From the IMG/VR virus record IMGVR_UViG_3300031675_000011, positions 1 through 31,533 of that record: 31,533 nucleotides of DNA, one strand, 5' to 3'. Source of the DNA: a virus. The position numbers were made by a program, and so were the translations under genes. How positions within the stretch are numbered: position 1 is the stretch's first letter; each line of letters begins with the position of its first letter. A model generated the notes under the pieces. That model did not search any database, was not told where the DNA came from, and saw nothing but the letters and a program-made list of their open reading frames with translations. Shown one piece after another: positions 1 to 31,533 of this stretch.

Positions 1-197
1 CTCTGGAGTTCCTAAACAGACTCCGCTCAGAAGCTACAGTATTAGAAAAAAGCCTAATAGAAATTGCTGTGTATAGTGGCGGGAGTATATCATGGCTTGA
101 TGCTCAAATGATGTCTGCTAAAGAACGTTCTGTTACTGTGGAAGTCATCAATAAATACAATCAAATCAAATCTGGAAAACATCAAGAAGAAATGTAA
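1..197 (+). CDS. C-terminal end of a small protein, possibly tail/baseplate assembly chaperone-like (partial)
   Basis: An open frame enters from the left edge and ends at TAA 195-197, giving 64 visible residues starting LEFLNRLRSEATVLEKSL and ending HQEEM. The piece is short, charged and helix-prone, with a central YSGGSISWLDAQMMSAKER segment. A pattern of a Ser-Trp acidic stretch, then a 'mS..Er' helix and a charged tail is seen in small tail or baseplate-hub assembly proteins (gp26/gp51 or tail-chaperone type) of T4-like phages, and the location beside other baseplate genes agrees. That assignment is from pattern memory only. The start codon is outside the window. The codon use and open frame make it a convincing coding tail; the function is weak. 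Confidence 0.6.
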   Translation, partial: LEFLNRLRSEATVLEKSLIEIAVYSGGSISWLDAQMMSAKERSVTVEVINKYNQIKSGKHQEEM

Positions 198-269
198 TTC
201 TTGTTCTACCTAGTAGGTAATAGTTTTAGAGCTTTGCAAATATAACCCTAATATAATAGTCTTAAGTTA

Positions 270-288
270 AGAGACACTTCGTGTCTTT
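270..288 (+). terminator. Terminator-like hairpin after the first gene
   Basis: AGAGACAC (270-277) pairs with GTGTCTTT (281-288), one G-T wobble included, around a TTC loop, 73 bases after the TAA of the partial gene. The following T-run is short (TTTCC), so termination strength is uncertain. It could equally be a processing or mRNA-end stabilising hairpin. Confidence 0.45.
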
Positions 289-391
289 CCAATCTACGTT
301 CATTCATTCGTTTCACTCATCTCATTCACTTGATTGAAAGTTTTTTAGTAAGAAAGTTTTTTTTAAACATAAACGATTTCATGCAGATATC

Positions 392-435
392 GAGGTCATA
401 TGAAGCCTACCTAAGTGGCTCCATATATAAACCTC
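392..435. other. Imperfect 14-bp hairpin in the gene-free region
   Basis: GAGGT (392-396) pairs with ACCTC (431-435), ATATG (398-402) with CATAT (422-426), and AGCC (404-407) with GGCT (417-420), leaving a nine-base loop (408-416), one single mismatch and an internal loop. A second ACCTC-type arm (GACCTC, 438-443) can pair with GAGGTC 392-397, so two alternative folds exist. No coding function is apparent. Confidence 0.45.
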
Positions 436-594
436 AGACCTCATGCGAGTATGCGTCGGACGTAAACGAAGACAGGTGTTTGTGTTTTGCACTTTGTTTG
501 GCTCTAACCTTACCGTAACCTGCGTCGATTTTTAATTCCAACTCGCTTCAAGATGGAAATACAAAGTATTGCAATAACTTTTCAACTATTAAGA

Positions 595-659
595 CTTAAC
601 AAATGTATCGTACCATAGGGTAGACATTTCAGCATCCGGCATAACCGGGTAGTGCTAAG
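595..659. ncRNA. Candidate structured RNA element (three-way junction)
   Basis: CTTA (595-598) can pair with TAAG (656-659), enclosing two adjacent hairpins. Hairpin A: AAATGT (601-606) with ACATTT (624-629) and, inside it, TACC (611-614) with GGTA (619-622). Hairpin B: AGCA (631-634) with TGCT (653-656) and CCGG (636-639) with CCGG (645-648) around a CATAA loop. The outer stem and hairpin B compete for base 656. It does not match tRNA geometry or any RNA family I recognise. No covariation is available, so this is an inferred fold and the strand is not decided. Confidence 0.3.
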
Positions 660-755
660 AATCGCATAACAACCACTGCTTGGCTTACCATCTCACATCA
701 GAATGGATTTCGCAACGGAATAATAAAAGGCCCGTCAACCGTATATGTTGTTTGT

Positions 756-802
756 TAAGAGTTAGACTTGGTGTCGGTGTTCTAAGAGTTAGACTTGGTG
801 TC
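756..802. repeat. 20-bp direct repeat, period 27
   Basis: TAAGAGTTAGACTTGGTGTC occurs exactly at 756-775 and again at 783-802, with a 7-base spacer. It lies just downstream of the leftward operon's last stop codon (840). Only two copies are present. It could be a slippage duplication, a recombination scar or a binding-site pair. Confidence 0.85.
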
Positions 803-839
803 TGTTAAGTGCCATGTTTGTGTGTAGTTCAATATATAG

Positions 840-1262
840 TTATCGATTCTTAAGACCTTCACGTAAGATTTTTGAACCGCCTACTCTAACATTGATAATA
901 CCATTATAGTATTTGTCCGATAGCAAGACCTTCCTATCAAACTGTTCTTTAGCCTCTAGGTAACTAGCGACTCCCCTGCTTGGACAAAAGTGTAAAATTT
1001 CTCGTATAAATTTGTTTTCACCTAGTTTTAGTACATCAGCATTTAAGTGATCCGAACTGCCCCAATAAGTACGCCAATCACTTTCTTTAGTGCCACGGCG
1101 TTTGTTCTTTTTGCCTTTTAAGGGAGGCTTGGTCGTTTTAAATTTGGCTAACTTTTTACCAACATACATTCTATTGTCAGTAGTATTTGTAATTAAGTAT
1201 ACAAATGCTTCACAATCCTCTGGGAGGGTATCAATTGTCTTGCCTTCGAAAATCCATGTCAT
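840..1262 (-). CDS. GIY-YIG-like nuclease, possibly homing (Seg-type)
   Basis: A 140-residue protein. Near its N-terminus it has FVYLITN (residues 20-26) and YVGKK (33-37), which match the two halves of the GIY-YIG nuclease signature. A lysine/arginine-rich stretch follows (40-60), then DWRTYWGSS (62-70), FIREIL (85-90), a glutamate-bearing helix YLEAKEQF (101-108) that would supply the metal-binding Glu, and YYNGIINV (118-125). In T4-like phages such small proteins are usually free-standing homing or repair nucleases. I chose the ATG at 1260-1262 because it follows the gp46 stop by one base, as gp46 follows gp47. An upstream in-frame ATG at 1319 would add 19 residues and overlap gp46 by 56 bases. 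Activity and target are unknown. Confidence 0.75.
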   Translation of the reverse strand: MTWIFEGKTIDTLPEDCEAFVYLITNTTDNRMYVGKKLAKFKTTKPPLKGKKNKRRGTKESDWRTYWGSSDHLNADVLKLGENKFIREILHFCPSRGVASYLEAKEQFDRKVLLSDKYYNGIINVRVGGSKILREGLKNR

Positions 1263-1263
1263 A

Positions 1264-3030
1264 TTATGTAAGGTATTCTGTGTCTGTGTTATAGGCAGTA
1301 AATCCACCTTCTTTAACAACTGTTAATACGTTATTTACACGACCTACAAGTTCTTCCTTGTGAGAAATGAGCAGAATATTTTTACCTTGGTCTCTGTTCA
1401 TCTTCTTAAGTACTGCTAACGCATTTTCAACACCAGTAGAATCCATGCCACTGTCAATAAGCTCGTCAACACACATTAAGTTCATTGGGTGGTTGAGACT
1501 TTCATATATGTCTCGGAATGCCCAACTAAGTCCTAATATAAGTCTGTTACGTTCTCCTCTACTTAAATTATCAAAGTCTAAGTCTCTACCGTACTCTGTA
1601 ATTTCAACAGTTAAGTCACTGTTAAATTTAACATCATGTGGTAAACCTAACTTCTCTAAGTAGTATGCTAACCTGTGATTCAAGTAAGATATATTCTGAT
1701 CAATAATACGTTTACGAATAAAACTGTCTTTACTTGTAAGCAACTTGTATAAAAATTCCTGATGATCTTTTAAGAATGTTAGTTCGTTAATAGTTTCAAA
1801 GTCTACTTCCTGCATACCAGTGTCACGCAAAGTTTCTACTTGCTCGTTATACGGGTTAACATCTGTTGTTTTTTCTTCTAACTGTTGTGCAAGTGTTTCT
1901 AAGTTATGTTTGTGTTCTAACGCACCTTCTAAGTCGTTATAGAATGTATCGACAACACCCGGGATAGTACCAACTTCAACTTTAGCTAACTCGATATTAG
2001 CAATTTGCTGGACTAAATCATCTCTATAAATTATTTCTTTAGCAAGTTTGTCTTCAATATCATTAGTATACTCTTCGTGTGTATCTAAATGTGCTGTACT
2101 TTGTTCACATGCAGGACAAACGCCTTCTTTTGCTTTTACTAAGTTATTTTCAAACTCAGTAATAGTTGTGTTGCTTCGATCCATAGAAGTAATAGATCTT
2201 TTTTTATCTTTATCTAACGCACTAGCAGTAGAGGACTGCTCTACTATAAGTGCATTACTTCTATGATTTTGTATCTCTACGCCAATGTCTATTTCCATCA
2301 ACGTACTAATAGACGTAGTCATACTATCTATTTTGTCTTTGTATGTTTTTGCCCAGGCTCTGCTTCGACTCTCGATTTCTTTTATGTTTTGTTCAATACG
2401 TTTGTTACTAGACTCTATTGCAGTTATTTTTATTTCTTCTTCTTTAATGCTGTCTCTACTATTTTTAGTGAGTTCTTTAAGTACTTCTGCTTTCTCACTA
2501 AGTTCAGTAATGCCAAGTAACTGTTCAATCATTGCTCGTTGATCATTTGCTTTCATGCCCAAGAACGGCTCAGTGTATGTGTTTAACGCAATTAAATGCT
2601 TAAACATCAAGTGCGGAAACCCAATAATTTTCTCTATGTCTTTTTGTGTTTCCCTACTATCGCCTTGTTGTTCTTGGTCTTCTTGTTCTGTGCCGTTAAT
2701 AAACAACCGTAAAATATTAGGGCGTCTTCCTCGTTCAACCCTATAATTAATATTGTTGATCTCAAAATCAACAGTAACCATCATAGCTTTACCGTTTGTT
2801 TTATTAATTAAATTATCACGTCTAATGTTTGTTAATGCTTCACCATATAGTGCATAACTTAGTGCATTAATAATAGTAGTCTTACCAGTACCATTTCTAC
2901 TGCCATCGCCACCCATGTCTAAGTTATGACCAAGCACCAACGTGAGATTAACGTTATCAAAGTTTACGGCTTGAGTTTGAGCTCCAACACTCATAAAGTT
3001 TTTAACAGATACGTTTTTAATCTTTAACAT
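1264..3030 (-). CDS. 46: Recombination endonuclease subunit gp46 (Rad50/SbcC-like ATPase)
   Basis: 588 residues, close to the T4 gp46 size. The ABC/SMC ATPase parts are visible in order: Walker A GSRNGTGKTT (43-52), two long charged coiled-coil arms (about 165-300 and 315-440) joined by the zinc-hook motif CPAC (305-308), signature NLSRGERNR (489-497), Walker B NLMCVDELID (517-526) and a switch histidine in ISHKEE (555-560). With gp47 it forms the T4 nuclease that resects double-strand ends for recombination-dependent replication and host DNA breakdown. The ATG follows the gp47 TAG by one base (TAGTATG), and no clear ribosome binding site is visible, so translation is probably coupled. Confidence 0.96.
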   Translation of the reverse strand: MLKIKNVSVKNFMSVGAQTQAVNFDNVNLTLVLGHNLDMGGDGSRNGTGKTTIINALSYALYGEALTNIRRDNLINKTNGKAMMVTVDFEINNINYRVERGRRPNILRLFINGTEQEDQEQQGDSRETQKDIEKIIGFPHLMFKHLIALNTYTEPFLGMKANDQRAMIEQLLGITELSEKAEVLKELTKNSRDSIKEEEIKITAIESSNKRIEQNIKEIESRSRAWAKTYKDKIDSMTTSISTLMEIDIGVEIQNHRSNALIVEQSSTASALDKDKKRSITSMDRSNTTITEFENNLVKAKEGVCPACEQSTAHLDTHEEYTNDIEDKLAKEIIYRDDLVQQIANIELAKVEVGTIPGVVDTFYNDLEGALEHKHNLETLAQQLEEKTTDVNPYNEQVETLRDTGMQEVDFETINELTFLKDHQEFLYKLLTSKDSFIRKRIIDQNISYLNHRLAYYLEKLGLPHDVKFNSDLTVEITEYGRDLDFDNLSRGERNRLILGLSWAFRDIYESLNHPMNLMCVDELIDSGMDSTGVENALAVLKKMNRDQGKNILLISHKEELVGRVNNVLTVVKEGGFTAYNTDTEYLT

Positions 3031-3031
3031 A

Positions 3032-4048
3032 CTAAGTTTCTATTCCATTGTAAATTTGAATTAATTTATCTCTGTTAATGGTGTTCGATTCTATAGTCTC
3101 TAATTGTGTAATTACAATTTTATCAACACTTTCGAATTGAATTTCGCCACCTTCGTATGCCTCTTCTTCTTCCTTGATCGGCATAAGTTGTAGTTCTCTT
3201 ACATTGTATTGCTCTGCAAATTTTTCTCTAATAAAGTTTGCTTCTTCGTAACTAATACTAATATCAAGTTTTACCCTTGCGTAAGTATATTCGTCAAGTA
3301 ATGTTTCGTGATTATCAAGTAACTCTTTAAGGGTAAACACTTTATACTTTGGACATGCTGTCCAGTTAACATACACAGGCTCTTTATCCCATTCCAAGAA
3401 CATAGCACCTCTATCGGTATCACCGACGTCTGCATAGTTATGAGGAAACGCATTACCGATGTAATGTATATTATTTTTGTACTGGCGTTTGTGGAAGTGC
3501 CCACTAAACACATAGTCAGGACCTGCAATGTGTTCTGCTTTGAGTCCTCCATGATCTGGCATCTCTACAAGAGCATTCATTTTAAAGTAAGGCAATTCTA
3601 AATGTGCAAACATATATTTTGCTTTACTATTAGTAAGAGTTTTCCACTCATCACCAACTAGCCAAGGCTGTATTGATACATCTCCTTGTTCAAATGGTTC
3701 GTCGACCATAACAAAGTTAGAAAGATCCCTAGCATACTCGATACTGTTAAGTTCTCGCTTATCACGATAATATAAATCGTGATTACCTGTTATAAAATAA
3801 ACAGTTTCGAATGCATCATTAATTTTCTTAAGGTCTTTAATTGCGGCATTCATTGTCGCAACATTAACACTTGCTCGCTGATGATTCCAGTCGCCTAAGA
3901 AAATACAAGTCTCGCAGTTTCTAGCTTTTGCTTCCGCAATAAACCAGTCTACAAATCGCTCGCAGTCTTGTAAGTGTAATCTACTGTTTTGTTTTAAGCC
4001 GTAGTGAATATCCGTAAAACACGCGGCATGTTTAAAGAGATTGGGCAT
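3032..4048 (-). CDS. 47: Recombination endonuclease subunit gp47 (Mre11/SbcD-like nuclease)
   Basis: 338 residues, about the T4 gp47 length. The calcineurin-like phosphoesterase motifs appear in order: TDIHYG (12-17), LGDWNH (51-56), TGNHD (87-91), FAHLE (147-151) and SGHFHKRQ (182-189). These provide the two-metal active site of Mre11-type nucleases. The remaining C-terminal part should hold the capping and gp46-binding regions. It starts three bases after the gp55 stop (TAA 4052-4054, ATG 4046-4048) and precedes gp46 by one base, so the two subunits are produced from one message. Nothing is missing from the catalytic set. Confidence 0.96.
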   Translation of the reverse strand: MPNLFKHAACFTDIHYGLKQNSRLHLQDCERFVDWFIAEAKARNCETCIFLGDWNHQRASVNVATMNAAIKDLKKINDAFETVYFITGNHDLYYRDKRELNSIEYARDLSNFVMVDEPFEQGDVSIQPWLVGDEWKTLTNSKAKYMFAHLELPYFKMNALVEMPDHGGLKAEHIAGPDYVFSGHFHKRQYKNNIHYIGNAFPHNYADVGDTDRGAMFLEWDKEPVYVNWTACPKYKVFTLKELLDNHETLLDEYTYARVKLDISISYEEANFIREKFAEQYNVRELQLMPIKEEEEAYEGGEIQFESVDKIVITQLETIESNTINRDKLIQIYNGIET

Positions 4049-4051
4049 GAA

Positions 4052-4924
4052 TTATTCAAATGCTCCTTCGTCGCTCTTGTCTGACTCCATTGATTCACGC
4101 AGTATTCTCATTTCTGTTTCGTGTTTAATTTGTCTACTGTAACTAGGTAAGTGCCCTTGCTCAATTAAAATATCATCTCTAATGCTCTGATTTCTTTTCT
4201 CTAAGTTTAACACTCTTGTGAAACTATTAATAACTGCCGCAGTATAATAAGCAAACGGATTATCCGATTTTGCTTCGTTAAACTGTAAGCCTACTTGACT
4301 TAGCTGAACAAGTGCTTGTCCACGCATTTCGTCGACGTAAGTGTAGCCTCGCCAGTTTGCTCTGTGACTAAACCTTTCAACAAGTTTTAAGAACATTGTT
4401 CCTAACTTGTTTGTAATTCTACCAACACCAGGATTGAAATCACCATTACTTAAACTACCTTCCCAGTGACTTCTCGCTACTTCTTTAAGTTCACCAGTTT
4501 GATATGCATAGTGCTTAAATGGAGGAAAATTAACTTTTGCTTTAGTTTCTGCTTCGTTGCGTGGGTTCTTCTTCCTGCCCGGCTCTAGTGGGATATGCTC
4601 CATTGACATTACACGAAATGTTACATCTTCATCTGATATAGTGTCGAGGTCTATTGCAAACTCTTTTTGCTTTGGTTTGTTTCTGTAGTCGCCTGTACCG
4701 TGTGCCAACATTGCTTCTGCGTAAGCTTCACTTTGCATTCTAGATGCTTGGTTTTCCTTTGCTTGAAGTACTATTTGTGCAGTAACCTCACTTACATCAT
4801 TAACTATAATGTCGTTTTGGAAGTATTTCTCATCAGACAACCAACAAAAACTCATCTTGCTTTTGTGGATTTCTTTGAGAATATCTTTATTGTTCAGGTA
4901 ATTAACTTTCTTTGGTGCCGCCAT
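4052..4924 (-). CDS. 55: Late-transcription sigma factor gp55
   Basis: 290 residues. The C-terminal third (about 165-265) reads as the sigma-family core of T4 gp55: RITNKLGTMFLKLVERF, then YTYVDEMRGQALVQL, then DNPFAYYTAAVINSFTRVLNLEKRNQ, which corresponds to the region-2 helices that bind the polymerase clamp and read the late -10 box, followed by DDILIEQGHLPSYSRQ. T4 gp55 is 185 residues, so roughly 100 extra residues are present, mostly at the N-terminus (MAAPKKVNYLNNKDILK onward), with no recognised domain. It is the first gene of the leftward operon. A TCTCC at 4929-4933 gives GGAGA on the coding strand, five bases (AAATT) before the ATG. Confidence 0.9.
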   Translation of the reverse strand: MAAPKKVNYLNNKDILKEIHKSKMSFCWLSDEKYFQNDIIVNDVSEVTAQIVLQAKENQASRMQSEAYAEAMLAHGTGDYRNKPKQKEFAIDLDTISDEDVTFRVMSMEHIPLEPGRKKNPRNEAETKAKVNFPPFKHYAYQTGELKEVARSHWEGSLSNGDFNPGVGRITNKLGTMFLKLVERFSHRANWRGYTYVDEMRGQALVQLSQVGLQFNEAKSDNPFAYYTAAVINSFTRVLNLEKRNQSIRDDILIEQGHLPSYSRQIKHETEMRILRESMESDKSDEGAFE

Positions 4925-4955
4925 AATTTCTCCAGATATTCAATTGTAAACACAT

Positions 4956-4983
4956 ATTATATACTATACTTAACAAAAGTCAA
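4956..4983 (-). promoter_or_regulatory. Sigma-70-type early promoter of the gp55-gp47-gp46 operon
   Basis: Read leftward: TTGACT (4983-4978), a 16-base spacer, and a perfect TATAAT (4961-4956). Start of transcription is expected near 4949, leaving a leader of about 25 bases that contains the GGAGA ribosome binding site. It is the clearest host-type promoter in the window. Confidence 0.85.
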
Positions 4984-4995
4984 GAAGAATTTGCC

Positions 4996-5011
4996 AATAT
5001 TGTGAAATATT
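4996..5011. other. AT-only hairpin with GTGA loop in the divergent gp55/gp48 space
   Basis: AATATT (4996-5001) and AATATT (5006-5011) form a 6-bp stem around GTGA. It lies between the leftward early promoter and the rightward late promoter. It could be an operator or merely AT-rich symmetry; no U-run follows. Confidence 0.3.
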
Positions 5012-5022
5012 AAAACAGCGTT

Positions 5023-5040
5023 TAATGATTGTGATAAATA
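5023..5040 (+). promoter_or_regulatory. T4-type late promoter (GATAAATA) for the gp48-gp53-hub-gp5 operon
   Basis: The octamer GATAAATA (5033-5040) differs from the T4 late box TATAAATA by one base. Counting the T4 way (last A at -6), transcription starts at 5046 and the 13-base leader carries AGGAG (5048-5052) six bases before the ATG at 5059. The wider block TAATGATTGTGATAAATA recurs with one mismatch before gp25 (12111-12128), which suggests an extended element. Confidence 0.85.
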
Positions 5041-5058
5041 CAACTATAGGAGATATAT

Positions 5059-5958
5059 ATGGGAATATTCGACAGAAGCAAAAATGCCTTTAATGGGTTA
5101 TTAAATAACAAAATAGCTGAAGCAAGTAGCAAACTGAATCCTACAGCAAAAACGTTCTTTGACCGAATGTTAGGCTCTGCTTTTCCAGGCTATGGATTAC
5201 CAGACAACCCAAATACTGCTTTTACAGAAGCAGACATCAATGAGAGAATTAAAAAACTACTGCAAGACGCAAAAACGATGTCAGAAATCGCGGCCAGTCT
5301 TAAAGAAGATGATACATTAAAAGAATCAAAAGACTGGAGAGCTAGACTAAGACCGAAGAAAGGTGGCGAGAACACGTTTTATGCAAAATCATCAAAAGAT
5401 AATTTTGAAGATTACATGCTTAGACCTATAGAAGAATCGGGCGGACTAGTTTGGCAGTATACACCTACTCTTATGGTACAAGGACAAACAAATTATAACC
5501 AAGCACACCTACAAGGAATGAATTATCAAATTAATACATTTGAAAATAGCACACCACCGATGTTTCCTTTGTCAAGTGACTGGACTGCTAACGATATATA
5601 CGAAGCTCGATACTTGTTAGCAGTATTTACATTTTTAAAAATATGCGGAAAAGGATTTTACGGCGATAGTGCTGTTGAGTCAGGTATGTACGGAACACCT
5701 CCTCCTGTGTTGCTGTTTAGTTATCTCGGTGACCATATGTTTAATGACGTACCAGTAGTGGTAACAAGTTACAACATTGTATTACCAGAAGAAGTTGATT
5801 ATGTTCCAGTAAAAATAGGAACAACAACAACCTATGTACCAACCCGTTGTAACATAATGGTTAACATGGAAGCAACTTACACTCCACAAAAACTTAGAAG
5901 GAAGTTTGATCTTGCAAGACTTACAAGTGGTGATGCATATAAGGATGGATTTGTATAA
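5059..5958 (+). CDS. 48: Baseplate tail-tube cap/initiator protein, gp48-like
   Basis: 299 residues. The N-terminal part is helical and charged (about 1-90), followed by ESKDWRARLRPKKGG (88-102). A compact domain then contains GGLVWQYTPTLMVQGQTNY and YEARYLLAVFTFLKICGKGFYG, and near the end FNDVPVVVTSYNIVLPEEVDYVPV and a CNIMVNMEATYTP strand. This layout fits the gp48/gp54 family that sits on the baseplate hub and nucleates the tail tube. The family includes both gp48 and gp54 in T4; only one copy is visible here, so the number is a best fit. It is led by a late promoter and an AGGAG site, and its TAA overlaps the next ATG (TAATG). T4 gp48 is 364 residues, so this is a shorter version. Confidence 0.75.
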   Translation: MGIFDRSKNAFNGLLNNKIAEASSKLNPTAKTFFDRMLGSAFPGYGLPDNPNTAFTEADINERIKKLLQDAKTMSEIAASLKEDDTLKESKDWRARLRPKKGGENTFYAKSSKDNFEDYMLRPIEESGGLVWQYTPTLMVQGQTNYNQAHLQGMNYQINTFENSTPPMFPLSSDWTANDIYEARYLLAVFTFLKICGKGFYGDSAVESGMYGTPPPVLLFSYLGDHMFNDVPVVVTSYNIVLPEEVDYVPVKIGTTTTYVPTRCNIMVNMEATYTPQKLRRKFDLARLTSGDAYKDGFV

Positions 5959-6260
5959 TGGCTAGATATAAAAACAACAGTTTCTTAAGAAATGCAACAA
6001 TGCTAGATTCTCAATTTCTCGGCGCTAACACTGGCTTGCCTAGCATTGGTAAAAGTATCAATGATGAGTCGTTCACTATAACAGCAGAGTACGAAGAACG
6101 ACCTGATAAATTAGCTTACGTTTTATATGAAAAAACAGCACTATGGTGGGTGTTTGCCGCAAGAAATCCGGATATATTAAAAGATCCACTAGGAGATTTT
6201 AAAACAGGTACTGTTATAAAGTTACCAGCAAGCTCAACTATAGCAAACATCATAGGTTAA
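5958..6260 (+). CDS. 53: Baseplate wedge subunit gp53 (LysM-like fold)
   Basis: 100 residues. After a short N-terminal arm (MARYKNNSFLRN), residues 44-95 show the gp53/LysM-type pattern: EERPDKLAYVLYEKTALWWV, then FAARNPDILKDPLGDF, then TGTVIKLPA. The 'LA..LYE....WWV.A..N...DP....G....LP' spacing is typical of the wedge protein that locks neighbouring wedges together around the hub. T4 gp53 is about twice as long (196 residues); the short form with just the core is usual in marine T4-like phages, as I recall. The ATG shares its A with the upstream TAA, and AAGGA (5941-5945) may help initiation. Confidence 0.85.
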   Translation: MARYKNNSFLRNATMLDSQFLGANTGLPSIGKSINDESFTITAEYEERPDKLAYVLYEKTALWWVFAARNPDILKDPLGDFKTGTVIKLPASSTIANIIG

Positions 6261-6261
6261 T

Positions 6262-8778
6262 ATGGAACCATTTAAGCCTGACAACATACCACAGATAGAT
6301 GACCCATATGTAGGCAAAGTTTACGGGAACGTTCTCGACAATTATGCAGTACCTACTTACAATCTTAAACTGTACATGATGACGAAACAAAAAACCGAAG
6401 ATGCTGTCTCAGGTACTGCTTCGTTTGATGAGTCGCTAACAGGTAGCCCAGCAGACATAGTTATATTAGCACAAACAGGTGTTACAGCAACAACAATTGA
6501 TGACTTAACTATAGAATCTTTAAAAACAACAGAAGGTCCAAATGCAGTAGGAATTAATTTTACTATAACTCAACCAGGCGCCGCAACGTTTTTAGATCAA
6601 TTACAATTAGCAAGAGCATACTTAGGACAAGAAGCTGATTCTATGCCTATTATGTTTTTAGAAATTTCGTGGAAGGGATATAGTGCAGAAGTAGTAGATT
6701 CGGCCGATGGCAAGACTTCGGATTCACCTGAGGATAATGAAGAAAGTGGAAAGCCGTCAATAATAACCCGACCTTATAGATGGAAATTACACCTTACTAG
6801 AGCTACAGCAGAAATTAACGCTGGCGGAAGTGTGTATAATATTGAAACTAAGCCTATGTCAACCTATGCTTACACTTATCCGTTATTTAAATTACCTACT
6901 CCTATTAATACATCAGGCTCAACTATAACAGAGCATTTAACCTCGTTAACAGACCAATTAAATGCTTACCACAAAGATTCAGCAACTAATTCTGTGCCGG
7001 ACGAATTTGAGTTTGACCTAAGTCAATTAATCACAACAACTACTGAGAGTGACACAGCAATTCTCGACGAGAAAGTGTTTACTAATACCGACCCTAAAGT
7101 AGAAGATATTAACAGACAGCTAAACATGTCTTTTGCCATTGGCGATGCTGTTGAACACGGTAAAGCTATTGCTGAAGAGCCCGAAGACGCTGTCAAGGAA
7201 CAAGAAAAACTTATAGACGGCGACAATATAAAAGCAACAAAAGGCATGACTATAGAAAAATATTTAGGCATATTGTTAGCCATGAACGACGAATTTTACA
7301 CAAAAATATCAAGAAAAGTAGCTATAGACGACCCAGAATCCGAAGTAACATCAAAAGCCGCATTCGTTACTTGGTATAAAATGGATGCAAAAGTAAAGCA
7401 ATTAAAGTACGATACAATAAGAAGTGCGTATGCATACAAAATTACATACATACCTACACTATATAAAAGTTCAAGAAATGATATTATAGTAGATCATAAA
7501 GAAGCTATTATAACAGAAGAAGAATATGTCCAAAGGACACAAGAGATAATTGATACTGGCGGAATTAAAAAATCATACCATTACTTGTTTTCGGGCCTAA
7601 ACGACCAAATCTTAAATCTCGATATCAAGTATGACACAGGTATTGCACTCTTAGTCCCACCAAAAGGCGGAGCCATTGGCGCAGGCGCCGATGCACAAAG
7701 TCTAATAGCAGGCTCAGTTGGGCTTAGGACAGACGTGACTGCAGAAGGTGTTATTAAAGCTGTTACTAATAAAACAGAAGAGGCAAACCTAGCAGATCAA
7801 TTTTCTAGTTTTCTAGATGATATCACAGCACTAGCAGGGCAAGTTCAAGACGGCAAGAATGCCGCTAGTGGATTTATGCAGTCATTATCAGATATGTCAG
7901 GACTAGATGACAACACTATAAAAGATGCTATAGAAGGTAAGAACGCCCTTGCCAGAACAGCATTAGAAGATGCAATACAACAATCGGACCAGACCAAAAA
8001 ATTACTCGCAAATAACAAGATTAACTCTTCTGTTGCAGTGGAGTCGTTTGACGTAGATAGTGCTCTGGAGTTATCAGGAGTCAATTACGCAGTTGACTTA
8101 GTTAATTCATTAGAAACACCTCTAACTGCAGACGAAATTTCTGCATTAGGCTACTTACAACTAAACGAAGAGCAAAGAAAAACAGCTGGCTTTGAAGGTC
8201 TTAAGCCTAGAATTATAACGTCTGTTATGCAAGCAGAAACCGCCAACCAATCAGGAACTATTAAGAAAGGTAGTTTACAAAATAGTTTATTCGGTGTTAT
8301 TGCAAGTCAGCACTCAAACGATATAGGATTCCTAATAAATTTAGATATGTCATTAAGAGGCGACCCTTGGTATTTAGGCACAGACACGCTTGAACCGTCA
8401 AATAGTGAATTTGCTAACTTTCGAAAAAACGACAATCATTTTTATTTAAGTATACGTTCGCCTAAGACATTCGATATGGATTGGCGAGATGAAGACAGTG
8501 AAATAAATAGTGGTTACTGGTCCGGTGATGGCGAGTCAAGAACTTTTGGTGGAATTTATAGATTGATTAAATGTACTAATAACTTTTCAGGTGGACAATT
8601 TACAGTGGATATTCAAGCACAGAGAATTATACCAACCAATCCAGCCAAACTAGCGGAACTTGAAGCTAAAAGACAAGCGGCAAAATTAAAAGCCGAATCA
8701 GACTCACGACGCAAAGACACAGCAGAAGATGGCTCGTCTATAACTACAGAAGATCCAGAGGCAGATAATAATGGTTGA
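6262..8778 (+). CDS. Large baseplate hub-region structural protein (gp27-position candidate)
   Basis: 838 residues. The N-terminal domain (about 30-145) reads PTYNLKLYMM, then DIVILAQTGVTATTIDDLTI, then NFTITQPGAATFLDQL and PIMFLEISWKGY, a pattern found in hub and tail structural proteins of large phages. A middle domain (about 390-475) contains KSYHYLFSGLNDQILNLDIK. A low-complexity, Asp/Ala-rich helical part follows (about 490-620). The C-terminal domain carries FLINLDMSLRGDPWYLG and FGGIYRLIKCTNNFSGGQFT, again typical of hub proteins. No enzyme motif is seen. It lies directly before gp5, where a gp27-type hub ring would be expected, but residue-level homology to gp27 is not visible by eye. 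It follows gp53 by one base (TAATATG) and overlaps gp5 by eight bases. Confidence 0.85.
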   Translation: MEPFKPDNIPQIDDPYVGKVYGNVLDNYAVPTYNLKLYMMTKQKTEDAVSGTASFDESLTGSPADIVILAQTGVTATTIDDLTIESLKTTEGPNAVGINFTITQPGAATFLDQLQLARAYLGQEADSMPIMFLEISWKGYSAEVVDSADGKTSDSPEDNEESGKPSIITRPYRWKLHLTRATAEINAGGSVYNIETKPMSTYAYTYPLFKLPTPINTSGSTITEHLTSLTDQLNAYHKDSATNSVPDEFEFDLSQLITTTTESDTAILDEKVFTNTDPKVEDINRQLNMSFAIGDAVEHGKAIAEEPEDAVKEQEKLIDGDNIKATKGMTIEKYLGILLAMNDEFYTKISRKVAIDDPESEVTSKAAFVTWYKMDAKVKQLKYDTIRSAYAYKITYIPTLYKSSRNDIIVDHKEAIITEEEYVQRTQEIIDTGGIKKSYHYLFSGLNDQILNLDIKYDTGIALLVPPKGGAIGAGADAQSLIAGSVGLRTDVTAEGVIKAVTNKTEEANLADQFSSFLDDITALAGQVQDGKNAASGFMQSLSDMSGLDDNTIKDAIEGKNALARTALEDAIQQSDQTKKLLANNKINSSVAVESFDVDSALELSGVNYAVDLVNSLETPLTADEISALGYLQLNEEQRKTAGFEGLKPRIITSVMQAETANQSGTIKKGSLQNSLFGVIASQHSNDIGFLINLDMSLRGDPWYLGTDTLEPSNSEFANFRKNDNHFYLSIRSPKTFDMDWRDEDSEINSGYWSGDGESRTFGGIYRLIKCTNNFSGGQFTVDIQAQRIIPTNPAKLAELEAKRQAAKLKAESDSRRKDTAEDGSSITTEDPEADNNG

Positions 8779-11491
8779 TGTAAACAAAACACGATTTACT
8801 AAAGACTCTAGAGACGATGAGGCTTATCAGGCACTAAGTAAGAAACAATTGAGTAATGTATATGTGGGTCAAGTTGTTGACTCAAAAGATTATACTAGAG
8901 CAGGGAGGGTACGAGTCTTCATAGAAGCATTAGACGGGGAGAAAGATAAGACAACTTCTCATTTTAATGTACAATTTACTTCGCCTTTTGCAGGTGCAAC
9001 AGAAATGGACGGCACAGGCACAGACATCTCTTCATCGTCACAAACTCGAACTAGCTACGGCATGTGGATGATGCCACCTGACGTTGGTAACTTAGTCTTA
9101 GTAGCATTTGCTAACGGGAATCCAAAAAGAGGATTTATACTAAGTTGCTTGTATCCAGATAGGATGCAACACATGGTACCTGGCAATCCTAGTGGGCTAA
9201 ATTATACTGACCCTAGCATAATGATGCCTGTTAAAGAAAAAAATGCCAGAGATGAAAAACAAACACATAATGATGCTGTTAGACCGGTTCATACTAGTAT
9301 AGCAAAAGGAATAGTATTACAAGGACTAATTAACGATCCGTTAAGAGGGGCAGGAACCAGCGGTGCAAGAAGAGAAGCACCTAGCCAAGTATTTGGCTTT
9401 TTAACACCTGGTCCTAGAGATCCAGAAAATGATAAGTTAAGATTAGGTGGACACAGTTTTGTAATGGACGACCATCCAACAAATTCATTGATTAGGTTGC
9501 GTTCAAAAGGTGGCAATCAGATCTTAATGGACGACACAACTGGATCGATATACATGATTAACAACCGTGGTAACGCATGGTTTGAGTTAGCATCAAATGG
9601 AGACATAAATTTATTTAGTGAAGGCTCAATTAACATGAGATCAGAAGGTAACTTAAATCTCAGAGCAGATAAGAATATTAACATAGAAGCTGGACAAAAT
9701 GTACATGTAAAAGCCGCAGGCGATAGAAAGGCTGATGGTGACTATGCAGGAATACCTGCTCTAGGAGCCTTAGGTTTACCACCAATGGGAGTAGGTGGTA
9801 ATATAAGATTTGAAGCGGCAGGAGAATGGTCTGCATTAGGCCAGAGAGGAGCACAACTAACTGCTGTAGGCGGCGACATAGACTTTAGTGCCGCAGGAAG
9901 GATTGCAAACAGTGGTGCCAAGTTTGATGTATTTACAGCAGGAGTGGCCGCACCTTGGGGCTCCGGAATATCACTAATGGCAAACACAGGCGCATTTATG
10001 GCAAGTGGTCTATTAGGTTCAACTATTGTGTCGCCAGCCATAACAGCAATTGTAGGTGCTACAGTACAGTTAAATAGTGCGCCAGCAATGCTACCTATCC
10101 CGGCAGTAGTTGCTACAGTGGCTCCTCAAATAGGAACAAACAAATTTAAAGATGCGGCAGTTAAGCCACCAGAGTGGAAAGACCCAAAAAATAAACCAGC
10201 TAAACAGCCGACAGAGGATTCCCAAGAAGAAAACGATACGCCAGAGGCAATGGCACCAACAGCAGGCGAAAGAACAGGCAAAGTAGACCAAATAGACTCT
10301 ATTGTAACAGCAATGCTTACAAAAGAGCCGTATATGGCACATTATAATGCTGACCCTATAGCGGAGTCAAATAAAAAGGCATCAGCAGACCCGACCATTA
10401 CAGAAAAGTTACCTGAAGGGGCAAGTACATCAGATCAGAAACAACCAGATACTGTGCAGACACCAGAAGGTTCTAATGTAGGAACCAGTTATAAAGACAA
10501 AGATGGAAATGTAATTACTGGAGTTAACGATGCCCTTGATGCCACAACAGCCGCTGGCAAAGAAGCACTAAGTGGCGCCCAAGCAGTAATGGATGCCGCA
10601 AAAGATCCTATAGGAACGGCATTGTCGGCATTAGAAGGCACGCCAGTATACGACAAAATGAGCGGAATATTTAACAATTTCACTACAATGAATGAAACCA
10701 AATTATTAGAAATAATGGGCCTCGGTGGATTAATTGCTGGTATAAAAGCCGCATTACCTCCTATTAGATTCCCAACATCAAATGCATTAATGGAGAAAAT
10801 AATAGGCTTGAAGAAAGAACTATCTGCGTTACAGGCACAACTCAATCAGTTCGGTTTAGACAAACTTGGATTCGACTTAGAATTATTAAAAGGCCAGATG
10901 GGAGAAATGCAAGGGCTAATTAACGATGCTGTTGCAATGGCTAAAGACGCACAAGACTTAAAAAACATTTTAGCATCACACGGTATATCTATGCCAGTTG
11001 ATGGCGAAATGATTTTTGAAGACGCATTCGGTAATAAACTTGTTGACTTTAGTGGAGGCATAGGCCCTGTAGGAGCAACATTAGGACTAGTTGCTGACCT
11101 TAACAACACATACAATACTATATCAGGCGATTTAAAAGTACCACTGCATGATCATGGTAAACTTGCTATTACTAGTTTTGCTAACAGCATTAGCCCAGAA
11201 GTATTTGCTGGCAGTAGAGTTGCAACTATGTTAAATGATACAGATCAACATAAAAACGTAGCAAGAGAAATGCAGAAATGGGTATTAGACAAGCCAGGCG
11301 GCACAATAGACCCTGTACTTGTAGCACAAAGGCTATACGAGTCTCAGTTGTTTCAATCACCGGATGAAATGGATATAAACTTAGGTGATTTACCCGAAGG
11401 TGGGGTACCGTGGAGCGTGTTGGCAGACATGCTCAAGGCAAAACGTGAAGAATTTTACGTTAAAAAGACGTCCGAAGATGGACCTGCTTAA
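8771..11491 (+). CDS. 5: Baseplate hub/needle protein gp5, without a lysozyme domain
   Basis: 906 residues. Residues 28-135 form an OB-fold like that of gp5/VgrG (VYVGQVVDSKDYTRAGRVRVF, then YGMWMMPPDVGNLVLVAFANG and GFILSCLY). Residues 225-315 hold the repeated beta-strand needle: GGHSFVMDDH, QILMDDTTGSIYM, then GDINLFSEGSINMRSEGNLN and KNINIEAGQNVHVKAAGD. The Gly/Ala-rich strand region may continue to about 440. A proline/charged linker (460-560) leads to a helical, coiled-coil-like tail (590-760) and a C-terminal domain with PLHDHGKLA. Nothing resembling the T4 lysozyme insert is present, so peptidoglycan cleavage must come from elsewhere. GAGG lies nine bases before the ATG. Its TAA overlaps the convergent 60-aa gene. 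Confidence 0.9.
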   Translation: MVDVNKTRFTKDSRDDEAYQALSKKQLSNVYVGQVVDSKDYTRAGRVRVFIEALDGEKDKTTSHFNVQFTSPFAGATEMDGTGTDISSSSQTRTSYGMWMMPPDVGNLVLVAFANGNPKRGFILSCLYPDRMQHMVPGNPSGLNYTDPSIMMPVKEKNARDEKQTHNDAVRPVHTSIAKGIVLQGLINDPLRGAGTSGARREAPSQVFGFLTPGPRDPENDKLRLGGHSFVMDDHPTNSLIRLRSKGGNQILMDDTTGSIYMINNRGNAWFELASNGDINLFSEGSINMRSEGNLNLRADKNINIEAGQNVHVKAAGDRKADGDYAGIPALGALGLPPMGVGGNIRFEAAGEWSALGQRGAQLTAVGGDIDFSAAGRIANSGAKFDVFTAGVAAPWGSGISLMANTGAFMASGLLGSTIVSPAITAIVGATVQLNSAPAMLPIPAVVATVAPQIGTNKFKDAAVKPPEWKDPKNKPAKQPTEDSQEENDTPEAMAPTAGERTGKVDQIDSIVTAMLTKEPYMAHYNADPIAESNKKASADPTITEKLPEGASTSDQKQPDTVQTPEGSNVGTSYKDKDGNVITGVNDALDATTAAGKEALSGAQAVMDAAKDPIGTALSALEGTPVYDKMSGIFNNFTTMNETKLLEIMGLGGLIAGIKAALPPIRFPTSNALMEKIIGLKKELSALQAQLNQFGLDKLGFDLELLKGQMGEMQGLINDAVAMAKDAQDLKNILASHGISMPVDGEMIFEDAFGNKLVDFSGGIGPVGATLGLVADLNNTYNTISGDLKVPLHDHGKLAITSFANSISPEVFAGSRVATMLNDTDQHKNVAREMQKWVLDKPGGTIDPVLVAQRLYESQLFQSPDEMDINLGDLPEGGVPWSVLADMLKAKREEFYVKKTSEDGPA

Positions 11492-11670
11492 CTAGTCTTA
11501 CTTTTTAGTAAATTAAGTTCCGCAGTTAAATCAGCAATCCTTTTATATGCAGTATATTTTAACGAATTCTCTGTTTTAACCTCTTGTTCTAGTGCCTTAC
11601 ACCGTCCTTCAAGATTAATTACAGCTTTCCTATAAAGTTCTGCTTCGGTCATTTCATGGTTTTGTTGCAT
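11488..11670 (-). CDS. Small coiled-coil protein of unknown function (60 aa)
   Basis: 60 residues, starting MQQNHEMTEAELYRKAVINL and ending LNLLKSKTS. Heptad-like spacing (LEGRCKALEQEVKTENSL, then IADLTAELNLL) predicts a short coiled coil. There is no signal peptide or catalytic motif, and I do not recognise it. I chose the ATG at 11668-11670: the longer frame that starts at 11733 would translate through the terminator hairpin at 11712-11730 and gives an atypical hydrophobic N-terminus. The ATG lies exactly five bases after a late-promoter-like TGTAAATA, so the message may be leaderless, and no ribosome binding site is seen. The last four bases overlap the convergent end of gp5. Confidence 0.65.
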   Translation of the reverse strand: MQQNHEMTEAELYRKAVINLEGRCKALEQEVKTENSLKYTAYKRIADLTAELNLLKSKTS

Positions 11671-11675
11671 AGTAC

Positions 11676-11683
11676 TATTTACA
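11676..11683 (-). promoter_or_regulatory. Late-promoter-like octamer before the 60-aa gene
   Basis: Read leftward the octamer is TGTAAATA, one mismatch from the T4 late box TATAAATA. With the T4 spacing the start of transcription falls on 11670, the A of the ATG, the same geometry as at gp25. The extended TAATGATT block seen at the two other late promoters is absent. Confidence 0.5.
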
Positions 11684-11711
11684 CTTAAACGATAAAAAGG
11701 AAGGAGAAACA

Positions 11712-11730
11712 AGGGCAGACGAACTGCCCT
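11712..11730 (-). terminator. Rho-independent terminator of the 80-aa leftward gene
   Basis: AGGGCAG (11712-11718) and CTGCCCT (11724-11730) form a perfect 7-bp GC-rich stem with a five-base loop. Read leftward it is followed by TGTTTCTCCTTCCTTTTT, a pyrimidine tract with a terminal T-run. It begins six bases after the stop codon at 11736-11738. In the rightward direction no T-run follows. Confidence 0.75.
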
Positions 11731-11735
11731 CACTT

Positions 11736-11978
11736 CTAAGAGTTAACCAAATGTCTCATTTCTGAGAATTCTGGCGGCACAACCTTTGAGTTATACCGAA
11801 AGTTACCAACAAGGTTTATTGTATTAAACATACAATAACGCTTTGTCCTGGAATCATAAATCCCAAACGTAACATATCGCTTTTTAGATTCGTAAATCTT
11901 AATAAAACGATTGCCTGATCGGTTACGCTCTTCTGCTACTGCCCAAATCTCATTAAACACGTTTGAAAGATGACGCAT
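11736..11978 (-). CDS. Small protein of unknown function (80 aa)
   Basis: 80 residues, basic and aromatic-rich: MRHLSNVFNEIWAVAEERNR, then RFIKIYESKKRYVTFGIYDS, ending PPEFSEMRHLVNS. The alternating hydrophobic middle suggests a small beta-sheet domain between helices. I do not recognise a family. The start is well supported: AAGGGG (coding strand of 11985-11990) lies six bases before the ATG at 11976-11978. A terminator follows the stop, so it looks like a one-gene transcription unit, pointing against the surrounding structural genes. Confidence 0.75.
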   Translation of the reverse strand: MRHLSNVFNEIWAVAEERNRSGNRFIKIYESKKRYVTFGIYDSRTKRYCMFNTINLVGNFRYNSKVVPPEFSEMRHLVNS

Positions 11979-11984
11979 TCATAT

Positions 11985-11990
11985 CCCCTT
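11985..11990 (-). promoter_or_regulatory. Strong ribosome binding site of the 80-aa gene
   Basis: CCCCTT on the plus strand gives AAGGGG on the coding strand, six bases before the ATG. It fixes the start of this otherwise anonymous gene. Confidence 0.7.
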
Positions 11991-12008
11991 GCACGTGGGT
12001 TTACATGG

Positions 12009-12027
12009 AACGATAATGTATATCGTT
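12009..12027. promoter_or_regulatory. 7-bp inverted repeat upstream of the 80-aa gene
   Basis: AACGATA (12009-12015) and TATCGTT (12021-12027) are perfect inverted copies with a five-base centre. The site is about 30 bases before the start of the leftward gene, so it would lie in its leader or promoter as an operator or an RNA hairpin. A CTTAAATA read leftward from 12062 to 12055 resembles a degenerate late box and could supply a start near 12049, but this is weak. I found no convincing sigma-70 pair in 11979-12133. Confidence 0.45.
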
Positions 12028-12110
12028 TGTTTCACACAAGAATGTGCTTACTTGTATTTAAGCATATTACATACAGGTTGCTACCCTTTTTGGTAAATTA
12101 AAACTTGTTA

Positions 12111-12128
12111 TAATGATTCTGATAAATA
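12111..12128 (+). promoter_or_regulatory. T4-type late promoter (GATAAATA) for gp25-gp6 and the giant virion genes
   Basis: GATAAATA at 12121-12128, inside an 18-base block TAATGATTCTGATAAATA that matches 17 of 18 bases of the block before gp48 (5023-5040). With T4 spacing the start of transcription is 12134, the A of the gp25 ATG. An overlapping TTATAATG (12108-12115) also resembles a sigma-70 -10 box but has no partner at -35. Confidence 0.85.
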
Positions 12129-12133
12129 ACAGT

Positions 12134-12508
12134 ATGGCTAGATTAATCGGATTTAATACAATAGGTAAAACTAAAGCACCATTTACTACAACTGGTGCCG
12201 ATACAGTACTCCGTGATTTACAAAACGAGCTATACACTAAAAAGGGTGAACGGGCAATGAGACCAAACTTTGGGTGTATTATTTGGGACTTATTAATGGA
12301 CCCAGCAGATAGTAACGTTGAAAAACTTGCCAAGGAAGATATACAAAGAATATTAAAAAAAGACCCAAGGGTCGGTGAGAAAGAAGTAAAAGTGCTTGTA
12401 TTGGATAACTCTATAAGTGCCGAAGTTATAATAGACGTGATACCGTTTGGTTCCGTTGAAACATTATACCTAACTTATACTCAACAAATAAATGAAGGTA
12501 TTAGTTAA
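12134..12508 (+). CDS. 25: Baseplate wedge subunit gp25 (GPW/gp25 family)
   Basis: 124 residues. It shows the gp25/GPW pattern: MARLIGFNTIGKTKAPF, a helix ADTVLRDLQNELYTKKGERA, the core MRPNFGCIIWDLLMDP, then ANxVEKLAKEDIQRIL-type helix and KDPRV, ending in a strand-rich tail. T4 gp25 is 132 residues. It sits in the wedge core with gp6 and gp53 and helps trigger sheath polymerisation. I chose the ATG at 12134, not the in-frame ATG at 12113, because the latter lies within the late promoter and upstream of the predicted transcription start; the family also typically begins near this point. No ribosome binding site precedes it. The TAA overlaps the gp6 ATG (TAATG). Confidence 0.93.
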   Translation: MARLIGFNTIGKTKAPFTTTGADTVLRDLQNELYTKKGERAMRPNFGCIIWDLLMDPADSNVEKLAKEDIQRILKKDPRVGEKEVKVLVLDNSISAEVIIDVIPFGSVETLYLTYTQQINEGIS

Positions 12509-15500
12509 TGGCTAAAAGTAGACAAAACAATTTATTTGCCGCAGAAGATTGGAAAATTGCTTACAAGGCATACAGTCAGGTAGATTATCAAGCATACGAC
12601 TTTGACACCATGCGTGGTGCAATGGTCGACTACGTTAAAACAAATTTCCCAGAAAACTTTAACGACTATATTGAGAGCTCAGAATTTATAGCAATTATAG
12701 AATTGCTGGCATACCTGTCGCAGTCATTAGCATTCAGAATGGACGTGAACACTAGAGAAAACTTCTTAGAGACAGCAGAACGAAAAGACTCAGTGTTTAA
12801 ACTTGCAAGAATGCTAGGTTACAATCCTAAAAGAAACATTCCTGCCAGTGGAGTAATGAAACTTACAGGTGTAAAAACAACAGAGCCTCTTACAGACAGT
12901 TTAGGCGTTAATTTAATGAATAAAACAATCCTCTGGGATGATGTAAATAACTCAGACAACTATGAACAGTTTATTACAGTACTGAACTCTGCAATGAGTA
13001 GCACTAATAGATTCTCATCTCCTATTAAAACAGGAACAGTTAACAGCATTAACACAGAGTTGTATCAACTTAATACACCTTTCAACTCTCCTATAACATA
13101 TAATAACTCTGTAAACATTAATGGGGCAACTAAACAGTTTAATATTGTTAATCCAGATTTTAAGGACAACAGTCATTTTTATGAAAGGCACCCAGATCCG
13201 ACAAACTTGTTTAATCTAATTTATAGAAATGATGGCAAAGGAACAAGCAGTAGCAACACAGGGTTCTTTGTTATGTTTAGACAAGGATCGTTGGCATTTA
13301 CAGACTACAATTTTACAACACCAGTTGAAAGTAGAACACAAGATGTGCTAATTGAAAATATTAACGAATCAGATGTGTACTTACAAGAAGTAAACACAGG
13401 CGGTCAAGTGTTGTCTAAGTGGGAGAAAATTCCTAACACAGTTGGACAAACTCTAAACTATAACAGTAAAAGTTTAGACTCAAGAAATTTATACTCTGTA
13501 GAAAACATAGGCGACAGCAACGGAATAAGATTACGTTTCCCAGACGGTGAATTTGGAAACGTGCCTACAGGAATTTACAGACTATGGTACAGAACTAGTG
13601 ATCCTTCGAGATACACTATGGATCCAGAAGAAGCAAGAGGGCTATCAATATCAGTACCTTATACAAACGAAGCAGGTAAGAAATATAACTTATCGTTAAC
13701 TTACAGTTTACAATACGCTGTAGGTAACAGTAGTCCTGCAGAAAGTTTGGCGGCCATTAAAGATAGAGCTCCTAAAACATTTTACACGCAGAATAGAATG
13801 GTTAGTGCTCAAGACTACAATGTATTTCCAGAAACACAAAGTAGTAATGTAACAAAAATTAAAGCAATAAACAGAACGCATTCAGGCCATAGTCGTTATA
13901 TTGATATAAATGACCCAACTGGTACATATCATAACATTGACACATTTGCCGATGATGCATTTGTTTATGCTAACAACAGTAACTATAAACAAGAAATTAC
14001 AGTTAATGACGCCACAACAGCTCTAGAAGTTGTTGCTAGTGTTATCCCTGCCGCATTAAAAGATAGAAAAGTTAATAACTTTGTTTATTATAAAATGAGA
14101 AACGTTTGGACAAATACTGCTACAGGCGGAGCTTATGCAAACTTTAGGTACACGGCACATGATGCTGTATTATGGAATGCATTACCGTTAACAGAAACAA
14201 GTAAGACTGGTTATATCAGTGAACAATTTACTGATGGTAATAGAAACGTATTAGTTAACACTTTAGCAAAAACATCAATGTTTAAAGAAAACACTTTCTT
14301 AAAATTTGTTAACCCATCTGATTTAGCAGGCTATAAGTGGGTAAGAATTGTTAACATAGAAAACCGTGGAGCCTTAAGTGCAGGACTAAGTACCAGCATA
14401 GGGCCAATTACATTAAGTGAAGAAGTTAACTCATCATGGGAAGTGCGTGAAGTTATTGTTTCAATGAGAAAACTATTTAGCACAGCAGAAATTGGTGGAG
14501 CTTCTGGCTTCGAAACAGCCATAAAGAACAGAGAAACATTCGGAATAGGTTATAACTTACAAACTGATACTTGGTATAAAATACCTAGCACAGAGCTTAC
14601 AACAGCAAGTAAAACAGGCAGTTATAGTTTAAATTCTGTACAAGCAGGCCCAAACAGTTGGGTTATACTAATGGAATATAGTGCTATTGATATTAATAAC
14701 TATAAGTATAAAATGACGATACGTGGAGCAGAATACGTTGTACAAAGTGAGGCAGACCTTAAGTTTTACAACGTTAAATCGGTAAAAACTTTAGGCAGTG
14801 ATAATAAAAGTAATAAAGATACAGTTATTATTACCAGCACAAATACTAAGCCAGGCACATCGGAAACATTCGAATGGAGTGGAACGCAATGGACCAATAC
14901 AGAACATGGTATTGCTATAACACCAATAGGCTTAGCAATAAACTTACCATTAAGAACTAGAGATACAAAGGCAACTGACGTTGACACCCAGTGGGTTAGT
15001 AACTTTGGTATACTTAAAACTTACGGAACAAATGTTGCTGACCAAGTTGTTAATAATAAATATGTTGACGAAGCAATAGTAACACTAAATACTTACCATC
15101 AAGTAGGTGGTATTACTTCTGAAACTAATGTAGTTATTGCAAACAATATCGGAACTATACAAAGTTTACCTAGCAAAATTGATATACCATTTAACGATAC
15201 TACATTCGGTATAAAATTTGTGGATACTACAGAATCTATCCCATACATGGTTTATAGACAAGTACCTAATGAAGGATCAGCTGGAACAGAAAAGATTTTC
15301 AAATCAAGAGCTCAAGTTGTTACTGCTAACGGAGTTGCAGGCACAGGTGCAGGAGCAACAGAAACAGTTAAGTCATGGGGAGCAGACGGCTCAGCAGTTG
15401 ACAGCACACCGGACCTCGGTAGATTGCATTTAAAATCATACGATACTGTTACAGGCGTAGGTAAACTAGAATACGCAAGAGTACAAAATGGCGATTATCA

Positions 15501-16719
15501 TTATTCCAGAGATGATACTGCTAATCCGCCTTATAGAGATAAAATTGTTGTTCATTACGAAAACAGCAGAGAGAAATTAGATAAGCCTATTGAATGGGAA
15601 GTAGTGGACAGTTTTAAAGAATCAGACGGTTATACTGATAACAGAAAAGTTATTGTTGCTCCGTTAGATACTGACAACGACTTAGTACCAGATAGACCAA
15701 TACAGTTCTTAGAATATGTTGACGCAACAGATTATGTGTTCTTTTCATATTACACAGACTTTGATGGATACAAATACGATAAGCCGTACACAGGCGTTAT
15801 TAGAGATTTTAGGCGTGAAGATACATTATTAATTAACGATGCCAGAGATACTGTATCGCCTACATCATATAGAAAAGATGTATCGTTGAGCAGTTCTCAG
15901 TGGATAGTTGTTAAAAACAAAACAGTTGCCACACAGTTTGAAGATTTAGTTAACACAAAAGGTTTAATTGTTACAACAGCAGACGATATGAAAACATATC
16001 AATTAACTCCGCTAAGTACATCATTAACGCAAGTTAAGTTAAATTTAACTACTGACTACTTTGTTAAAAACGGTAGAGGTAAAACACAGAATAGTGATGC
16101 TCCTTTTATAGCACCAGGAACAATACGATGGAACCATGTAGCACCAAGTGATGTTAGAATTGATCCAAGTATTAGTAATGTTGTTGAGATGGTAGTATTA
16201 ACTACAAGTTATTACACAGACGTTTTAGAATGGCAAGCAAGACAAATTGGTACTTTCCCGCTAGAACCTACAAGCGACGAATTATCATCTGAGTTTGCAA
16301 TTCTCGATTCTTATAAGAGTGCGAGTGATACATTAGTGTATCGTAGTGCCAAGTTTAAATTATTGTTTGGTTCTTCTGCAGATGCAGTATGCCAAGCGAA
16401 GTTTAAAGTAATTAAGTTGTCGGATCAAATTAGCGACAACGAACTAAAAGCTAAGGTTATTAATGCTATTAATATATATTTTGCTGTAACTAATTGGGAA
16501 TTTGGTGAGTCTTTTTACTTTACTGAATTAAGCTCATACATTCATCAGCAACTAGGTAGTAACATAGGTAGTATTGTTATATTACCTAAAACTAGTACAG
16601 GAAAATTTGGCGAGATGTTCCAAGTTAAAGCAGAGCCAAACGAACTATTCATAAGCACCGCTACAGTTAGCGATATAGAAATTGTAAGTAGATTAGATAA
16701 CCAAACATTAGGATCATAG
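12508..16719 (+). CDS. 6: Baseplate wedge subunit gp6, greatly enlarged
   Basis: 1403 residues against 660 in T4. The N-terminal part is typical gp6: DYQAYDFDTMRGAMVDYVKT, SSEFIAIIELLAYLSQSLAF, RMDVNTRENFLETAERKDSV and KLARMLGYNPKR (about 25-112). A J-like segment contains RLRFPDGEFGNVPTG (near 340) and APKTFYTQNRMVSAQDYNVF (near 422). The C-terminal 100 residues (ISDNELKAKVINAINIYFAV, then WEFGESFYFTELSSYIHQQLG) match the gp6 dimer-forming end. Between about 500 and 1280 lies a long strand-rich insertion with no recognised domain. Gp6 forms the inner iris of the baseplate. GAAGG sits nine bases before the ATG. It ends with tandem stops TAG-TAA in the frame shared with the next gene. Confidence 0.92.
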   Translation: MAKSRQNNLFAAEDWKIAYKAYSQVDYQAYDFDTMRGAMVDYVKTNFPENFNDYIESSEFIAIIELLAYLSQSLAFRMDVNTRENFLETAERKDSVFKLARMLGYNPKRNIPASGVMKLTGVKTTEPLTDSLGVNLMNKTILWDDVNNSDNYEQFITVLNSAMSSTNRFSSPIKTGTVNSINTELYQLNTPFNSPITYNNSVNINGATKQFNIVNPDFKDNSHFYERHPDPTNLFNLIYRNDGKGTSSSNTGFFVMFRQGSLAFTDYNFTTPVESRTQDVLIENINESDVYLQEVNTGGQVLSKWEKIPNTVGQTLNYNSKSLDSRNLYSVENIGDSNGIRLRFPDGEFGNVPTGIYRLWYRTSDPSRYTMDPEEARGLSISVPYTNEAGKKYNLSLTYSLQYAVGNSSPAESLAAIKDRAPKTFYTQNRMVSAQDYNVFPETQSSNVTKIKAINRTHSGHSRYIDINDPTGTYHNIDTFADDAFVYANNSNYKQEITVNDATTALEVVASVIPAALKDRKVNNFVYYKMRNVWTNTATGGAYANFRYTAHDAVLWNALPLTETSKTGYISEQFTDGNRNVLVNTLAKTSMFKENTFLKFVNPSDLAGYKWVRIVNIENRGALSAGLSTSIGPITLSEEVNSSWEVREVIVSMRKLFSTAEIGGASGFETAIKNRETFGIGYNLQTDTWYKIPSTELTTASKTGSYSLNSVQAGPNSWVILMEYSAIDINNYKYKMTIRGAEYVVQSEADLKFYNVKSVKTLGSDNKSNKDTVIITSTNTKPGTSETFEWSGTQWTNTEHGIAITPIGLAINLPLRTRDTKATDVDTQWVSNFGILKTYGTNVADQVVNNKYVDEAIVTLNTYHQVGGITSETNVVIANNIGTIQSLPSKIDIPFNDTTFGIKFVDTTESIPYMVYRQVPNEGSAGTEKIFKSRAQVVTANGVAGTGAGATETVKSWGADGSAVDSTPDLGRLHLKSYDTVTGVGKLEYARVQNGDYHYSRDDTANPPYRDKIVVHYENSREKLDKPIEWEVVDSFKESDGYTDNRKVIVAPLDTDNDLVPDRPIQFLEYVDATDYVFFSYYTDFDGYKYDKPYTGVIRDFRREDTLLINDARDTVSPTSYRKDVSLSSSQWIVVKNKTVATQFEDLVNTKGLIVTTADDMKTYQLTPLSTSLTQVKLNLTTDYFVKNGRGKTQNSDAPFIAPGTIRWNHVAPSDVRIDPSISNVVEMVVLTTSYYTDVLEWQARQIGTFPLEPTSDELSSEFAILDSYKSASDTLVYRSAKFKLLFGSSADAVCQAKFKVIKLSDQISDNELKAKVINAINIYFAVTNWEFGESFYFTELSSYIHQQLGSNIGSIVILPKTSTGKFGEMFQVKAEPNELFISTATVSDIEIVSRLDNQTLGS

Positions 16720-16722
16720 TAA

Positions 16723-19092
16723 ATGTCTGAAAAGAAAGTGTATCAAAAGTTGCCAGCAGTCCTCCAAACGACTGCTATTAAGAACTTTTTTGAGAGTACA
16801 GTAGAACAATTATTTAGTAAATCAAATGTTGATTCTATACAAGGCTATATTGGCTCTCCAAGCAGTGACGATGTTAATGTTGCTGGAAAGTTTCTTGCTG
16901 AGCCAACAACAGTTAAAAAGTTTTACGGACTAAGCCCAGCAGTTAATACAATTAATACAACCACAGGAAAAAGTGAAAACTTATTCTTTTACGACGAGCT
17001 TGTAGATACTCTGCAAACATACGGAGTTAATACACTTAACCATAACAAGATTTTTTCAGAAAAGTACTCATCATTTTTACCTCCAATTAACATTGATAAG
17101 TTTATAAACTATCAAGAGTACTATTGGTATCCGTACGGTCCTACTGCAATTGTAGTTACCGGTACTGTAACAAATTATATAGATGTTGATACAGATATTG
17201 TTGGCAAGAAAGAATTTACACCTACTAGCGGTAAAGCATTCCGTAACGGTATGGTTGTTACATTCTCAGGAGACTATGTAGCTCCAGCAACAAAGCACAA
17301 CATTGAATATGTTGTACAAGGCGTCGGATCAGCTATTACATTAACTAAAAAAATAGTTAACCTAAGTGCTAGGTATACGTCAACTATGTATACAAGTAAA
17401 AATATTGACTTAGTTTGGAAAATTGCTGGTACAGTTACAGATATAGTAACATACACAGCGGCACAAACAGGTGATGCAATTACAACAGACGTTAGTATTC
17501 CATTAACTTATATTGCTGGAGCAAATGCACCAGCATTGCAAAAAGAAATTAAAACAATCATCGTTGGTACATTAAACAGATACAACGGTGCAACAATATT
17601 AAGTGACGGTACAACAACTATTACATTGAATCATGCAACTACTCAACCAAGAAACATTGTTGAACTTGTTACTGAAATTAAAGCACATGCTAATTATAGT
17701 GCATTAAAATTTACAGTACAAGTGGCAGATAGGGCACCAATGGATTATATTGTGCAAGAAAGAAATGCATTAAATAATAATGTATGGAGTAGAATAAACT
17801 TTTGGTATCACAGAAATAACTTTTTAGACGCCAGTGACTCTTTGCCTAGCAGGAAGTTTAGAGCTTCTAGACCAGTCATAGAATTTGATAAAGATTTAGA
17901 ATTATACAATCACGGCACTCTTAAGTCTATTGCAGATATAGATGCAGTGGCATATAATGTTACATACAAAGAATTAGATGGTTCACCAAAAACAACATTA
18001 ATAGATGGATTAAACAAACTAAACTATAGCAGTTTAATTTTTATCAATGAAACAAAAGAAATTGCAAAATATGTATACAAGTTAACTAAAGTAGCAATGA
18101 AGCCGGTAGTAACAGCATCCATAGGTACAGGCGCAACATTTAGTGTTACGTTATCAGGCCAAGGTAGAACAAGTAGTATGAGTGCAATAACAGTTACAGC
18201 AGGCGGAACAGGTTACACTGGTAGTTCAGTTATTACAATAACAGACACATACGGTACTGGAGCAACAGCGACAGCAACAGTTAGCAGTGGAGCAGTAACA
18301 GGTGTTACTATGACAAACGGTGGTACTGGTTATTATCTAGATTCTCAATACAGGCTAGAACAACTAGGTGACCCGGACACTAATCCATCTGGCGCTATAG
18401 AAGGGTCTGCAATATTTAAGCCGTTAATAGCATCAACAAATCAAACAGTTTCTGTTGTAGGTGGCGAAACATACTTAGGCAAAGAATTTAAATGGACAGG
18501 GTTGCAATGGCAATTATGTCAAGAAAAAATAGTAAACAACCAAGCACCGTTATTCAATTTATATAGCAGTGATGGAAATGCACTAGATGATATTGCGGTA
18601 TATCCTACTTCAACATTTAACGGTAGCAAAATATTTGGCTATGCTGAAGATGTGCCAATTACTGATTCAACAAACATCAGTAAAAGTACAACAGTTGATC
18701 CACAATTAGGAACATATTTAGTGTACAAACAATACAATGCACAAAGCGAAATACTTTTTGAAAACTTTATTGAAACTGAAAGTTTTAGTTATACGCCATA
18801 CGGTACTAATACTTCAACAGGCGTAACACTAGGCGCATCAAATACAGGCGGTCCATATTCTATAAATGGTTACTATCCTTTATACTCAAAAGAAGCACTA
18901 GCACAGGCGGCTGGCGACAGCACAACGCATGAACATGTATTCTTCGGAAAGACATTTTACATGCCAAACGGACTGGTTTTAGGCACAACATACTTCCATG
19001 GAAACTACAATGGAACACTAACTTCATCTGAAAATACCACGAATTCTACAACGATAAATACTAGTACAAGTACAACAGGAGGCTCGTACTAA
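16723..19092 (+). CDS. Virion structural protein, N-terminal partner of the giant protein (789 aa)
   Basis: 789 residues. The N-terminus (about 8-140) reads KLPAVLQTTAIKNFFESTVE, QLFSKSNVDSIQGYIG, FLAEPTTVKKFYGL, then FSEKYSSFLPPINIDKFINY and QEYYWYPYGP, a pattern I associate with the very large tail-associated virion proteins of marine T4-like phages. Residues about 489-537 hold two GxGY beta-repeats, and residues 710-767 an MPNG module (GPYSINGYYPLY to YMPNGLVLGTTYFHGNYNG) that recurs at the start of the next protein. A Ser/Thr-rich tail ends it. AGGA lies nine bases before the ATG. It shares its frame with gp6, separated only by TAG-TAA, and its stop overlaps the next ATG. It has no enzyme motif. 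Confidence 0.85.
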   Translation: MSEKKVYQKLPAVLQTTAIKNFFESTVEQLFSKSNVDSIQGYIGSPSSDDVNVAGKFLAEPTTVKKFYGLSPAVNTINTTTGKSENLFFYDELVDTLQTYGVNTLNHNKIFSEKYSSFLPPINIDKFINYQEYYWYPYGPTAIVVTGTVTNYIDVDTDIVGKKEFTPTSGKAFRNGMVVTFSGDYVAPATKHNIEYVVQGVGSAITLTKKIVNLSARYTSTMYTSKNIDLVWKIAGTVTDIVTYTAAQTGDAITTDVSIPLTYIAGANAPALQKEIKTIIVGTLNRYNGATILSDGTTTITLNHATTQPRNIVELVTEIKAHANYSALKFTVQVADRAPMDYIVQERNALNNNVWSRINFWYHRNNFLDASDSLPSRKFRASRPVIEFDKDLELYNHGTLKSIADIDAVAYNVTYKELDGSPKTTLIDGLNKLNYSSLIFINETKEIAKYVYKLTKVAMKPVVTASIGTGATFSVTLSGQGRTSSMSAITVTAGGTGYTGSSVITITDTYGTGATATATVSSGAVTGVTMTNGGTGYYLDSQYRLEQLGDPDTNPSGAIEGSAIFKPLIASTNQTVSVVGGETYLGKEFKWTGLQWQLCQEKIVNNQAPLFNLYSSDGNALDDIAVYPTSTFNGSKIFGYAEDVPITDSTNISKSTTVDPQLGTYLVYKQYNAQSEILFENFIETESFSYTPYGTNTSTGVTLGASNTGGPYSINGYYPLYSKEALAQAAGDSTTHEHVFFGKTFYMPNGLVLGTTYFHGNYNGTLTSSENTTNSTTINTSTSTTGGSY
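18187..18333 (+). repeat. GxGY beta-repeat pair in the 789-aa protein
   Basis: Two units of the type ITVTAGGTGY and VTMTNGGTGY separated by a strand-rich, Thr/Ala-rich spacer (ATATATV). The same unit recurs in the giant protein at 22032-22226, 24315-24380 and 26286-26747. Confidence 0.75.
18850..19023 (+). repeat. MPNG module, copy 1 (C-terminus of the 789-aa protein)
   Basis: Residues 710-767: GPYSINGYYPLY, then HEHVFFGKTFYMPNGLVLGT and TYFHGNYNGTLT. Aligns over its full length with copy 2 at 19131-19310. Bases 18961-18989 are identical to 19248-19276 (29 of 29). Confidence 0.9.
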
Positions 19093-22000
19093 TGGCAACT
19101 GTAAATTTCGTTGGGGCAGGTAACACAGCAGGACCGTTTGCAATCGACGGACATTACCCGTTATATGCCACAGAAGCTAAATCAAATACACATGATGGAG
19201 GTAACGGTACCTCACATCTGCATGTGTTCTTTGGCCAAAACTTTTATATGCCAAACGGACTGGTTTTAGGCACAACTTACTACCACGGTACATACGACGG
19301 TTCACTAACAGCAGAATATAATCAATCTGCAACAACAACTAGTGCATCAAGTATCAAGGGATATTATTATTACAAACTAGATAAAGACGCTCCTGAATAT
19401 CACAACGCATGGAAAACTGTTGATAATCCTACGCAACAAAGAATTATTACAACATACGATTATACTCAAGTTAATGTTGATCTTGTAACAGACGAATTTT
19501 GGATAGGTTGCTACCCAAATACAATGACATCAACAGTTAGCGGATACGACATTATTATAAAAGTAAATGCAGTAGCAGTTACTGATTTCACATACGGTGA
19601 AGTAAACAGAGAAGGTTTTATAAGATTTGCATCAACAAGAACTTTTAAAGCAGGTGACTTTATAGAAATTAGTGCGTACTCAGACAAAGGATTAGTTAGC
19701 ACAACTGGTATTAGTAAATACGAAATACCATTAAGTTGGGGACATAACACTAAGAATACTGACATAACATATATTAGTGCACCAGAGTACACAGGACAAT
19801 TTAAAGATCATATTGAAGGACAAGAAGGGTTTACAGGAAAATCATTAGGTAGTAACAACTACCAAGACGGTCCTAAAGTTGCTGGTATTGAAAACAATAT
19901 AGTGCAAACCAATCAAGACATTTTGCTTGGCGCATTTCTACTTGACGACCAGCCAGGCAACTTAGTTGATGCATTAAGATTTAATGCAAATGAATATGTT
20001 AAATTTAAAAATCGCGTAAGACATGAGATAGAAAAATATTACTCAGATAAATCTGTAACAGGTTTGTCCAATGAATATATTCTCGAGCAAGTATTAAGAA
20101 ACGTTACCAGTTTTAAGATTGGCAAAGATGTATTCAGTAAAACATATATCTTGCCTTTTGGAGACAACTATACTAAACAAGACTTTATTATTACACTAGG
20201 TACAACTGCTTACACATTAACTAAGTATTTAGACTTAGACTTAATTGAGAACAGTCTGCTAGTATACTTAAATAATAAATTATTAACTGTTGAAAAAGAT
20301 TATACTATTTCAAGTTATAACCCAATAGAAATAACATTAGTAACTACAGTAACAGCAGGCGACACACTATGTACTAAACTGTATAACGCAGAAAGAGATA
20401 GTGCTCAGTGCCCACCGACTCCAAGTACAATGGGTATACTACCTTTACACCAACCAATAATAGCAACAGATACAAGTTTTAAAACGAGCATATCAACACT
20501 AATAGGACATGACGGAAGTAGACAAAAAGCATTTGGTGATTTTAGAGACGATATTCTTTTAGAATTTGAAACTAGAATTTACAACTCTGCAAAAGCAGAA
20601 TTTAGAACAGCTAACAGTCTACCAGCGTACAACAGTATAGATATAAGATGTGGTGCATTTAGAACTAACGGATATACTCACAACGAGTTTCACGATTTAT
20701 TAAGACATTACTTCTCAGCATGGAATATTAGCAACAAACTAGATCCAGTTGTAAATGAATTTTATGATTCTACTGATGAATGGACATGGAACTATAGCTC
20801 AACAGACTTACCAGGACATTGGAGAGGATTTTACGAGTACTATTACGATACAGTAAGACCTAACACTCATCCGTGGGAAATGCTAGGCTTTACAGAAAAG
20901 CCGTTATGGTTTGATGCACAATATTATGTGTATGCTGATACCGATGTTAGTAAAAGTACCCCGTCTATTAATTATGGCTCAACTAATATAGTACTGTGGG
21001 CTGACTTAGAACAAGGTATTATTAGACAAGGACCTAGAAAAAACACAACTAGTTATACAGTTAATAATCCATACAGACGTATTGGGTTAAGTAAAGTTTT
21101 ACCTATAGATTCTAGTGCTAAACTTATAAGCCCTTACAGAATTAAAACAACAGATAGTTCGTCTATTACAGTAGACTGGGCTAACACTACAGGAACAGCA
21201 GACAGTTTGTTTGCGTTTAGAACAGGTAGTTTTAGAGCATTAGATGGTATTAGTGTTAGTACAGATAATAACAAATTGTATGTTGAAAGTAATAACTTAC
21301 CTACTACAACTAGTAAAACTACAGAGCAAAAAACAACATTTGCTTTTCCTAGATTAACACAATTAAATGATTCATCATCTTGGAATGCATCTAGTCAAAC
21401 AAAAGCAGGCGCCGTTGGTGTACTAGTTAACGGTGATCCGTTAATGAGTCTAGACAGTGGCAAGTGGTGGGACAACAATAAGACGTACGACACAGCAACA
21501 TGGATTTATAACAAAGGACAAGAGAGTGGCTTAGGCAATTCTACTATTACAACGGCTGGTGTAAAAACACATTACACTATAACACCAGAAGTAATTGGCT
21601 TAACAGCATGGGCAACAGACTCTGCTTCACCTATTGTGGGTTGGGCATTTGATGGTTTACCAATTTACGGACCATATGGTTATAGTGATGCATCAGACAA
21701 TACAAGTAGTATTGTTAGAATAAAAAGCGGTTGGGAATTAGATACAAGAGCAAGGGGAACTGGCAACGCAGACGAAACAACTGGACCAGGCGGAAAGCCA
21801 ACTGGACAATATATAAAAGACTTTAAAATAAGTGCAAGTGCCGGTTCTAGTGGATATACAACTAGCTACAACATGAGATTAGCTGTAACACCGGATAGTG
21901 CAACACCAATTTATCACTATGTAGCAACCATCAATGCTGACGGCACACCTGCTTTCCCTTATCATGTAGGTGGCGGTATTATTAGTACAGATAGATGGAA

Positions 22001-25000
22001 AGGAGAGTACAGAAGTGTTTCAGAACAAGTAGGTGCTGTAACTTCAATAAATGTTACAGATAAAGGTGGATTATATACTTCTGCACCAAGTGTAGTAATA
22101 ACAGGAGACGGTAACAACGCGGCGGCTACAGCAGTAATTACAAATAAAAAATTAACAAGTGTGACCGTAACAACTCCTGGTTCTGGTTATACTTATGCAA
22201 CAGCAACAATAACAGGTGGCGGCGGTGTTAGAGCTAAAGTAACAGTATCTGTTTCTGGTAAAGACAACAGCACATTTTCTGGCAAAACTAATTCATCAGC
22301 AACAGCGGCATTAACAAGTACTAAATCTACTACATTAGCAAAAGGCACAGGCTTAGACGGTGTATGGAAATTTGGTGATGGCGCACCAGTAGAAAATGCA
22401 TTTAAGTACAGTTCAACATATCCGTTTGCCTTAGCAGAAGCATTACTATTAGCTAAGCCAGGTCGTTTTGCAACTGTATTCTCAGACCCTACAACGTTGT
22501 CAAGACCAGCAGTTAACAATACACAGTTCTTAAGTAAAAATACTAATAAACGTTGGAAGTTCTTAAACACAACAGATTTTAAAATTCACGGTGATGTAAA
22601 TAAAACTACTGGTAAAATGCACACTAACATTGGTTACACGCAGTTTATTAATAGTTGGTTAAAGTTCCAAGGGTTAGATACTACACTAAACTTTGCTACA
22701 CCGTTGCGTTCACTTAATGTTAAACTTGCACATAGAATGAGTGGCTTTATTGACAAAGACACACTTTCTGCAAGAACAGACCAATATAGTAATTCCGGTA
22801 ATGCTACAAGTTTAATTATTCCTAAAGAAAATATTACAACAACATTGCATAGTAGTAACTACAAGTCAAGAAACTTCTACTCAGGTGTTGTTGTTGAACA
22901 AACTTCAACTGGATATAGAGTTAGAGGATTTGATAAGAACAGAGGATACTTTGAAGTAATAGAAGGTATTAAAACAGGAAAATCTCTGAGAATAGAAGTT
23001 GGCGGAGATCCTGAAACATTTTCTGTATGGAAACAAGGTGTAACTTACAGCACTGGCAATATTGTACAATATAGAAATAATTTTTATCAAGCACCGTTAA
23101 GTATAACATCAGGTACAATATTTGATACTAAGTTATGGCAAAGGCTTGCTAAACTACCTCAGATTGATTCTGCAACAGCAGTACAGTATTTAGATTCAAC
23201 TGAAGTAATAAAACGTATTCCATATGAAACTGAGTACACAACAGTACAAGAAGTTGTTGATCTAATGATTAACTTAGGTAGATTCCAAGCCAGTCAAGGT
23301 TTTGATTTTAGCCAGTTTGACAGCGACATTGCCGCTGTTAAAGATTGGGCCTATAGTGCAAAACAATTTTTGTTCTGGACAACTGGCGTATGGCAAATAG
23401 GTAACACTATTGAACTATCTCCACTAGCCGGCAATGTTAAGTTTATTGCTCCTAGAGGATTCATTGCAAAAATTAATAGAACAGACAGAGAGCAGTTTGC
23501 AATACTAGATCAAATAGGCGAAGGAATAGATCCTACGCATTGTACTATTCTTAGAGAAAATGATTACATAGAAGTAAGTCCACCAACTGGAAGCCAAATT
23601 TATAGTTTAATGTTGTTTACTAAAGAGATTGAACATGCATTGGTATTTGATAACGAAACAAACTTTAGTGATGTTATTTTTAATGACACGTTTAATCAAC
23701 GACACAAACGTATTAAACTTAAAGGACAACGAACAGCAAACTGGGAAGGCAAATTCTTAAGTCAAGGATTTATTATTGATGGTGAAGAATTATTACCTAA
23801 CTTAGATAACATGGCAGAGAGCCTAGGACGTTATCACGAGTTTGGATTTATTCCAGTAGAGAAGCAAGTATACCAAGCAAGTAGATCATTATTTGGTTAC
23901 ACTGAACGGGACTACTTAACTGAACTTGATATTCAAGATGATGAGCAGTTTGATTTCTACAGAGGCATGATACAAGGCAAAGGTACTAAAGAAAGTTTAG
24001 GAAGAATTGCTAGAAGTAGTGCAGTAGTATCAGGTAACGTTAGCATATTTGATGAATGGGCTCTTAGAGTGGGCGACTTCGGCGACACTGAAAATGATCA
24101 AAGCATTGAGCTAAAACTTGTTAAAACAGAAATAACTCAAGACCCGCAATTAATTACTTTAGACTTTCCAGAAAATGTTACTAACATTGTTGAAAGAGTC
24201 GATGTTGTAGATGCCACTTATGCATATAACATTGTGCCTAGTATTGAAATCTCCGGACCAGGAATAGGTGGAGTACAAGCAACAGCTACAGCAACACTAG
24301 ATACAGCAACAAGTAAACTACAAAAAATAACTGTTACAAACTCAGGAAGTGGTTACGGGGCAATACCTACTGCAAAAGTACTAGCAAGTAATATAGTACT
24401 TAGTTCAGGTAGTTCAACAATTAATAAAACTATTGCACCTATAAGCAACTACTTTGACTTTACACAAACAACTGCATCAATTACTATTGCTGATGCGTTA
24501 AGTTCAAATACCGCACAAGTAATTACAGTAACAAATGGTGGAAGTGCTATTACTACAGCAAATGTACTAACAGCGATTAATGATAACTTAGCCATTAATG
24601 CTAATGTAAAAGTTAGTTTAGTACCATCAGAAGTTATTAGTGGAAGTTCAACAGTAACAAAATATACTGCAATATTTGCCGGTAAAGATTTTTACTTAGA
24701 CAATGCAGACAACTTTGGTACTGATAATTCTAATGCCAATGTACATTACCAACCTATACAAAGATATGCAGTATCAAGTGCAATGGCTGGTTCAACTACG
24801 CAAACAACAATTAACGATGTAGCCGTAACAATAGACGGTACAGCGGTTGCTTCTTCATATTTTACATATGATTCAGGTAGCATTAGTTCTGTAACAACAA
24901 CAGCAACGTATCCAAGTTTAGATACTACTGCCACTAGAGCAGATGGTGTTATTGTATACCCAGAACAAAACAACAGTTTTACAATTACATTAAGCACGGC

Positions 25001-28000
25001 GATTGATACAAACAATCTAGAAGTTGGCGAAGACGGTAACTATAAGTTTGTTGATTTATATATCGGCAATGTGTTAATAAGTAACAATCACAACTCATTA
25101 GCATTCGGTGATCACGACAATAATTCTAGTACTGCTGATCAGCAGTACACAACAGTAAACGGAACAATGTTTACTATTGCCGCAAATGGTGCCAGTGTTA
25201 CATTCCCAGATGTTAAGAGACTTCCGGAGAGTGTTAAGTCAACTATCATGAATCCACCTACTACAGCAGATGCTGATGGTAAGCAACAGCAAATAGTTAA
25301 AGTTATTGCAAGTGGAACTGTAATTAAGGTTATAGAAGATCCAACAGTAACACTAGCTACATCATTGAAAACTGATATACCTGGTGCTGTATTAAACATT
25401 AAAGTAACAGCACAAGACGGTATTGCTGTTAGAATGGGAACTAAAAGAAACTACGCAGTTACAGCCGACGATAAAAACGATGACACAATATTAATTGATA
25501 TTGATGACTCAACAAGGTTTATTAAAAAGCCTACAGGTGTTAAAGAAAACAACTTGTGGCCAACAACTAAATTAGTTAATGCATCTGGTTTAACAGATCC
25601 TAAGTATGCTACCATTAAAAATGCTGGTTATGTGAACAAGGGTAATGTTACCTTCCAGTCATTTGATATCGCTAGTCTGCCAGAGCTATACAGCAGTGAT
25701 TTAATATTTAAGCCTACAACAAACGACTTAGTACATATTGCATACAGTGAAGATAACGACTGGAATGTTTATAAACTAACGCCAACAGACGCATCAGTTC
25801 ACTACCTAAAAAGAAATGCAGGCGGGAAAGTATCATTACTAACTAATGACAGTTTATTTAACTACTTAGATACCAATGAAATTGGTACAACAGATTCTGG
25901 CAAGTATTTAGATTACTACTTGTCTCTAGACAATGCAAACATAAACAATCAAGTGGTTGTGTGGACTAACGAAAATGTAGTACAAGAAAAACAATCTCAG
26001 ATTACAGACTTTAGTGCTCCGCAAATGATTCAGGCTCGTATTGAAAGTATTGGGCCTCAAGTAAGCAAAACAATTACAGCAGTTAATCCTCACTTAGGTA
26101 AAATTATTAATGGTGTTACGTTAACCCCTATAAACAAGAGTGATAAAGTTGTAGCAACTGGTGACATAACAAGCATAAGCAATTTAGACGCATTTCAGTT
26201 AGTAGACAATGTTGGTATAGAAACTCAGAATCCTGCGACACTTACTGCTGGTGGAACAAATCAAGTTGTTGTAGATCCAATTAGGGTCGAGAGTATCACA
26301 GTTAGCAGTGGAGGTTCTGGTTATGCTAGTGCTCCAACAGTTACACTTACAGCTAGTCCTACAAGCGATACTGCATCAGCACTAGCAACAATTATTGGTC
26401 CTATAAGCACAGCAGTTACAATAGGTAACGGTGGTTTAGGATATGCGGCACCAATATTAATAATTAGCGACCCAGAAAATACTGACCCAGATTCAAGTAG
26501 TCCAACATTCGGATTGGCAAATGTTGCAACAGCAACAGCTACAATTAATTCTGATGGAACTATTACAGCAGTAACAGTAACAAATGCAGGTGCAGGATAT
26601 ACAACAGCACCAACAATTACTGTACAAGGTGATGCAACTGTAACAGCGTTACTAACATCAACACTAAATGCATTAGTTGACAGTATTGTTATGTACAACA
26701 GAGGTAGTGGTTATAGTGCTACATCAGTTGCAGTAACAGTTAGTGGCAATGCAACAGCAACAGCAACTAAAACAACACCAGCTACATCACCAATAGCAAA
26801 ACTATATGCCGCGGCTAGCAATAATGCAACTAAAGTTGGTATTCGATTCTTAAGCGACATGAAAGATAGTTTAGCATTTAAAATAACTACCCCGAGAACC
26901 GTAAGTGAACAAGCAACATATGATGCTATAAAAGTTATACAAAATCGTAGATTTAAATTAATATCGTACAACACAACTACAGGAACTTTTATTTTACAGC
27001 ATCCTGCTTTTGGTGTAGCAAACGTAATCACAAACTTAAAAAACATAGGTTACGAAGCAAAAGTAGTAACAACGTTTACCCCTAATGGTGCAACTCACTT
27101 CACAGTAACAGACACTGGTTATAGAAGATTTGAGTTTGAAGACATTACATCAGGCTCAACAATTGGGTATTCTCAAAATGTTACTATTAGGCATTTAAAT
27201 AAATCTAAACTAACAATTGCAAATCACTGTCTTACAGTCGGTGATACTATTAGAGTATTTACAAATACATTTAGTGGTGCATACAATATTGATACTGTTA
27301 TAGACACAGACAATGTTATAATCAAAGCACCATATATACCTGGGTTCTCATCAGGTTCAATTTACGGTGATGGCATACAAATTAAAACAGTGGCTCCTCA
27401 CGGAATCTCTCCAATATATGCGTCATCAAACAAATCTATAGCAGTACATTTTGCTGACCCTAAAGCATATAACAAAACTTATATTATAGATTCATTAACG
27501 CCTAACACTATTAACATAGGCGGAAGATGGGCACCTATAACAGGAACAGCAACATACTACGAACATAAAATAGCAACGTTAACAGGTGCAACAGCATACG
27601 ACGGTACTAATAGTGCTACAGCAACAAACGTTGTAGACGTTACAAATGATCCAAAACTAAATGAGATAATTGTAACATATAGTGCTAACAGCAATATTGT
27701 TCCACCACAGTTTGTTAGATCAGAAGGCGCAAAAATAAAAATTCATACAGACGCCTTGCCAGCAGTAACACCAGCTAACACTTATCCACCGGTTGGAATA
27801 TCAGTTGCAAGACAACGTGGTAGAGACTCGGACAGATACCCTCTGGTTACAACACTTGGATTTGACGAAGTAAATGTTAACGGTAGCACCTTTAAAATTG
27901 ACAACATTAATAGTGCTAAAGCAGTTGAAAGTTCTATTAACAGAGCAATTGGTTTAAGAAGAGAACATGTAAGACAAAAAGATAGAGGTTCAGAAGTTGG

Positions 28001-31000
28001 ATTTGTTATAATGAATAATCCAGACACAACGGTGTTTAACGGATTATCTTCTAAGTACATTAGTAACTACGGAGCATACATTAATGATCCATCTTTAGTT
28101 AACGAAATAAGTGGCGGAGCATTAGTATCTGAAAAGAGTATTTCGTATGCAAGTGCAGGCGAAAATGTTATTGATAACGAGTTTAATCCAGGACCACTTA
28201 ATAGTGGGCCAATTCATGGATTAGCATATACTGATCCAGATACATTAATATACTATATTTGGAATGCACCATTAGGAAAATATAGAGCATATTCCTCAAC
28301 ACAAGAAACTACTACCCCGAGTGCGAATAGTAATAAATCAGCTGTGCCGTCTAACCACCAAGCACAGACAGTAGCACAATATACAACGTGGGAAGCGTCT
28401 GTAGGATTTACAGTTAGCTCAGATCCATTAGAAAATATAGCATACTGGTCTGGCGCTATTGTTAGTCACAACTCTAAGAGTTATAAAGCAAGTGCCGACA
28501 TTACTATGTCAAACAACACAGTATTCGAAGTGGCACGTTGGGCCGAGCTAGTTGGCAATACAAGTTCTACTACATTAAGCGGATACTTTGCAGATGCTAC
28601 AGCAGAAAATAACGCAAATTTATTACTAAATGTAATACCAACTAACAACTCAGTATCAGCTACAGCGCCAGGTACAAAACGTATTAGCTATAACATGTTA
28701 TCTACAGTTACTAAAACACTTGCTAATTCAAGTACTGTTACTATACCGACATTTAGATTAGCTGTTAGTGAACTAAACTTATTTGAAGTTTACGAAGCTG
28801 TACAAAACGATGGTGCAGGTTCGGCAAACGGTGACGTCTATTACATACTAGTTGATAAAATTAATCCAGAGATAGTTGACTCACCAATAGACTATTACGG
28901 AACTGTTAATTTATGGAGCAGTTTTGGTAACTACAAACGAACTGAATATTATTACATAAACGGCATTACACCAACTGTGGATGCTAGTAACAGAATTACT
29001 AATAGACTAGATCCTATGAGAGTAGAATCAACTGTTAGTGTAGTTAATTTACCTCCAGTTGAGCCAGCCGCATTTATTGGTTTACAAACTATAGAAGAAC
29101 CATTTGCAGTTACAGGCGGCAACAATTCAGATCCTGTAGCAAATATTAATGCTATTTCAGGATTAAAAATTACAGGCAATACTGTTACAGTTAGTGACAC
29201 AGGTCATAACAAATTCTTTATGTGGACACCAGGGCTTAAACCAAATATGTGGAAGCCATCAGATGGACCTGAAGGACCAGGGTACTTACCTGGTGTTAAT
29301 GGTGGAGACACAGTATTCGGTTATGGTAGAGGTTACTATACTCTAAATGATACACATTTACCAACTGATTATCCAGATGTAGCAAGTTATGTCGAGACAG
29401 ACAAAACACCATACAGCGGATTAATGCCTAGATTTATGTACAGTAAGAAATTTACTGTGAGTCCAGAAGCAGTTGCTTATAAAATTGAAATATTTACAGA
29501 CACCGACGGTAACATAATATCTGAAGAAGAAGCAGAGATATTAGGTAGGGTGCCAGGAACTATAACATTACCAGAATATGTAACTTCAACTAATGAAGAT
29601 ATAGGTATTACAGGTATACGCCCTGAAGAATTATTTGTTGCTTGTTTCTGGACCGAAGAACATGTATATACAAACCAGCTCACAAGTTGGAATTATAGCA
29701 TACTTAATGCCGCAGGTCAACCGACCCCTGTATTATCTAATTACACAGGTACAGTAACTAGGGTAAAATATATTAGACTTACTGAACTTCCTGGCAATGC
29801 ACATACTAGCAGACTAATACCAGATACAGGTTGGGCAGGCAGAGGATGGAATAACACTATTGCTGATAGGTTGCCAACAGATTATAATGAAGATAGTATT
29901 TTAGATTTATTTAGACCTACTACTGTAGCAGGCGGAAGTACAGACAGTGATGACGAAGGTGTAACTGTTGAATTAGGTATAGGTGACCAAATTGCTGATG
30001 GTGAAGTTAACGTAGGAAAAACAGGACAGTTAGCACCTGGTACAACTAATGCCCATACAATTCCCACTACACCACTAGGGCCAATGTTAAACGGTGAGTT
30101 CTTAGCTGGCTTACCAGGACCTTGTGCAACACTACCAGAACTTACATCACCTGCTAATGATTCAAGTTCTTGTGCGGCTGAACTAGGTCAGCTAGAGTAT
30201 GCAATTATTGATAACACTAATGCTCAACGCAGAGGTGAAGACATAGTATTAACTAAAGAAGAAGCGGCAGACGTTGGTATTGACCAAACCGGTAGTGTAA
30301 CATATACAGACAATGAGTCGTTTGACTTTTCTGCAGGTACTTCTGCAGGTACATACGCAGACAAATTTGACACCAGTAACTGGCAATATGTAAATGTAAA
30401 TATTTCAGGAAACAATTCTATTAGAGTGTTCTTTGACTTCTTAGAAAGTTCCACACAATTAGAACACGGAAGTGTAGTAATGGTGCAAAACACCGAACCA
30501 TACTTTTATGCTACAGAAGGCAAAGCTGGATTAGTCGATGACTCTGTAATTAATCCTTTCACTGGTGCTGAGACTGGTGTATCTAACGGTGGCTGGGTAA
30601 AGAATCCTAATGGTGCTAATAAGCGACCAACAAAAGAGCTGAATTGGTGGATGAACGCAAGAGTACTAGCAAGTACTCAAGTATCTGGAGACGCTAGAGG
30701 AACAAAAGGCGATCAAGTATCACAATACGGTGTAGACTTTATTGGCAACACAAACTTAAAGCGTAATGATATTGTAGACTCTAATTTAATAAGCCAACGC
30801 CAAAGCAGAGAAGATTGGGCTTTTGATGCTAGTTCAAATCCGGGACCAGTTGCATCAGAAAGCGATCAACGAGTATCGGCAAACCATATAAACACAACCA
30901 CAGGAATGTTACAGTTTAGTGGCGATACAGACTTAGATAGTACTAAAAAGTCTGATCACGCCGACAATAGAGCAAAGTGGTTACAACATGATATTGGTGT

Positions 31001-31533
31001 ATCAGGTATTGGTTTTATAAGTTCAGCTGTGAAATGTAGTTTAGGCGAATATGTTACTATATTTATTAGACCAGATTCTACTGTTACTAGAGCAGATACA
31101 CAAACAACAGCAGTTTTATGGCAAGCAATTATTGAGTTTACTGGTGCTGTAGTTGACAGCGACCTTATAAATCCGCCAACAGCCGCATGTGTTGAAGGAC
31201 ACAGTACTGCATATACTCAAGGTGCTGTTAAAAGTACATGGCAAGGCACTAACAGTTGGGGTTACTTTGGGCAACATAAGTCCGACAACGAACGATTTGA
31301 TCGTAATAAAACTGGACAGTATCAAAAAAAGACCCACTTAGATAACATATACTATCCTTATATGCGTTTACCTAATCCATATGATTCTAGTTTATATAAC
31401 AGCATGCCAGACGCAAAGTGGGGAGAATGGCATCATTGTCACAATACTGATAAAGTTGCAACAGGGCCAGGTGTTAGAGAATTAGCTAAAAGAACTATTA
31501 GCACAATACAGCGAACAACATTAGCAAAGTACA
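19092..31533 (+). CDS. Giant modular virion (tail/fibre-type) protein, open to the window end (partial)
   Basis: The frame opens at ATG 19092 and I find no in-frame stop to 31533: at least 4147 codons, end not seen. AGGAGG (19077-19082) lies nine bases before the ATG, which overlaps the previous stop (TAATG). Visible parts, by residue: MPNG module (14-73); a mixed region with QTNQDILLGAFLLDDQPGNL (about 275-295); YHYH-type domain (831-962); GxGY beta-repeats (981-1045, 1742-1763, 2399-2552); two short aromatic modules like carbohydrate-binding CBM5/12 (1313-1352, 3117-3153); and ARSSAVVSGNVSIFDEWALR (about 1640). No transmembrane or enzymatic motif was noticed. Its place after gp25-gp6 and under the same late promoter implies a tail or baseplate-attached structural role; host binding is inferred from the modules. 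Confidence 0.92.
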   Translation, partial: MATVNFVGAGNTAGPFAIDGHYPLYATEAKSNTHDGGNGTSHLHVFFGQNFYMPNGLVLGTTYYHGTYDGSLTAEYNQSATTTSASSIKGYYYYKLDKDAPEYHNAWKTVDNPTQQRIITTYDYTQVNVDLVTDEFWIGCYPNTMTSTVSGYDIIIKVNAVAVTDFTYGEVNREGFIRFASTRTFKAGDFIEISAYSDKGLVSTTGISKYEIPLSWGHNTKNTDITYISAPEYTGQFKDHIEGQEGFTGKSLGSNNYQDGPKVAGIENNIVQTNQDILLGAFLLDDQPGNLVDALRFNANEYVKFKNRVRHEIEKYYSDKSVTGLSNEYILEQVLRNVTSFKIGKDVFSKTYILPFGDNYTKQDFIITLGTTAYTLTKYLDLDLIENSLLVYLNNKLLTVEKDYTISSYNPIEITLVTTVTAGDTLCTKLYNAERDSAQCPPTPSTMGILPLHQPIIATDTSFKTSISTLIGHDGSRQKAFGDFRDDILLEFETRIYNSAKAEFRTANSLPAYNSIDIRCGAFRTNGYTHNEFHDLLRHYFSAWNISNKLDPVVNEFYDSTDEWTWNYSSTDLPGHWRGFYEYYYDTVRPNTHPWEMLGFTEKPLWFDAQYYVYADTDVSKSTPSINYGSTNIVLWADLEQGIIRQGPRKNTTSYTVNNPYRRIGLSKVLPIDSSAKLISPYRIKTTDSSSITVDWANTTGTADSLFAFRTGSFRALDGISVSTDNNKLYVESNNLPTTTSKTTEQKTTFAFPRLTQLNDSSSWNASSQTKAGAVGVLVNGDPLMSLDSGKWWDNNKTYDTATWIYNKGQESGLGNSTITTAGVKTHYTITPEVIGLTAWATDSASPIVGWAFDGLPIYGPYGYSDASDNTSSIVRIKSGWELDTRARGTGNADETTGPGGKPTGQYIKDFKISASAGSSGYTTSYNMRLAVTPDSATPIYHYVATINADGTPAFPYHVGGGIISTDRWKGEYRSVSEQVGAVTSINVTDKGGLYTSAPSVVITGDGNNAAATAVITNKKLTSVTVTTPGSGYTYATATITGGGGVRAKVTVSVSGKDNSTFSGKTNSSATAALTSTKSTTLAKGTGLDGVWKFGDGAPVENAFKYSSTYPFALAEALLLAKPGRFATVFSDPTTLSRPAVNNTQFLSKNTNKRWKFLNTTDFKIHGDVNKTTGKMHTNIGYTQFINSWLKFQGLDTTLNFATPLRSLNVKLAHRMSGFIDKDTLSARTDQYSNSGNATSLIIPKENITTTLHSSNYKSRNFYSGVVVEQTSTGYRVRGFDKNRGYFEVIEGIKTGKSLRIEVGGDPETFSVWKQGVTYSTGNIVQYRNNFYQAPLSITSGTIFDTKLWQRLAKLPQIDSATAVQYLDSTEVIKRIPYETEYTTVQEVVDLMINLGRFQASQGFDFSQFDSDIAAVKDWAYSAKQFLFWTTGVWQIGNTIELSPLAGNVKFIAPRGFIAKINRTDREQFAILDQIGEGIDPTHCTILRENDYIEVSPPTGSQIYSLMLFTKEIEHALVFDNETNFSDVIFNDTFNQRHKRIKLKGQRTANWEGKFLSQGFIIDGEELLPNLDNMAESLGRYHEFGFIPVEKQVYQASRSLFGYTERDYLTELDIQDDEQFDFYRGMIQGKGTKESLGRIARSSAVVSGNVSIFDEWALRVGDFGDTENDQSIELKLVKTEITQDPQLITLDFPENVTNIVERVDVVDATYAYNIVPSIEISGPGIGGVQATATATLDTATSKLQKITVTNSGSGYGAIPTAKVLASNIVLSSGSSTINKTIAPISNYFDFTQTTASITIADALSSNTAQVITVTNGGSAITTANVLTAINDNLAINANVKVSLVPSEVISGSSTVTKYTAIFAGKDFYLDNADNFGTDNSNANVHYQPIQRYAVSSAMAGSTTQTTINDVAVTIDGTAVASSYFTYDSGSISSVTTTATYPSLDTTATRADGVIVYPEQNNSFTITLSTAIDTNNLEVGEDGNYKFVDLYIGNVLISNNHNSLAFGDHDNNSSTADQQYTTVNGTMFTIAANGASVTFPDVKRLPESVKSTIMNPPTTADADGKQQQIVKVIASGTVIKVIEDPTVTLATSLKTDIPGAVLNIKVTAQDGIAVRMGTKRNYAVTADDKNDDTILIDIDDSTRFIKKPTGVKENNLWPTTKLVNASGLTDPKYATIKNAGYVNKGNVTFQSFDIASLPELYSSDLIFKPTTNDLVHIAYSEDNDWNVYKLTPTDASVHYLKRNAGGKVSLLTNDSLFNYLDTNEIGTTDSGKYLDYYLSLDNANINNQVVVWTNENVVQEKQSQITDFSAPQMIQARIESIGPQVSKTITAVNPHLGKIINGVTLTPINKSDKVVATGDITSISNLDAFQLVDNVGIETQNPATLTAGGTNQVVVDPIRVESITVSSGGSGYASAPTVTLTASPTSDTASALATIIGPISTAVTIGNGGLGYAAPILIISDPENTDPDSSSPTFGLANVATATATINSDGTITAVTVTNAGAGYTTAPTITVQGDATVTALLTSTLNALVDSIVMYNRGSGYSATSVAVTVSGNATATATKTTPATSPIAKLYAAASNNATKVGIRFLSDMKDSLAFKITTPRTVSEQATYDAIKVIQNRRFKLISYNTTTGTFILQHPAFGVANVITNLKNIGYEAKVVTTFTPNGATHFTVTDTGYRRFEFEDITSGSTIGYSQNVTIRHLNKSKLTIANHCLTVGDTIRVFTNTFSGAYNIDTVIDTDNVIIKAPYIPGFSSGSIYGDGIQIKTVAPHGISPIYASSNKSIAVHFADPKAYNKTYIIDSLTPNTINIGGRWAPITGTATYYEHKIATLTGATAYDGTNSATATNVVDVTNDPKLNEIIVTYSANSNIVPPQFVRSEGAKIKIHTDALPAVTPANTYPPVGISVARQRGRDSDRYPLVTTLGFDEVNVNGSTFKIDNINSAKAVESSINRAIGLRREHVRQKDRGSEVGFVIMNNPDTTVFNGLSSKYISNYGAYINDPSLVNEISGGALVSEKSISYASAGENVIDNEFNPGPLNSGPIHGLAYTDPDTLIYYIWNAPLGKYRAYSSTQETTTPSANSNKSAVPSNHQAQTVAQYTTWEASVGFTVSSDPLENIAYWSGAIVSHNSKSYKASADITMSNNTVFEVARWAELVGNTSSTTLSGYFADATAENNANLLLNVIPTNNSVSATAPGTKRISYNMLSTVTKTLANSSTVTIPTFRLAVSELNLFEVYEAVQNDGAGSANGDVYYILVDKINPEIVDSPIDYYGTVNLWSSFGNYKRTEYYYINGITPTVDASNRITNRLDPMRVESTVSVVNLPPVEPAAFIGLQTIEEPFAVTGGNNSDPVANINAISGLKITGNTVTVSDTGHNKFFMWTPGLKPNMWKPSDGPEGPGYLPGVNGGDTVFGYGRGYYTLNDTHLPTDYPDVASYVETDKTPYSGLMPRFMYSKKFTVSPEAVAYKIEIFTDTDGNIISEEEAEILGRVPGTITLPEYVTSTNEDIGITGIRPEELFVACFWTEEHVYTNQLTSWNYSILNAAGQPTPVLSNYTGTVTRVKYIRLTELPGNAHTSRLIPDTGWAGRGWNNTIADRLPTDYNEDSILDLFRPTTVAGGSTDSDDEGVTVELGIGDQIADGEVNVGKTGQLAPGTTNAHTIPTTPLGPMLNGEFLAGLPGPCATLPELTSPANDSSSCAAELGQLEYAIIDNTNAQRRGEDIVLTKEEAADVGIDQTGSVTYTDNESFDFSAGTSAGTYADKFDTSNWQYVNVNISGNNSIRVFFDFLESSTQLEHGSVVMVQNTEPYFYATEGKAGLVDDSVINPFTGAETGVSNGGWVKNPNGANKRPTKELNWWMNARVLASTQVSGDARGTKGDQVSQYGVDFIGNTNLKRNDIVDSNLISQRQSREDWAFDASSNPGPVASESDQRVSANHINTTTGMLQFSGDTDLDSTKKSDHADNRAKWLQHDIGVSGIGFISSAVKCSLGEYVTIFIRPDSTVTRADTQTTAVLWQAIIEFTGAVVDSDLINPPTAACVEGHSTAYTQGAVKSTWQGTNSWGYFGQHKSDNERFDRNKTGQYQKKTHLDNIYYPYMRLPNPYDSSLYNSMPDAKWGEWHHCHNTDKVATGPGVRELAKRTISTIQRTTLAKY
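19131..19310 (+). repeat. MPNG module, copy 2 (N-terminus of the giant protein)
   Basis: Residues 14-73 of the giant frame: GPFAIDGHYPLY, then HLHVFFGQNFYMPNGLVLGT and TYYHGTYDGSLT. Copy-to-copy protein identity is high, and the central 29 bases are exact. The two copies flank the stop-start junction at 19090-19094. Confidence 0.9.
21582..21977 (+). other. YHYH-type domain in the giant protein
   Basis: Residues 831-962 contain SPIVGWAFDGLPIYGPYGY, then a Gly/Thr-rich insert, PIYHYVATINADGTPAFPYH and VGGG. The DG.PIYGP..Y motif followed by YHYH and FPYH matches the YHYH family (the motif that names it), known from environmental bacteria and from virion proteins of marine phages. Its biochemical role is not established. 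Confidence 0.7.
22032..22226 (+). repeat. GxGY beta-repeats, block 1 of the giant protein
   Basis: Two units, INVTDKGGLYTSAPSVVITG and VTVTTPGSGYTYATATITGG, directly after the YHYH domain (residues 981-1045). Confidence 0.75.
23028..23147 (+). other. CBM5/12-like aromatic module, copy 1
   Basis: Residues 1313-1352: WKQGVTYSTGNIVQYRNNFY, then QAPLSITSGTIFDTKLWQRL. The W..G..Y..G..V.Y....Y.A.......W spacing is that of small chitin/cellulose-binding modules. Sugar binding is inferred from this pattern only. Confidence 0.5.
24315..24380 (+). repeat. GxGY beta-repeat, block 2 of the giant protein
   Basis: A single unit, KLQKITVTNSGSGYGAIPTA (residues 1742-1763). Confidence 0.65.
26286..26747 (+). 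repeat. GxGY beta-repeats, block 3 of the giant protein (four units)
   Basis: Units ITVSSGGSGYASAPTVTLT, VTIGNGGLGYAAPILIIS, VTVTNAGAGYTTAPTITVQG and IVMYNRGSGYSATSVAVTV within residues 2399-2552, separated by Ala/Thr-rich strands. The regular unit suggests a repetitive beta structure such as a fibre shaft or immunoglobulin-like display module. Confidence 0.75.
28440..28550 (+). other. CBM5/12-like aromatic module, copy 2
   Basis: Residues 3117-3153: AYWSGAIVSHNSKSYKASAD, then ITMSNNTVFEVARWAEL. Same YW.G..V.......Y.A......F....W..L pattern as copy 1 at 23028-23147, with little direct sequence identity. Confidence 0.45.

Follow-up and report, generated by a model that had tools for sequence, protein, structure and literature searches.

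The window analysed here, which is a complete 31,533-base IMG/VR record, ends inside a single frame that runs from an ATG at 19092 through 4,147 codons with no stop, a length whose chance probability at the base composition of the window is ~1e-134 (Table 1). What does a frame of this size encode, and why does it begin where it does? The initial annotation had described at least 4,147 codons open past the window end and had proposed extending the frame rightward to its stop. This extension is provided by a 75.6-kb IMG/VR contig (3300027779_002128) that is 99-100% identical to the window and in which the same frame continues uninterrupted and reaches a stop after 7,187 codons (L015:1001-22564). 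Window and contig have no differences over an 11.8-kb stretch (18502-30289), beside which 11 differences are clustered at 18317-18501 in what looks like a recombination patch. The open frames of independent relatives have 7,179-7,203 codons, and in one continuous relative the stop-to-stop count is 7,915 codons, or ~7,914 aa from its Met. The 7,187-aa product is among the largest viral proteins known, and the early judgement that its size nears the phage upper end agrees with the largest phage proteins reported by Al-Shayeb et al., of 7,694 aa (PMC7162821). As both 7,187 and ~7,914 aa are of the same order as this reported value, size alone is not new.

Table 1. Features of the window with their positions, strand and supporting evidence. 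Residue numbers refer to the giant frame.
Feature	Position	Strand	Evidence or remark
SegE-like GIY-YIG homing endonuclease	840-1319	-	PF19835 E 8e-33; overlaps gp46-like gene end
gp6 (baseplate wedge), 1,403 aa, ends RLDNQTLGS	12508..16719	+	phrog_10646, phrog_219
N-terminal part of split giant protein, 789 aa	16723..19092	+	phrog_10938 16-227; collinear with continuous relatives' N-termini
Module copy 1, near C-terminus of 789-aa protein	18841..19023	+	profile search; predicted beta-beta-alpha-beta-beta
Low-complexity tail (Thr/Ser/Asn, then Gly), ends GGSY, predicted disordered	19024..19089	+	
AGGAGG ribosome-binding site, within tail codons, 9 nt before ATG	19077..19082	+	
TAATG, stop of 789-aa gene overlapping giant-frame start	19090..19094	+	1 nt gene overlap
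Giant frame, C-terminal part of split protein	19092..31533	+	open at window end
Module copy 2, N-terminus of giant frame	19122..19310	+	profile search
Conserved core 1, residues 88-681	19353..21134	+	common to PA5oct; beta-sandwich domain resembling baseplate/fibre-docking domains
YHYH domain, residues 765-949	21384..21938	+	PF14240 E 3.5e-22
Conserved core 2, residues 1088-1789	22353..24458	+	common to RaK2/PA5oct-type jumbo phages
CBM5/12-like motif, residues 1313-1340	23028..23111	+	PF02839 E 0.0016, below Pfam cut-off
GxGY repeat cluster, residues ~2396-2560	26277..26771	+	motif count
Second CBM-like motif, residues ~3101-3157	28392..28562	+	motif only, weak

We consider it probable that the frame encodes the larger chain of a two-chain giant baseplate protein (~7,976 residues) of a marine, jumbo-related myovirus, which was split by a gp6-type cassette and whose halves would reassemble. 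The plus strand opens with three genes that have no Pfam match, which are followed by a gp5-like gene (OB and lysozyme domains), gp25, gp6, a 789-aa gene and the giant frame, while a SegE-like GIY-YIG endonuclease and gp46/gp47-like genes lie on the minus strand. The T4 baseplate gene order is the basis for the placement that we propose: because the giant frame follows a gp5-like gene, gp25, gp6 and the 789-aa gene, it appears to stand where gp7 does in a T4-type baseplate operon, as judged from gene order and one domain. Only the bases between 16719, where gp6 ends, and 16723, where the next gene starts, separate the two, and the same post-gp6 order is found in PA5oct, RaK2 and Atu_ph07. The Salicola phage SCTP-2 has a gp6-position gene of ~3,096 codons (L198:2633-11923), far above the usual size. 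The T4 late-promoter consensus, sought to help the operon map, is absent from the window, with 0 copies of the box TATAAATA found in 1-31533 against 4.6 +/- 2.1 expected from shuffles.

The wedge is a heterotrimer of (gp6)2-gp7 in T4 and of (gp16)2-gp17 in XM1 (PMC10457771). The present locus resembles these wedges in its gene order (gp25, gp6, then the giant protein) and in a core domain that is similar to baseplate domains. Compared with T4 gp7, however, the giant protein is many times larger and has no detectable gp7 sequence similarity; profile searches with the family found no gp7 match in PDB sequences, and PDB sequence searches with single proteins and profiles gave nothing above noise. 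AlphaFold2 models of the 789-aa protein and of a continuous relative are of moderate confidence (mean pLDDT 63-64). When compared by VIA-align, in which likeness under ~Z 8 can mean a common arrangement only, the core domain (518-606 of the continuous-relative model) best matches the phage P1 baseplate (Z 9.2), with lower scores for the T7 gp17 N-terminus (Z 6.8), the phi812 and phiKZ baseplates (Z 6.8) and T4 5iv5_A (Z 6.2). The 789-aa model yielded no useful match by VIA-align (best Z 3.4). Foldseek returned 0 matches to the PDB for both models at E <= 0.001, and 9 matches to viral models at the same threshold, including YHYH-domain proteins and an Atu_ph07 structural protein.

A single protein family, phrog_10938, extends over both genes. 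Its profile positions 16-227 match the 789-aa gene (E 1.9e-77), positions 484-1592 match the giant frame (E 1.9e-70 and 5.1e-108) and positions 1781-2140 match beyond the window (E 2.9e-69). Single-gene homologues follow gp6 in PA5oct (gp355, 3,857 aa, annotated as detected by mass spectrometry, ESI-MS/MS), RaK2 (gp465, ~3,326 aa), Atu_ph07 (gp180, ~4,449 aa) and SCTP-2 (gp140, ~3,807 aa), and together with many uncultured marine viruses these one-chain relatives span ~3,300-7,900 aa. Many of 41 uncultured contigs tested have continuous frames of 6,200-6,800 codons, continuity being taken as N- and C-terminal probes lying in the same frame. Homology is collinear across the 7,187 residues, with mid-protein gaps for some relatives: PA5oct aligns to giant residues 88-681, 1088-1789, 5830-6364 and 6886-6989, and ~4,000 residues between the cores are present in the giant protein and absent from PA5oct. 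The four jumbo-phage proteins therefore have homologous N- and C-terminal cores and the same post-gp6 place, but are one chain of about half the size, where here there are two chains of 789 and 7,187 aa. In cyano- and pelagimyophages the place of gp7 is said to be taken by VrlC (PMC7029224), and the likeness extends to YHYH proteins in the same operon. A VrlC identity was considered and not adopted. Core queries without the YHYH domain matched 60 records, and among the matches listed there were jumbo phages and no cyanophage was named.

The post-gp6 position, the PHROG match and the full-length homologues identify the giant frame as the C-terminal ~90% of a larger protein, probably of the baseplate wedge region, whose N-terminal part is encoded by the 789-aa gene. 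The initial annotation had assumed one self-contained virion protein, which has to be revised as ~700 N-terminal residues of the family sit in the upstream gene. It had also named the outcomes that would speak against it. Neither an in-frame stop nor an assembly frameshift was found, independent contigs being uninterrupted, but relative to the family there is an extra start at 19092 with a strong ribosome-binding site, so that its other contrary outcome, several separately initiated proteins, is in part what the locus holds.

Continuous relatives pass across the break from ..YTPFG directly into ..GYYYYKL, without the module. The window and all contigs at 79-100% identity have one order at the break site, which is a module of ~60 residues, a Gly/Ser-Tyr tail, TAATG and a second module. 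Purifying selection acts on both sides of the break: dN/dS is 0.13 in the 789-aa core, lies at 0.12-0.15 in the giant frame and is lowest in the modules, at 0.04-0.10. When a continuous relative is modelled with AlphaFold2, the equivalent of the break is position 250, next to residues 254-276, which are modelled with low confidence and separate folded parts; the break thus appears to fall at an inter-domain linker. Translation of the two chains is probably coupled, with termination and re-initiation at TAATG. Division by a homing endonuclease or an intein was rejected, as no Hint or endonuclease match lies beside the break and there is no untranslated insert, the genes overlapping by 1 nt.

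Searches for the module in Pfam, in the sequences of the PDB, in 50,697 phage records and in a prokaryote genome collection (84,980 species) gave no match; it is present in the split lineage but without trace in PA5oct or the other phage records searched. Among the IMG/VR matches listed in two scans, up to 80 loci in each, it sits only at the gp6 C-terminus or at this break. When borne by gp6 it leads into a tail rich in Gly and Ser that has Tyr as its last residue, and GY or SY terminates every one of the 81 module-bearing chains that were checked. An alignment of gp6 C-termini shows that gp6 of the split lineage is without the C-terminal module carried by gp6 of most relatives. Counted as distinct sequences, with one frameshifted contig set aside, the module is on gp6 in 37, all with a continuous giant gene, and at the break in the four that are split, none of which has it on gp6; a further eight have no module at either place and are all continuous. 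Because the split is one evolutionary event, these counts provide few independent observations of gp6 exclusivity. In the module tree the two copies fall into separate clades, each with members from across the split lineage, and these clades are sisters with modest support (0.77). The core of copy 1 is modelled at pLDDT ~76-79 as a small fold that leads into predicted disorder. One relative with the module is carried by a 339,794-base contig (L176), a jumbo size which suggests that the genome behind the window is probably much larger and the window only a fragment of it.

These observations are consistent with a model in which, in the ancestor of this lineage, a gp6-type cassette entered the giant gene at the linker between two domains. 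Such a cassette would comprise the module of ~60 aa, a tail of the Gly/Ser type that includes a ribosome-binding site and has Tyr at its end, and a stop overlapping a start. A second copy of the module would have been placed after the new start, gp6 would then be without its module, and the two chains would reassemble in the wedge. If the giant protein is the gp7 counterpart, with two gp6 per gp7, a gp6-borne module would be present twice in each (gp6)2-gp7 wedge, and a split protein with a single copy in the wedge would again bring two, one on either half. The move from gp6 into the giant gene would keep the module number while dividing the chain, and the two modules of a wedge may act together at a single site, either holding the chains or docking a partner. 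We infer the transfer from gp6 from the shared likeness of the cassettes, no intermediate having been seen, and we propose the pairing of the modules and the reassembly of both chains in the wedge. A more speculative extension, to which we give limited credence, is that a small wedge module, its copy number fixed at two per wedge, travels from one baseplate gene to another as a self-contained cassette and could divide an essential giant structural gene in one step and cap both new ends, with the paired modules rejoining the halves.

The main rival explanation, less probable although one to be taken seriously, sees the module as a domain for host contact or decoration on a flexible tether at any free chain end, with no joining role, the split having simply provided two more such ends. 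A predicted disordered tail after the module, its C-terminal place in gp6 and its conserved histidines (HxH, HG), which could bind metal, would all suit such a domain, as would the YHYH and CBM-like modules in the same protein; yet among the matches listed the module is confined to gp6 and one break, with none on fibre genes, and the giant protein has copies at the break and none at its far C-terminus. Its dN/dS of 0.04-0.10, below that of the flanking protein, would moreover be unusual for a receptor-binding tip.

The remaining explanations concern the break itself. It is extremely improbable that 19092 marks an assembly or sequencing frameshift in a truly continuous gene. While relatives are continuous and single contigs such as G015 and L192 do show frameshift-like breaks, the same break recurs in the near-identical contig and in relatives at 79-81% identity, where extra modules, a ribosome-binding site and TAATG accompany it, and an assembly error at the frame start is ruled out by the independent contigs. 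Programmed -1 frameshifting at the overlap could make one chain, and the overlapping frames with AGGAGG upstream would permit it, but in three lineages the stretch open in both frames is no longer than 27-54 nt and has no X XXY YYZ heptamer; with no slippery site we rejected fusion of the chains in this way as highly improbable. A similarly slight probability attaches to the 789-aa gene and the giant frame being ordinary, unrelated neighbouring tail genes: each has a start codon with a ribosome-binding-site-like sequence, but one PHROG family and continuous relatives cover both.

The division of one giant protein into two chains that would reassemble has counterparts among the split genes of T4-like phages, which include nrdA of Aeh1 (split by mobE), gene 43 of phages 25 and 44RR, and T4 topoisomerase gene 60 (PMC2988022). 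These too are continuous in relatives and give two chains that reassemble, as shown for nrdA and gene 43. They are, however, enzymes divided by a homing endonuclease or an untranslated insert, whereas the giant split affects a structural protein, has no insert between the chains and leaves each new end with a copy of the module.

A division of the giant gene at another place, into ~5,030 + 3,300-3,390 codons, is seen in L008/L009 and contig G013. The different break site means that division has happened more than once, by different means, the second being independent of that at 19092. In L009 the first part (L009:5018-20098) ends with a glycine-rich linker, a Hint/intein domain (PF14890, E 3.5e-11) and then Asn-Met. 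Intein splicing needs Cys, Ser or Thr after Asn, and because Met stands in this place, self-cleavage rather than splicing is likely.

Putative binding modules make up a minority of the giant protein. The YHYH domain, which has been proposed as a metal-dependent hydrolase (PMC7824862), was recognised in the initial annotation and is recovered as PF14240. The GxGY repeats that it described are also borne out, with 8 [GA]xGY motifs in the window part, partly clustered, against a mean of 2.4 in 500 shuffles (largest 8). Of its two CBM-like modules, one corresponds to a sub-threshold CBM_5_12 match (18.9 bits against a cut-off of 26.2), while the second is seen by motif alone. NCBIfam gave no match to the giant protein, and the last 1,147 in-window residues have no match among phage isolates. 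Just beyond the window, at residues ~4223-4279 of the L015 giant protein, lies a GLEYA lectin-type domain (PF10528, E 2.4e-07). Such domains are usual in fungal adhesins. The suggestion of a host-contact structure is retained in part: the protein belongs to a virion-protein family and has YHYH, CBM5/12-like and GLEYA modules, types that occur in host-contact proteins, but the frame encodes the C-terminal piece of a protein, probably of the baseplate wedge region, and not a self-contained one.

Our results describe growth of the protein at the gp7 position, which measures 7,187 aa in this virus and reaches ~7,914 aa in a continuous relative, compared with ~3,300-4,450 aa in the isolates considered. 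They also point out an uncharacterised conserved module, so far found only in uncultured viral contigs, and predict its location. A giant unknown frame thereby becomes an example of fission of a gene for a structural machine that is open to testing, and present-day relatives display both the continuous and the split state as well as the likely donor, the gp6 C-terminus.

Follow-up and report, generated by a model that had tools for sequence, protein, structure and literature searches.

The window, meaning the whole 31,533-nt stretch of DNA that was analysed (IMG/VR record IMGVR_UViG_3300031675_000011), is the structural region of a T4-like jumbo phage. Genes for a SegE-like GIY-YIG endonuclease, a gp46/47-like nuclease and gp53-, gp5-, gp25- and gp6-like baseplate proteins are followed by two genes termed p1 and p2. 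The SegE-type endonuclease gene (840–1319, minus strand) overlaps the 3′ end of the gp46-like gene, and the gene at 4052–4924 is identified as a sigma-factor gene by analogy with the gene order of CBB and PA5oct. From the gp6-like gene onwards the features are:

12508–16719, plus strand: gp6-like baseplate wedge gene, 1403 aa (phrog_10646, E = 0; phrog_219, E = 6.7e-18)
16723–19092, plus strand, stop included: p1, 789 aa, the N-terminal portion of the ancestral giant, followed by module A and a tail
18811–19352, plus strand: inserted block of ~542 nt, absent from all fused relatives, at which the giant is split (from alignments)
18850–19008, plus strand: MPNG module A, p1 aa 710–762 (HMM score 90)
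18961–18989, plus strand: 29-bp repeat, copy in module A
19009–19089, plus strand: Ser/Thr/Asn-rich tail ending GGSY, like the gp6 tail of relatives
19077–19082, plus strand: AGGAGG, Shine–Dalgarno-like, within the codons of the tail and 9 nt upstream of the p2 ATG (read from the sequence)
19090–19094, plus strand: TAATG stop–start overlap of p1 and p2
19092–31532, plus strand: p2, the giant gene, 4147 aa in the window, running off its end
19131–19295, plus strand: MPNG module B, p2 aa 14–68 (HMM score 76)
19248–19276, plus strand: 29-bp repeat, copy in module B
21384–21938, plus strand: YHYH domain in p2, aa 765–949 (PF14240, E = 3.5e-22)

The gp6-like protein was matched to T4 gp6 by profile comparison (hhalign, E = 1.8e-4), phrog_219 being the T4 gp6 family, and a PDB sequence search returned only a weak gp6 match (E = 0.12). 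The giant directly follows this gene, as gene 7 follows gene 6 in T4, where the two genes overlap at their ends. No sequence similarity between the giant and T4 gp7 was found (hhalign probability 0.1%; no PDB match), and the giant was not filed as gp7; PDB sequence searches with the giant and with p1 also returned nothing. Of the 3324 positions of phrog_10938, p1 matches 16–227 (E = 1.9e-77) and p2 matches 1059–1698 (E = 1.2e-181). The p2 open frame spans 7196 aa in a twin contig (G001) and 7,179–7,203 aa in relatives, giving p1 and p2 together ~8,000 aa when the p2 length is taken from the twin. Open frames of unsplit relatives reach ~6,550 aa, some perhaps being cut by contig ends; the p2 frame is longer than any fused relative seen and encodes a very large phage protein.

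To place the split among relatives, the giant was aligned at this point across fused sequences. In all 53 of them the gene continues across it, and the fused relatives aligned, the annotated phages CBB (3340 aa), SCTP-2 (3807 aa), PA5oct (3857 aa) and Atu_ph07 (4449 aa) included, have a single ORF, in agreement with the earlier proposal that p1 and p2 derive from one larger ancestral gene. The fused chain continues without a gap, typically as ...Y-x-PFG-(G/S)(T/N) running directly into ...GY-x-YYK; in L087 the join is seamless (...FIPFGGN followed at once by SSKNISGYKFYKL...) where the split clade has its insert. Among the IMG/VR relatives the split occurs only in the window, its twin, L037–L039 and L040, and all others are fused. 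L037–L039 and L040 represent two lineages about 75% identical, whereas the twin, from another assembly, is 99.7–99.9% identical over ~18 kb and has the same split. In this clade, then, the phrog_10938 protein is divided at the position corresponding to 19090–19094 of the window.

Other irregularities were seen in giants outside the split clade. An apparent frameshift interrupts the giant of L141 (7461–7479) and an in-frame stop that of L048 (7231–7233), either of which could be a sequencing error. The sister phages L142 and L143 have a 5035-aa giant (L143, 2822–17926) whose C-terminal ~170 aa are an intein-like Hint domain (CFTGNMKI...ENICVHN/MSS; PF14890, E = 8.5e-11), preceded by a GLEYA adhesin-like domain. 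Self-processing of the C terminus of this giant is possible.

Both modules of the insert follow the pattern GPYAINGYYPLY...HxHxFFGKTFYMPNG...HGNY, over ~49–55 aa, and have no Pfam or PDB match; they are separate from the YHYH domain. In fused marine relatives with a detectable module, there is exactly one copy, at the C terminus of the upstream gp6-like protein, usually 24–57 residues from its end (15 in L077); behind it come a Ser/Gly-rich tail with a terminal Tyr and, often, the same TAATG. Most unsplit marine relatives have this arrangement, whereas the gp6-like proteins of the split clade have lost the module, that of the window ending cleanly at ...RLDNQTLGS. Loci with a detectable module contain either one copy, at the gp6 C terminus, or two, in the split clade; further strong copies were not found. 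When eight contigs were searched over their whole records, the 5 fused ones yielded a single copy apiece and the 3 split ones two strong copies apiece, with a marginal third match (E = 0.005) in the split record G002. A detectable module is absent from L027, L041 and distant jumbo phages, T4 wedge proteins showed no sign of one, and searches of bacterial and archaeal genomes and of the annotated phage collection found no relatives of it. Comparison of the junction across relatives, as had been suggested, did uncover fused versions, none of which carries a module inside the giant at the split site.

The Tyr-ending Ser/Gly-rich tail (GSGY, GGSY or GYGY before the stop) is kept at gp6 ends even where there is no overlap with the next gene, and in L049–L052 and L056 a gp6 tail ending GSGYY is present without any module. 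Structure prediction for the isolated module gave a poor model when based on 16 sequences (pLDDT 50); an alignment of 73 rows brought the module region to ~80, with two short strands, a helix and then further strands. A Foldseek search with the complete p1 model matched no PDB structure (E above 4), and the significant matches of this model in the viral library were large structural proteins, such as the unsplit one of Atu_ph07.

The insert is ordered as module A, the tail ending GGSY before the stop, the Shine–Dalgarno-like sequence and TAATG, and module B, and shows homology to the gp6 gene end. GGAGG is kept in L039 and L040 and at the gp6/giant junction of L087 and L096. The DNA of the p1/p2 boundary in the window (...GGAGGCTCGTACTAATGGC) and that of the gp6/giant boundary in L087 (...GGAGGCAGTAGTTACTAATGGC) are alike. 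Since the p1/p2 boundary resembles the gp6/giant boundary of the sister phages (GGAGGC...TAC-TAATG-GC) and the new gp6/p1 boundary does not, the arrangement is read as relocation of a gene-end cassette. A blastn search of the junction DNA against phages gave no match. The two modules and their linkers account for the whole insert, in which no endonuclease remnant was found, and this makes it improbable that a homing endonuclease or intron split the giant and later left, with the modules as hitchhikers, even though homing endonucleases of T4-like phages have split nrdA and gene 60 (PMC2988022) and a SegE-like GIY-YIG gene is present at 840–1319.

Phylogenetic trees of the giant were constructed with the module columns left out and repeated with long branches removed. 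The split clade has a single origin (100 SH-aLRT), and its sister group is L087/L096, which are fused and carry the module on gp6 (support 99; 98 without long branches). In the module tree, A (99/98) and B (98/92) are each monophyletic, and therefore both duplication and split are older than the diversification of the clade; modules A and B are old paralogues. Together they group with the 53-aa gp6 modules of L066–L083 and L110 (84/84). The sister phages L087 and L096 have a 49-aa form, whereas A and B share the 53-aa form with relatives that are slightly more distant, so that the source copy may have been that of ancestral gp6 or one acquired by recombination. No intermediate state between fused and split was seen among the relatives.

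The explanation favoured as a whole, with a probability of about 0.8, is that the giant of one clade of marine jumbo phages was split in a single ancient event, before the clade radiated, through relocation and duplication of a gene-end cassette. A cassette consisting of an MPNG module, a Ser/Gly tail ending in Tyr, a Shine–Dalgarno sequence and TAATG would have landed inside the giant, with a second module copy after the new start codon, and gp6 lost its own copy. The data show directly the insert and its position, its homology to the end of gp6, the loss from gp6 and the single origin in the tree. One possible route is that the module was first copied into the giant, after which the end of gp6 underwent unequal exchange and its copy was lost.

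The feature that originally drew attention to the junction was an exact 29-bp identity between 18961–18989 and 19248–19276 (ATGCCAAACGGACTGGTTTTAGGCACAAC), 287 bases apart, which was confirmed in the window sequence. The match stops at these bases on both flanks; no longer exact repeat exists in the window, and this one lies in a direct repeat of 121 nt with 73% identity (18902–19022 and 19189–19309). Dinucleotide shuffling gave no expected matches of the 29-bp repeat, even when 3 mismatches were allowed. Each copy begins on a codon boundary of its own gene, and a 287-base deletion between them would consequently join the p1 and p2 frames, as had been claimed. This in-register property is automatic for corresponding codons of two homologous in-frame segments, given the one-base overlap of the genes at TAATG; the spacings of A and B in relatives, 347 and 368, are likewise 2 modulo 3.

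The 29-bp run exceeds what protein conservation alone would give. The probability of nine identical codons given the same residues is ~4e-4, both copies use CTG, to which only 3.7% of the Leu codons here belong, and shuffling of codon-match columns produced a run of at least 29 in 149 of 200,000 trials. Outside the core, module A of the window is 78% identical to module A of relatives and A is 55–62% identical to B; within it, the two window copies are the same and only 66–76% like those of relatives, in which the longest exact A/B run is 11–15 nt. In viral contigs other than the window, the 29-mer occurs only in the twin, again twice and 287 bases apart. These data, including the codon statistics and the rare CTG found in both copies, favour a short patch of gene conversion between modules A and B in the window lineage, later than the split, which is probable on sequence grounds. 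The direction was probably A to B, as the core resembles A a little more than B. Coincidental or convergent identity under strong protein conservation, without any conversion, is unlikely: the residues LVLGTT are common to A and B of the window and different in A and B of every relative, in relatives only 3 of 7 and 4 of 6 synonymous sites of this core match, and the run includes a rare Leu codon in both copies, although the MPNG core is the most conserved part of the module and nine identical codons are not impossible.

The original prediction also raised the possibility of a recent split or of a built-in switch; on such a reading the 29-bp copies would recombine, reversibly in the case of a switch, and fused and split forms would coexist in the population. 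Such recombination would be allowed by an exact, in-register repeat, and gp46/47-like recombination nuclease genes lie close by. However, the split is shared by three lineages ~75% identical, across which A and B are each monophyletic, so that a recent event is not supported. Close relatives keep the split with diverged modules devoid of long identity (runs of 11–15 nt), which is largely the outcome that had been named in advance as counting against the proposal. The sole other contig with the 29-mer has both copies, and the viral contig collection yielded neither a single-copy 29-mer nor a contig fused through it. The readings as a recent split or a switch are rejected as highly improbable, and the switch hypothesis was dropped as a lead: the split is most probably fixed and not a switch. 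An assembly artefact or sequencing error, which has nothing specific in its favour and to which practically no weight is given, is refuted by the same TAATG split in five other contigs from three lineages.

The TAATG overlap and AGGAGG suggest that p1 and p2 would be made by coupled translation; reasoning of the same kind has been given for nrdA/mobE (PMC2988022). The two products probably co-assemble side by side in each baseplate wedge, in the manner of the ancestral single chain and as is known for split NrdA and split gp43 (PMC2988022). In T4, gp6 is a dimer, with 12 copies, and gp7 a monomer, with 6 copies per tail (PMC3004832). It may be speculated, at low probability, that modules A and B maintain the two copies per wedge formerly supplied by the gp6 dimer; provided that the giant is present once per wedge, there would be 12 modules per baseplate in both arrangements. 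The wedge place and copy number of the giant rest on gene order, given that it lacks sequence similarity to gp7. Similarly tentative is the proposal that the MPNG module is a dose-dependent wedge part, two per wedge, that was relocated from the C termini of a gp6 dimer to the two halves of the split giant, passing from homo- to heterodimer, with the A–B pair holding the break of the giant together. If true, the relocation of a baseplate module from homo- to heterodimer would also have split a protein of ~8,000 aa. This claim on baseplate stoichiometry from module dose is testable.

The locus is best described as an ordinary conversion tract atop an unusual, ancient gene split by module relocation. 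It represents the division, with a single origin, of one of the largest phage proteins by a small structural module that was relocated from the end of a neighbouring gene along with its translation-coupling signals, shows that gene boundaries in a baseplate operon can move as cassettes, and defines an unnamed module family absent from Pfam.

As in the T4 wedge with its gp6 and gp7 (PMC3004832), a gp25-like and a gp6-like gene are followed by a very large structural gene, although the giant exceeds T4 gp7 (1032 aa) several-fold in length. Its YHYH domain links p2 to a set of jumbo phage proteins that also have one (PMC7824862). The N-terminal part of the phrog_10938 protein of CBB, RaK2, PA5oct, Atu_ph07 and SCTP-2 matches p1 and later parts match p2; in those jumbo phages it is one ORF without an MPNG module, whereas here it is split. 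Division of one gene in one lineage is likewise known for nrdA of Aeh1, the gene for the topoisomerase large subunit (T4 gene 60) and gene 43 of T4-like phages (PMC2988022), and the split products of Aeh1 NrdA and gene 43 have been shown to reassemble into working enzymes (PMC2988022). Those splits affect enzymes and involve homing endonucleases or an untranslated spacer, whereas here a virion structural gene is divided, the insert is a structural-protein module and each product gains one copy of it.
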